Below, piece by piece: positions 1-64,000 of a stretch of DNA of 64,000 nucleotides (position 1 is its first letter; every line of letters begins with the position of its first letter). The stretch is from Moniliella sp. 'wahieum'. Taxonomy: Eukaryota > Basidiomycota > Moniliellomycetes > Moniliellales > Moniliellaceae. The stretch spans positions 806,001 through 870,000 of the forward strand of contig RSEE01000015.1 of the NCBI GenBank assembly GCA_003971905.1, given 5' to 3'. The notes beneath the pieces are model-generated. The model was not told the origin of the DNA. It was given only the letters and a program-made list of their open reading frames with translations, and did no database searches. A program made the position numbers and the translations under genes.

Positions 1-2
1 TC

Positions 3-515
3 CAAGAGCGTAATGAACCAGCGCTCGCTGGAACGATCAAGAAGCGCAAAGAGCAAAAGAGAGGGCAGGACGACTTTTCTAACGAAGAGGTCATTATGCG
101 GCTGTTGCGGTACGTCCCTTGCTCACCTTGTTGTTGTTTTTTTCCAAAACTGACACAACATACATAGGATGCGGCCAGGCACAGGAATTCCTTTCGCAGC
201 AGCTTGAGATGAAGCAGCAACTGAGCAAGATGTTTTCTTCAGCGACTCATGCGCCCATGCGCTCCACGATCCGTCGCAAGGGAGGCGCGGTGCGCGCAAC
301 CCTGGTGCCCGTCCGCCAGCAGCTGGCTCTCGTTTCTCACCCCGTTACACTCCTTCACTCGGCCAGCTTCCTCCGCCAGCTCCAGCCCTGGCTCCTTCTT
401 CACCCGCCTCGTATACGCCCTCGCAGCCGCTGGCGTATACGGCCTCCCGGCCGCCAGGATATCCTGCTTCCCGCTCAAACCGTTCAGGGCGGCTCTCTGG
501 TAGTCGGGCTGCTCC
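3..515 (+). CDS. 3' end of an unrecognised gene running in from the left edge
   Basis: I do not recognise this gene. A first segment (3-109) is open and rich in Lys, Arg, Gln and Glu. It is followed by a plausible donor GTACGT at 110 and an acceptor ending at 167 or a few bases later. The next segment encodes a Gln/Leu/Lys-rich, probably coiled-coil stretch (QEFLSQQLEMKQQLSKM) in one frame. A Pro/Ser/Ala-rich tail in a neighbouring frame stops near 515. The phase does not close cleanly across the intron, so at least one indel or a different splice choice is needed. A 274-codon frame on the opposite strand looks like its shadow. Only the presence of a coding tail is supported. Confidence 0.3.
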
Positions 516-1097
516 TTGATCTGTTTGGATTGAATATGATTGTCTGTGGTGTTGACTGTAGCAGCCGGAGAGCGAAGGGAGGCAGCGGCGGTTTCGGCGT
601 GCTTCAGATTGAAAATGAAAAGGCGGCCAATCTCTGAAGGGGAGTGGAACATGCTGACATGAATAGAATAAATGGTGTCCGCCACGCCACTCACTTTCGT
701 TCCTCCATCATCAATGAGTCGGTCCCGGCAGACTTGGATGGTGTTGAGGCTCGGCGCGCTCAAACGGAGAGGACAGAGGACTACAACTGTGGAGCTTTTT
801 TGACAATGCCGTCGTCGGAGACGATCCGTGATCGTCGTCCAGTGTGAACAGTTGAAAGAGTGATCGTGTGGCGCGAGCCTGCTCGCCGCGCGCTTTTGCG
901 CCACACAGCTACGATCCCTTCCCCACCCCCATCCCCACCCCCTCCCCCATCCCCACTCCCCCGCTCCCCCTCGGCGGCAAGATGGGGGATCCAGGCAGTC
1001 GCACGGCATCAGGCCGGCCAACTTTTTTTCCCTCCACCCCTTCCCCCAAATCGCCTCTCCCAACCCTCACTTCTTTGCCTGGCCCCCGCCGCCCCCG

Positions 1098-1160
1098 CCA
1101 GAGCCTGCTCCTGCTCCTGCTCCGGCTCCGGCTCCTGCTCCGGCTCCTGCTCCGGCTCCT
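1098..1160 (+). repeat. Hexanucleotide repeat (CTCCTG/CTCCGG)
   Basis: A run of CTCCTG and CTCCGG units that reads as alternating Pro-Ala in the frame of the downstream FYVE gene. It is a likely length-variable coding microsatellite. Confidence 0.7.
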
Positions 1161-2604
1161 ATGTTTGATCCTGTTCCTGTGTTTGATCCTTCTTTTGCAC
1201 CCCAACCAGTTGTGCAGGCTCCTGCTCACGAGGAAAAGGACGAAGTTGAGTCGCCGTTCCAGTTCAACACGTGGGGCTCCTCCCCCTCGTCCACCCGCAG
1301 CTCTATCACTTCTTCTTCTCAGCTCGACGAATTCCCTAGCCTGCGAAGTCTGCCCCGCTTTGATCCTCTCCCTCCCGACCACCCACGCGCTATGCACATT
1401 CCTCCCCCCCACGGCGGAGCGACAGTGACGATATCCCTCTCCCGTCCATACTTCAGGGCCAACAGTCGTGGACCGACCTCTCCCCCAGCTCGTTCCATCA
1501 CTCCCCACATCAGCGTGTCCCCCATCATTCGCGCTCCTTCTCTACTCCTTTTGTGCGCGTGCAGAAGGACACCGCCAACGGTGAGCGCCCGCCAACTCGC
1601 ATTAGGCGTCTATCCTCCCCACCCCTCCGTCTCCGGTCACACTCCTACCACCTGGTCCGGGAGTGCAGAGGGACCTGACCAGCACTTTTGTCGCTGCGCG
1701 CAATGTTGTCCTCGCATGCCCGGAACGACGTATGGAGCTACTGCAGACCCAACGCATCTTGCGGAGGGGGACAAGCTGCGCGCCCTCCACGCTGATGGCG
1801 CATCTCTTCGTCAAGGGGAGATGAGCCTTGTACGTTGGGTGCCCGATGCCTCGGTCGAGGCCCAACGGTGTGCACTCTGTTCCACCGCGTTCACGTTCCT
1901 TTGGAGACGACACCACTGCCGCCTGTGTGGAAAGTGCGTGTGTGGTGGGCAGGAGTGCTCCCGGGTGGTTAGTCTTGACTCACTATCTCCCACATTAGAG
2001 GGAGTGCGTCTTTGTACCACGTGTCGGGACGAAGTGTACACCCATTCTTCACCCCCTACACCAGTGGGTGGGCACCCATGCTTCCCTTCTCCGTCTCGAG
2101 GCAGAAATACTCCTTCTCATTCAAGACTGCCCATTGACTCCCTCGCCCATTGATGCGACTTCGGGACCTGGGGAACAAGACACAGACCCGGCGTATTTCA
2201 TCACCCAGCTCCGACTCTACCGGAATCAGTACCAACAACTCCTCCCGCACCTCTGTCCTACCTCTCCAGACAGCCAACGGATCTGCAGAGCGATTTCCCG
2301 CCGCGCAGAGCTTTTCATCGAAAAACATATGTCCCTCTTGGGCCGTACAGTCCCGCCCCCCCCATCTTCACTACAACGCATTGGTCCAGCGGACGCAGCA
2401 GAGTCCCTGCCCGACGAGGAAAATCAACTGCTGCTCGCTACGTTGTCAGAGCAGGCGGTTCAGCTGTTTACATTCTTACGTCAGGCTAAGGAAGAGCACC
2501 GCAAAGACGACGAAGCGACGTTACAAGGGAGCTTGGATGAGCTTTTGGTGGAACTACAACGAGTCCAACAAACGCTCGTTCATCGCCCTGGTACAGCAAA
2601 TTGA
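1161..2604 (+). CDS. FYVE zinc-finger protein, Vac1/Pep7/rabenosyn-like
   Basis: A FYVE domain lies at about 1830-2040. It has the family's WxxD start (WVPD), paired zinc-binding cysteines (CALCSTAF), the basic RRHHCRLCG motif that binds phosphatidylinositol 3-phosphate, and a closing RLCTTC. Such proteins act on endosomes, tethering vesicles with Rab5-type GTPases and Sec1-like proteins. The C-terminal part (2068-2604) is Leu/Glu-rich and probably coiled coil, as in Vac1/Pep7. The N-terminal part is Pro/Ser-rich; the PAPAPA tract just upstream (1098-1160) is in frame and open back to 864 but has no ATG there, so the start is uncertain. The reading frame shifts at about 1540, 1670, 1750 and in the C5 run near 2052. 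Role is inferred from the domain. Confidence 0.65.
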
Positions 2605-3309
2605 TGTTTGGGGCGGATACTGTATATATGGAGCTACTGGAGGATGGCATGAACGTGGTTGTGCAGACGGGGTATCGATTAGATCACAGGACAGCTCTCA
2701 ACTCAAACCACTCTGTTTGTTGCGAGCCGGGGTGATCCCACGCACTCCCCATGTCTCCTAGCGTCGGTTCTGTCTACATCATCATGACCGGATTGGCTCT
2801 CTCCGAGCAACCCATGTGTTGTGTCTAAACGGGGCATGTTCCCGTTTAAGTAGGACATGGATCAAGTTCCAGTTGTATGCCCGAGTAAATTGTGGCCGGT
2901 GAGTCGCTTTGTTGGTGCCCATGCTTCTATCTTGCTTCGACTTATGTCTACTTGAACCTTTTACACACCAATAAAGGGATCGAAGCTCTAGTGTGTCCCT
3001 TCAATCTGCGCGTCCTGTTCTCGCTCCAATAAGTCGATCTCTTTTCTCTTCATCGTTCCCTTTGTTCCTGGCTGACGGCAGAGAGCTCACCGCTCACCTT
3101 TCATATGGTTTTTCCTGCTCCAAGACTCTTATCTCCTGCCTGCTAAGTGGGAGAGGTTCCCCCCCCTAGTCTTTCTCTCTTGCAACAGTAAATAATGTTT
3201 TGGGCATGGTTGTTGGTGTTTAGTACGTTTAGTAGACCTAACCTCAAATTGTAGCCCGCACAGAACGAAAGCAAAAGTAAAATATCAAGCCGAGGAGCAG
3301 AAAAGAATT
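2605..3309. other. Gene-free interval downstream of the FYVE gene
   Basis: I see no conserved coding sequence here. An AATAAA at 2970-2975, about 365 bases after the FYVE stop, could serve as a polyadenylation signal for that gene. The TTTT of the tRNA-Ser transcript (read on the minus strand) is at 3301-3304. Confidence 0.4.
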
Positions 3310-3416
3310 CGACACCTGTGAGATTCGAACTCACGCCCTCAGAGAGGATTCGCTGGCCCTTGTAGCAAGGTGCTTCATATAGCAGGCGAACGGGGTAACC
3401 ACTGCCCTAAAGTGTC
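3310..3416 (-). tRNA. tRNA-Ser(GCU) with intron
   Basis: Folding on the minus strand gives a 7-bp acceptor (GACACTT with AGGTGTC), a 3-bp D stem, an anticodon stem TTCGC/GCGAA, loop C-T-GCT-A-A, a long class II variable arm and a 5-bp T stem (GTGAG/CTCAC) around TTCGAAT. The GCT anticodon, long variable arm and G discriminator all fit serine. A 25-nt intron follows position 37, the usual place, giving a mature length of 82 nt before CCA. A TTTT RNA polymerase III terminator lies at 3301-3304. Confidence 0.88.
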
Positions 3417-3841
3417 GCTTTCGGACCGACATGTCTTTTCTAGGAATGGCTTGCTGATTGATCATCGATCAACCAACTCGAACAATTCACCCATCCATCA
3501 ATCATCTTTGAGTGCAGCAGAGAGGCAAAGAAGAAGGGGGACAAGACGCGACGCTGTCTGGATTCAATATTGAGGCCTGAGGGCACGCTGGTTGAGAAAC
3601 ACTGCACGGCTGCGGGGTGCGTCTGGGATTATCGATCTTATCAACCCTAACCCCCTCGATTATCCCAGATTCCCGGCACTCTTAGCTTGAGAGCCACAGA
3701 TGAGGGCTGAATTTTTGGGAGCATTTTCCCATTCACTCTCTATAATAGATCTATAATGATCGTTTGCCTTACCCTTATGCATTTGCCCTAGGGGTATATC
3801 TGGTTGAATCCGAGTCTACATCACTCTCTATTCCCACGTTA

Positions 3842-3911
3842 TAGGGGCGGCGACAAGTGGTTCCTATTCCAAGTGTTAGGGGCGGCGACAAGTGGTTCCT
3901 ATTCCAAGTGT
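3842..3911. repeat. Tandem duplication, 2 x 35 bp
   Basis: A 35-bp unit beginning TAGGGGCGGCGACAAG is present twice head to tail (3842-3876 and 3877-3911) with no difference that I can see. The surrounding 3417-3994 otherwise holds no gene that I recognise. Confidence 0.85.
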
Positions 3912-3994
3912 TCCAAATGGGATTCTTTCCAGTTCGATCAAATGCATTTTTAGGTATATTTTGGGTCAGTTAGGCTGTCCATTCCGCCATCCTC

Positions 3995-5826
3995 CTACAG
4001 TGAGGTTTCGTGGGCAGAGGGAGTTGCTGAGCCCTTGACATGGCCGCTGAAGGAGGAGGAAAGGGGAGGAGAGCAGAAATGCCGTCGACCATTCCAGCGT
4101 TTTGGTAATACCACGTTTTGCACGGCACATCTCGATGACACGGGGTTCTGCTCAATCATCTGTTGGATCTCCGCCCACGCGTCCAGTGTCTTCGCCCTCT
4201 TGGTGCCCTTTCGGGATGCGGGAACAGTTGTGCCAGCGAGGTCTTCCTCCGGCAAGTCATCAGCATCCTCGCCGACCTCGACCTGGTTGCCCCCGGATGC
4301 TGATTCCCTGCCCCTGGTGGGGGTCGAATCTGCCTGCGCGCCCCCATAAATTTCCTTCTGCATCGCTGTAGCGAGAAGGAGGGTCACGACTTTGCGACGA
4401 GACGCCATGGGAACGAGAGCTTGCGTGTTGGTCCCTATACTCCCCCAAACCCTTCCTGCCCATGACGCAGTCTGGTTCATCCAGTCCTCCTGGTTCGATG
4501 CATCCACAGTCATGGGCTGAAATCACCGAAAGTCAATATCTCCGACTGCAAGCAACAGACGTCATGGCGTCATGGTCATATCGGGTATGTGCACACAACG
4601 TACCGCCAAATCGTAAATGCAGCGACGCATGGTGGACCAGACCGGGTCCAGGAAACTGTCAACAGGGTTTGGACAAACTGTCTTTCTCAACCGATGTGAG
4701 CCAGGAAGTGGCCCGGGTCAAAGTTAAACTCTTCGAGACCTCGGGACGAACATGCCAGTTGCCGGCGGAAAAACAAGCCTAAGTCTTTGTTGTTGCAGGC
4801 CCGCTCTCGGGATGCAGAAAAACCCATACCGCGAGCTCTCTGCACAGGGCTGTGAGTAGTGATCCGTTCGTGTAAAGAGGGAGAAAAGTCAGTACTTTGC
4901 AAGTAATCGTTCGGTTAGCGGCAAGAGCTGATGGTCCCGACCTTGTTGTGCTCCAGCAAGCGTTCGAAGTACTGGCGTGGTTGGCCATGGTAAAGCCCCT
5001 GGCGAATGATTCTTGCTTCGCACTGTTTGACATAAAGAGCTCCCGAAATTTCTTGATTTCCTCATGGAGTGATACAACTTTCCGGTGTAGCGAGCGGTTC
5101 GAAGAAATAATGGCCTGCTCCGCCGTGAAAGGGACAGATCAGGCGGGATACAAGGAATTCCTCTGGATTGACGAGACCCTCTTCTTCTTCGGCGTCTGCT
5201 GGGCGCGGAAACAAGTTGTCAACGTCAACATCCCCTCGTCTGAATCGTTGTTCATCACCGTCGTGTTCGGCTTGTTGCTGAAAAGACGCAGAACCGCTGA
5301 ACCATCTGGGCCGGGAGCCGGAGAGGGAGAAGCCGCCACACCTCTCGTTGGTTCTCAGCTGCTCCCTCTCCCCCCTCAGGCCCGCTGGTGGTCCCACTGG
5401 CGTCACCACGATCGTCCTGGATCAGTTCGTCACCTTCGAATCAGTCTCCATCATGGGCTCTGGCTCGGGGTTGATACGTCGGGTGTCCCTCGGGCGCCTG
5501 CGAGCGGCGTTGTTGGTCCGAGATGCCTGGGACCTCTTGGTGGTGCGGGAGGGAGGCATTGTAGAGTGGCGGGACTGCCTCAACAGAAAGGTCGTGAGGG
5601 GAAAGGTCGTGGGGGGAAAGGTCGTGGGGGGAAAGGTCGTGGGGGAAAGGTCGTGGGGGGAAAGGTCGTGGGGGAGGGCATGCAGTTCGCGTAAAAGGAT
5701 GCGTCTGTGTCGTCGCGTCATCCCTAGAGGCCGTACAGGGATCGAGATCTGAGATGCGCAGAGCGAGATGTGACCGTACCACCTCTTCAAATTGAGGCCC
5801 GGGGCCGCTGTCTCATCGATCATCAA
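3995..5826 (-). CDS. Unrecognised multi-exon gene, divergent from the transposase gene
   Basis: I do not recognise this protein. Several minus-strand segments look coded: an N-terminal part from ATG 5826 carrying a His/Asp/Leu-Ser-Pro repeat from the minisatellite; a mid part with a charged helix (KVVSLHEEIKKFRELFMSNS) near 5000-5130; a probable intron starting with GTACTGAC near 4905 and ending CTCACAG near 4860; and a C-terminal part (4513-3995) with an acidic stretch and a stop at 3995. The frame changes several times, so no continuous model can be drawn. It lies head to head with the Tnp2-like gene about 790 bp away, so it could be an accessory transposon protein, as many CACTA-type elements carry. 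That link is inference. Confidence 0.35.
5586..5675. repeat. G-rich minisatellite, about 15-bp unit
   Basis: Six copies of a unit close to GAAAGGTCGTGGGGG, varying mainly in the length of the G run. It falls within the N-terminal coding part of the minus-strand gene, where it would encode repeats of Pro-His-Asp-Leu-Ser or Thr-Thr-Phe-Pro depending on frame. Confidence 0.85.
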
Positions 5827-5959
5827 CCTAAAAAAAGAAGCATGGTGGTGGAGGTGGAATGAGTGATCAAAACACCGAGCGAGTCCGGTGCGCGCTCAGT
5901 TGCCCGGGGCGCAATACTCAATGTCAGGTTCAAGATCGACCCGGGGAGCCCAGCTGCTC

Positions 5960-5992
5960 GGGTGCCACAGCATGATGCATGATGTGGCACCC
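5960..5992. repeat. Perfect inverted repeat with heptamer-containing loop
   Basis: GGGTGCCACA (5960-5969) and TGTGGCACCC (5983-5992) are exact reverse complements, separated by 13 bases that contain a TGATGCA unit. The arms could form a 10-bp stem. Confidence 0.8.
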
Positions 5993-6154
5993 CGGAAACA
6001 CACAAAGGACGAGTAAATTTTAAATAGCATACTGTGCCCCCTGCGGCCTGAGCGCACACAGAGGCCCCCGAGAGGGGCAGGGGCCGCTCGCGGGAAGAAA
6101 TTCTCGTCGCTCTTCGCTCATCCCACTTGTCGATGACTACGCAACAAGTAACCC

Positions 6155-6168
6155 TAACCGGTAACCGG
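6155..6168 (+). repeat. Heptamer array: TAA+CCGG x2
   Basis: Two head-to-tail TAACCGG units. Same construction rule as the TGA-tetramer arrays elsewhere in the window. Confidence 0.8.
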
Positions 6169-6614
6169 TCCCCGCGGCAACGGGCACCGGGCAACAGTAA
6201 CGTACGGTGTAACCTCAGCGTTAGGGCCCTGACTAAGCGCTCACCCGTGCTGCCTGCAGAATAAGACCCACACTATTACGGCCTGCGGCCTCACCCTCCT
6301 GAGGGGCCCGAGGCTTCTGGTGACTCATGAGGTGCGTGAGCCTGCGTCGATTTGATTGTGCAGCAGCCTCCACAGGCATAGGGGGGCACTATTATCCTAC
6401 CCAGACTCTTCCGTAGCCACAGCCTCCCTCTAACGAACAAGTTGAATACGCGCTGAGAATGTCATAGCGTGCCAGCAGCGGAAAAATAGGACAGACAGTT
6501 CAAGCCCATTTCCATCGGAAAGACACCTGCTCGGGGCTCACCAACCTGAAGAACTCTCCTACAGGCACACCATCACCATCCCCCCAAAACCACTCACCAT
6601 CTGCCAACAACAGC

Positions 6615-9600
6615 ATGCCCGTTCGCCCGAAACCGGAACTTGATCCCGAAAACAGAAACTATTGGTATCCGGCTGTCACCACCGAAGGGAGTGGTGGCAC
6701 CGTACTGTATCGATGTTTGGTGTGCAATAAGTCCACCCTGATACGCCGGGGTTCTTTCCACACCTTCACGAGGTCCGCCGGGCACGCAAGGGCCAAGAGG
6801 CTACTCGCACATCGGATGAGGGAACAGCTTGAAAAGCAAGGGAATTATCAGAATTGATCTCTGGCAGAGATTCCCCCCTACCAAAGAACGGCTCAACAGG
6901 CACATCACCTAACGAGTATCAGGACAATCCTGACGACGACGACGCTCCTGATCGAGACTACGAAGACGGTATCGTGGTCGATGAGGAGGAGGGGGGATTA
7001 TCGCAACTTCATCGAGGTTGCTCTCCTTCGGAGTTCTTCCTTGAGGTCCTTTCAGACGACGAAGCGGAGAGACGCCAGGCGATGAAAGACGTGTGCCAAG
7101 AGAGAGAGCGCAAACGCAGACGTGTCGCCGACTCCTTGTCCAACCAGCAGGATGCTCCCAACCTGGAGGAGATGCCTGCTTTGGAGGACATGCCTCCCCT
7201 TCCGGAAGAGCTGGTTGCTGAACGTGGCATGCCCCCCCTTGTGGAGGGGGACATGATATCTACTACCGTTGACACGCTCAATCAGAACACTGAATCAGAA
7301 GAGGAAGAGACAAGCGAAGACGACGAGATGAGTGTGGATGTGCCCGCCCCCCTTCCTGACTCTGTGGAAAGAGAAGCATTTGCTCTCTGGATGGCGAATA
7401 TGCTGTTTACCCCAGGACACTGCGGCCCCACCAGAGTGACACACTTCCCGAACCTTCGGCTCAGGATGCTGGGAAGGCGCTGGGCCTTAGCCCTGCGCCT
7501 TCACACGACTTTGGTATCTTCGAATCTTTGATGGTGAGTATACTAGCCTTGATTGGTGATGTGGTAAGGGTGCTAACACAGCTGTGAACAAAAAAGGGCT
7601 GGATGCTTACCTTTGCCTGCGTCATGCCCAAGGTACCCCTCCCGAGGGGAATCCGCCATATGATTCATGGCTTGGTGGACATGGCATTTTCGCGTTCCAA
7701 TGGCCCACCCGTGATGTCGTTCAACAAGTTCGAGAGTCTCTTTTCCAAGATCTGCTGGCGCCCCAGCGATATCACCGCCCAACGTGACTCAAGCTCCCAA
7801 TTGCAGTACACCCTTAAGCTTCCTGAGATTGTGACTCTATGGTTTGGAAGCAAAGACCTTCGTGCCCATATGACGGATTACCCCACCGTTGGATCCACGA
7901 TTCAGCACTTGTCCGATGGGTATCGTTTCTATGAAGCCGTTCGGCAGCCATGCGCGCGGCTCCCTAGAGGAGGAATTGCCTGGGAAGGAGAGCCATTGTT
8001 GATATTGGTTCCTCGGGATCCTAGCGAGGCAGGGCCGCATCCCCCCGCTGGTTCATTCCCCGCCGCTTTTTGGGGGGGGAGGAAAAGAAAAGTAATGGGG
8101 GGAAGCCAAGACTCCGAGCTTTTGGAACACCAATCAGTTCAAGCACCCGCCGTGAGCATGAGACCAAGGATATTTACGTCGACCTCGATGTCTGTTCAAA
8201 ACCCAACTATGGAACAGATTGGTTTACGACGCCTGGCAATACCTTTTACGATCGTAACGGTGGACTCATTCAGCCCAATCCTTGGCGCCGGTTGAGCAAA
8301 TACCCCGATTATGATCCTGTCCTATTTTGTCCAATGGTGGCCTGGGTGGATGACGCTCGCATCCATGCGGCCAATAGGCAAAGCGCCGGCATCACCATGC
8401 TCCTTCTTCAAGCAGCTGGTCTAACTCAAGAAATGCTGAATGCACCAAATACGATCACCACCTATTCGGCTCAACAACATTCCGACGAGCCTCGTGCCTT
8501 GGAACCGCTGATTAAAGATTTTGTATGTTCCTGACCCCATGTATGCCATCACAATGGGTGTATGGAATTGTGGACACCAATGTTGTTGAAAACAGAGAAT
8601 TGCGAGAAACAGGGTTGCACATTGTAGACGCAAAGACGGATTCTCTCGTGGTTGTGGTGCCCCAACTGCTATGCATCAACGCTGATAACCCCGCTCATAA
8701 CAAGATGGCAGCAAGAGGCCCTCCTGGCACAAGCACGCACCCTTGCCGCTTCTGTTGCATGAATGTCAGCGAAGTTGGAAGCGTGAGCCACTTCCAACAG
8801 ATCTTTAGCAGGAGTCCATCGCGTTCTGCTTCGGTACTGCGTTCGAATCTCCACCAGGCGGCAATATTCGCACGAGAAGGAGACAATGCCGCCTACGATC
8901 GCTTGACTTGGGAAACGGGTGACCGATGCCCCAATAACCTCACGCGATTTGCTAATGAGTGCATTGCTGATGTTGACGTGGTTGCAGGCACCCGGGAGGG
9001 GTATCCAGCCCACACGATCCGGCGCCCTAACGACAATCAACTGCACGCAACGCGGGAACAGAGGTTATAAGAGAAAACCGACGACTCTGGTTCACCCATT
9101 TGGATTCAGAGAATTTTTTGTATTGCCCACTCTTGCGTCTTGAGGAGTTCGAGTTGAAGTCGTTTTTCCCCTTTGACTATCTCCATGGATTCTTGCTTGG
9201 TCCAGGCAAGGAGTTACTCCGCATGCTTTCGCAACAGTTGCAGCCAAAGGCTAAAGATCAATTGACCTTGTTTCTTTACGCTCTGGACACTTCCGGGCTA
9301 CCCAATGTGGACGGCAAGACACTCCAAGCCAAGCTGTTGATGAAGAACCTGGTAACTTGCCAGGGCAAAGATGTTTCCAAGATGCTCGTTGCAGCACTTA
9401 TGCGGCGATCCCGATGCTGGAACCTCTTGAAGATGTCGGTAAGAGTAAGCAGGATCCTACCTGGAAGGTCGCGTACGAGTTCGTTTTCCCCCGACCCCTT
9501 CACGCCGCCTTTGTATCCGCCGCGAAGGCACAGCAGTTGCTCCGACAAAGGTGGTTCGACCGCGCAGAAATGCCGCACTACCTTGTGAGTCCCCCGCAAC

Positions 9601-11056
9601 TCCTCTTTATCCTTGAAAGAACAAACTAGTTAATTTTTCTCTCCATGCAGGATTCTGTTCAACAAGCTCTCTTTGACCTCGCGGACAAGTTATCGCTGAT
9701 CCCCGGGGAAGAGACACTGTTGGAACGGAAGCACAAGTTCCACATTCTCTTTGCTCATGTGCGGGCCTGCATTCGGTACTATGGCCCAGTTTTTCAATGC
9801 TGATACTGCCCGGTTCGAGTCGCAAATAGGGCCTGCACGTGCGGCTGCAACACGGACAAATGGACATAACCCCAGCCGCGACATTATCCACGTGCTTTGG
9901 CGCAAAGAGGTAATCAAGCACTACTCGGCTCCTGGTTTCACCTTACCTCAATGGCAAGGAAGGTGGAAGGTGCAGTTGCCTTGCCCCCCCGGTGCGGCGA
10001 ATCTGATCGCTCAATGCTTGGCTGATATCAGGGCCAAAAGAACGCCCGGTACGCCCCCCCCTCCGCCAACACACTTTTTGTGATGCAATTGTTGCTAGAG
10101 GCTAACACCCGCATGCATTGCCTGAAAGGATATGTTACCTTCAAAGGCTATCGACCTCAACCAAATCTTGCTTTGAATCGGTACTTTCTCTTCCCTCGCC
10201 TGACCCAACACGAAGTGGGCCCGTTTCCCGCAGGTGATCAGAAAAAGGTCGCTCACTTGCCCCATTTCACCCAAGCCAAGAATGTGGCCGCCCAAACCGG
10301 GAAGTGGTAAGTGAAGGTCACCGGGTAACCATTCGCATGGAAGGTCCCGACCAGCCATCCGGGAATCAAGCTCCGTTTACGATTGGTGAGGTTCAATCCA
10401 TTGGCGTTGTAACTGACAAGGTGCGCGTTACCCTGGATTCGGTCTGGATTGTCTATAAGCCAATGCTTGTAACTGGGCGTGTTCAGCCTGAATCCGATTG
10501 CCGCATCGTGGAAGAGTTGCCCCGTCATGCTGAACGATTCGCCTTGGCCAGTGTACGTTTACCATCCCTATATCCACGTGCTTATTGTATTGTGTTGCAA
10601 CACTCATGGCTGATCATTTTGGACCCGGATAAAGCGGATTGGCAACCTTGTAGGGCTACAGCACTGCTGCTCGAGCAAGTGCAAGATTGATCCAAACGGC
10701 CATTCCGAGGCGATTCATGATATTGGCGCAGGGGGACGCAGGAGGCGATCACAATCACCACGCCTTCTATTCGGCACGTTGCGCATCTGAAGCATGTCCT
10801 GGTGGAGTACGCATTGAAAACCCCTCCAAAGGGCCACAGCAACCTCAATTTGCGCCTGGGACAACCGAGCACAGAGCAGCGCGATGCCGAAACATTGGCG
10901 CAAGTGATTGCTCAACGCCGCCGGGCTGCTGTAGGTGATGCCCCCTCAGCATACCGCCGGAGGGCGCGAAGCGGCGTAGGCCCATTGCGCGGACCAGTCG
11001 CCCGTCCCACGCATCTGGTTTGGACCCTACCTACTGTTGAGGACGAACGGAAGTGA
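6615..11056 (+). mobile_element. Tnp2-like (CACTA-related) DNA transposon gene, frame-broken
   Basis: Successive open segments in changing frames share the look of large fungal Tnp2-type transposases. The first has a Cys/His zinc-finger-like start (CLVCNKS...H...H, 6615-6857), followed by an acidic Asp/Glu/Ser region (6854-7530). The middle carries GPPGTSTHPCRFCCM (about 8720-8765), resembling the HPCxxC motif before the catalytic core. Later come FPFDYLHGFLLGPGKELL (about 9160-9220) and NPSRDIIHVLW (about 9870-9900). Introns 7534-7581 and 9585-9650 have good splice ends. Frame breaks sit at a C4 run near 7430, a G8 run near 8072 and a T5 run near 9790. I found no terminal inverted repeats, so the element limits are unknown and the coordinates are the coding span. 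The family call is from motifs seen by eye and is tentative. Confidence 0.55.
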
Positions 11057-11165
11057 GGGAGGGATGGTTGTTCTATTCCAAGAAGAAGCTTCTCAACACA
11101 GGAAGGATACAGAGGGGAGAGTCGGACAGGAAGGAATGATTACGACATGCTGGCATGCTGGCGTA
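11035..11165. repeat. Diverged LTR relic related to the 156-bp LTRs
   Basis: Starts TGTTGAGGAC and, with gaps, follows the 54646-54801 LTR: ACGGAA, GAGGGATG, CTATTCCAAG, then GAGAGTCGGA and a terminal GATGGCG-like end. About 25 bases are missing near the start. No target duplication is evident. It overlaps the last codons of the transposase-like gene. Confidence 0.4.
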
Positions 11166-11435
11166 TTATTTGTAATCACGCCAACACCTACGAACAAGAT
11201 GAAGAGTTTGAATAGAATGATGCGCATCAACGGCGAAGCAAGCATATGAACCACACCAGCGACGAAGACAAAATGTATAGAAGGTATATAGTTGAGCACT
11301 AATGTCAGTGGCGTTTTTGATATACTATAGTAGCTCGCATGCAACCTATAATAATATAGTGTTGGAGGAGATGTCTGCCTTGTTCGCCTTCTGCCTTGTT
11401 GGTATGTGCTTTCGCAGCTTGTCGGGATATTTGCA

Positions 11436-12034
11436 AACGGAGAACCAATGGTGAAGGACGAGGATGGCGGGAGACAGAGGAGACAGCGTACCGACTACCA
11501 CGTGATGGGGCCCGGAGCACTGGGAGGATCAGGAATGGAAGTCGACCACACGCTGCGCGACACGGGATCGCTGGAGGCGCAGAGCGCGTTCCGGAGGGTG
11601 GTGCATGCGAGCACCGCTACCCCCTTGGAACGCCGGGAGAAGGAACTGCTTCGGATGCTTGAACAAGCAGAATGCGACAAGAACGCCAAGTACCAGGGAC
11701 GCACTCAAGAGACGTTTTTCCCCCTGGTTTTGACGACGCGAGGATACTACGGCACCAAGACGGCGGGCAAGTTGTTTGCGCATTGGAAGGAGTTGGCTAC
11801 TAAGTCTCAGTGGACATGGTTCCTCGCTCGGATGTCAACCACATTCATCCGTGTCCACACGCGCTACCTAGGGTACGGGACCGGATGGCGCGAGCCGGAG
11901 GGTCCTGATATCCTGGGCGATCCCCCTGGTTCCTTGACCCTGGTGGTGCCCCCAAGTAACCCCCGCAAGATGAACGGTTAGGATTAGACGTAGCGTTCCC
12001 CCTGTCCCAGCCTTAAGCTCTGCCAATGACATGG
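11436..12034 (+). mobile_element. LINE copy A: 5'-truncated, endonuclease tail only
   Basis: An open frame of the last ~180 residues (stop at 11981) matches the C terminus encoded on the minus strand at 34421-36010, with scattered changes. It carries KNAKYQGRTQETFFPLVLTT, resembling the core of the restriction-like endonuclease of R2/CRE-type non-LTR retrotransposons. The shared 3' untranslated part runs past CCCAGCCTTAAG to about 12034. Homology to the longer copy begins near 11436, so the 5' end is truncated, as expected from incomplete target-primed reverse transcription. Unlike copy B it keeps a C5 run near 11620 that holds the frame open. Confidence 0.75.
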
Positions 12035-12700
12035 AATCAGCCACGGGAAAGAGATGAATGCTACGGCGCCGATCACAGGAAAACAATAAGCAAAGTTTAT
12101 ATGCCCCATAGCAAACAATGTGCTTTATCCCCAAGACGCAGAATATGGAAATTTCACATACACAGTCCGCAGCCGTGTGCAAGCAGTTCCGCTTACATGT
12201 TACAAGGAACTGGGCCGATAGAGAACCAACATGCCAATAAGTGTTTGGTGTCGTCACTTCGCCCCATGCGCACTCTTAACAACAGCAGCTCTGTTGTGTT
12301 ATGCTCAAAATGAAGAGAAAAAGCGCATCACATATGGGGCCACAACTGACGACGAAGGGGATAGAGAGTATGTGTCTGTCTTTCGTATACGCCGAAAGAC
12401 CTTCCCATATGCGTGTGTTGGAACGCATATATGTGGTACACATGGCCCCACACACGAGGTCACTATACACGCTTATAATAAGAAGGGTGTTTCTTCAAAT
12501 GGCAACATTGGTGTGGTGGTCTCTCGGGTCTCAGATCTCACATAGCGTTGTCTTAGGCACGCCGCTGGCCTTCTCAGATCTCAGTCCACTCAGATAATGT
12601 CACATGTCAAGTTTCAGGCCCTCAGACCTCCGGCGCATTGCTCAACGACATTCCACCGTTCGCACCGGTCCGGTCACCGAAGAAGAAAGACCGCCGCGGA

Positions 12701-12721
12701 TCATCGATCACCGATCATGCA
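12701..12721 (-). repeat. Mixed heptamer array, TCA orientation
   Basis: Three consecutive 7-bp units, each TCA plus a tetramer: TCGA, CCGA, TGCA. TCA marks the minus-strand orientation of the TGA rule. Different tetramers share one register. Confidence 0.75.
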
Positions 12722-12844
12722 CTATGCATCAGGAACTCATCAACAAACTATACTCGCGCAAGTCGCCCCAGGATACCTGATCGAGAACGAAAGGCTCGTC
12801 GGTACATTTTATAGGTACCTCGATCTCTGTCGCTTGTCGCATTG

Positions 12845-13024
12845 TGTTGGGACGGGCGGTCCCCTACATAAGCCATCAAGGCGCCTTATTACTCAGGCTT
12901 GTTTGCACCCTGTCTCCTGTAGGTGGGCATAAGGCTTAGACCCAACCACCACCACCGCGATTGCTTGCTCTGCTATATTTCCAGAGGTTCAGCGCCCAAC
13001 CCTTGGGCTGTTCCGGTCTTACCA
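12845..13024 (+). repeat. Diverged solo LTR of the copia-1 family
   Basis: Begins TGTTGGGAC and ends GGTCTTACCA. In between it follows the 217-bp LTRs at 18003 and 23340 (AAGGCGCC, ACTCAGGCTTGT, AAGGCTTAGACC, ACCACCACC, CCAGAGGTTC, CTTGGG), but it is 180 bp long with internal loss. It is flanked by CATTG and CATGG, a near-perfect 5-bp target duplication. This is a solo LTR left by recombination of an older insertion. Confidence 0.8.
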
Positions 13025-13207
13025 CATGGTGCACCAAATGGCTCAGTACTGAGGCTCAGTCCACAAGACCTCTGTGCGGACCAAGCAGTGATGCGAAGTT
13101 CCGCGCGGATTTGAACGGGGTAATGACTCATGCATGAGTCCTACGCCTGGGTGAGCCTGAAGGCCTGAGGCTCAGGCCTGAGGAGGGCCTGATGAGCCTG
13201 AGGCTTG

Positions 13208-13228
13208 TAACCGGTAACCGGTAACCGG
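13208..13228 (+). repeat. Heptamer array: TAA+CCGG x3
   Basis: Three head-to-tail TAACCGG units, directly after a stretch of interleaved CCTGAGG-type units (about 13150-13205). Confidence 0.85.
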
Positions 13229-13472
13229 CGGTAATGTAATAAGTACCAAGTGCCAATCGCCCCCAATTAAGCGCTGTGAGACGCGTGACATATGACATGC
13301 GAGCGCGCGAGAACTGTCCAAAGGTACAGGATGTATCAGACTAACATAGGATGGATGGTGCAGACCGTTGGGTAGTACGAGGTACGACGCACTAGAGTTC
13401 GTAGAGTTACTAGCTACTAGTTAGTAGAGGTTGAAAACAATACATCCAGACCAATTAAAAAGTGTTACACTG

Positions 13473-13493
13473 TGACGCGTGACGCGTGAGATG
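13473..13493 (+). repeat. Heptamer array: TGA+CGCG x2, then TGAGATG
   Basis: Two TGACGCG units followed in register by TGAGATG. Confidence 0.8.
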
Positions 13494-13563
13494 GAGATCT
13501 GGCAAAAAAGAAGAATTGGAATATGCGGAGAAAGTGAGACTGTGTGGTCCGCGGGGGCCACGG

Positions 13564-13605
13564 TGACCGGTGACCGATGACTAGTGACGCGTGACGAGTG
13601 ACACG
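13564..13605 (+). repeat. Mixed heptamer array of six TGA+N4 units
   Basis: Six consecutive 7-bp units, each TGA plus four bases: CCGG, CCGA, CTAG, CGCG, CGAG, CACG. Three tetramers are self-complementary and three are one or two bases away from one. The 7-bp period and TGA are constant while the tetramer changes. Confidence 0.85.
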
Positions 13606-13655
13606 CGTCTCGGACGAACGGAAGCTTGACAGCTTGACAGTTTGACAGGTGCGAG

Positions 13656-13676
13656 TCACCGGTGACATGTGAGCGC
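13656..13676. repeat. Mixed heptamer array with strand switch
   Basis: Units in register: TCA+CCGG, then TGA+CATG, then TGA+GCGC. Orientation changes from TCA to TGA after the first unit. Confidence 0.75.
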
Positions 13677-14122
13677 GAGCGCTCTGCGCTGGTGCATGAT
13701 GAGACTGGCCGCTGACCAATGGCATGTGAATGCGACGGAGAGGCTTTTGCAGCATGAAAGTGGTGGAAGTGTGATGGGGGTAGCAATGTAGTCCCATCAT
13801 GCAATTATTCTCGATGGGGGGCTGGCCTGGGTTTGCCTTCGGATTGGTTCAGACAGCTGCTGTACTCTTCTCTCAGCACCATAGATCTCATTCCTAGGGT
13901 CTGGCTGTTGTTCCCCCGTTACAGGCTTGCATCAGGTCTTCTCTCCTCTGATGGATATAGCGAACAATCAACAAGGGAAGAAGGAAAGCATACTATATCC
14001 TCCTGATAGTTGTGAGTACAACCATCATGTGCGCATGTACACAATATTCCGGAAGATGACCTTTGCCAGGCGTTCCAATTCGAGGTGGATGACCGCGGTG
14101 GACAGATATATTCTCTTTGGTC

Positions 14123-14143
14123 TGAGATCTGAGATCTGATGCT
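14123..14143 (+). repeat. Heptamer array: TGA+GATC x2, then TGATGCT
   Basis: Two TGAGATC units followed in register by TGATGCT. Confidence 0.8.
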
Positions 14144-14536
14144 CAATATTCAATGCACAACGCATGTAAGGGTTCCGAGGCTCTGGAGAGAGTGCCTGAA
14201 CTTGACACGCGCGCGTGTGTGTATATTCTGGGGTCGGTCAAAGATCGGCGAGCACTCATTAAATTATGCGTTAATCATCACTAGCAGGATCGTCGAAATC
14301 ATTGATCAGGGATGGGGAGCACTTGGATCCTTGGTATTGGGGGAGGGGGGGGGCACAGGGCGACGAATATTCAACAGCGCTTAGGCCTTGGGTCATACGC
14401 GCCAAGCTCTGCCAAGGCGCTGAGGGTCTATCAAGCGATGACGGTGACGAGGGGACTAGCACACAAAGATGTGGCTAGTTGTATAGTGCGCGGGACCAGG
14501 ACCACCTGCCCTCGGTGGGATGTTGTAGTCGATGAT

Positions 14537-14557
14537 TGATGCATGATGTATGATGAG
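14537..14557 (+). repeat. Heptamer array: TGA+TGCA, TGTA, TGAG
   Basis: Three 7-bp units starting TGATG in register; only the first tetramer is a perfect palindrome. Confidence 0.7.
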
Positions 14558-14647
14558 GCGTGTTGAGACGTTGACGCCTGAGGCATGTGGATGGTGGGGA
14601 AACGGCTTCCTTTGGACGCGAGTGCTTTAGACCTCAGGTTACCGGGG

Positions 14648-14675
14648 TGAGGCCTCAGGCCTCAGGCCTCAGGGC
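14648..14675. repeat. Heptamer array of GGCC type with strand switch
   Basis: One TGAGGCC unit followed in register by TCAGGCC twice, then TCAGGGC. More CCTGAGG-like units follow to about 14690. Confidence 0.8.
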
Positions 14676-15268
14676 CTGAGGGCATGAGGCGAGGCAGGTC
14701 ACGGGGACCTTGTCGATCATCGATCATTCACTTGAAGAGGATCATAGTTTTGGTAAGTTGGCGGACTGAGTAAGACAATCCAACTCTCGTGGCCACACGG
14801 GATAGAGGGCTAGCCAGCTGTGACAGGGGAGATTTGCGAGGTGAAGTGACCAGAAATACTTCTGTAGTGCCTGAGCGGGGCCAACACATATTTGACTCCC
14901 GTCACTTTGACCCAGACCTCTTGAGTGGCTCTATATTGGATGGTACCTATTGGAAGTGTTATGATGTACCTGAGCTGGACATGATTGCTCGGGTACTATA
15001 GTACGCCGCGGTTATACGCGTTTTACAGTTCCATGTTGACGCGCAGGCTGGTTACTGGTTGTAATGGGAACATCCTGGGGTACGAGGGGCAGGAAGCCAG
15101 GGTTGTGTCTGGAGAGGCTGGAGAGCAACTGGGGGGTTCTCTACGATCCCCCAGTACCCCGGCCTCCCCGCGTCCGCAGTCAAGCGCTGATGTTCTCGGT
15201 CGATGACAGTCGCGGCCCCCGTGGGGCGCATTTGTGTGTCACATGTCACACACACCTGTGCCCGCAGG

Positions 15269-15296
15269 TCACCGGTGACCGGTGACCGGTGACATG
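15269..15296. repeat. Heptamer array: TCA+CCGG, TGA+CCGG x2, TGA+CATG
   Basis: Four 7-bp units in register with one orientation switch. It lies about 275 bp upstream of the hexose transporter start codon. Confidence 0.85.
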
Positions 15297-15391
15297 GCCA
15301 CATACACCGGGCAGCCATGTAAGCAGGAATCCAGCCTCTCTTGCGTCCTCTCGGGGGGGGGGATGTCGATTTTTTCTTCCCAGGAGCGAAG

Positions 15392-15398
15392 TATAAAA
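15392..15398 (+). promoter_or_regulatory. Probable TATA box of the hexose transporter
   Basis: TATAAAA sits 172 bases before the transporter ATG at 15570, on the coding strand and in otherwise gene-free DNA. Its position fits a fungal core promoter. Confidence 0.5.
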
Positions 15399-15569
15399 CG
15401 GAGCACCATTGCCTATCCACTGGCGCTTCCTTTTCTTCTTACCCTCACCTCCGCTGCTGCACTTCCCCTTACGGCTCATTCAGTCGACCTACCACCAAAG
15501 GCTTGTTGAGGTGCACCCTCCCCCCTCCTTCCCTACTGAGAAAAGTTTTTCAACTCTCCGTCATTCATT

Positions 15570-17411
15570 ATGCAAATCGCTGGCACTCGAATTGGTGTCA
15601 TGGTCTACCTGGTCACCTTGGTGACCATTGGTGCCGGCCTTAACGTATGCATTTCCCCCTATGCCAGCCAACAACAGCGATGCAACTAACCATTTCTCGG
15701 GTCATCAGTTCGGATACGAAACCGGTATTATGGCCGGATTGTATCCCATGGAAGACTTCCAACGCCGTTTTGCGACTGGTCCCGTCACCCACGTTGATGG
15801 CAAGTACCAGAAGGCCTGGTCCAAGTGGCTTCAGGGTCTGATCACGGGCTTTATGTCAATTGGCTGTGGTGTCGGTGCCCTTACCGGCAACATCTGGCAA
15901 AAGGCTCTCGGCACCAAGTACTGCGTTCAGATTTCCGCCCTTTGGATTATCATTGGTTGCATCATCAAGGTTGCTGCGGACCACTCCTGGGTTCAATTCG
16001 GCATTGGCCGTCTGGTCTCTGGCTACGGTATTGGCATGTCCTCCGCTCTTGCTCCTGTCTATCAGTCGGAGCTTATGCCGGGTCAAATCCGTGGTATGAT
16101 GGGAGGGTTCTTCCAATTTGCGATTACCCTCGGCATTCTTTTGGCGTACGCCATTGCCATCGGTACTCGTTACGCGGGTCACAACGACTCGGCCTCGTGG
16201 CGGGTTTTGGTTGCTATGGGCTTCCTCTTTGCCATGATTCAAGGCGCTTTGGCGATGCTCACGCCCGAGTCTCCCACTATCAGTGCTCAGAAGGGCCGTT
16301 TCGACGAAGCAAAGAGGGCCATCGCTGTCATGCACGGTGTGTCCGTTGAGGACAACGACCCTCACGTCGAGGCTGAGTACAACGACCTTGTCCAGAGCAT
16401 CGAAGAGGAGAAGAAGTCCAACGCGTCTGAGGCCTCCTGGGCGGATTGCTTCCGGTCTGAGAACTCCACCTGCTTCCGTACGATCATGGGCATGACCCTT
16501 CAAATGGGCCAGCAACTCTGCGGCGGCAACTGTATGTTGGCTTTAACCCCATCACCTCCTTCCTGTTACTAACTTTCTCTGCTTTCCTTAGACTTCTTCT
16601 TTTATGGTAACCAGGTGTTTGCGAACGCCGGTCTGAAGGACTCGTACGTCACTCAAATCATTCTTGGTGCTGTCAACTTCGTTTGCACTGCCCCTGGTCT
16701 CTGGATGGTGGAAGCATGGGGACGTCGCAACACCCTCTTGTACGGTTCTGTTGGGTGCTCTATCTGGCTGTTCGTGTTCGCCATCGCAGGTGTTGCGGGT
16801 AACGAAAGTCACAAAATGGGCGACCCCCATGTTTCCAAGTCCATCGGTGACCTCATGACCTGCGCTGGTTGCTTCTACGTCTTCTGCCTTGCCTGCACCT
16901 GGTCTCCGGCCGTGTGGATCTGGTGCGGTGAGAACTTTGGCTCGCGCACTCGCGCCAAGCAAGCAGCTTTGTCGACGGCCACCAACTGGGCGTGGAACTT
17001 TGCCTTGGCTTTCTTCACTCAGCCCATTACTGGCAACATTGGCTATGGTATGTTTTATCCTATTCTTCTTTACGGATTGTTGCGTTAACACGATTCTCCT
17101 CAGCCTACGGTTTCATCTTTGCCTCCTGGAACATTGTGAACGCGTTCATCGTCTTCTTCTTTGTGCGTGAGACCCAAGGCCTCAGTCTGGAGCAAGTCGA
17201 CCTCATGTACCACGACCCCAGCTGCAAGCCCTGGAACAGCCGTACCTGGTGCCCTCCTGGCTACACTTCCCGCCGCGCTCTTGTCACTGGCAAAGAAGTC
17301 GCCGCCCTCGTCACGGCTGAGGACATGGAGAAGATTGGCGAGGAGAAGCTGCAGGAGGGCAAGATGGCCGAATCCTCCCTGGGCGAGAAGACCCCTGAGC
17401 CTTCCATTTAA
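15570..17411 (+). CDS. Hexose transporter (MFS sugar porter), four exons
   Basis: Plasma-membrane sugar uptake carrier of the major facilitator sugar-porter family. Exons 15570-15644, 15709-16531, 16592-17047 and 17104-17411 splice cleanly (donors GTATGC, GTATGT, GTATGT; acceptors CAG, TAG, CAG; CTAAC branch site in intron 1) to a 553-residue protein. Family marks seen: GYETGIMAGL near the first membrane segment, the GRLVSGYGIGM region, YQSELMPGQIRG, the PESP motif (here PESPTIS, where PESPRW is usual), and the cytoplasmic GRR motif (WGRRNTLL). The length and about twelve hydrophobic stretches match the yeast Hxt-like family; the charged C-terminal tail is cytosolic. ATG 15570 was chosen because exon 1 then encodes the conserved N-terminal helix. 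It has no frame break, unlike most genes here. The exact sugar cannot be told. Confidence 0.93.
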
Positions 17412-18002
17412 AAACGTCCAACGTCACTCAGTGCTCTACGTGTGGCCAAACTCTCTTTTTTATGTCTCATTGGTGTCTTTTGATCTCACGATCCCACCTG
17501 TTACGTGCCCCTTCTCGGTCTCACGTCCCTTTCTCCACTTCGGTCCCCCTGTGATTTCTTGCCACAGTCCATTGATGTGCTCCGACTGAGCTCAGCCGCT
17601 CAGCGCCATCAACTTTTGTTTCTTTTACCCCAGTAAGCTCGAAGAGCTTGTTGCCTCATGTTTTACGCCTTGCGCTTCACGACCGGCGTCATTCCCATGA
17701 TGCATGCCCCTGAATGATATCACCGACTGTGGCTCCCTTTCATTTTCCCTTATAAACCCACCTTAGCTCATTTTGCTTGTCCTTTTATTTTCTCCGTAGG
17801 AGTTCTAAGCGGGCAAAGCGATCGCATCAGTCCGAGATGGCACGATACTGCTATAATGGATTCCACAGCCCCCGGTGGCAGGGGAGTTGGAAAAGGAAAT
17901 TCGTAGGCGCGTATAAACAGGGGATGAATCAATTATCCCCGGATGGGCCTTCCATCAACATGTTAGTACTAGTAGTGATTCATTCCAATGTTAAACGCTA
18001 CT
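17412..18002. other. 3' flank of the transporter and copia-1 target DNA
   Basis: Pyrimidine-rich 3' flank of the transporter gene followed by DNA with no recognisable gene. The last five bases (17998-18002, CTACT) are the left copy of the copia-1 target-site duplication. Confidence 0.6.
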
Positions 18003-18219
18003 TGTTGGGACCCGTGGTCCCGTACTTAGGCCAAGGCGCCTCATCACCCTTCACCCCTGATTTGTCCTCCGAAGCCTCCACGTGTATACTCAGGCTTGTC
18101 TGAACCCCTGTCTCTAGGTGTGGCACAAGGCTTAGACCTTAACCACCACCATCGCGATTGCATTGCTCTACATTTCCAGAGGTTCTTCACCCAATCCCTT
18201 GGGTTCCTCCGGTCTTACA
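18003..18219 (+). repeat. Copia-1 5' LTR
   Basis: 217-bp LTR, TGTTGGGACC to GGTCTTACA, preceded by target copy CTACT. It matches the 3' LTR base for base as far as I can read. Confidence 0.95.
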
Positions 18220-18325
18220 GAGTTACAATCCTCTTGACGCTCAGCCCTGAGCCTTCCACTCTTACACTCTTCGGTCCTCCGCTGCCGGCCCTATCCACAA
18301 GCGCTTGCTCGAACTGCGTAAGCTA

Positions 18326-21300
18326 ATGGCAAGCATCATGAGCTCTCAGACTCAGGAGTCTTGGTTCAACTCCTCAACCCCTACTTCACCAACTGCCGGA
18401 GCAGAAGAGAGCACCACTCCCGTCGGAGTTGACCACGCCTCCCCGCCGCTGACACCATCGCGTGAATCTACCCCTACACCTCAACCCACCCCCGTGGGCC
18501 CCGACAACACCGCGAACGACGTCGCCACCCTCGCCGACCGCATTCGCAACATGTTCAAATTGTTTCCCGAACACATCACCCTCAAACAGCTACAGGACAC
18601 TGGTATCAAGCTTGGGTACAGCGAAAAGACGACCACAGAAGCCATTGTCATGTTATCATGTGAGAATCCACCCAATGCTAGCAAGAACGAAGGTGCCTTA
18701 TCGTCAACTCCGGCCGTCGACGACAACCCGTGGGCTTTGACTCCCGACAAGCTCCTCCGTAGTGCCACTCGCAGCAACGTGCCGTACCACGAGCGTTTCC
18801 ACAACAACAGCTCGTTTTGGTTATGGACCCGGATCTTCCTCCCTCGTATCCAGATTATCCCTGGAGCGCGTGAGCATCTGGAACAGGGCAAGGCCCTGGA
18901 CGGGTATAACGCAGAACTGGACGCTCACTTGGCCAACATTCTACTCCCGTGGATAGACTCCGACGTCGTCCAGCAGATCACCGGCGATGGCACGCCGGCT
19001 CTAGGGTCTGCATACTATCATGCTCTGCGTGATTTGTACGGCACCGTTTCAGACACTGAGATCTGTGATATCCTCATAAAGGTTCTCACTCTCAAAATGG
19101 GCACCAAGTCGGGCCGCCAATACCTGAATGAGTTCACTGTGGCGGTAACCCAGTACGAGATGACGTCCAAGTCCAAGCTGGACGAGATTGGTCTAGCACA
19201 GATGCTACGGAAAGGCGTTACTGATCAGGGGTGGTTGCACCTCCATCGTAACAGCAGCTACGCCGAATTGCGCCGAGCAGTGAGCGAACTCAAAGGCTCC
19301 AACTACGGCAGTACCTCCAGTTCAAGCCCAGCTCCCTCCAGTACGGCCCCTTCGGAAGCCACGTCGCACAGCCAAACAAGCAGTACGGTGACAGGCCGCG
19401 GACGAGGCCGAGGTGGCAGCGGGTACAGAGGAAGTCACCGTGGTGGCCAACGTGGCGGCCACTTTAGCCGGCCGGCTACGACAGCCCAGACCACCTCATC
19501 TGCCCATGCAGTAACCCCTATGGCAGCCACTACACCACCCAAGCCAGCCAACCTCCCTGCGCAACACGATTCAGGTGCGAGACCATCCGTATTCAATGAA
19601 CGAAGTGCGTTTATCAATCTTCGTCCACACCGCGAGCCCATAGCAGTGGCAAACGGACAGATCGCATACACTGAAGGCATTGGCACCATCTCTATGTACA
19701 TTCAAACCCAGAACGGAGCCCCTATCCGCATCCACCTACCCGGCAGCTTGTACTGCCCCACCTTCCCGACCAACCTGCTCAGCGCTTACCATCTATCTAT
19801 CGCAGGCATTGGCAGCTGGATCCCTCCAGGTGGCCATGGTCTCTATCTCGGACGACACGGCGAACCTTTTCGTCTCGCCGCCGACTCAAGCTATTCCCTT
19901 ACTCTGGCGCCCAATACGACAGCCACAGCCAACAGCGCCACTTCGCTACTCAACCTTGATGCAACCCTGGTCAAGGTGAAAAACGCCCACATCCGATGGA
20001 ATCATGCACCTCTAGATCAACTTTCATCCCTCACGTCGGATGACCCAGCATTCGAACGGGTCAACAGTGGCGACATCGCTTTAGTCCGGTCCTCGTGGCA
20101 CTGTGCACCATGCGCATTAAGCAGAGCCACTGCCCCACCCCACGCCACGACTGGACGCCCAATCCGAACCATTCGCCCTTTCTCTCTCCTCCACCTCGAC
20201 GTCCTTGACATATCCCGCCAAGGCGGCGGGGTCATACTTACGCCCTTATCATTGTCGACGACTTTACGCGGTATACCTGGACGCTACCCCTGGTGTCCAA
20301 GGGTGATGCCACAGCCGAACTTCAAGCCTTCATCCGGCGCGAGCATCGCCAACATCCCGACCGCCCCCTTCAGACGGTCCGCTCTGACAATGCGCCTGAA
20401 CTCACCACCGCAATGGACGAGTTTTACTGCGAGCTGGGAGTAGTGAGCGAGCGCACCAATCCTGGCGAAAGTGCGTCCAATGGGGTCGCCGAACGCGCCA
20501 TAAGATCGATTACGGATCGCGCTCGACTCATGGTAATCGCCAACAGATTGACTCCCGACGAGTGGTGGGAACACAGCTTGTTGGCGGCCACATATGCACA
20601 CAACCAGTCGCCGCCGAAAGCACTGGGTGGGGACAGCCGATTTGTCCGGTACCATGGCTTCAAACCCTCCCTTCGCATGCGCGGTTTTGGCACTCTTGCC
20701 TACCTGCACCTATTGCCCAACCAACGCGAGGGCGGCAAACTTGGTCCGCGGGCCGTCCCAGCAATGTTGGTGGGTTACGGGCACGGCCGCGGTTCGAAGG
20801 GGTGGCTCTTTGCCATCCACCAGGACGACGGCCAAGTTGGATTCCGTTGGAAAAAGCCGTCCACCTGGACGCATGTCCCGTACACCACCGAATATCCCAC
20901 GCACTTTCATCTGGACCCCCTTGTCCCTGCTGGTGGCGGAGAGGTGCGGGGGGGCGGAGAAATGGGTGCTGGTGGTCAGACAGCTCCCCACCCCGGCGTG
21001 TGCGTTTTGCGATAGATGAACTGACCCGCGATACTAATGGTAAGAAAGACAATGCCCCCCATGGAAAAAGAAATTAAAAGAACGAAAAACAGAGGCACAT
21101 CGCCCGGCTCAAGCCAACGAAAATGAGAATTCAGAGCCTGGCCCCACTCCCACCAACTCCAACCCCCCACATGTATCCCCCCAACCTGTTGCATCTGACC
21201 CCGCAGGCATGGCACAACGCCAGGCAAAGCAAGCCGAAGAAAATGAAACTATCACAGAAGATGCCGTTGACACTGGCCACCAAGTCCTGCTTTCCCCTCC

Positions 21301-23274
21301 CTCTTCCACTTCCCCTTCCTCTCCCGCCCTATCCCCCTCCCCTCTCTCCCCCCCGACACGCTCGCCCCCGTGACCGTGCCCCTGACCGATACAGCCGTCC
21401 CCGCACTCGTGCGTCGCAATCCCGTTCGCCAAGCGCGTATCAACGCTCCACCCCTCGACCTGTCCATTCCAGCCAACGACAATTTGCGCGATGGCACCTT
21501 TTCCCTGCTCGTCAACAAGGCCCCTAGCATCTTTGGCAACCCGGCCGCCCTCTCCGCCCTAGGAATGCAGGCTTTGGTGAGTATTTTCGGACCAGCGCCG
21601 GACACATCCATGCTACCTGCTTCGGAGCCAAGCTCGCCCCCCATTGCACTCGCAATCGAATCCGCGGCAAGTGACACCGAGGTCATACTGACCACCGATG
21701 GGGTCCCGGTGGCCCCCAAGAACATCAAGAAGTTGGTGGGTCACCCTGCCTTTGATGGCGTACTCGAGGCAATGCGCCTCGAGCTTCGGCGTTTTGACGA
21801 GCGTGACGTGAAGGAAGTTGTACCCATCCCCCCAGGGATCAAACCCCTTCCCGGCATGTGGGTCATAGGTACTAAGACGGATGCGGATGCTAACTTCCTC
21901 AAGTACCGTGCCCGCTACGTTGTGGGAGGGCACCGGCAAGTTCCTGGCACATGGGCGAAATCTTTTGCTCCTGCCGTTCGTACTGCTGCCGTCAACACGC
22001 TAATTGCGTTGGCCGAAGCTGATGGCCTCCACTTATTTTCTGCCGATGTGGAAGCTGCCTACCTCTATGCCGATATCAACGAGCTCGTCTATGTTCGACC
22101 ACCCCCCTTCTTCCCAGAAGCGCCCGGTCATTGCTGGAGACTCAAGAAAAGTCTCTATGGCCTGCACCAGAGCGGGGCCAACTTTGGAGATTGGCTCCGC
22201 ACTTTCCTTTGCGACCGACTCCACTTCACTAGCCTAAAATCAGAGCCTTGCCTGTTCATACGTCGCACCGAACCTCTTGGCCTGATCCTAATCGCCGTCC
22301 ACACTGACGACTTTTTGGTCGCGTGTCGGTCCCAAGAAGCGTATGATGAATTCTTAGTGGAATTAAGGCGCAGCATCCAAATTAAGTCCAACGGCCCCCT
22401 ACGTTTCCATCTCGGCTGCCAATACGACCGTATCGATGGACGACTGTACATCAGCCAACCCAAATTCATCGCTGAGACGCTTGCCGCGCATGACATATCA
22501 CCTCACCGGCCCCGCTACCTTCCAATCGGCCACCAACTTCCGCCTCCCAAGCGACCCGAACACGAAAAGCGTGCCACTCGAGACGAGCACCGTGCCTACC
22601 GTTCTATTGTCGGATCCAGCTTGTGGGCGGCTCGTATGTCCCGGCCTGATGCCCTCTTTGCGGCTACCTTTTTAGCGCGGTTTATGGACGACCCGTCCGC
22701 CGCCCACCGACGCGCAGCGGAGGACCTATTACGTTTCTTCGCCGGTACGTCTGACTACTCTTTGTGCCTCACACCCAACCGATCTCGCCCTCTACTCGAG
22801 CTGCACACCGATGCCTCCTTTGCATCAGACAAGAGCAACTCTCACTCCGTTTCGGGCCATGTTGTTTTTGTTTTCGGTGTGCCTGTATCCTGGGGCTCCA
22901 AGTCCCAAAATCAAGGTGTGAGCAACACAGCAGCATCTGAATACCTAGCCATGGGAGATGGCCTTCGAGATGCTCTATTCATTCGCAACATACTGTTTGA
23001 ACTTGGTGTCTGCAAGGCTAATCACCCGATTGAGCTCTTTGTTGACAACACCGCTGCCAAAGCGTTGGCCGAAAAGCTCGGCAGCCTAGGCAAAATACGG
23101 GAGATTGACGTCTCGTACCACGAGGTGCGGGAACGCATCCACCGAGGCGAAATTAAAGTCCACTACACTCCAGGTGCACACCATCTCCCTGACTGGTTCA
23201 CCAAACCTCTTTCTCTTCCCAAGATCATTTCTGCGCGTAACAATTTCGATTTGGCTTCTCTTTCTTCGCGCTGA
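18326..23274 (+). CDS. Copia-1 gag-pol polyprotein, frame-broken
   Basis: From ATG 18326 the gag part is open and ends in a Gly/Arg-rich RGG-type stretch (RGRGRGGSGYRGSHRGG, about 19400-19470) where a CCHC zinc knuckle is usual. A protease motif DSGAR follows (about 19570). Integrase zinc ligands (CAPCALS) lie near 20105, then a one-base loss in the G4 run at 20228-20231; integrase continues in the next frame with IVDDFTRYTW and the GESASNGVAERAIRSI region. Between about 21005 and 21370 the frame changes several times through a Pro/Ser-rich linker. Reverse transcriptase and RNase H (21370-23274) are open, with catalytic AVHTDDFLVA, LHTDASFASDK, SEYLAMGDG and FVDNTAAKAL. As written it cannot yield one polyprotein. 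Confidence 0.85.
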
Positions 23275-23339
23275 TCCCCTTTCTACTTTTCTTTTGTTGA
23301 TGGCCAACGGGCTTCTTTCGTTCCCTTGGCCCGGGGGGG

Positions 23340-23556
23340 TGTTGGGACCCGTGGTCCCGTACTTAGGCCAAGGCGCCTCATCACCCTTCACCCCTGATTT
23401 GTCCTCCGAAGCCTCCACGTGTATACTCAGGCTTGTCTGAACCCCTGTCTCTAGGTGTGGCACAAGGCTTAGACCTTAACCACCACCATCGCGATTGCAT
23501 TGCTCTACATTTCCAGAGGTTCTTCACCCAATCCCTTGGGTTCCTCCGGTCTTACA
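23340..23556 (+). repeat. Copia-1 3' LTR
   Basis: 217-bp LTR followed by target copy CTACT (23557-23561). The insertion point abuts TAACTAG-type heptamers (23564-23577). Confidence 0.95.
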
Positions 23557-23777
23557 CTACTAGTAACTAGTAACACAGCTACGACTCCTTCTTTGACTTT
23601 TGCGAAGCTACGCAAAAACCCTGTAAAATCACCATGGTGAGTTGGGTTTCAGACACATTTTTTCGGGCGAGGCACATAGTGAAACCAATCGTCATACGGA
23701 GATGCAGAAGAAGCAATGCCGCTCAAACAAGGATTAATGGTGTGGATGCAGCTCAGCATACATCATGTGTGTATTGT

Positions 23778-24262
23778 TCAACGACGCGGCTTCTCTTTCT
23801 TCTCACGAAAGGGCGTACAGACCTGGGTGCAGAATGTCAGTCCAAGTCGTCAAAACCAAGGGAGAAAGAGGTACGTACCGACACCGGACACCTTGATGAC
23901 ACGGAAACGCACACCGGGAATGTCACCCTTGGCCTTACCCTTACGGCCGAAACCCTCGATGAGCACCTCATCGTTCTCGTCAACGAAGTTGAGGCAACCG
24001 TCGTGGGGAACGAAGGCAGCAACTTTCTTGCCGTTTTTGATCAGCTGGACACGAACACACTTGCGGATGGCAGAGTTGGGCTGCTTGGCCTCAACACCAA
24101 CCTTCTCAAGAACGATGCCCTTGGCCTGAGAAGAGCCAGCAGTAGGGGATGATTTGTAGAAGTTGCCGAGGCACGCTTCTTCCATGCCTTGTCGGCCCAC
24201 TTGTTCTCACGGCGGGTCGTGTGCAGCTTGCGCGCTGCGTTCAGGCCACTAGGCTTACCCAT
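23778..24262 (-). CDS. RPS23: 40S ribosomal protein S23 (uS12), frame-broken as written
   Basis: Small-subunit ribosomal protein at the decoding centre. It starts [13 protein letters not shown] at 24262 and contains [18 protein letters not shown] and the invariant KQPNSA loop, with [16 protein letters not shown] near the end. An intron lies at 23823-23878 (donor GTACGT, acceptor CACCCAG); exon 2 encodes the conserved REKKEKPRR and stop. Two frame breaks exist: one base missing near 24170, within GAGG of the plus strand between the KKRA and LGNFYKSSP codons, and two bases missing near 23808. Allowing for them gives 143 residues, the family's normal length. A non-functional copy of this gene is hard to reconcile with viability, so errors are likely. 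It is divergent from RPL27. Confidence 0.93.
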
Positions 24263-25005
24263 GGTGCCTACAAAGTCAGGGGTCAGCCGCATGCTCCTTC
24301 AAACCACCGCAGGCCGAAGTGACGGCCGGCGCCCCCCCACTGCCCCACCTGCGTAACCTCAGCCCCAGTACCGACCCCCAAAGTTTGCATAGGCAGCCCA
24401 TCCACCAGCATATGCAAGCAAATAAGCAAGCCGACTTCGCAAGGAAGGGTGTCTAGGGCTTCATGGCAGCGGGCAGCAAGGCGTAGCCGCAGACATGCAC
24501 TTACTGAATCGACCGGTGGTGAGCAGGCACTTCGACTGGGGTTAAGGTGGTACTTGGTGCATGAGCACCAGCACAAATCCAACCCTATTGTGAATAGGAT
24601 GCGCTGCGGCGCATTTGCTTATTTTCGTTGTTATAGAAACTGCTGCAGTGCTCGTTAGGGTTGCGTGACTTGCATGTTAGCACGGGGGAAGTGTTATGTC
24701 CCACTCAATGCTGTTTCTCTATGATACTACGGCACGGAGGCCCCACTGTCTGCCCAAGTGGACGGTTTACCTTACACCTTTCTGTGTCACCTCCATCGCA
24801 CATATCTAGGTCCGTCTACGTTCCCTAACACGTGGATGTTCTCTGCCGCACAGATGACGCTGCACGGGCGATAGGACATGCCTGCGGCCGATGTGCAGGC
24901 TGGCACTGGTTGCCACTCCCCAACTCAGCCCATGGGGAGACGGGCCAGGATGGACGTCACCGCGTATGAGATGGGAAACTGACGTTTTTTGGTTGTGCAG
25001 ACACA
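24263..25005. other. Divergent promoter region of RPS23 and RPL27
   Basis: About 740 bp separate the two start codons. No gene is seen. A telobox-like TTAGGGTT lies at 24655-24662. AACCCTATTGTGAATAGG near 24580 has short inverted ends. 5' introns of either gene could also lie here, but I cannot show any. Confidence 0.5.
24655..24662 (+). promoter_or_regulatory. Telobox-like TTAGGGTT between two ribosomal protein genes
   Basis: TTAGGGTT resembles the AGGGTT telobox associated with translation-gene promoters in several eukaryotes. It lies in the shared upstream region, 393 bases from the RPS23 start and 344 from the RPL27 start. Only the match and position are seen; function is inferred. Confidence 0.3.
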
Positions 25006-25417
25006 ATGGCGCGCATCTACAAGCCTGGGAAGGTTGCTCTTGTCCTCCACGGCCGCCAAGCCGGTAAGAAGGTCGTCGTGATCAAGCAGCATGACGACGG
25101 GACCAAGGAACGCCCTTACCCTCACGTTCTTGTCGCCGGTATTGAGCGCTACCCCCCGCAAGGTCACCAAGGCCATGGACGCCAAGAAGGTTTCGCGGCG
25201 CAGCAAGGTTAAGCCTTTTGTCAAGGCCATTAACTACAACCACCTGATGCCTACCCGCTATGCTCTTGAGCTCGAAGGTCTCAAGGGTGTTGTGACCGCC
25301 GACGCGCTTAAGGAGCCGGCTAGCAAGAAGGACTCGAAGAAGGCCGTCAAGAAGCTGTTTGAGGAGCGCTACTTGACCGGCAAGAACCGCTGGTTCTTCA
25401 CACCCCTCCGCTTCTAA
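25006..25417 (+). CDS. RPL27: 60S ribosomal protein L27 (eL27), frame-broken as written
   Basis: Large-subunit ribosomal protein. ATG 25006 opens [20 protein letters not shown], the family's N-terminal KOW-like fold. The C terminus ends [15 protein letters not shown], the invariant family ending, with stop at 25415-25417. The two halves are in different frames. The break lies in a C6 run (25152-25157), where one C fewer restores the family reading through [11 protein letters not shown]. The corrected length is 136 residues, the same as yeast L27, with no intron in the coding part. A one-base homopolymer error in an essential gene is the simplest reading. Confidence 0.95.
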
Positions 25418-26746
25418 GTGTTCTCTCTTGCAACTGGGCCACCCGTCCTTTTGCATTTGTGCGTGGGAACGCGAGGCCTGATTGAAGGGGTTATAGTCGC
25501 TCTTTCTCCATCCAGCAAGAAGGATCTTTACCCCCTCTGGCCTTGCAACGAGTGCAGGTCGGACTGCACCTTTTTGCTCTGGCCTTCTGAGATTACAACG
25601 CCCCCAAAGTGCATCATGGCTATGATCAACCTCAGACCTCATGACTCAGTATGGCTTTCAGGCGCTAGATGTAATGCAGGTAATAGTAGTAGTTGCAATT
25701 GTGCACCATTTGCACACATACATGACATTAGGAGACCACCGAGCCTGATATAGGGCACGACATTTTCGGGCCGTTGTCCGTCACTCCAACGCGAACCCAC
25801 TGATATCCCTCTGACACTCGCTATCCTACTACTCTCCTGCACATCACTGTGTCCACAACAGCTGTTCAGTGTACGTTCTTTGTGAGCTCCAGGTTGTCAT
25901 GCGCACCACCCATCACTTCCAAAACTTTAGTACCATTGCATATGTATCGTATGTATTGCTCTATCTGCTACCAACAGCCCCCGACGGCCTTCAGTCCGGG
26001 AAAAATGTCAGCAATTCTCCAAAGAGGATTATTACAAAACCACACGCACGCTTTCCTGGACGTCCACACAAACATGCAATTCCCTGCATCATGAACAACT
26101 CCGCCACGTGGAAAAGGCACCAACCATCAAAAAGACAATGAAAGCGTTCGATGCCTTGAGCAAGCCGACGGTTGATATTGTGGGAAAAACTTGACCTCAG
26201 AAGGAGATGAGAAACTGTCGGTCCATTCCATTCCTCTCACATGTTGGGTGCTGCGGGGGCCGATCCTGCCGCCGAAGAGAATTACCAACACTTCACTCTG
26301 TTGGGTTTACTAGGGATTGCCTATATGCAATCTTCTTAGCTCCGACCTGGGCTGTTGCCAACAGTGGTTCGGTCTATATTGGCTTAACCTTGAGGTCCAC
26401 AGTTGACGGATTATGGGGTACGACGCGTTATATGTCGCACACGGTCGATGGGCGGGGCCGAGACCCTTTCCCCCTTACATGACAAAAGGTCACATCTTTT
26501 GGTCCACCCAAGGTGCCCACTACAGTTGGTTATTTCCTTGTACCGTAAAACACGTGCTGGACATATACTAGTTGTTACCTCAACGGTAGGCTAGACTATT
26601 GTGTGCGGTTGAGTTGCCCTTAACTCTACCGCTCCATTACTTGTAAAGAAATTTGTTGCAGCGGCAGTGACTGACACTCTATTATCTGGCACATCCAAAC
26701 TGGGTGCTCACGAAATGGTCTATCTTCGTCGTGTATATCGCTCTTA

Positions 26747-27497
26747 TTGGCTCGTCTAGTACCTTTAACCGTTTTGGGGGTGCGGATTCTCAACACGTTC
26801 AACAAGTTTCCCTCGCTTGAAGCATTCTTAGCTTCTTCGTCATCTTTGTCGCCCCGCTTGCCTGCTTCAATTCGCGCCTGCGCAGTGGAGACTGGATTTT
26901 CGCTACTTTTGTTAACGAAACTGGTTGACCAGATGGCATTGCTTGCATTATACAGTGGGATAAGCACAGTGCTCTTTATAGTCGGAGCTAGTGTGTACAA
27001 AATCCTCTTGTATCGTTTGCCATAAAAGATATGACACTGACTAGATGCATTTTCCGGGGGGTATAGCCCTCTTGATTACTGAGAGATTCTCACGCCAGTT
27101 CTATGGGGAAAACGCACCGCTATATACTAGCTATGTGATAGCGTCATACGTCATCGTCGGGGAGTCATCCTTCATACTTCTGATTGCTGTTTTGGGCGCA
27201 ATAACCGACCCTGTCACCGTCAGCTACGCCCAGGGTGGAGAGTTTCTCATCGTTTCTTACCAGTCTCTGCGCAACTTGGAAAAGGAACAATTTTCTCTTG
27301 AGTGTGGTAGCATTTGGAACACTATTTTTCATTCTGCCGGCCTTGATGATTACCCCCAGCAGGATGATTCAATCGTTTGCGAGCGAAAGGTAACTTTCCG
27401 CATTGGTTTGAATGAGATGTCTGAGAGCCGTGAGTCGCCGTCGGTCTGGGCCACACTGTGTTCATCATCAACCATTTTTGCGGTTCATTTGTTTTGA
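26747..27497 (+). pseudogene. Possible remnant of a membrane-protein gene
   Basis: Two neighbouring frames (26747-27025 and 27045-27497) contain hydrophobic segments, for instance LLALYSGISTVLFIVGASVY and SFILLIAVLGAIT, separated by stops. I do not recognise the family. The end of the first segment faintly recalls the last two helices of fungal seven-helix membrane proteins, but this is weak. It may be chance coding. Confidence 0.2.
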
Positions 27498-28574
27498 TGG
27501 TTATTTGACAGGAGTTGAAGATGTGGGAAAAGATGGGGATCATATTCATCCAGTGGAAAGAGGGCAAGGGGGATATATGATGCCTCGGAGAAGAAGAGAA
27601 CATGGCGAGCTAAGTCACACGGATAGGAAAGGGGAGAATAGTCAATGGGGAAAACAAGGTCTCGAACAAACCACAGAGACCCGTCCAAACCTGTTGGTGA
27701 GTAGAATTGTGACCAGGTGGATCTGACCCCGACAGGCTGCCTCATTTTTGTCCCTAACCACAAATACTTCTTTCCATCATCCAAAGTGCATTGGTTGTTC
27801 TTTCAGTTTAGTTTTGTCTTTTCCCTGCGAGCTTGCCATATGTTCTTCTGCTGGGGGCGCAAAAAATTGTTGGATAGGATGGGGATTCAATCCCGCCGGT
27901 CCTGAGACGGTTGGGACCTATTATTGCAAATGCCGCTTCTCTGGGCTACAAATGTCGTTTCTCTGTTGGGCTACCTACTCTGACGCCGGTGCGGTCCTGC
28001 TTTTCCCATCCGTATATATATTTGGGGAGAGGAACGACTGGTCTCTTCAGCCCTCAACTGGATAATGTATTGTGTTTTGGGGCGTTGACTCATTTCAGTA
28101 CAAGGAACTAACACTTCCAGCCTCACTATCATACGAGGCATTCTACTAGTAAATCATATGGTAGCCTCTCCGACGAAAGACTCGCTCCCTGCAATACAGT
28201 GGTACTTACTAGTCTCTCCCTCAACAATTCCAAATCTGGCGAGTTCGTGGCCATGTGAGCAAGCGACTTGGTGCTTTCTTCTGAAGCACCCTCCTGCTTC
28301 CTAACGCCACCATCATCCATCTCTCGCCCGCAATTGATCACCTATGGTACTGCCCTATATACACCTGAACATCCACATTTTGCGAGGTCTCCATATATAG
28401 CCACAGATGCATCTCGAAAAACCAAAGTCTCTCTGTTAGAGGGTACTGCTACGGTTCTCCTGTGCGGCCCTCAATGGATCGGTGATACTCGCCTGGCCGA
28501 GCGGAAGAGTTCCGCTCGCAGGCCGCGCACGCCTACTCGCTCCTTCCTTCTCTCTCTCCTTTGTTCTTCCCTTC

Positions 28575-28752
28575 AGACGTTGCTTGAGACTTTTGTGGCT
28601 TATATACCACTTTGCCTTCACGCCTTGTCTGAAGGTACGCCTCTGCTTCCTTTCTTGACCTGTTGCTCCTCACAAGCAGACGTTGCTTGAAAAGACTTGC
28701 GGCTCACCCACTTTGCCTTCAAGCTTCAAGCTTCACGCCTTATCTGAAGGCT
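28575..28752. repeat. Imperfect direct repeat, about 65-75 bp, two copies
   Basis: A block containing AGACGTTGCTTGA, ACTTTGCCTTCA and CACGCCTT(G/A)TCTGAAGG occurs at about 28575-28636 and again at 28679-28752. The second copy is expanded by CAAGCTT heptamers. Confidence 0.7.
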
Positions 28753-28918
28753 GCTTTGCAGCTGATCCATAGGATCGCGAGTGTTCCCAAGTCGCTCTCT
28801 AGCACTCTCGACCATCGAGTATTGAAGCGTCAAGTTGCAAAACGCTGCCACTACTCATCACCCAAGCACATATACCACTGGTCGCCGCCCCGACGATCAT
28901 CAAACATCATGCAATGCC

Positions 28919-28932
28919 TCATGCATCATGCA
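28919..28932 (-). repeat. Heptamer array: TCA+TGCA x2
   Basis: Two TCATGCA units in tandem, the minus-strand form of TGA+TGCA. Confidence 0.7.
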
Positions 28933-28989
28933 TGTGCGTCACTACCCGGGCTCGATGCATGTGAATCTTCCCACGGGGCCTGGGCCTGA

Positions 28990-29017
28990 TGAAGCTTGAA
29001 GCTTGAAGCTTGAAGAC
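28990..29017 (+). repeat. Heptamer array: TGA+AGCT x3, then TGAAGAC
   Basis: Three TGAAGCT units followed in register by TGAAGAC; another ATGAAGCTGA follows. Confidence 0.85.
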
Positions 29018-29499
29018 ATGAAGCTGAGAGGCTGATGCAGAGAGCTGAGGCTGAGAAAACCAATATTCAGCCGCTGAAATTCAGCGTTCAGCTGGTTCAT
29101 CGATCGACGAGTTCATCAATCACGATCAACGAAGCCTTTATGATGGCACAGCCCCGCAGTAATGCACGTATACCGTCTTCTCCCCTACCAGAGACTCAAG
29201 AGGAGGACCTTGCAGGACCCGTTCAAGTAGTGGTGGTGCACTGCATTAGCGTGGAAACGCCGTGTGACAAATGTGGCCGAGTGCATATAGGACGCGGAAA
29301 CGTGACAAAATGATAATGATGCAGACAGCAGCATGATAAGTAAGCGACGTAATTTAAACGTTCAATGAGGTCAGTAGGCGCTAGTAGGCTAGTAGCTAGT
29401 AGGCGTACGCCACGCGTCATGCATCATGCCCCTGCATCACGCGTCATCCCGTCGGTGGCTATTCTCAATTGATTCATTTAAGGGCTGGATCCTTAATCA

Positions 29500-29537
29500 T
29501 GATGCATGATGCAAGAGGATCGATGATCGATGACACA
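29500..29537 (+). repeat. Two heptamer arrays: TGA+TGCA x2 and TGA+TCGA
   Basis: TGATGCA occurs twice (29500-29513). After a short spacer, TGATCGA and TGACACA follow in register (29524-29537). Confidence 0.75.
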
Positions 29538-29727
29538 CGTAATTGGAGCGCCTCGCAAGCCCCGAAGAGCCTGAGACCGCCCCAGGGCTCAGGCTCAGGC
29601 TTTTGAGGCAAGACATTTGTGACACATGCGTTCGGGGTTGACCGAACCAGCAAAAAAAACTGTCCGATTCGCTACCGCCGCTTCATCAACCTCATCGCGA
29701 ACGCAACCACCGCCATTCATCCATCCG

Positions 29728-31633
29728 ATGGCCTTGCGTGCGATGGTGCTGTCGTATTTTGTGCTCGCCATCCTTTCCACTGCCGCGGCTCCATCAGTGC
29801 TGGCAGCCCCCACGTTTCCTCAACCTTGGAACTTCATCCATTCCCGCTCCAACACCATCTCGCCCGATGCACTGGTCGATCTGGGTTATGTGCGCTACCA
29901 GGGCTCCGTCAATCCCTCAACGCAACTGCGTTCCTGGCAGGGCATCCGTTACGTTGCCCCTGCAACACCCGAAACGCGTTGGCAAACGCCGTCACCACCC
30001 CGAGTGGAGAACCTGACAGTCCCAGCCCTGATTCCTCCTCCAAGTTGTCTCCAGCAACCTGCGTCCGGCCTGGCAGCGCCGATAACACAGGCTCCTCTGA
30101 GGACTGCCTCTATGTTAACGTCGTTTCGCCTTCCAATGCAACCAGCCTCCCGTGTTGGTCTGGTTCCATGGTGGAGGTAAGTTCTCCGAAATTGATCTAG
30201 GTTGCATATACTGACGCAGCGTAATTGCTTTGGTGCAGGATACGCATCTGGGAGTGCAAGTTCGTATGACCCCACGAGCCTTATGCAGACCAGCACCTCC
30301 AAATTTGTCTTCGTCGCAGTACAATACCGACTAGGCATTCTTGGCTATCTGTCCTCTACGGATCTATCCCAAAACGCAGGTACAGCGAATGTGGGCATGT
30401 TTGACCAAAATGCGGCGCTCCAGTGGGTCCACGACCACATCGCTGCATTTGGTGGAGACCCCACTCGGGTTACTATTGCAGGTCAATCAGCTGGTGGTGG
30501 TGCGGTGTTGCACCACAGCGTTAGTTACAACGGTTCACTCGGCACCAATCTCTTCACGGGAATAATTGCTTCCTCCCCCTCCCCCGGTCTGCCTAAGACG
30601 GAATGGTTCAACTCATCCACAGTCGAGAAGCTTTACGCCGATGTGGCTGAGGCAGCCCAGTGCGGCTCGGGATCTGCTGTGGAGTGCCTAAGGAAGCTCT
30701 CTTTTGACGAGATCCAAGTATTGAGTCAGAACATTACGAACAGGAGCCCAAATGGCACATGGCCTTTCAATCCTGATTGACGGGTTCTTTTTGACGGACC
30801 AACCTGCCACGCTATGGCCCAAGGCAAAGTGAACGGCAAGTATGCCATGGTTGGCCATAACGCTGAGGAGGGAACCGCCTTGTACCAAACTCTGTGACGA
30901 ATGACACGGATTCGGCGGCCTGGTTGGCGCAGTCTATGCCTTTCCTTGGGGGCAATACCACAACAGCCGATGTCCTCAGTCAATACCCCTTCGACGATTC
31001 CGTGGACGTAAACTTTGCTACCTCCGGAACTAGTTTACCCACCGCTTCCTCTACCACTTCCACCACCTTTGGCCCGCACGCTCGTCTTTCCAACATCTGG
31101 GCCGAGGCCGATATTATTTGCCCCAGCTTGTGGCTAGCGCAGGCGTACGGTACGAATGGCTTCGCATATCAGTACTCTGTCGTACCTGCTCTTCATACCT
31201 CCGACCTTTCGCTTATATTCCCTTCTACTGCTCTTCAATCTTTCCACGGACCTGAACTCGGGACTGCATTCCAAACATTCTGGACTGATTTTATCTCTGA
31301 GAACAACCCACGTTCACAGGCCTGCCAAGTTCAAGCCACGGCCCTTAGCGGGTTGGGGCCAGCAGCAGAGAGCAGCAACGCTGCCCTTTGTACTTGGCCT
31401 AGTACCGGCAACCAGTCTGTCCAACAAGGAATCAGCCGGGCTTCAGCTTCCTCAACCTCAATCAGACCGGTGGCCATGCGAGACGCCACAAGTTCCACCC
31501 CCCTTTGGGTACCACTTATTATGCCAGTCCAGGACTGAGTAACAACTTCACCGTCGCTGATGCTTACTCGTGGGAGGGCGGCCGTGGTGCACGGTGTAAC
31601 TGGTGGCGCTCGCTCATTACCCAAGCTGTGTAA
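29728..31633 (+). CDS. Secreted type B carboxylesterase/lipase, frame-broken
   Basis: Alpha/beta hydrolase that cleaves carboxylic esters, probably extracellular. ATG 29728 starts a hydrophobic signal peptide (MVLSYFVLAILSTAAA). Family signature 2 (EDCLYVNVV) is at about 30098. The oxyanion-hole region HGGG spans the probable intron 30177-30239. The nucleophile elbow GQSAGGGAV (Ser in GxSxG) is near 30490; GQSAG replaces the commoner GESAG. Later pieces run to a C terminus near 31633, with YSWEGGRGARCNWW close to the end. Frame breaks occur near 30080, 30150, 30775, 30893 and 31440. The protein would be about 560-600 residues, normal for the family. The natural substrate cannot be told. Confidence 0.8.
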
Positions 31634-31976
31634 CGCGTGTAATGCCATGATGCTGCATGGTGCGAGGCCCGTCCACGGGCCATGTCTCTCGTGTGTTTAC
31701 GATGTCAAAACAGAAGCTTACTCTCCCTATCAACACTAAACTCCCGAACTTGGTGCTATTATACGAATCATCATCGACGTCGCGCTTGATTTCGATAACT
31801 GATATCGACTTTCATACGGTCTTTCGGTTCCTTTCTTCCTGTCCTCTCGTATAATTTAGCACGGTTTTGCATACTGCTTTGTCACATCCGTACGTTATAT
31901 CCGTAGATGACATGGAGAGAAGTGCTTGGTGTATTCAGCTGCCTGCGTCTGGTGACTATCAGCTTGTCATTACAAG

Positions 31977-32073
31977 GGCGAGATAGCGAAGTGGTCTAAC
32001 GCGCTGTGTTAAGGATTAAGTTCATCCCTAACCGCAGTCCTCCGGGGCGTGGGTTCGAATCCCACTCTCGTCA
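31977..32073 (+). tRNA. tRNA-Leu(AAG) with intron
   Basis: Acceptor GGCGAGA pairs with TCTCGTC (one G-T). D stem GCG/CGC, anticodon stem CTGTG/CGCAG, loop starting TT-AAG-G, and T stem GTGGG/CCCAC with loop TTCGAAT complete the fold. The AAG anticodon, extended variable arm and A discriminator fit leucine. An intron of about 17 nt follows position 37, leaving 80 nt. A T5 RNA polymerase III terminator starts directly after the gene (32074). Confidence 0.92.
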
Positions 32074-32213
32074 TTTTTCATTTGCCGTGCAGAAAAGTCT
32101 TTGAACATCGGACCGCGATCTGAACGCGATCCATGTGTCGGCACATCCACCACGTAGTGGCAATCACTATCTCTAGTCCTAGTAGTCCTAGGCATCGACA
32201 TCTCTCGTCCGCG

Positions 32214-32241
32214 TCACTAGTCACTAGTCACTAGTCACTTG
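32214..32241 (-). repeat. Heptamer array: TCA+CTAG x3, then TCACTTG
   Basis: Three TCACTAG units followed in register by TCACTTG, the minus-strand form of TGA+CTAG. Confidence 0.85.
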
Positions 32242-32263
32242 GGATGTGCGGGGGACCGGCCGG

Positions 32264-32288
32264 TGACCGGTGACCGGTGACCGGTGAC
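32264..32288 (+). repeat. Heptamer array: TGA+CCGG x3
   Basis: Three TGACCGG units plus a partial fourth, 22 bases downstream of a CTAG-type array of opposite orientation. Confidence 0.85.
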
Positions 32289-34420
32289 CTCTGAGATCAA
32301 GCATTATGACGGGTGACGCTGATACATAGTCGATGATGGTGACCGATGATGGGTGATAAATGATGTCTTACGGAGTCCGGGGTTAATTTTAATCGGCGTC
32401 TCTCGCCACTGGCCCCCACAGCAGGGCGGGGGCGCTGTAAACATGTAAACGCCAAAGTGTGGAACTTACTGAGAACTGAGAGAAGTGAGAGCCGAGAAGT
32501 CAGTCTGAACGCAAGGAGGAGGCTTTCTGTGACGCCACGCTGGTGTAGTGGCGACGGTAGCTCAAGCCCGGAACCTTCGCATTCTCTCATTCCTTGCAAT
32601 AGTATATCCTTCTTTTGGCGGGCAGGAATGTTCTGTATAGTAGCCTCTGTTAGTAGCTCATGTGCAACGCAATAATGCACCATCAACTTCCTGATCTCTG
32701 GCCTTCTACAGCTGCATGGTCACTACCTGTGCATAAGGTCCAGCGGTGTATTCAGAAAGCTATACATAGCTATAATCGAAATTTCTTGTGCACAATCTTG
32801 TGGGCCTTGCCCACCTTGAATTTTGTAGGAAGTCCTCACATATCTATCCGGAACCTTGTCACCAGTATTTTCGTTAGCTATGTATACTAGTTCGCACCAC
32901 CCCGTGTCCCGCCAAGAGCACGATGTGATCTGACAAGAATCCTTTAGGCATCAGTTTATGTCGCAACAGGTGCCGCGGGCAAGCGGTCTCTTGGCCCACA
33001 TCTTGTTGGTGAACTTACCGAACATGGGCGTCACGGCGTCCCCCCTCCAATTTCTTTGGAATTAAGGCCTCTTGCGGGGCCGATCAAATACATGCATGCA
33101 ATACACCATCTTAACTGCCTGCTCTCTGGTGTTCAATACACTCAGAACACTGGCTGCACGGGGCATGTGCAGGCCCCGTGCCTGTTGACCCTAGTGCCGG
33201 GGCGCGGTCACTAGACACTAGCCACTGTGACCCGTATTCCCGTATATGAGAGGCTGATCAGTCCAACATCTGTTTCGGAAACCATACCTGGTCGATCTAG
33301 ATCGTGTCTCCCTTGCTAAGCCCTCACCCGCTCACCGTAAAACGAAGCTTGATCGTGGGGAAAAGAAACTGGGTCCTCATTGGCTGTATGATAGAGTACG
33401 AGATTGAGGTCCCGACGGATTGGGACGCGATAGAATGTAGGGGTGGGATTCGGGCACCACCGCACTTGAGAATGCGGTCGATGAAAAGGTGGTCGGCTCT
33501 CCAGTATACATTTTATATTGTTAGGCGTGGGATGTATGTACTAGAGGGGGGCAGAAACGTTCGAGATATGGCCAATAATGGAGCTGAGTTTCAGAGCCTG
33601 GTGCCCTGAGATTCCCAGAAAGGTTTGGAAAGGCGCGGGAGGGGAAAGAACGAAGTAGCGGGGCGTCTCATCTCCACAAAGAGCCTAACGCGCATCATAG
33701 TTCCGATAGCTACCAGAGCCTCCGGGATCCTCCCGTCTCGGTCGGGTCGAGGGACCCAACGTACCTATGGGAGTAACGAACCGCGCACCACTGGCTGTGG
33801 AGGGTTATATGACCATCGTGCGTGTTGTTGATTGATGCTGCCCTTCCTTCTGGTTTAAACGGCACCATTCCATATGCAATCTGAATGAATACCATCGACA
33901 TTCAAAGCAAGATTCCTTCAAAACGAGAGTAAAAGGAGACTCGCGGTAATAGGGCGAAGAGTTGGAGGAAAAAGATAAGTCGCAGGAGGATACGGCGGTC
34001 GATGTGGGGATCAGACTCACTTGATCACGTTCTTTGTCACCAAGTTGTCTGGCCCCCTTAATTTGTTCTAGACCTGTTTCCCCCTTTGGATCATGTCCCT
34101 CTTTCCCTCCAGTGATTTAGCTCTGTTCTCTTGTTCTCCGAGGCTATATAACCTCGCTTTCCACTCGATGAATATGATCCTCATCCTTCCCCCATTCCAT
34201 CTCCTTACGATGGGTAATCTCAGGGTGCGGTTGCCTAACTGATTATATATTGTCCTTGGGATCCATAAGTCCTGGGTAGCCATGACGAATTCCCGGATAT
34301 CACAAAAGCGCAGCGGTGGTGGAGACCACCCCCACCCCCCTCACAATCGTCTTCCTTTGCGACCTAGCAGGAAGAAGGAGAGATTGTAGCAGTCACGGAG
34401 ACTCTGCATGGCTAAGTAAC

Positions 34421-36010
34421 GTCCATTTCATTGGCAGACTTAAGAAGGCTGGGACAGGGGGAACGCTACGTCTAATCCTAACCGTTCATCTTGCGGGGGT
34501 TACTTGGGGGCACCACCAGGGTCAAGGAACCAGGGGGATCGCCAGGATATCAGGACCCTCCGGCTCGCGCCATCCGGTCCCGTACCCTAGGTAGCGCGTG
34601 TGGACACGGAGGAACGTGGTTGACATCCGAGCGAGGAACCATTTCCACTGAGACTTAGTAGCCAACTCCTTCCAATGCGCAAACAACTTGCTCGCCGTCT
34701 TGGTGCCGTAGTATCCTCGCGTCGTCAAAACCAGGGGGAAAAACGTCTCTTGAGTGCGTCCCTGGTACTTGGCGTTCTTCTCGCATTCTGCTTGTTCAAG
34801 CATCCGAAGCAGCTCCTTCTCCCGGCGTTCCAAGGGGTTGCGGTGCTCGCGTGCACCACCCTCCGGAACGCGCTCTGCGCTGCCAGTGATCCCGTGTCGC
34901 GCAGCGTGTGGTCGACCTCCATTCCTGATCCTCCCAGTGCTCCGGGTCCCATCACGCGGTAGTCAGTGCGCTGTGTCCTCTGTCTCCGGCCATCCTCGTC
35001 CTCCACCATTGGTTCGTTGTGGACATGGGTGTCGGGAATGGAGCGTAGGAGCTGGAGAATGGGCTCCCGCACTGCGTCATGCAACGCTCCAAACTTGGCC
35101 TGGGAGCGAGTGCAATACATGATGTGCTCCAGCGAGGACATGACACCGCACTTGCACATGCTGCGCGTGGTGCGGCACAGCGTGCGGAGCTGGAGACCAA
35201 CCTGGACCTGCTGGTCGGAGAGCCTGAGGTATGGGACGGACGGAATGGCGGAGAGCCAGTTGTGGCTCAGCGGGTTGCTGTGCTCAACCACGTGACGACC
35301 ATCGGCAGCGTCCAGCTTCTGGAGCAGCTCCTGTCGACTTTTCTCCCACATCTCGCGGCAGCGCTGGCGTTGCTTCGTAAATGCGTTGGCCTCTGCCGTT
35401 TGCGGTCCCGAACGGTCAACATAAGTGGTAATAAGATAGTCGTTGACCTCGTTGGCCGCGGCACGGGCGTGGGGCGCGATAACGAGTAAAGCGGGCTGCC
35501 GCATCCTCCTAGCCGGAGAGGCAGGCTCATGAGCATGTCGAAGTGGTCGTCCTTGGCACCTTGGGGATCCTCGTCGCCCGGATCCGTCTGAACTCCGTAC
35601 AGATGAAGGCATCGATCTCGGCCAGCACTTCGTCTAGCTCTCTTCCATCTGCATGGTGCGGAGCAGGTGGCGCAGCTTGGTCTGAGTGCTGAGCCGCCAT
35701 AGTAAGAGGCGTCCCTGGCGGGTGATGCCATCAAACTTAGGCATGTTCTCCTCAGACTGGCCAGTTGGGCCCGGAGCCACGATCGACGACAGTCTACCCC
35801 TCCCACACAAGTGCCCAGAACCTGCAGACCATCCTCCCGGATCTGGTCCCGGTCCCGCTCGACGCACTTGCGCAGGTTGAGCTTGAGGCCTGACGCGTCG
35901 TCTTCCAAAATCTCCGCAGCTTGGCCGGTAATGCCTGGCTCTGGACCGAAAATGGTAATGTCGTCCAGGTATGCCATCACCAGGATTTCCACCTTTGGGA
36001 AATCAACCTA
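34421..36010 (-). mobile_element. LINE copy B: 5'-truncated R2/CRE-like non-LTR retrotransposon
   Basis: Read on the minus strand. It begins mid reverse transcriptase with the catalytic box MAYLDDITIFG (about 35970), then a thumb region, then a C-x-C-x7-H-x3-C zinc knuckle (CKCG...EHIMYC, about 35130). It closes with a restriction-like endonuclease region (KNAKYQGRTQETFFPLVLTT) near 34750. This order (RT, CCHC, C-terminal endonuclease) is that of R2/CRE-type LINEs. The 3' end shares untranslated sequence with copy A (11436-12034). The 5' end is cut off inside the RT domain. Several frame breaks exist, one being a C4 where copy A has C5 (near 34835). I see no poly(A) tail. Confidence 0.8.
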
Positions 36011-38054
36011 ATTATACGTTGTAAAAAACAACAAAAAAACAAAAGCCACCACGTCCGCGGTTCCCTCCCGTTACTACACAGCACGGGGCGAATGGTTAGT
36101 AGCTTTTGGTGATAGCGTACTTCTAAGACCGCCGCTAGTGAGCCTAGGCATGAGGTATTCGGTGCCCTTCTTGCATCTGCTCTCCTCGGATGTGCAATCA
36201 AGAGATCAAGTGATACCAAGTTCGCGCCCTCCTGCATCATCAACATATTAATTAGCAGGGAAAAGAACCTACTGGTGCGACGAGACTCGTTCGTGTTGGT
36301 AGGGGGATTTGGGAGGCGAAGATGGCATGGGGCAGGGCACGGGCTGTGGAATGGAAACCTGATGCGGAGCAGGAAGAGAAACGCCCATCCCCGTATGAAC
36401 GATGAGAGGCTGCCACATTACCCTACTCCCCATATTACCAGAAAAGGCGATGAATAGTGGAAGATGAGAGGAATGCAAAGGGGTGGTTCCACACTACTGA
36501 TATATTGAGATGAGCAACAGAAACAACGGCGTACTTGTCGAGTGCATTCTGGTTTTGAATGGCCGACGCATTTGATCTACTGTATGGTATGCGCCAAACC
36601 ACTGCTATAACGTAGGGAGTAAAACTGAAGTACAGAATCATGGTAACATCAATCTTCTAAGAGATGCTCCTTCACCTTTCTCCTTGGCCGCATTTTCTCT
36701 GTCGTCACAGCTAGTACCTCTCATTTTTCTCTTCTACTGCACAGGCGCCAAGACCGCATCTTTTACTCTGGGTATACCGCATCTGGGCGGCAGTGTTCGC
36801 TCAACTGCGAGATTTTCCCTCTGAAGACCCAAGAAGACGGCTTGTAGTACTGGTCTTTCATCAGTAGTACCAAATATTCAGGGAAACTATGTACCAATCG
36901 TGAATGATTATGGGTGTCTGGCTCGACATACGAGGCGTGTGAATGCAGTGATGCGATGCCGACTATCAAAGCGCAGATGCTCGCGTTTGAGGCCAAAAGA
37001 TGTGATGAGATCAATTGGATTATGCAGTCTTCTGCACATCAAACCGTTGACATGAGTTGACAAGCCATGCGGACACAATGGTGCGAAAGCGGACTCATTA
37101 CAAGAGGCAAGAGGGAGATCGACGATGGTGGCGCTATATTGCAGAGAGGTCCGGGTCAAGCACGTCTCAGGTGGTCCGCAGCTGTGAATGTGAGGGAAAG
37201 CGGAAAGTGCACAATGCAGTGGCTGGCCAGCAGTGGCCACTAACCCCTCGGCACTGTTCTATGGAGTGTCCGCGACAGTGCATGCTGCATCCCCCTGCTT
37301 CCGACCCAGACAGGCTTCTCCACTGGAATAGACCCATTCTATTCTACCCACATTCTCCGGCCGTCTCTTGCATCGTGCAATTCTGCAGCGTTGGCCGATG
37401 ATCGAATGATCGATGATCGATGATGCCAAGGACAGCCGCAGAGTGCCTACGTAATAAAACGGCTTCCCCAAGCCGCCCACATTGTGCAGGCAGGGAGGGG
37501 CACTGTGTGTGGACATGTGGACTGCGTATAGAGCTGCGCTGAGGCGCTAGGCCTGAGGCGCTGAGGAGTTACTAGTTACTCAGACTCAGTAGTCACTAAG
37601 TACTGATGGCTGATGCATGTGATGCATGCAGACGAGCGCCTGATGGGTGATGCGGATGTTAGGCGGGCGACTTGTGACTTGTGACATGTGACATTGCGAC
37701 GGCGGCATCCAGGCACAGGGCAGCTCTCTGCCTGGATGGGCCGCCCCCACAGGTGTGGTGCGGGAGGTGGGGGCACCGCGTTTGGCTGCTGGGGGGCTCC
37801 CTAGACTGCCTCTGTGCTGTGTGTCCTGGTCGTGCTTCCTCTGGCTCGGGGGCGGCGGGGTAGGCGGGGGCATCAGAGGGCACGCGACGGGGGTGGGCAC
37901 GAGGCGGGTGCAGCCCATGCAGCAGGCAGCACGCAGCACCCAGCGCCTAGCACGCATTATGCAGCGGCGAATGGGCCGGCCAGGCTAGACTCAGTGCTCG
38001 GTACTCAGACGCCCATATTCGGATCCCAGATCTCACATCGCACACGGCTGGGCT
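36011..38054. other. Gene-free interval
   Basis: I recognise no gene. Heptamer units TGA+TCGA lie at 37399-37427, and TGACTTG/TGACATG-type units near 37675-37700. Confidence 0.5.
37399..37427 (+). repeat. Heptamer array: TGA+TCGA x3, then TGATGCC
   Basis: TGATCGA, one extra A, then TGATCGA twice and TGATGCC in register. Confidence 0.8.
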
Positions 38055-40879
38055 GTGCCCAGGTTGTGCGCTGCGGTGCTGCATACTCCGACTCGCCTTG
38101 GGTCGGTCTCCCCACTCTCGCTCTCTCGCCGCTCTTCCCCCGTCCCCTCGTCGACTTGGACCGCCGCCCCCTGTAACCCCCCCGCCACCCCCCCCCACTT
38201 GCACCCCACTGCCACCTCCACCTCCATCTCCACCTCCACTGCCACCTCCACCCCCATCGTCATTCCTGCGCCCTGCCATGTTGGGTACCCACAGCCACAC
38301 CCCGCGCCTGCATCCACCCAGGCCAGCTCGCCTCTTCGCCCTGCCCCCTCTCCCGCTGACAGCGGCACTCCCAATCGCAGGTGGCGCTCTGTCTTGGGCT
38401 TCCCCAAGCGCTCGTCTCTTGCTCGCAGCGCCTCCCAACGCAGCGACGACATCCCCCCCCACATGCTCACCCTCGACCCAGCCTCCTCCCAGCCGCCCGT
38501 TCCTCTCCCGAGTCTTCCTACCGTGCCGCCCTCCCAGCCGCCTTCGACTCTGGTTTCCCCCTCTGCGTCCAGCGCCGGCACCTTCTCCGACCGCCCCAGC
38601 CCCGTCTCGTCTGCCGAGCAGCCCACCGTCTCCCCATGGTCCCGCCCAGCATCAATCCTTCTGCCTCCTTGCCTGATTCACATTCCCCCTTTGCCAGCAC
38701 TACGTACCACGAGGAACAAATGCGTATCTTCCATACCGCTACGGGTCATGCCTTAGGCCAGCCGGTTGATTCCATGCCTCCAGTCTCGCCCACCACGACG
38801 CGCGAGATCCAAGCTTCCCAATTGGGATCGCCCCAGGAGGCAGACACTGCTAAGGGTTTGAACCCTGCCAGCCCATCTGCCTCGCCCACCGCCCAAGTTC
38901 ACGCATCCCTCCGCCCCCGTACAGCGCGTCCACCTCAGGTGGCACACCTACTCCACCTGCGACACCCAGTACGCTCGCACCTGCACCAGCGGATGATCTG
39001 CATCGCTGGCCTACCTTTACCGGATCGAATGTGCCGATGAATGCTAACGCGCTCAGCTTCAGTTCGCAAGACTTTGAGCCACAGCAGCAGAAGCAGCAAC
39101 AGGCGGCTTCTTGCGTTCGGTCTCGCGGCCGGGCTCCCGCTCGACAGGACCAGGATCGGGATCGGGATCGGGTCCCGGCCCGTCCCCTCTGAAGCGGATT
39201 CATTCGGCCTCAGCCGCGCAAGCATCGAGCGGCGGGTCCAAGGAGGGAGCGCAGGGTGCCTCCTCCCTGGCCTCGGGAACGGAATCTCCATCAGGAGGGA
39301 GCAGCGGACCGATCGGCAGTTTGCTTTTTTGGCGCCATCGGGGTCGGGACAAGGAAGCTAAGGCAATCTCCTCACCACTTCGTCCCAAGCGGAAGGGATC
39401 GTTGGGGTCGTCGTTGGCTCTGCTTCATATCAACACGCCCTCCCCTCGCACTCCTTCACCGCCCACTTCGACTCGGTCCAAGCCACCTTCGTATTCAGTA
39501 GGCCACTTGCCTAGTTTGGCACACTGCCCCTCTGCACCGAATGCTTTGATGCGTCCGAATGTTCCTTTACCCCCGGTGTGGGGCCCGTACATATTCCGCC
39601 TCGGCGATCAAGGTAGCGGCTGCCGAGGTGGGTCCCGGCTCGTTCAACAAGATCAAGCTTCTGGGCAAGGGGGATGTGGGCAAAGTCTATCTGGTACGAG
39701 AAAAGAAGACGGAAAAACTCTTTGCCATGAAAGGTACGTTTTTTCCCCATTTTGAGTGGGGTTCTATGGCCAGTTACTGACACGACAGCCTGGATGGTAG
39801 TCTTGAGCAAGAAGGAAATGATCAAGCGCAACAAAATCAAGCGCGTTTTGACCGAGCAGGAGATCCTTGCGTCGCTCAACCACCCTTTCATCATTACACT
39901 CTACCACAGCTTCCAATCGGAAGAGTATTTGTACTTCTGCATGGAGTACTGTGTGGGCGGAGAGTTTTTCCGTGCTCTCCAATCCCTGCCGGGAAAATGT
40001 CTGCCCGAAGAGGATGCCAAGTTTTATGCGGCCGAGGTCACGGCTGCCATTGAGTATCTTCATCTCATGGGCTTTATCTACCGCGACCTGAAGCCCGAAA
40101 ATATTCTATTGCACGAGTCGGGCCACGTGATGCTCTCCGACTTTGATCTTTCCGCCCGCGCCGGTCCTCGGGAGGAGCGCCGGCGGCGATCAGGCAGGCA
40201 ACGCCTACGAGTGTGCCCCTGGTCGACACACGCTCCTGCATTGGTGACTTGCGCACCAATTCGTTTGTTGGTACTGAAGAGTACATTGCACCCGAGGTGA
40301 TCAAAGGCTGCGGCCACACGTCGGCTGTCGACTGGTGGACGCTGGGGATCTTGATCTACGAAATGATTTATGCCACCACGCCGTTCAAAGGCTCGTCGCG
40401 CAATGGCACCTTTTCGAACGTGCTCAAGCGCGATGTGGTCTTCCCCGAGCCGTCGTCGAGTCACCATGTGCAAGCGCTATCCCCAGCAGGCAAGAGCTTG
40501 ATCAAAAAACTCCTCATCAAGGACGAACCTCTCGCCTGGGCTCCGTTTCAGGAGCGTCAGAGGTGAAGGAGCACCGCTGGTTTGCGTCACTCAACTGGGG
40601 TTTGCTCCGCAACCGTCAACCGCCCATTATCCCCCCAAGCCGGCCGAAGTGCTCGCCGCTCTTGAAGCGCAACAGGCTCGGGCGGGTGAAAAGTCCAAGC
40701 CTGCCTCGGCAGGCTCTTCGGCCTCAGGGCTTACTCCCGTTCCCGTTCCCAGCGCTTCATCGCGCAACATTGAGCCTCTGCCTGGTACCAATGGGGATGC
40801 GCGTTTTACGCCCGACTCGAACAATCCCTTTTCTGGCTTTGAGTGCATCACGCTGCACCACGATGGCGACAATGAGTGA
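38055..40879 (+). CDS. AGC protein kinase, NRC-2/Fpk1/Kin82 type, frame-broken
   Basis: Serine/threonine kinase. Family members phosphorylate phospholipid flippases and act in polarity and hyphal growth. A Ser/Pro-rich N-terminal half contains [20 protein letters not shown]. The catalytic domain begins near 39640 with the Gly loop GKGDVGKV, the lysine in FAMK split by intron 39734-39800 (GTACGT...TAG), then VLSKKEM. The catalytic loop is [11 protein letters not shown] (about 40078). The metal motif is DFDLS, where most kinases have DFG, as in this subfamily. After an activation insert come [25 protein letters not shown] and TPFKGSSRN. The tail [16 protein letters not shown] resembles the AGC hydrophobic motif; stop at 40879. 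Frames change near 38640, 38930, 39110, 39600, 40165, 40535 and 40640. The start is uncertain. Confidence 0.85.
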
Positions 40880-41327
40880 CGCACCGCGCCAATTGCCATT
40901 TTGGCGCCCACCACCAAATCCCCACCGCCTCGCCCCCGCCCCAGTCATCTGCTCGTCTCCTACTGATTCACCCCGATGTAATATCCCTACGATCCTACGT
41001 GCCTTGCTTGACGGATCGTAGGCCCTCATTTGTGACTCCCGTTCCAACCCACGTCGCGTCGCGTCCCATCCTTCATTCTCGATTGCACTTGCTCCCACTC
41101 TTCTCGTTGTCACATGTCACTACTTGTCACTCCCTAGCCTTGTCCCCTTTGCCCAGTTGCTTGGGCTGAGATCCTCTGAAAAAAAATGTTGACACTATCT
41201 CCTAACTTGGCTAGCTCAACTGAAAATGCATCTGTGCCTTACGTGCTCACTTCCGTTACCCCGGGCTCAGTCGCTTCGCCCCATACCTCGGCCAGGAGCC
41301 GGACCGCAGCAGTGTGTGGACCGTCAG
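40880..41327. other. Interval between convergent genes
   Basis: 3' flank shared by the kinase (plus strand) and the minus-strand gene. A pyrimidine-rich stretch is seen and no coding sequence is recognised. Confidence 0.4.
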
Positions 41328-42431
41328 TTAGGACGAGAGGTGTAGCGGCGGGCGGACCGAGTGGTACGTCGAGGTGGCGGTAGGGACAAAAATCGGCATG
41401 AAACGCGACTGGGTCCAAATTGGCCGTCGCAGTCGGGCCGCTGTACCGCCGTAGCCCCACCTCGCGCGCACAGAGGCTGCAGGCCAGCACCCTTGGGTGA
41501 CAAGCCGCCACCCCCGCGGCCAGAGCAGCTGCGCGGCAGCATCGGCCTCCACTGCCACCCCAGAAGCGTCGTCTGGACCGATGCGGAGCGTGTCCCCGGA
41601 CAACGAAGCAGCGAGGGCGGTGCTAAGAGAGGCGGCAGCCTCGGCCCGAGCGGGGGGGAGAGAAGTAGTTCGGGAGGTGAAAAGATGTCGGCTGGATGCG
41701 GAAGTGGGCAGGGGGGGGGGGTTAGAGTTAGTACACGTTGTATTGAAGAGCAGGGCGCACGTACCGTCGCACGGACCCAGCCGCCATGCACAGCCCGGAT
41801 GATGTGGAAGAGCAAGTGCAGGGAGAGAGGGGGACGGGGTGCGCGTCCACTTTGCCAGACCAGCATCCAACACTGCCGTGTCGCACGCCACCTTGCCCTC
41901 GGGGCCCAGGAGAAAATCCGGGATGCTCCCGCGCAGCACTGACCCAACCTCGGCCGGCTGCCACAAACTTGGCAGTTCAGCGCTTCTTCCCGTACACTCG
42001 CGCTCGAACTCGCACTTGAGCTGGCCGCGCTCACATCGTTGACCTCGGGCGGTGCTCGTCGCCATCCCCATCGGGCTACCTGGAGTGGAGCGAACAGTGC
42101 ACGGGCCCACCCCGACCAAGTGTCATAAACGGGTCCCCATCCAGCTGCGTCGGGGGCTGGGCGTGGGTCGTGTCGGTGCGCCGTAGGCCAAGCTGCGTGC
42201 GACGCTGACAAAGTCTGCTAGGGGAACGACGCGGGCAGGGTCCAAGTAGAGGCGGTAGGCCGAGGGCCGGAGGGTGGCCAGGCGGGCATGCAGCGCCGGT
42301 AAGCTGGTGGGCGCATACGCCGCGTCACCCTCCGCGTCGTCAGGCAAGGCAGGGGGGAGCGGGTACGCGTCCAGGCTGCGGTCGAGGGCGCGGAGGACGT
42401 CGGCGGCGGCCTGGATGCTGGGCTCGGCCAT
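41328..42431 (-). CDS. Unrecognised protein, minus strand, at least two exons
   Basis: I do not recognise the family. From ATG 42431 the frame reads MAEPSIQAAADVLRALDRSL, a helical, Ala/Leu-rich start. Coding-like sequence continues in a second frame with SLWQPAEVGSVLRGSIPDF (about 41960), then an intron at 41692-41764 (donor GTACGT, CTAAC branch, CAG). The last exon is Ala-rich and Arg/Trp-containing, ending at 41328. GC content is high. At least one frame break lies near 42110. It converges on the kinase gene and diverges from the acid phosphatase, about 250 bp away, so those two may share a promoter. Confidence 0.45.
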
Positions 42432-42678
42432 GCTCGCGTCGGGTGGGATGGAGTATCGAGTGTAGGTGGCCGGCTGGCGAGGGCGACTGGCTCACCTGCA
42501 ATTTGAAATCCAGGCGAGGGCCATGTATCATGCGTCATCATTCATCATGCATCACCCAGCAGCTGGCAGCCTCTCCGATCCTCAGACAGACTGAGTACTC
42601 CGATCAATCAGACTCAGCCCTCAATGGGAGGACTTCTTGCCACCTCGCACGCATTCCTGCGCCGCCATTGCCACCACC

Positions 42679-45098
42679 ATGCCCAGCAAGCCCCGGCCCG
42701 AGGAGGCCATCCCCCTCACCGCCACCAAGCACGTGGTTTTCCGCCTTAGCTCGACGACGAGGCCGAGCCCAGCACCCCAGTCAGTCGCCCTGCCACCAAT
42801 CCCATGCCGGGTGCCTCGTCCCAGTCGGCCGCACGCGCCACCCGGAGCACAAAAGCAAGGGAAAGGCACCGGCCCTGACGGCGAGCCAGTTGTACACCCA
42901 GATGGTCAACCGCCATCAGCTCTCTCAAGTGAGTCTGAACCAGCTGCGCCGGACCGAGGCCCTCGCCTCTGATGCCGCTCCCTCCCCCCCCACCAAGAGC
43001 CACGACGGCGCATCATACCAGGCGCTCGGGATGGATGATCCAGAGGATGAAGACCAGATCGGCTTGTTAGGACATGACAGTATGTCCGCATCCTCCCCAC
43101 GATCGCGCCAAACCTCGGGTGCAGACGCAAACGTGGCTGGGAGGGGTTCAGCGTTCGGTAGAGGAGTACTTGGTATCCTGCCGCCAAGCGTTACAGCAAA
43201 GCAGACGGGCGCGCATTTTGTTTTTTATTGCCTTCTTATTGGCTGGCGTGCTGTTGATGATTCTCGCCTTGTTCCCTTCCCACCGCTCAGTACTCACGTC
43301 ATGGAGAAACAACCAGCATGGGGGAGATGGCAGAGAGCACCAAGCCGAGGCCGATGCGGTTCCTGCGGCAGAACTGGGAGAAGGAAATGGTCTGCTGGAT
43401 CTACGCCAGGCGAAGCCGGGATATGGTACAAATCTCTGCCCGGCGCGATGGCAACGGGCACGCTGCCCTTTTGGGCGTCCGCTGCCGCGCTCCCGTCGGG
43501 CGTGTCGCAGACCAGAGGGCACGAGGTGATCCAGACCGCTGTGGCTGGGGCAAAGGAAGTACAAGAGCTGGCGCCTTTTACCCACATGGGTCCCCTCTCT
43601 CCCTACAGGTCAGCTGATGGCTTTGGTGTGACAATGTACGGTACCGTGATCTGTCGGCACTGATGCCAGATGAAAATGGCAGAGGGACGTGTTCTGTCGA
43701 CCAAGTCCATATTCTCCACCGCCATGGTGCTCGGTACCCCACCATCGATTCACCTGCCCATTCGGTCGCCGCCTTGGCCCGGGCACGGGATCTTGGCGAC
43801 GTTTCTTTCTCTCTGGTCCTCTCGCGTTTCTTCAAACGTGGCAGTATCGGCTTGGTGCGGAACTGTTGACCCCTCCCGGCCGTTTGCAATTGTACCACAG
43901 CGGGTCCAGGCCCACATGCAGTACGCCCATCTCTTTGGCGAACAGTTCCGCGGGGCGCAGGGCCATGTTCCCGATCCCATCCCCGAACGACGAGAAGCAA
44001 GCCGGAGGCAATGGGGGTGGAGCGCCTCCTCCCCAGGGGCTGTATTAGTGCGGGCAGGATCGCAGCGGCGGATCGTTGACTCGGCGCTGGCATGGTTACA
44101 GGGCTTCTACGGTCCTCAGTTGTGGAATGATTTTGCGTACCCCCGACGCCGACCTGGCATCGCCATCCGGCATGTCTCGCTCCCTCCACGCCCGTTTGGA
44201 AGTGAAAACCGCCCTCGCATCGACTTGCAGATTCACCCAGAGGCCAAGGGTGGAACACGACACTGGCTAGTAACTTTGCGTGCCCGGCGGCTAACCGGGG
44301 CAATGCGACTACCGCAGCGAACCTCAACGCGTTCAAGGAGGCAACCCTCCAACAGGCGGTGCAACGTCTCCAGCCGCATGTCCAAGTCCGCTCCGTCTCC
44401 CACGACCAAAAGGAGGAAGAGCGATGGGATGGAAAACTTACACCTTCGTTGATAAATGCGATGCAGCAACTCTGCTCCTACGAAACGGTGGCTTTGGGTC
44501 AATCCGACTTCTGTGGCCTGTTCACCTCGCAGGAATGGCGCGACTACGAACATTTGTGGGACATGCAATTCCACGGCTACGATGGTGCTGGCACCCGCTC
44601 GGTCGCGCAGGGCATCGGCTGGGTCAACGAATTCTTGGCGAGGCTGACAAACCAACCTTGGGACGAAGCGACGCAGACCAGTGAAAACACGACAGTCAAC
44701 TCTGATCCCACCCGCTTCCCCACCGATGCTAGCCAACGTGTTTTTGCCGACTTTACCCATGACAGTGTCCTCACCAGCGTTCTCGCCGCCCTCGGCGCCG
44801 TTCAGCTCAACACACTCCCCCCACCTCAAGGGAAAACGAGCAGGCGCGTTTCCGCTCCAGCCAACTCGTTCCCTTTGCGGCGCGAATGGTATTTGAGCGG
44901 TTGTCGTGTGGGCCCGACCAGGACCGTGCCGGTACATACGTCCGTATGGTGCTCAACGATGCCGTTGTGCCATTGTCCGACCTTGGCTGCCCTGCCCGCC
45001 CCGATGGCCTCTGCGCTCTGGATCAGTTCCTCCACGCTCTGCAAGACCGCCAGCACCGTGCTGACTATCGCCGCGTATGTGGGACATGGGAAGAGTAA
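42679..45098 (+). CDS. Membrane-anchored histidine acid phosphatase, frame-broken
   Basis: Histidine acid phosphatase (phytase-like branch) that hydrolyses phosphomonoesters through a phospho-histidine. The catalytic RHG motif is in VHILHRHGARYPT (about 43705-43745). The proton-donor HD motif is FADFTHDSVLTSVLAALG (about 44745-44800). Both are intact. Before the catalytic part an N-terminal cytosolic stretch (MDDPEDEDQIGLLGHD near 43030) is followed by a single transmembrane helix (ILFFIAFLLAGVLLMILALF, about 43210-43275). This predicts a type II membrane protein with a lumenal or extracellular catalytic domain. The conserved MGPLSPYRS precedes the active site. It ends CGTWEE at 45098. Frames change at about 42850, 43140, 43330, 43620, 43810, 43990, 44260 and 44840. 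ATG 42679 is the best start but not certain. Confidence 0.82.
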
Positions 45099-45916
45099 TC
45101 ACCCCCCCCACCCAGACCTTGAGCCGGGAGAAGGACAAGACTCCCCGCCAACCCGACTCGTTCAAGTGGACAGATTCCGCGACGCTTATACCATTTCAAG
45201 ACGCTTGCCTGCCTGCTGGGGGCATACTGTAGACACCCATTCTCTTGGGTACTATATGGCCAGCTAATGTATCTTTGGGATCTCCTTTCCTTATCCACCC
45301 TCTCAAAACGAACCCCATCGAAAGTTGTGCGCTGCAAGTGCCATACAGGGTGAGGATAGAGGCTCAGGGCGATACCTGATCCTGACTACCTAATAAAAGG
45401 ACTACTCTGTCTGGCGGTCAATGCCAGGAATGACAGAACTAAGGTGCTACTACTAGTACTATAGCCGAGAACACCTCCGGGGACCTAATGGCCAAGGTAC
45501 GTGCACTGTTCGGATCACTGGGTATCCTGATCTGAGAATCACAGAGCCGGAACATCTGGGGAGACCTCATGGCAGCATCGATGAGGCCTGGAGTCCTGAT
45601 GGTCCTCGAGGGTGATGCAATCGCACTGGTGGTGGCGGTGGTCTATAATCCAGCCCGCAACGCCGACAGAGGACCATCAAACAGCCAATCTTCGCCAGGG
45701 GCTATTAGGGTGGGAGAGGAACAAGGAAGCCAGAAGCGAGAAAACAACGGAACTCGTACGCCTGCCAGAGGAGGGACTGAAGGGACTTTTCGGCCGAAAT
45801 GCACATGCTTGTACTATTGTTGAGCCACCCGCGGAAACGGTTTGCCACCTCCACCGGCAATGAATTGCGTCCGGAAAACCTCCGTTCGTGAAGCTAGCGA
45901 AGCTCTTGAAAAGCTT

Positions 45917-45930
45917 GAAGCTTGAAGCTA
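45917..45930 (+). repeat. Heptamer array: TGA+AGCT x2
   Basis: Two TGAAGCT units; AGTAAGTAGTAAC follows. Confidence 0.7.
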
Positions 45931-46504
45931 GTAAGTAGTAACTACTTCGTCGTGTGGCGTTTAACATGTCGGAGATCTGAGATAGTCCACCTGGCCACTG
46001 AATGTTACATGCATGTTACACGTGTCGCATTTTCACATGTATAACTGTCACACGGCATAATACTGTCACTTACTATCTACCCTGCCGGTGAGACGTCGGT
46101 GTGATGAGGAAGACACAAGTAATACGATGAAGTGCTATCGGATGATATTCTTAGTGCCTCCGGAGCCTTATTCGCAGCCTTCGGAGCCTTCATTTGCTTC
46201 GTCTGCTTGGATATATGCCAACAGCTAGTGTGCCAGGGCGCTATGGGGCTTAGACAGGAGGGGGTTACCAAAAAAGCCGTGTCAGCCAACAGTCAGCACG
46301 CTCAACCAGTGGGGATCATTTTCCCCACCATCCATTCTCGTCCCTTCCCGCCTTTCCTGTCCAACTCCTGACCGTTTCCAGTCAATTGGTTCAGTATAGA
46401 CAACCCCTCGTCTTCACTTAGCTGCCTCCCCTTCATCTTCCGACCTCGTCATCCACCTTTCCATCCGCCCAGCGGTCACGCACAACAGGCGGGCGAGTAG
46501 TAAG

Positions 46505-46675
46505 GTTGTTAAAACGGATTCTGGTGACCCTCCGATATAGAACTTAGAGATTAGAGATAGAGATCGTTGGCGTAGCCAGCCCCACCCACCCGTGACGCGT
46601 GACGCTTAGGCGAGTGCGAGCCATACGGTTGTTGGCGGATTCTGGTGCCCCCTCCGATATAGAACTTAGAGGTTA
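46505..46675. repeat. Direct repeat pair, about 50 bp each
   Basis: A block containing CGGATTCTGGTG, then CCCTCCGATATAGAACTTAG, occurs at about 46505-46555 and again at 46626-46675 with few differences. Between the copies lies a TGACGCG/TGACGCT pair (46593-46606). Confidence 0.8.
46593..46606 (+). repeat. Heptamer array: TGA+CGCG, TGA+CGCT
   Basis: Two 7-bp units in register between the two copies of a direct repeat. Confidence 0.65.
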
Positions 46676-47124
46676 TTGAGAAAAGAGAGTATATATTGCC
46701 GACAGTGTCCGGAGTACTGACAGCCGCGGGATCGAGATCCGAGGTGCTCAGGTAGTGAGCTGCGGAGTGGGGGGACGTGACAGGATGTCTAGAAGCATCG
46801 CTCAGGGCCGCAGTGTGCGGAAGGGGCTATTGGTGCGAGAATTTTTGGTGCACTCTCTGAGGTCTGATCTCGAAAGAGACAAAAAAACGTTAAACAAAAA
46901 AGTGACGACACGCTTTATATAACTTTGCCTGGCACTACATTGCCATTCACCCCACCTGCACCAATACCGCCTGCCTCATTCCCACCGTTACCTCGGCGTC
47001 TTGGTCTAGTGGATCCAGAACAGGTGCTTCCCCCTTTTTGGTTGAAGGTCAGGCGCGACACGCGACTATTCTTTGGACGACTCTCTTCGCGACAGTGTTT
47101 TACCTTTGAATACCACACAAAAGG

Positions 47125-49690
47125 ATGTGGGGGCCACACCAAACCACCAGCACAAAAGGGACGCCAATGGCAGCTGACGAGAACCCGCCAATGGCCACTC
47201 CTCCGTCGGCAGCACCCACCTCTTCGCCTGCGCACTTCCGGCCTCCCTCGCCACTTCAACGCCATTCCAGTCATTTACGCGAGGCCATCAGTCATGCTGT
47301 TCACACTGCTACCCACGTGCTGGTCCCATCCGACTCCAGACTGCACTTGAGTGACAGTAGTAACGATACAGACGGCAACAGCAACAACGACAGTAACAGC
47401 AATAACCTGTACGATAGCGATAAGAACCATCATATCCGCGACAATGCCGGTCTCGCCTCACCGCCATCCCGTGCTTCAATAAGGACTACCACATCTCGTC
47501 GCGCACAGTATTCCCGCTGGGCTGAACCTACCCGTCCCCTTACCCTTGCTTCTACCGGCCTGCCCCATGCCGAGATCAATATGGGTGGTGGGCATGCCGT
47601 CTCGACCGATTCAGAAAATGACTCTCTCCGCCCTTTCCATATCCAGCAGCGCCTCAGCCATCGTGACCAAGGTGAAGCCATTACTGTGGAATCTAATACA
47701 TTTGTGGGTATGAGCACAAGCACGAGCACGAACGCCACCAACAAGGACTCGAAGCGCACCCAAATCTTGGCTAATAGCCAACACACAATGGATGTCTTCC
47801 CCACTGCGCTCCCAGCAGAAGGTCGCGAGAGCAGTGGGCACCAGATCGAACAACACGAGGACGAAAGCGAAGACGAGGCCTACTTTGATCGTGCTCATTC
47901 ATCATCCGGAAAATACGTGGCAGTGATGGGGCCAGATGTGGCAGTCAAAGTAGCACATCTGTTCAAGCCCCCCATGATCCGGCAATGGGTACACGGTTCC
48001 CATTACTTTGGGGAAACGAGCGAGCGAGCGCCATCCCGGACTGAGCTCTTTTTCGACCTAGTAGCCGTTGCCATGGTACACAAGGTTGCAGATTCCCTCA
48101 TGATGGCACCCACCCGCGCCATTCAGGTCGCCTTTTTTCCATCACGTTTTTCCTCGCCTGGACCCTATGGTTGGACCAGCGTATGCTGGTCAATCAAAGT
48201 GGTAGTGACGATATTTTCCAGAGGGCATACCTGGTGGCCATGATGATCCTTGTCAACGCCTTTGTCTCCAATGCGAGCGGGGTCAAAGTTGCTACATTCG
48301 TTTCTGGAGAGGGTGGAAGTACAGAAGAAAAAGCACCGGCCGCGGCGAGGAATGCCATGCATCTCATCACCCGCTTGGCCATCTTACCTCGTGCTGAGGG
48401 CGAGGAGGAGACGGTTCGCCCAGACCTTGAAGCTCATATGTTTGGTCCTTACTACTTTGCTGAGCATTGGCATATCTTCCTTAAAGGTGCCATGAGCTTC
48501 TGGCTGACAGCCCGGTTTCTCAAGATGTGGATCCTTGGGTTGTTGGCCGTGATGCTTCCCAACTTCCGCGCTGCTCTGCTTCTTCAACTTTGCACCACAC
48601 TCGTTTGCACTGCCTGTTTTCTCCCACTTATATTTAGCCGTGACCCAATCGTCGTCATGAGTCTCGCCGTGGCGGGCGTTTTGCTTGAGTTCTTCCTCCG
48701 CTTTGGTCTAGCAGCAGCACAGAAGGGCTTGCATAAGGTTTCCAAACGTCGTCGGCGGTCCCGCTTTCACTTTCCAGCTCAGTCAGTGGAGCATATGGCT
48801 GAGCGCATGATGTTGTTCACGATTCTGGTGATTGGGGAAACGATTATGAACTCGGCCTACACGGGAATATACGCGCACCATGGTCATGCCGGGTGGGATG
48901 TTCTTGCTGGTCGATCGTCCTTGACGATTATCAACTCTTTCCTTTTGGCTTGGATCTACTTTGACTCAGATGGTTCGCGCACTTTTGTGCATGCTCTACG
49001 GCGACACTACCACCATGCCCTCCAGTTCACCAATATCCACGCGCCCTATGCGGTGGTGTAATTGTGCTCTCTTCGGTAATCCCCAGGCTGATTTCAAACG
49101 AGACGGTAGACCAAGGAACCTTGTGGTACTACTCGGGCGGTCTGGCTGTCGCCCTGATCAGCATCGCTTCCATCGCTTGCCTACACGAGAGCTTGGACCT
49201 GTATGGCTCTGCGTGGTTCTCTACCATCTCTCGTATCTTTGCACGGATCTTGGCCGCGGTTGTCTTCCTCTGTCTCCCGATCAAAGCCGATTGGCGCACA
49301 GTCGACTATCTCGGCGCCCATACCGGCATTCTTGTTGTTCTCGTCATTTCGAGACAGTAAGTAAGATTGGAGCGGTGGGACGAGTGTATGACAAATCCAG
49401 GCACAGGCGCTGGACGAGTACCAAGAAGCCATGGATGCCACTCGCATGACCACCACCTGAACAACATGCCCACCTTGGCCAGCCTGAGCACCGATTTTGC
49501 TGCTCTCGAGGTAAAGCCCAAGTTGGCCACACACCCGCCCGCGGGCCTTTGGAACAAGATCAAGTATCACGCAGGCCAGGTCCGAGCTATGGTGGACAAG
49601 GAGTACCTTTCCCCGGTCTTTCGTCCAAGAGCCGTTGGCACAATTACGAGGACCTCTCCTACAATGAGCTGGGCGAAGAGGACGGGGTAA
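47125..49690 (+). CDS. LtrA-family (low temperature requirement A) membrane protein
   Basis: Polytopic membrane protein of the LtrA family, known in bacteria and fungi; its biochemical role is not established. A Ser/Asn/Thr-rich, probably disordered N-terminal region of about 280 residues precedes the domain. The domain opens with FKPPMIRQWVHGSHYFGE and the family hallmark SRTELFFDLVAVAMVHKVAD (about 48035-48090). Hydrophobic helices follow (WLTARFLKMWILGLLAVMLP; MSLAVAGVLLEFFLRFGLAA), then the conserved HMAERMMLFTILVIGETIM (about 48790-48845). Frames change near 48150 and 49060. A probable intron (49357-49400, donor GTAAGT) precedes a charged C-terminal tail. In-frame ATG 47167 is an alternative start. 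The stop at 49690 depends on frame choice. Confidence 0.78.
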
Positions 49691-50239
49691 CGAGGTGGAG
49701 TTGGCCAGGTCAAACTCCATAAGCTGCGCCCATCGAGAAGGTGGGCGCTGACTGCGTTTTAACCGCGGCTTACACAATTTCGTCCCCTCGCCTGGTCATT
49801 ATTGACACTCATTTCTTCCCCCCCTGTGTCTTTCCGTTGCATTTTGGCTCACCAGCCCTGTTATTCCCGTTTCCTGTCTCTTTCCTACACTAGGCCATCA
49901 TTCTGCTCCGTTTCTTTCTTGCACAATCCACCCCATTTGCATATGTTCGCTTTCATTGGCTCACGGCGCCGCTCAAATCGCGTGCACGCTGTTAAGCCTC
50001 CTGGACACAATAGGCCCAAATGACATCTGTGGGATCTATGCTTGTTATGGGCATTCCCTGTAACCCATTCACGTCCAACTCCCCAGCGGTGCCGCAACTT
50101 TATCGAAGCATATGTGCAGCATTCTCACAAGGATCATGGTAACCTCGATCAGCATAGCTTAGGGTGGGACACAAACATGTGAGTGGCCTGCGTGGCAGCA
50201 TAGAAAGGTCATCGCCTTACAATGGCTAAGATGCCGGAC
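49691..50239. other. Interval between convergent genes
   Basis: No gene seen. 3' flanks of the LtrA-like gene and of the phosphatase on the opposite strand. Confidence 0.4.
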
Positions 50240-51277
50240 TCATCGTTTGGGCTGCAAAAACGTTCGCAGGGTCGATTGACGGGTATCAGGATGCACCCCT
50301 GGCCGTTTGAGGTGAGGAGTTTCGTTAGTCCCCTGCACAGCCAATGTCAGAGGTAATGCCCTTCGAGCGAGCATGGTGCGTTGTTCTTTCTTGTTATCCT
50401 TTTCGGTAAATGCAGACGAGGTGGTGCAACGCTTTTTCTCTGGAGCGTCATCGTGGGGGCTGGCAGGCCGCTTCGTTCCCAACGGGCTGCATCCATGAGG
50501 GATTCCCCTTCCGGTTTGAGACTGAGAGAGGAAAGAGTAAATGTAGTGATCGACGTGTTGACTAGGAACCCCGACCCAGGCAGACCATGGGGTACAAAAC
50601 GGATGCGAACTTCCTGATCCATAGTCCATGGCTGACGATCACAATTCTCACCACATTTGGTGCCTTGGAGGCCAATGGCAAAGAAGGATTCGACTCAGAA
50701 GGGCCTCTGCCCGGTGGCAGTGCCATGTCCATGCACGCCTTCAGGGCAATGTCAATCCACTTCACAGCTGTTTGTTTAACACGGCAAGCAAAGTCTGCTT
50801 GCGATTCGCCTGCACCTTCCCCTCCTTCAAATCCAGCAACACGTACTCCACGGCACTTGCCCTCTCTTGCACCGAACGAGCGTTCTGCTAATCCGGCGTC
50901 AACAAAGTGCATCCCGCGTCCCTGTGACCAAGCACGTATCAGATCCGACACGACTCTTAGCCGTCCTCCCCTTCCTCGGGCGAGGGGAGATGTGAAGAAG
51001 AACAGTGCCAGGCGTGCAGAAACCGCCTGGGCTGTGCTTTTCGTACGCGCCCAGGGGACTTGCTACAACGAGGTGGATGGGCTTCTGTTGGATTGAGCTG
51101 AGAAAGGTTAGTTGGTGGCAAAGTGCTGGCCCAGGCGGCGCACCTGAGCTCCCCCCTGGGAGTAAGGGGTGAGTCAGTGAGGCCCTGCAGAACTTTGGCC
51201 ACGTTGGCCTCGGTCTCCCCGTGCCGGACGAGCAGTAGTTCCAGCGTGGGTGCCGAGGGCGTAGCTGGCGTGGCCAT
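50240..51277 (-). CDS. Histidine phosphatase superfamily protein, phosphoglycerate-mutase-like
   Basis: Small cytosolic phosphatase of the branch that includes phosphoglycerate mutases, fructose-2,6-bisphosphatase and TIGAR. From ATG 51277 it reads LELLLVRHGETEANVAKVLQ with catalytic His in RHGET, then LTDSPLTPRG, the usual second block. FVDAGLAERSFGAREGKCRG (about 50890-50830) fits the family's LxExxFGxxEG region. IVIVSHGLWIRKF near 50640 holds the second catalytic His. The C-terminal part is Lys/Arg-rich with KKRCTTSSAFTEKDNKKEQR and ends LRTFLQPKR at 50240. Frames change near 51170, 50960, 50820 and 50590. An intron cannot be ruled out. It is divergent from the NAPE-PLD-like gene. The substrate is not predictable. 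Confidence 0.75.
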
Positions 51278-51448
51278 CCAGATGGCGGGGCGGCTGCGGG
51301 GCGAAAGGACGGGGGACTCTGGTGCGACTGCGTTCCTCCTTGGAATCCATATACGACTGGGCCACGAGACAGACGTGTCGAGAGCCGCGTGTAGACGCCG
51401 GTGGTTTTCTGAACGTTCAACACGTGCAACGCTGGCCAGCGGCTGGCG

Positions 51449-51469
51449 TGATGCGTGATGCATGATGCA
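51449..51469 (+). repeat. Heptamer array: TGATGCG, then TGA+TGCA x2
   Basis: Three 7-bp units in register in the divergent promoter region between the phosphatase and the NAPE-PLD-like gene. Confidence 0.75.
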
Positions 51470-51859
51470 TGGTGAAGCTCGATGAAGCTGAAGCGGCCCG
51501 CTCAGCTGAAAACCCGGGTCGGAGGTGGAGCAATTACCTCAGCAGAGCGCAACACTGGCGCGGTGCGGCGGGGCGAGCGACAGCCAAGCACGTGGAGCAG
51601 ATCCGTGGAAGCACCGCCCGTCCCCCCTGCAGGCGACCGCCAAGCCGCCGAGCGGGCTCCAAATCGTCCGAATCCGCTCGGGCTCTGCTGTGCGGTTGCG
51701 CTCCTCTCCCACCACCCGCTTCCACGCACTCCCACCGCGCGATGGATGCGGCCAGCGGCCGTCAGCATGCGCCCGGGCACGCATCGCATGCCGTCTACGC
51801 ACTCGTTTTCCCCCATTCCCCGCAGATATACTCAACCCCGCCCCCCCCACCATGTCACA

Positions 51860-53991
51860 ATGCCCACCGCCCCCTGGCTCCCGGCCCCCGCACTGGGGCT
51901 AGCCAGCTGGGTTGCCTCGGCCTCGGCCGGCAACTCACCGGCCGCACGCAAGGGCGCCCAGCCCTCGTCTGCCCGCTACACGGCATCCGCACATGCTGTG
52001 CGCACCGGATTCCGCAATCCCTGGCGCAGCTGGCACCACCCCAGCCCGCTCCAACTTTGGTCCGGGCTCCAGTGGGCGGTGGCGCTCAGGCGAGCCCCAG
52101 CCGCGCGGATCCAGTGCAAGAGACCGAACAGAACATGCCTGGTGAATGGGTTGACTCGCCCCTGTCTAGTGCCCGGCCCAGCTTGGACCAGGAGGAGAAA
52201 AGTTCGCCGCTGCTCACCCCGCCCCTGCAAGATCAGTCGGCAATGCACCAGGTCGCTACCCAATTCCTCACCTCGTGGCCCTCCTCACTTGGGCGAGACG
52301 AGACGCGAACTACGTGGATTGGTCATGCAAGTGTGCTGCTGGAACTGCCTGTTCCTTCTCCCAAAGATGGGGTACTACGTTTACTCTTTGACCCAATCTT
52401 CTCGGAGCGTTGCTCCCCCCACAGCGCTTTGGTCCACGTCGGTCTCTTGATGTGCCAATTGCAGTTGAAGACCTACCTCCGATTGATCTCGTTTTGATTT
52501 CCCACTCCCACTATGACCATTTGGACTTTGACACAATTGTCGCACTCCTTGCTGCGAACGGACCCAACATCAAGTTTTTTGTTCCCCTTGGAAACAAGGC
52601 GTGGTTCGTTTCTTCCCTGACAGAGCACGGATTGGAGGAGGATAATGTCCTCGAGTGCGACTGGTGGGATGAGGCGGTTCTTTCTTTCCCCCCAAGAAAG
52701 AAGCACACGGTTGAGGAGAAAATGGAGGAGGAGGAGGAGGAGGTAACCGTTAAGGTTACTTGCACCCCTGCTCAGCATGGATCCGGTCGAGCAGGGATCG
52801 ATGCCGATTCTACTTTGTGGAGCAGCTGGTATATTACCTACTCTCGTCCACCCATCGCTGCCGGTGACCAGGGCAAGAGCTTCCGTGCCTTCTTCGCTGG
52901 CGATACTGGTTTTCAATTCCACGACCCCGCTACAGCCAAAAAGGAGGACGGGACCGAAAGCGATTCGTCCCCCGTACCGTACAGGCCACATCGCCCTCCC
53001 CGGAGTCAAACTGCTGCGCCTAATCTAGGAGGGAAAAACTTCTCTCATCTCGTGGAGTCCAGAGTAAAGAAAGTTCACTCACTCCGCGGGGGTCTTTAAG
53101 TACGTTGAAGAGGAAGGACGCTCACCACGCACAGGCGAAGAACAGCCAGCCTCCGTTCTCTCTACCCAAACCACCTTTCGCTCGCTTGAGAGAGGACCGA
53201 CTACGTGACAAATCTTCTCCAACCGACAGCTCCGTTTCCTCAGAGGTGGAGGATCCACCTTTGCTCCACGATGCGACATCCCATTTCCCGCATAGACATG
53301 CGCATGCCCCACCCCGTCTGAATACCTCCGTCACTACTGTTTTTCCCGATTCTTCATCTTCGCCCGTGGCAATCGATTCTCCCGCCTCCGAGCTTCCCCT
53401 CCTATCCCCCCCAGGCCAAGACCCCGAGGTGAAAGGACTATGACCACTTTCCCTATCACTCGGGACAGGGGCTCAGGTCGTGTACCGCAAACGGAAGACA
53501 AGTACCCCCGTTGCCCCGCTTTTGAGGAGATTTCAACTCGCCTGGGTCCTCCCGATCTAAACATGCTTCCCATCAGTGTGGGCGCAACATTAAGTTTCCT
53601 TAAAGGGTTTGACCCATTCCCTGCGGGTTGGTCCCCTTTTCCCTGTGGCGTGCATGAGGGGGTGACGGCCGCGAACCACATGACACCGCGGGACGCGGTC
53701 CGCTGCTTCCGTCTTATGGACCTTCGCCGTCCAAGTGACCAGAACAGTCCTCCGGCTGTAGCCTTGGCCATCCATTGGGCTACCTTTGTGGGGGATCCGG
53801 ACGAAGCGCGCCGTTCTCTTCACCGCCTTCGCCAGGCCTGCCGCGACTGGCATGTCAACTTCGCTCGTTCATTAGATACGCCGCTCCCTGATAACCTATC
53901 CGGGAATGATCCCATCTTCCTTGCTATTAATCCAGGCGAGAATGTTGTTTTGCCTCTCCGCTTGGCCCCCTCGCCAAGACCCAAGGAGTGA
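51860..53991 (+). CDS. NAPE-PLD-like metallo-beta-lactamase-fold hydrolase
   Basis: Zinc hydrolase of the N-acyl-phosphatidylethanolamine phospholipase D family (fungal Fmp30-like members), which release N-acylethanolamines from membrane lipids. ATG 51860 begins a hydrophobic leader (PALGLASWVASASAG). FRNPWRSWH (about 52010) is a family N-terminal mark. The fold opens with TWIGHASVLLEL and LLFDPIFSERCSP. The metal motif HxHxDH is LVLISHSHYDHLD near 52490-52530. FFAGDTGFQF gives the metal-binding Asp. DLNMLPISVGA and AIHWATF complete the C-terminal core; stop at 53991. A Glu-rich insert (52725-52750) and a 53040-53440 segment rich in Ser/Pro are unusual for the family; the latter may be an insert or contain an intron. 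Frames change near 52130, 52420, 53000, 53450 and 53520. Confidence 0.8.
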
Positions 53992-54645
53992 TGCGCCCAT
54001 CTGCAATCGCTTTCCTCCTATTCGCCGTTCTGCCAACAGCAAATGTGTGTGTGCATTTCTATCATTTACAACAAGTGTTTTCAAATGGTAAGAGATGATG
54101 GGACTGGTTGTAATTGGTCGGGTCAGCGATTGCAGGCACACTTGATGCCCCTCGTTCAGAACGTTCATGCAGTTCATGGACGGGTATAGATTGAGCGAAA
54201 CGGGATCGGACATTTCCTGTTTGAAGTTATGGTGCCTCATCGCCGGCCTCAACACATTCACGGTGTTTTCAAAAATGGATTCGCCTACCACTTATTGCAC
54301 GACGGGGTCATCGACTCTTCGTCCGTCATGCGCGGGCGCCGCCAGGGGGCCCGCCCTGGGGGTTTAAGGGGTACAATCCCTCCGAGGTCCTAAGGTTCGA
54401 CTCACGGTAGTTACGCGCTTGGGCTGGTTGGTGGTTCCGAGCGGAGCTAGGGACAAGGAGAAGCCTCTCGGCGTATAGCAGAGGCGGCTGCAGGTGACCA
54501 TGGGGGAAAGCCACGAACCATTGCTAACAGACAGGGACTAAAGGGAAACAAGGCAACAGAGAAAGAACGGGGAGAACAGGGGAGAACAGGGGGGACGGCT
54601 GCCGCAAGGACAGCCTAGAAAGGTAAGGTAAACAGGCATGGGGCG
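53992..54645. other. Interval between NAPE-PLD-like gene and copia-2
   Basis: No gene recognised. A GC-rich stretch (about 54328-54360) and an AACAGGGGAG tandem pair near 54570 are seen. The last five bases (54641-54645, GGGCG) are the left target duplication of copia-2. Confidence 0.5.
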
Positions 54646-54801
54646 TGTTAATGCGAGGACAAAGGCCTACGGAAAGAAGAAGACAGAGGGATGTGATCTA
54701 TTCCAAGAGAGGAGCCCGTTAGGGGCAGAACATAGAGGAGAGTCGGATAGAACAGCGCGATGCGTGATGCGTGATCAGCTGCATGCATGATGGCGCTGAC
54801 A
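54646..54801 (-). repeat. Copia-2 3' LTR
   Basis: 156-bp LTR. Its right third is built largely of TGATGCG/TGCATGCA/TGATGG units, echoing the dispersed heptamers. Confidence 0.92.
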
Positions 54802-54867
54802 GCCCCACCACGACTCGACGCTAGGATCCGACGAGATTGGAAGAGTGACAAATCAAGAGCCAGCTGG

Positions 54868-57800
54868 CTAGGAGGAATCTGAGCCGAAAATGGGCTTGAT
54901 GCGGGAAGTCTCCTCAGCCCCACCAGGATCCGGCGTGAGCGTGAGGTAGCGACCTACACTGGAGCGTTGAACCGTATACGGTAGGAGCTTGGTAAAATCA
55001 TTCGCGGGGTTCTCGGTTCCAAGAACCTTGTGCCACAAAATGCGTCCCGAATCGACATGCTCGCGGAACCAATGGTTGCGAATGTCCATATGACGAAGGC
55101 GTCCAATGAAACCAGGGCGAGAGATAATTGACAGGGCAACAGCCGAGTCGCTATAGAGATCCACCGGACAGTTGGAAGGTACTAGTTGAAGCTCGACCAT
55201 GAGGTTACGAATGCGGAGAGCGTCGCGGGCGCCCTCACTAATAGCCATCATCTCAGCTTCAGCGGTCGACATTGCCGTAGTGGTCTGCTGGGCGCTGCGC
55301 CAGTGCACTAGGGCGCCAAAAACAAACACAGCGACCCCTGTTACCGACTTGCGTGTGACCTTGTCGCCGCCCCAATCGCTATCGGTAAATACGGCAATAG
55401 GAGGTGCCGTTCGATTGATCCTGAGACGCAGAGACCAATCCAATGTACCACGGAGGTAGCGCAGGACATGTTGTGCGGCGCTGCGGTGTGCAGCAGAGGG
55501 ATCCTTGTTCCAACGACTGAGAAGATGTACGACAAATGACAGGTCGGGCCGGCAGGTCTGCGCGGCCCAGCTGAGGCTCTGCACAATCGATATATAGCGC
55601 TTATGCTCGGCGACAGTGGCAGGAGCTTCGTCTGGTGGACGTGGCGGGAGAGGTGTATCAGGATTGATAGGCAAACGAACAGGGTTGCACTCGAGCATGT
55701 CGGTGCGGGCGAGTAAAGCTAACAGAAATGCACGCTGGTCGCAGTCAAAATCATCAGGGCGAGTAACATAGTGCACACCCAGCATCTTACTGAGAGGACC
55801 CTTGTCGCCAATCTTGATGTTGAGACCGAGTTCGTCCATGAATGCGTCAAAAGCAGCTTGGGACGGGGCCATGGCCATTCCGTCATCACAGTATATTGCG
55901 AGCATGATGGTCGTATTCGCTCGTTTGCGTATCCATACGTCCTGTTCTGTTACCGTCGAGCGGAAACCAATATCTCGTAGCTTGCTGGCGAGGTGGCGGT
56001 GCCACGCAGCGCCGGAGGCTGCAAGGCCATAGAGGGACTTCTTGAGTCGCCAAACGTTTGCTTTGTCGGTGAGAAAACGATCGGGAGGCTTAACGTATAC
56101 CTCATAGGGAATGGGTGCATGGAGATATGCACTCTTGCAGTCAAAATAATATGCCTGGAGGCCTTGCGCTTTACCTCCCACGGCTACGGTGCGAAAAGAC
56201 TGATGTGCTGCGCCACTCGAGAATGTGAGGGCCTTGGGCAACTCACTTGTATCCTCCTGGTTTCCTTGAACCACAATACGGGCTTTCCGTTTGAGGAACA
56301 TATTCTCTGGGTGACGCCAACACTGTAGACGGTGCGGGCACCCAAGATCTTCGTTCCGGCCGGAGGGCGTGGCACTTCTTCAAAGGCATCCATGGATCTG
56401 AGCCCGTCAAGCTCAATGTGTTCGGCCTGGCGCCACTGGGGCCACTCAGAGGTGGCCATTGCTTCACGCTCGGTCCGAGGGGCAAGGGGCACACCGTCAG
56501 CAGTGGTGCCGACAGTCGGGGGAGGGATGCGGAAACGGCGTTGCCGGCGGGGAATGGCTTTCTTTTTCGGGCTTGGTGTAAGGGATGCGGTGGCAGGATC
56601 AGGGGAAGAAACAGTAATAGTAGGGGGGATTGGGTGGGACAAAGGGGGATGACGCGCGGTGCGCGCATGGCCCGTTGGGCTCCAATCGGGATCAAGCTCG
56701 GCTGGCGGCTCATCCGTCAAGGGAGGCGCATGCGCATCCTTGGGTTGATAGAAATCAGGGGGGCGACGCGCCCGAGCCGGATTGCGACGGGGGCAGCTTC
56801 AGCCCCACCAGGCGTGGAAACTTCAGCCCCACCAGATGTGGAAACTTCAGCCCCACCAGGTGTATCCGGACGGTCGCGAAGCCCATCCGGTGGCGTACCC
56901 GGCAACGATTGGGCCTGGCGTATCGCCAGCCCGGGGTTTGTGGGATCCCACATGACGTCGGTGCACCACGCCCTGTACGAGCTGTGGCCGTCTTCTGTGA
57001 TAAACTCAAATTCGTATCCCTTGGAGCCGAGCGGATCGAATCCGACTAGCATGCCAGGGCGGGCGCGCGGCGCGGCGCGGTGGCCGCGCTCGGGACCTAA
57101 CAAAGTACACCAGCCGGCCGCACCCCAGGGTGCCCCAAAATAAGAGCTGCGTGGGAGGGGGCGGTCGTGATAGCGTTCAAATGGTGAGGGGGCGCCCAAT
57201 GCGGCCGACACACTAACGTTGGCATACAAAGCTGCCGCGACAGCGCGTCGGCCCAGTACTGAGACGGTGCGCGGGCGCCGGCGAGGAGGACGCGGGTACG
57301 CTCCTGTATAGTGCGAGCGGCGCGCTCGGCGTGGCCATTCTGCTGGGAGGTGTAGGGGGTGGTGGTGGTGTGCTGGATCGGTGCATGACCGGCAGCAGTG
57401 AGGAGGTGCGGGACACGGGAAAACTCAGTACCGCCATCGTGTGGAGACGGAAAAGACTGGCGCCGTGGCGGGCGAGGAGGCGGCGCTCCTCGAGGAGAAT
57501 TAAGTTGGCTAGTGCCATTGCAGCGTCGCTCTTGCGCACCAGCGGAATGGCCCAGAGATAGCCGGTGCAGTCGTCGACTACGACAAGTAAATTGCGCTCA
57601 CCCTTCAGCCCCGTCGGCCAATCTGTCACTAGATCGGCATGCAAGTGCGCCAGTGGGGCAGCTGCACGTGCCGTGTGGCTCTCAGGGAACGGGCGTCGGG
57701 TGCCCCGCCCCGCCGCGCACGCCTGACAAACGCAGGCCGCGTCGGCCTCGGCTGCATGGGCCTGGTGGAAGTGATGCGTTGCGCAACTGGCCCCGTGGCC

Positions 57801-59752
57801 GTGAGGCGGGGAAGCTGGCGCCAACCAACATGACCATGGCGGGCATGAGCAGCCAGTATCCGGGTATAGTCGGCCACGGCGGCACGGGCGTGGGCTTGAA
57901 TGGGGACGTTGGGGACGTCGCAGTGGTAATCAACCACATAGCCATTAGCGATACGGTCGTAGCGAGCAACAATTGCGGGATCGCTATGGATAACAGCGCC
58001 TTGGCGGTGTGCAAGGAACTCTACTCGATGACCAGCGGCATTTGCCTGCGGTACAGAGAGTAAGTCATGGTCTAACTGGGGGACAAGCAAGCAGTACAAG
58101 TCAAGGATGCATTCAGTTTGGACTGTGGAAGCCGGGATCGAACCCGCTTCACCCCACAGCCTGTCACCGCAAGCTTCCTGGACGCGCCAGCCAACTCAAC
58201 CCACCCAGTCGCAGGCTCGAGGAAAATGAAACCCTCGGGCGAGCGGACCATGCTCGGCGTCGCGCCGCTGTCAACTACCAGCTTGTGGAGCGCAGACGCA
58301 GTGGTGGGTGGTGGCAACCCCTGTGACAGGGCTGCCGCGAGTTCCTACTGGCGATCAGGAGGCGGAAAGAAACGGGGGCTAGGCCTTGCGCGTTCGCGGT
58401 AGGGCTAGTTGGCTGTGGGAATGCCGGAGCTGGTAAAACCAGAGGTGAGGGGTAGTACGTCGGCATATAGCCGGGCGAGTACATCGGTGGCGGAGGGGTT
58501 CCTCCTGCCTGGGCGTAGCGACTAACTGCTGTGGCCGAATGGGAAGTATTGGAGTTATTCGAGCTGCTCGACATCGGCATGTTCTTCAACTCCGGATGCA
58601 GTGACCAGCATTGGGCCTCTGCGTGTCTGCCATTGGGGTGAAGACGGCAGGTACCATTGCGCTCTGCGCGCCCTCCTTTGCCCTTGTGCGAGGAAACAGC
58701 CTTGGTGACGAGCACTGTGTCCTCGATGTTCAAGAACTGCAGCGCTTGGCTCCGGGTCTTGCCCTGGAGCTGTTGCTCTTCACGCGATTCGGCTCAGGGC
58801 AGCTATTGGCAAGAACGCTCCAGGCACGAACGCTGAGCGGGAGTCCAATCATTTCACCCATACCCACGATCCGCTCGATGCGGGCAAGGAACTTCCGCGC
58901 CGTCTCATGCGCCGCAGGCTTAAGTGTGTCCAGGCGGGAACTGACATCACTCTCAAGTTTGACCTGGGTGGGACGATTGCGCTCGCACATCTTGCGGTAC
59001 AGGCCTGAGGCCGAACCGCAGGCAACATGACTCTGCGTGGTCGAGTCACATTTGGTCAAAAGGACATGCTCGAGCCGCCTGTCGATCAGCTCTTCCTCAG
59101 GGGAAGAGGGGCCGTTGACGACTAGGTTCAGGAACTGGTATGCCGAGAGCTGGTTGCGCGTATCATAGTCATAATCAAGCCAGTGCGTCGTTCCGAGTTC
59201 CCAGGAGGGTAAGCTGTTTCCTTTAGCCAGCGCCCTAATCATCTCCTCCTCCACAGAACGTGTCTGATGAGAAGGGATTTCCAGAGGTGGGAAAGTGTCA
59301 ACACTGCTGGGGCTGTGGGCAGATGTTCGAACTGGGGGAAACCAATTGGGAATCAGCGCCGCGGTACCTTGAATGCGGTACTTGCGGGCAAAGTAAGCAA
59401 ATTCGTGCATGAATGCGAGGTCGTGAATCGCATCTTGTGCCTGTTCCGTAGACCACTCGGGGTGTAAATCTTGAAGATGCAACAGGAACATGAGCTCATG
59501 GTGGGTTAGGTTGGTTTTCGGGGAGTGATTTCCTTCGACAGAGGGGGGGGTGCCATCGTGGGCAATTTGGGCGTCTTCACCGTCCAGACGCTCGGGGGCG
59601 GCGGGGGTGGCGTGGGGAACTGCAGGCTCCTCTTGGGTAGCCTCGACACGAGGAATGGAAACTGCGGCAGACATGCTTTCGGCGCGCGGGTTACGCTTCT
59701 TCTTGGAAAGGGGTGGAAAAGCAGTATCGGCTCCGGAACGGAGACCAGGCAT
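54868..59752 (-). CDS. Copia-2 gag-pol polyprotein, frame-broken in the middle
   Basis: Minus strand. Gag runs from ATG 59752 and includes a C-x2-H-x4-H-x4-C knuckle-like motif (CRLHPNGRHAEAQC, about 58650). The protease motif VVDSGATPSMV is near 58270. Integrase zinc ligands H-x3-H and C-x2-C (HFHQAH...CQAC) are near 57760-57720, then LLVVVDDCTGYLWAIPLV. A later integrase block with PYTSQQNGHAERAARTI is present near 57350-57300. Reverse transcriptase and RNase H (56301-54868) are one open frame of 477 codons, with LKKSLYGLAASG, AIYCDDGMAM (two catalytic Asp kept), VFTDSDWGGD, STAEAEMMAISEG and LYSDSAVAL. Several frame breaks lie between 58300 and 56300. A 24-bp unit repeated three times (56797-56868) encodes a Gly-Gly-Ala-Glu linker. 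Confidence 0.87.
56797..56868. repeat. Tandem repeat, 3 x 24 bp, in copia-2 linker
   Basis: Three 24-bp units starting CTTCAGCCCCACCAG (56797, 56821, 56845), the third diverging at its end. In frame with the integrase-RT linker. Confidence 0.85.
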
Positions 59753-59860
59753 TCTGCCGTGTGGGGTGGGGTAGGTGGGAAAAAAATATAAGTAGGGCTC
59801 AGGCGGGCAGACGAGAGAGGTGTAGTCTCCGCCTACTCAGAGGATAGTGTGGGCTCAACC

Positions 59861-60883
59861 TGTTAATGCGAGGACAAAGGCCTACGGAAAGAAGAAGACA
59901 GAGGGAGGTTGTCACGGGGGGGTCCCGAGGTGGGACCCCCCCTGTAGTTTAGGGTATAAACCCTTGGACAGGTCAATCGGTGGCTCGTACGTTAGGTCCT
60001 GCTCCAGATCCTGGTTGAACCGAGCGGGTGTAGAGGCTAGGGAGAGACCCTCTAGTTTGGGTGGCTGCCTGCGTGCAAAGGCCGCAGTCCAGACCCTCCG
60101 AGGTAGGAGCCGTGTACGTAGGTCGTTAGACCAGCTGAAGGGGTCCAGGAGCTCCGGAGCTACTCTGTTCCTCGCCGCGTTACCACACTCGGTACGCTGT
60201 AGCCGGCGGGAACAGACAGAGTCCTAAAGAAGAGCAAGCGCTACTGATGTGAGTAACCGCGGCTTGCAGTGCACTCGACGTAAGTCGTAAATTCGTAAGC
60301 GTAAGGGTGGTAGAAGGTGGAAGGGCGAGAGAGGAACTGGTAGTCGGGGAGACCAACGGTAATAGACAGGATGGTCGACCAGGACCACAGCTAGCAAGCC
60401 TTAGACATGGCTGCTTATATACACCACAGCAGAAGGAACCAGGCCTCGAGTGCCTCATGACAAGTATGGACAGAATGCGGGGCACTTCCCAGAAAGGTAA
60501 AGACTAATGTACAGCCCTTGCTTCCCAAGGCGCTGACGCTGCGTAGTCGGGCGCAGCAGTAAGGGTTCTGCCAAGACTGGACGCAATAGTCACAAAGCAT
60601 CGTACCGATAAGCCCATGCGACCATGGCGGGCCGCGGATGATATCCGCAGCAAGGATAAGGTGTCGACTGGCTCTCTCTCGCTAGTCTATCCGGACTGAC
60701 GCGTGTTGTACTGAGATGTCTACGACATGCGGGGCTCAGCGTCCGGAGATAACCGGAGCGCCCCGTAACAGAGGTGATGGATCTATTCCAAGAGGGCCCG
60801 TTAGGGGCAGAACATAGAGGAGAGTCGGATAGAACAGCGCGATGCGTGATGCGTGATCAGCTGCATGCATGATGGCGCTGACA
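59861..60883 (-). repeat. Copia-2 5' LTR, interrupted
   Basis: LTR halves 59861-59909 and 60776-60883, separated by a solo LTR and its second target copy (GAGGT). The flank GGGCG follows at 60884. Confidence 0.92.
59910..60770. mobile_element. Solo LTR (861 bp) of a third family, nested in the copia-2 LTR
   Basis: Begins TGTCACGGGG and ends CCCCGTAACA, with short inverted termini (TGT...ACA). GAGGT occurs immediately before (59905-59909) and after (60771-60775), a perfect 5-bp target duplication inside the copia-2 LTR. No coding sequence is recognisable inside; a TATAAA lies near 59956. Size, TG...CA ends and target duplication identify a solo LTR. The parent family (copia or gypsy) is not identifiable from this copy. 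Confidence 0.85.
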
Positions 60884-60888
60884 GGGCG

Positions 60889-61472
60889 ACTATGTCGCTT
60901 GGATGCGTAGACGTGATGATCGCGCTAGCGGTTAGCATCATCTCGGGATCTTTCGTAAAGGATCCACAAGAAAGAGTTTAGCATTTTGATTCCGGAGTTT
61001 ATTCCCAGCGGGCCCTAGGTGCTCTTACCAGCCGGAAACAGAGAGGGCGGTGATGCTGGGAACGTGAAGGGTGGCGGCCGGAGTAAGGTGTTTGCTGGCG
61101 GGGCAGAAAGACTGCCGACTGCCAGCAGCCCAGCATCGCCACTCCCTACAGATCTCAGACCCTTCCAAGGCCATGGACGAGAGGGGGTAGGAATGCCCGA
61201 GAGGCGCAGGCGGCTGCCATCGACATCATCACACGCTCCTTGTTTCAATCAGGCCTCAGGCGCTATCACGTGGGGGTGGGGGAGAGGGACCCGTGGCGCG
61301 TGACGCGTGACGCGTGACGCGTGACGCTGAATAGAACGTTGAACGTTCAAGTTTGATTTTCAAGCCACTTGCGTTCTCTGGCAGCAATTTGCGCTTTGAG
61401 CTTCGAGCGCCCACTACCGCGCCTGGCTGTTCCATCGGCGCCCCCGAACCGGCATCAACCTTCAACCAACCA
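60889..61472. other. Upstream region of the Smr gene
   Basis: No gene recognised. It contains the four-unit TGA+CGCG array (61301-61328) about 145 bases before the proposed start codon, followed by overlapping AACGTT/TTGAACG units (about 61335-61350). Confidence 0.45.
61301..61328 (+). repeat. Heptamer array: TGA+CGCG x3, TGA+CGCT
   Basis: Four 7-bp units in perfect register, 145 bp upstream of the Smr gene's proposed ATG. Confidence 0.88.
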
Positions 61473-63857
61473 ATGCTACCGTCGCGATCAGATGAAGTGC
61501 CTTTCCACCGACCCCGAAAGCACACAGATGACCCCGGAGCATTCCCACCACTCCGTGGCCGCAGTGCTGAGCTGGCCTCAACGCCCCGCACCCGCCAGGC
61601 GCACGTGGAAAGCGCCGAGCTAGTCCAGCAAACACAGCAGCTGCAACTCGAGAATGCGCTCCAACCTCCGGCATCCCCGTCTGATGCGCCTGAGCAGAGC
61701 CATACCATCAGCGAGTTTGAAGCCGAAGCCAGCTCCGACGCTTTGGTCTCTCTCCTCACAGTCTTCCCTGAGCACCCCTCGACATCCTTGAGGACGCCCT
61801 CACTACCGCCCATGGCGACTTCAATGCCGCCCTCGATATCCTCTTCGCCGCCCAAGAGGGAGTTGGCGCCGCATCACCGAGATCTCCTTCTTCTTCTCTC
61901 TGTGCAAGAATCTGAAGATGCAGAAGGGGAACAGGAACTGGATGCGGTCCCCATGCGGCCCATACACCTTCCTACTGCGCCATCCCGCCGCGCTGCGCAA
62001 ACCCAGCGCAGCCCGCTTGTTTTGGACACCAGTGTCTCATCTTCCTCAGCGCAGTCCCCTTATCTTATAAGTCAGAGTTCGTCAGCTCTCACTTCACCGA
62101 TACCGCCTCAGTCGTCCCTTCCATCATCCCTGGCTTCGCCGGTCTGCTGTCCACCTGTCCCTCCCCAGTCTCCCCCACCACACTTCGCCTGCCATGTCAG
62201 TTGGAGGGGGCGGTGATGCGCGTTCGCAAGTCTCCAAGAAGAAGAAGAAGGGTGCCACCGTGGTTCGTATGGGGAATGTAAGGCAAGGCGGGACAGATTT
62301 GGCCCTCCCCAAGCCGAAGGGAAAGGGCCAGTCCAGAAAGGGGAAAGCAGAAAAACTCGTCAAGGGAACTGATTTGCCTTCATCCCTCCTCCCTCGTGGC
62401 ACAGGAGGGGGAGTCAGATGAAGCGTTTGCGCTTCGTCTGTCTCGCGAGCGACCCACCGGCCCAGTCCCTGGGAGCGAGCATACGGCAAACTTGTTACGG
62501 ACAATGAGTGGGCTTTCGCTTCCTCCATCCTTGACCAACTCGGTTCTCTCCTCCTCCCCCCTCTCCCGAACAGGCATGGCGGAAAGCCCTTCTGTGACCT
62601 ATCGAAAATTTGGACTGGACTTGGCTGAGACTGTGCGTGTGGTGGTCCACTCTTCCTCCGAGAAGGCCCCGCCAAATTGCGCCAAAATTCCGCCTCAAGG
62701 GAAAGAGTGGAGTCCCGAGGTACATGTCCTGGCTGCTATGGTAGCACAACCGGTACAGTTGGCGGGCGTAGTCTTTCGCGCTGTGCGAGCGCAGGAGGAC
62801 GAGGCGCTTGACCTGCTGAACCTGTTAAAGTCCGTACACGGTTGGCGCAAAGCAACCGGCCGTGCCCCCCAAGAGCTTCCAGATGCAGGCTGGCTCGGAC
62901 TTGGACTTGCCGAACCCAACACTTGCGCATCTCTTAGAGCGCACGCACACGGAACAGTACCACCTAATGAAGCTACCGAACGATGGCCCGCCCGCGACTG
63001 GGCTTTCCACCGCGTCCACGACCGAGAAGGGCAACTCGGACCCTACTGGCGCCGATTTCGTCCGTGTCGATGCACCTCTGTGCGAGTGGTAAAGCAAGTC
63101 AAGCCAGGTGAGGGCGCCTTTACTTTCACGGGCAAGAAGCACAATGGTACCTTTTCTGGTCGATCAGGCAGTAAGGTGGCCCGCGAAGAGGAGGAGACGC
63201 TGTTAGACAAGCTCTCCCGAGCCCCGATCGTATCGCTACCATCGGCCAGCGGCAGGGCCACAGACGCGCTGGCGTGCCTGCGGCCGTGGCGGCGCGCCAA
63301 CCCTCGAGTTCACCCGGGGGAGGTAGTGGGGGGGGGATACACGTACGAACAGTGCAGGCAGATGGAGGCCACGGCACGGAAGGCTCGTACTGAGGCGCTT
63401 CAGTCTGCAGCTGCTGCGCATTCGGGCAAGGCCCTGGAGTTAAGGGCAAGGCGGCCAATTTGGCCCGGGGGGGTGCCAGCGCACACCATGCCCAGCGCGC
63501 TCAGGAGCTGGATGCAGAAATCAAGTTATGGAGTGCGCGGGCCGCCCATGCGTTGGTTGCCATGCGCCAAGACGGAACGGGTCACGTCAACCATTCCTCC
63601 AGCCAAGGGGTGAGGTGATTGATCTCCACCACCCTCTCTCACTGAGGCCATGACGGTGACGAGGGACTTGTTGCGGGATTGGGACACACGAGCCAGGGCA
63701 GGACAGGTAAGGGTGACCTGCAGATTATTACGGTGTAGGTCGACACTCGCCCAAGAACGTTGCAGTCATCAAAACCCAACATATGGCGCTTCTGGACGGG
63801 AAGGGTACCACTATGATGTAAACCATGGTGTCTCACCGTCCGTCCAGGAGGAGGTGA
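61473..63857 (+). CDS. CUE / DUF1771 / Smr domain protein, frame-broken
   Basis: Domain order is that of eukaryotic Smr proteins such as yeast Cue2, whose Smr domain cuts mRNA on stalled ribosomes. From ATG 61473 a Pro/Gln-rich start leads to a CUE-like ubiquitin-binding helix bundle (SLLTVFPEHPSTSL, then in the next frame LTTAHGDFNAALDILFAAQE, 61740-61855). A long Ser/Pro middle follows. DUF1771 is at about 63345-63560 (YEQCRQMEATARKARTEAL). The Smr domain begins near 63617 with VIDLHHLSLTEAMTVTRDLL, where LHG is usual and LHH is written, and continues with GRHSPKNVAVIK (about 63740) and the end near 63857. The GxG-type loop is partly out of frame. Frames change near 61790, 62240, 62860, 63460, 63610 and 63720. 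The 3' end is approximate. Confidence 0.75.
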
Positions 63858-64000
63858 ACGCACTCCCGCATTGTATTATTCGTATACACGTTTCATTCAG
63901 CCACACTCTGCATGTACGCCTCTATACCTACCCGGCAGGTATGGGACAGACTGGTTTCGGGGGTTGCCCATTAGCTTGAATGGGCGACGAGCGTACCAGT
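63858..64000. other. Right edge, no gene seen
   Basis: Only the 3' flank of the Smr gene is visible before the window ends. Confidence 0.3.

Follow-up and report, generated by a model that had tools for sequence, protein, structure and literature searches.

Heptanucleotide arrays at T-N-A words point to a self-templated micro-insertion process in a Moniliella genome

hAT and Transib/RAG transposons leave footprints derived from hairpin ends, and quasi-palindrome mutations make use of imperfect inverted repeats of any sequence. In CNG trinucleotide repeats each unit combines a palindrome with a single unpaired base, and the strands can therefore fold back. The STRR repeats of cyanobacteria are tandem repeats of a heptanucleotide. 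V(D)J hairpin opening is described as adding 1-3 bases, with two dominant (PMC3528771); for yeast, template switching has been described between short inverted repeats (PMC8604942), and TAACTGA heptanucleotide repeats are reported from intergenic DNA of Beggiatoaceae (PMC4679880).

In the genome analyzed here, the fixed part of the repeat is T-N-A with any N, which covers two strand-pairs, TGA/TCA and TAA/TTA; the basic unit of the repeat reads TNAab·b'a'·TNAab, where b'a' is the reverse complement of ab. This resembles V(D)J P nucleotides and hairpin-end footprints in placing a short inverted copy of an end's last bases, mostly two, between joined ends. Unlike P nucleotides, however, one length dominates, the ab side supplies it while the TNA side alone almost never does, and five bases are duplicated; a search for six transposase families (with controls working for two) found no transposon or recombinase. 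Local inverted copying that makes palindromes is shared with quasi-palindrome and template-switch mutations, but these make use of imperfect inverted repeats of any sequence (PMC8604942), whereas word and geometry are fixed here. Period 7 and high copy number are shared with the STRR and TAACTGA repeats; these keep one sequence, in contrast to a tetramer that varies by locus and is set by the local flank. A palindrome plus an unpaired base, with possible fold-back, recalls CNG repeats, but the unit here has seven bases, T and A surround the odd base, and births are many and independent. Keyword and sequence-string searches of the literature, with most subscription journals and preprints outside their scope, listed no description of such repeats; the sequence string led to one unrelated paper. 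(TGACCGG)3 had no match in viral contigs. An array 19-mer matched at least 118 prokaryote stretches; with the seed arrays masked, these stretches (0.89 Mb) had no such grammar (46/579 palindromic, 7.9%; 15 12-mers vs 23, 38 and 29 in controls).

We analyzed the window, which is the whole 64,000-nucleotide stretch, together with 20 unselected 10-kb stretches of the same 69.5-Mb genome (264 kb in all), and compared the window with a second copy of the region, a putative second haplotype (C26 copy). The loci concerned are as follows.

3571..3582, + strand: single unit TGAGG-CC-TGAGG; one TGAGG in the C26 copy
6155..6169, + strand: TAA-CCGG-TAA unit
12531..12583, - strand: two TGA-GATC-TGA units (TCA on +), at 12531-12540 and 12574-12583
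13208..13224, + strand: TAA-CCGG array; C26 copy 21 bp longer (three degenerate units)
13473..13489, + strand: TGA-CGCG array; identical in the C26 copy
13564..13601, + strand: TGA lattice of period 7 with tetramers CCGG, CCGA, CTAG, CGCG and CGAG; C26 copy 7 bp shorter
14123..14139, + strand: TGA-GATC array; identical in the C26 copy
14655..14671, - strand: TGA-GGCC array (TCA on +); C26 copy 14 bp shorter
15276..15292, + strand: TGA-CCGG array; C26 copy differs by substitutions only
23564..23573, + strand: TAA-CTAG unit adjoining a Copia insertion
28717..28735, - strand: CTTCA-AG-CTTCA-AG-CTTCA; single CTTCA in the C26 copy (14-bp difference)
28990..29013, + strand: TGA-AGCT array
32214..32237, - strand: TGA-CTAG array (TCA on +)
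32264..32287, + strand: TGA-CCGG array; C26 copy 14 bp shorter
37407..37423, + strand: TGA-TCGA array
45675..45679, - strand: lone CATCA five-mer (TGATG on -); the C26 copy reads TGATG-CA-TGATG-CA-TGATG, and three repeat relatives have one TNATG
61249..61260, + strand: TCAGG-CC-TCAGG; single TCAGG in the C26 copy
61301..61324, + strand: TGA-CGCG array; C26 copy 25 bp shorter

The window holds 44 tandem TRA+palindrome loci. The first-pass annotation had listed 16 coordinates for such heptamers; counting both strands, 14 of them hold a tandem TRA+palindrome pair, whereas 15290 (TGACATGGCC) and 13670 (TGAGCGCGAG) have no second TGA at +7. It stated that at least ten of the 16 palindromic tetramers occur under one frame; 11 occur in the window and 15 in the 264 kb (TATA is the one missing). 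Its description of TGA plus a palindrome at period 7 was correct, but is a special case of the wider T-N-A rule.

The counts confirm that palindromes between TNA words are real, and more strongly so than first claimed. Across the 264 kb, N4 was palindromic in 169 of 364 TNA-N4-TNA occurrences with equal N in both triplets, compared to a mean of 9.7 (maximum 20) in 30 dinucleotide shuffles; the observation thereby survives the refutation test named beforehand (equally frequent non-palindromic tetramers, or no excess over shuffled sequence). The palindromic share was 46.5% for TGA-N4-TGA (139/299), and the TAA version noted earlier was likewise present (30 of 65 TAA-N4-TAA). Other triplets, read as XYZ-N4-XYZ, gave 1.5-11.8% against a nominal 6.25%, and no palindromic excess was detected in the ANT, CNG and GNC frames of this sample. 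The excess was confined to TNA, at spacing 7 and double that spacing. When N4 was palindromic, the N of the two TNA copies was equal in 169 cases and unequal in 41; the figures for non-palindromic N4 were 195 and 228. A-palindrome-T hexamers exceeded the numbers scaled from non-palindromic hexamers with flanks TG..GA (70 vs 7.1), TC..CA (69 vs 7.3) and TA..AA (22 vs 1.6), and perfect palindromes were in mild excess (TCA-N4-TGA, 16 vs 5.1; TGA-N4-TCA, 11 vs 3.4). Genome-wide, TNATGCATNATG occurs in 7,669 copies, its backward control in 36 and its non-palindromic twin in 284, the twin itself exceeding its own backward control (64).

We searched for words of 4-9 bases (k) that are followed by their own last 1-4 bases (p) in inverted copy and are then repeated. 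A period of 7 stood out. The form with k = 5 and p = 2 occurred 291 times (controls 107, 155 and 120), and 199 of these words were TNANN; the nested reading k = 4, p = 3 gave 194 (controls 32, 55 and 104), and k = 6, p = 1 gave 381 vs 301. At k = 5 the scan detected no enrichment for p = 1 (474 vs 585), p = 3 (17; controls 11, 16 and 14) or p = 4, nor were plain five-base tandems at spacer 2 enriched (TNA 126, ANT 119). Among 298 TNAab-NN-TNAab, the middle dinucleotide was reverse-complementary to ab in 199 cases and to the TNA side alone in 5; the two-sided class had 1 case. At 93 isolated sites a half-palindrome was present in the outer flank of 77 and on one side only at 65 (left only 35, right only 30, both 12, neither 16). 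Flank preference was not strong in the 63 clean one-sided 12-mers (40 positions, largest chi-square 9.7). Words ab made of A and T only were rarer than expected (observed/expected: AA 1/6.9, AT 1/7.1, TA 0/6.3, TT 5/7.7), as a pairing step would predict.

Sites 20-300 bp apart had a common tetramer in 5 of 65 pairs, compared to 5.8 by shuffling; thus each is templated by its own flank. Spread from a neighboring array was ruled out, since nearby sites do not hold tetramers in common. Also ruled out was a target-site duplication of 7 bp (nnTNAnn) that lacks inverted bases, because exact non-palindromic 7-bp repeats have no clear TNA preference (26/67, 20.1 expected).

That the sites are selected DNA-binding sites or other functional signals would agree with their avoidance of long ORFs: 21 of 169 lie inside ORFs 600 nt or longer (51.5% of bases), a distribution relative to genes that the first-pass annotation had proposed to map. 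However, non-palindromic TNA-N4-TNA, in which TGA and TAA are stops, likewise avoid long ORFs (52/195), and frame-shifting inserts would be removed from ORFs anyway. Tetramer and flanks are nearly free, neighbors are unmatched, and 26 of 49 sites have different lengths in the window and the C26 copy, making this reading most improbable. The free tetramer, unmatched neighbors and lack of a strong flank preference also speak against the protein-binding half-sites suggested earlier. Hairpin-proneness alone, a further suggestion, fails because CNG- and GNC-centered versions would pair better yet have no excess. A search with ten ORFs returned three Copia pieces and one sugar-transporter match, and six had no match; two of these six also had no match in the PDB.

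Between the two copies of the region, 10 indels of exactly 7, 14 or 21 bp fall at sites. Five clean gains relative to the C26 copy lie at 3571, 28719, 42545, 45677 and 61249; as four of them rest on a two-copy comparison, a deletion in the other copy may instead account for these four. In all five the middle dinucleotide is the reverse complement of its neighbor. The seven gained bases match the adjacent 7-mer at 5/7 bases at 28719 and at 45677, and at 6/7 at 61249; none of the clean gains has a second unit that copies an existing 7-mer exactly. A seven-base gain of like shape but without TNA, GGATC-GA-GGATC, is present at 29492. Two cases are polarized as insertions by repeat relatives. The gain at 45677 (in L039) is polarized against the window and the relatives L011, L019 and L038. 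The LTR copy L037 has TCATT-AA-TCATT where five other LTR copies at four loci have a single TNATT; here the net difference is six bases rather than seven, and the center base is C where the relatives have G or T. The first-pass idea of a copying mechanism is supported by these cases, by the presence of the palindrome in one copy of the region and its absence from the other, and by its derivation from the site's own flank. For another stretch (L022), a search for a second copy gave mainly 76-77% matches on two contigs over the first 2.8 kb, with short matches elsewhere; thus not every region has a close second copy.

Ordinary heptanucleotide microsatellites, slipping from chance seeds, would account for gains and losses of 7, 14 and 21 bp between copies once two units exist, and the 7-bp gains at sites 45889, 45911, 46475 and 46591 are equally well plain exact duplications. 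Yet exact non-palindromic period-7 repeats have no clear preference for TNA (26/67 vs 20.1), and slippage leaves unexplained the palindromic N4, the one-sided 12-bp form and gains whose middle dinucleotide was previously absent there. As a full account slippage is very unlikely; it is the likely expansion step after the first unit.

The comparisons show that TNAab repeatedly became TNAab·b'a'·TNAab by a seven-base insert made from the site itself, and that further seven-base units were then added and removed, which produced tandem arrays and made the two copies differ widely. We interpret the arrays as sequence-directed micro-insertion, recent and probably still active, followed by repeat expansion, and give this reading a probability of about 45%. 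A host enzyme would recognize the two-fold symmetric T-N-A and open the DNA there. One end may then fold back, as a hairpin or otherwise, copying two bases inverted in the manner of P nucleotides, and would be joined with another copy of the five-base word; the direct repeat so formed could then expand by ordinary slippage. On this reading the palindromic tetramer would be a scar and not a signal. Two observations stand against a break with fold-back: one added length dominates, unlike in V(D)J hairpin opening, and plain pairing leaves the null result for CNG and GNC unexplained.

A polymerase template switch could yield exactly the same product, if the nascent strand turned after ab, copied Aab in reverse (b'a'T, the reverse complement of Aab), rejoined the template at T and repeated NAab. 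This fits the k = 4, p = 3 reading and would explain one-step gains of several units as well as the mild excess of palindromic TCA-N4-TGA and TGA-N4-TCA. However, such a switch needs no particular T or A, yet ANT, CNG and GNC give nothing. A loop-free turn on two or three paired bases would be poorly held, and no range of spacings or arm lengths was seen. Guidance is by the required TNA word rather than by pairing, but AT-only ab words are under-used. We regard a template switch as rather unlikely.

A cut-and-paste transposon that leaves flank hairpins (hAT or Transib/RAG style) would produce target duplication, P nucleotides and target duplication, here a 5-bp TNANN duplication with two P nucleotides. 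This is the form of the 199 TNANN cases (k = 5, p = 2), and the two-fold symmetric T-N-A resembles a transposase target. Excision footprints are heterogeneous, with 0-3 added bases and small deletions. In contrast, the product here is very uniform: k = 5 is enriched at p = 2 only, not at p = 1, 3 or 4, and the TNA side alone seldom supplies the added bases (5/298). Of 63 inverted-repeat pairs with a 5-bp duplication in the 264 kb, one had a TNANN or NNTNA duplication, compared to ~3 (5.2%) expected by word frequency, and the arms of this lone candidate mismatch at two of 12 positions. Pairs with 7-10 bp duplications (8 rows, several being the arrays themselves) were unconvincing; pairs with 4-bp and 6-bp duplications, counted as totals only, numbered 216 and 34. 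Inserts of more than 12 bp separating the two copies had no TNANN duplication when inspected by eye, and among the top 80 of 215 long inverted repeats no element was recognized, many top hits being the arrays themselves. Searches for hAT, Plavaka, KDZ, DDE_Tnp_4, MULE and DDE_1 gave 0 matches (controls working for DDE_Tnp_4 and MULE only); for comparison, a Copia RVT_2 search of the same genome gave 150. We regard transposon excision as an unlikely explanation.

In conclusion, thousands of such spots, mostly outside long reading frames, point to an unrecognized DNA-copying or repair reaction that is probably still active. Chances are about even that a candidate enzyme recognizing T-N-A makes self-templated seven-base insertions, tens of thousands so far and continuing today. 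Slippage requires a seed and so does not account for how tandem repeats first arise. In this genome the birth step is visible: copies from before and after can be compared, a single strict rule applies, and the replicates number in the thousands. With this rule, the outcome of a future event can be predicted from its target word. If true, this would constitute a mutator of a new class, and tandem repeats would be born without a pre-existing repeat; if enzyme-driven, it would represent a new site-directed DNA-insertion activity.

An unselected sample was needed to escape selection bias, and we therefore drew 20 stretches of 10 kb from the assembly (69.5 Mb, 223 contigs), all at positions 300001-310000 of contigs C1 to C20. 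Together with the window, which is G000:C15:806001-870000 of this assembly, these formed a counting set of 264 kb, in which every XYZ-N4-XYZ was counted. The tetramer was palindromic in 139/299 cases of TGA-N4-TGA (the TCA cases on the opposite strand) and in 30/65 cases of TAA-N4-TAA, compared to only 1.5 to 11.8% for the remaining triplets. Strand use was roughly even. An excess over shuffled DNA was evident, with 169 palindromic TNA-N4-TNA observed against a mean of 9.7 and a maximum of 20 in 30 dinucleotide shuffles. Palindromic A-N4-T hexamers occurred 70 times in TG..GA flanks (7.1 expected), 69 times in TC..CA (7.3 expected) and 22 times in TA..AA (1.6 expected), whereas perfect palindromes were only ~threefold up (TC..GA, 16 vs 5.1 expected; TG..CA, 11 vs 3.4 expected). 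The excess was located at spacing 7 and twice that, and no palindromic effect was detected in the ANT, CNG and GNC frames.

Period-7 tandem repeats with two or more exact units number 41 in the window, and in 26 of them the unit is a palindromic A-N4-T plus one base; the corresponding number in the 20 stretches was 27/79. Fourteen of 16 positions at which the first-pass annotation had placed tandem TGA or TAA heptamers are tandem pairs, but 15290 and 13670 are not. Genome-wide, TNATGCATNATG gave 3855 + 3814 matches, and the same pattern backwards 14 + 22. Its non-palindromic twin gave 125 + 159 (backward control 39 + 25). For TGACCGGTGACCGGTGACC there were 130 + 120 matches (backward 1 + 1). 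The counting set contains 132 separate loci, which extrapolates to roughly 35,000 in the whole assembly, with both copies counted and a few chance matches included.

At 93 isolated sites (two TNA only), the half-palindrome recurred in a single outer flank in 65 (left, 35; right, 30) and in both flanks in 12; the other 16 had it in neither flank. Thus, the elementary product is the 12-base TNAab·b'a'·TNAab or its counterpart on the opposite strand, where b'a' is the reverse complement of ab. A scan for a word of 4 to 9 bases, an inverted copy of its last 1 to 4 bases and the word again made period 7 prominent: 291 cases of 5 + 2 (controls 107, 155, 120), 194 of 4 + 3, a nested reading of 5 + 2 (controls 32, 55, 104), and 381 of 6 + 1 (control 301). 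TNANN accounted for 199 of the 291 words of the 5 + 2 form. Given this nesting, the inverted stretch may be counted as two bases, or as three with the T of TNA. In 199 of 298 TNAab-NN-TNAab the middle pair reverse-complements ab; in 5 it does so for the TNA side alone, and the rest fit neither. The TNA centre base is copied faithfully (same in 169, unlike in 41 for palindromic N4; 195 vs 228 for other N4). A/T-only ab were rarer than the frequencies in 8,376 other TNA words, all lying outside ORFs of 450 nt, would predict (AA 1 vs 6.9, AT 1 vs 7.1, TA 0 vs 6.3, TT 5 vs 7.7; n=139). No strong base preference was found within 20 bases left or right of 63 clean one-sided cases.

ORFs of at least 600 nt cover 51.5% of bases but hold only 21/169 sites; non-palindromic TNA-N4-TNA, with the same stop words, avoid them less (52/195 inside). 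Site pairs 20 to 300 bases apart shared the tetramer in 5/65 cases (5.8 by chance), and thus no site was copied from its neighbor. Inverted array pairs with the same tetramer lie close together at window 28714-29018 (arms 27 bp) and at 3058-3405 of another fetched locus, L022 (arms 22 bp). Overlapping matches to L022:3500-3538, mostly 21 bp apart (three heptamers), indicate a tandem array at G000:C26:568940-569128.

As a negative control we used 118 prokaryote loci (0.89 Mb) that had been chosen for a TGACCGG array; these arrays were masked before counting. N4 was palindromic in 46/579 and the 12-base form was not enriched (15; controls 23, 38, 29). The grammar is therefore not general to DNA. 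Seven of the 80 matches listed (of at least 118) with a TGACCGG tandem array were in the betaproteobacterial metagenome assembly SG8_41 (L043, L045, L052, L095, L098, L100, L111). The window DNA itself looks fungal, with Copia elements and, at 15.6 kb, a gene that has a sugar-transporter Pfam match and seems to be interrupted by a short intron.

For about half of the window a second copy exists on contig C26 (aligned blocks 89.6 to 95.3% identical; 33.5 kb with 1,002 mismatches), and the pair probably represents two haplotypes in one assembly; one other stretch tried had no copy of this kind. At 49 merged sites found in either or both copies, length differed in 26, 7 had substitutions only and 16 were unchanged. 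The difference was only one to four bases at 7 of the 26, and 10 indels at sites were exactly 7, 14 or 21 bases. The TNA insertions are recent. Binding sites, as a rival explanation, do not agree with a free tetramer that appears and disappears between copies. In five gains the middle dinucleotide was not previously in place:

61249: AATCAGG-CC-TCAGG vs AATCAGG, one base different from a plain duplication
28719: CTTCA-AG-CTTCA-AG-CTTCA vs CTTCA
45677: gain on the C26 copy, not the window
42545 and 3571: one extra base each

Four further 7-bp gains at sites were exact duplications. Plain slippage, another rival, does not produce the first unit. A counter-case, 29492, is a seven-base gain of the same shape without TNA. 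At window 46591-46605, the C26 copy carries TGTCACGC in place of CGTGACGCGTGACGC. One of the two has G at its centre and the other C, resembling a flip of the odd palindrome.

Comparison of repeat relatives established the polarity as insertion in two cases. One LTR copy, L037, has TCATT-AA-TCATT, compared to a single TNATT in each of five other LTR copies, which come from four loci (the window, with LTRs 18003 and 23340 of one element; L038; L036; L030/L031, one locus). L037 differs from these relatives by a net six bases and also in its centre base. At site 45677, three TNATG are present in L039 and one in the window and in L019, L038 and L011 (repeat relatives, 72-74% identity).

Transposon footprints would be predicted to have the same form. 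However, no element flanked by TNANN duplications was convincing, and searches for six transposase families gave 0 matches, only two of them (DDE_Tnp_4 and MULE) with working controls. Copia reverse transcriptase (RVT_2) gave 150 matches genome-wide, all those scored, of 204 candidates. Many are of equal score and length, and a recent burst is suggested. Other elements and repeats in the window were as follows:

18003-23556: Copia-type element with no counterpart in the C26 copy; both terminal repeats are 217 bp long and identical, and the 5-bp duplication is CTACT
3607-12178, 54327-60935, 26477-28433, 32712-34002: large stretches for which the C26 copy has either nothing or other sequence, no clear target duplications by eye
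5586-5674, 38176-38258, 3842-3912: ordinary tandem repeats unrelated to the TNA rule, units 15, 30 and 35 bp

That the bases are arbitrary yet self-complementary implies pairing or back-copying of nucleic-acid strands. Polymerase template switching yields the TNA product but leaves the T/A requirement unaccounted for. The strict T-N-A and the fixed distances suggest a geometry set by a protein. Given self-complementarity and this geometry together, we favor a model in which a putative enzyme would open the DNA at T-N-A, one end would turn back and gain two bases in inverted form, and this end would then be joined to another copy of the five-mer; slippage would follow. The nearest precedent is V(D)J joining, where hairpin opening leaves inverted additions of one to three bases, two on average (PMC3528771). 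The TNA sites are stricter than this, in that the addition has a single fixed length and comes from the ab side.
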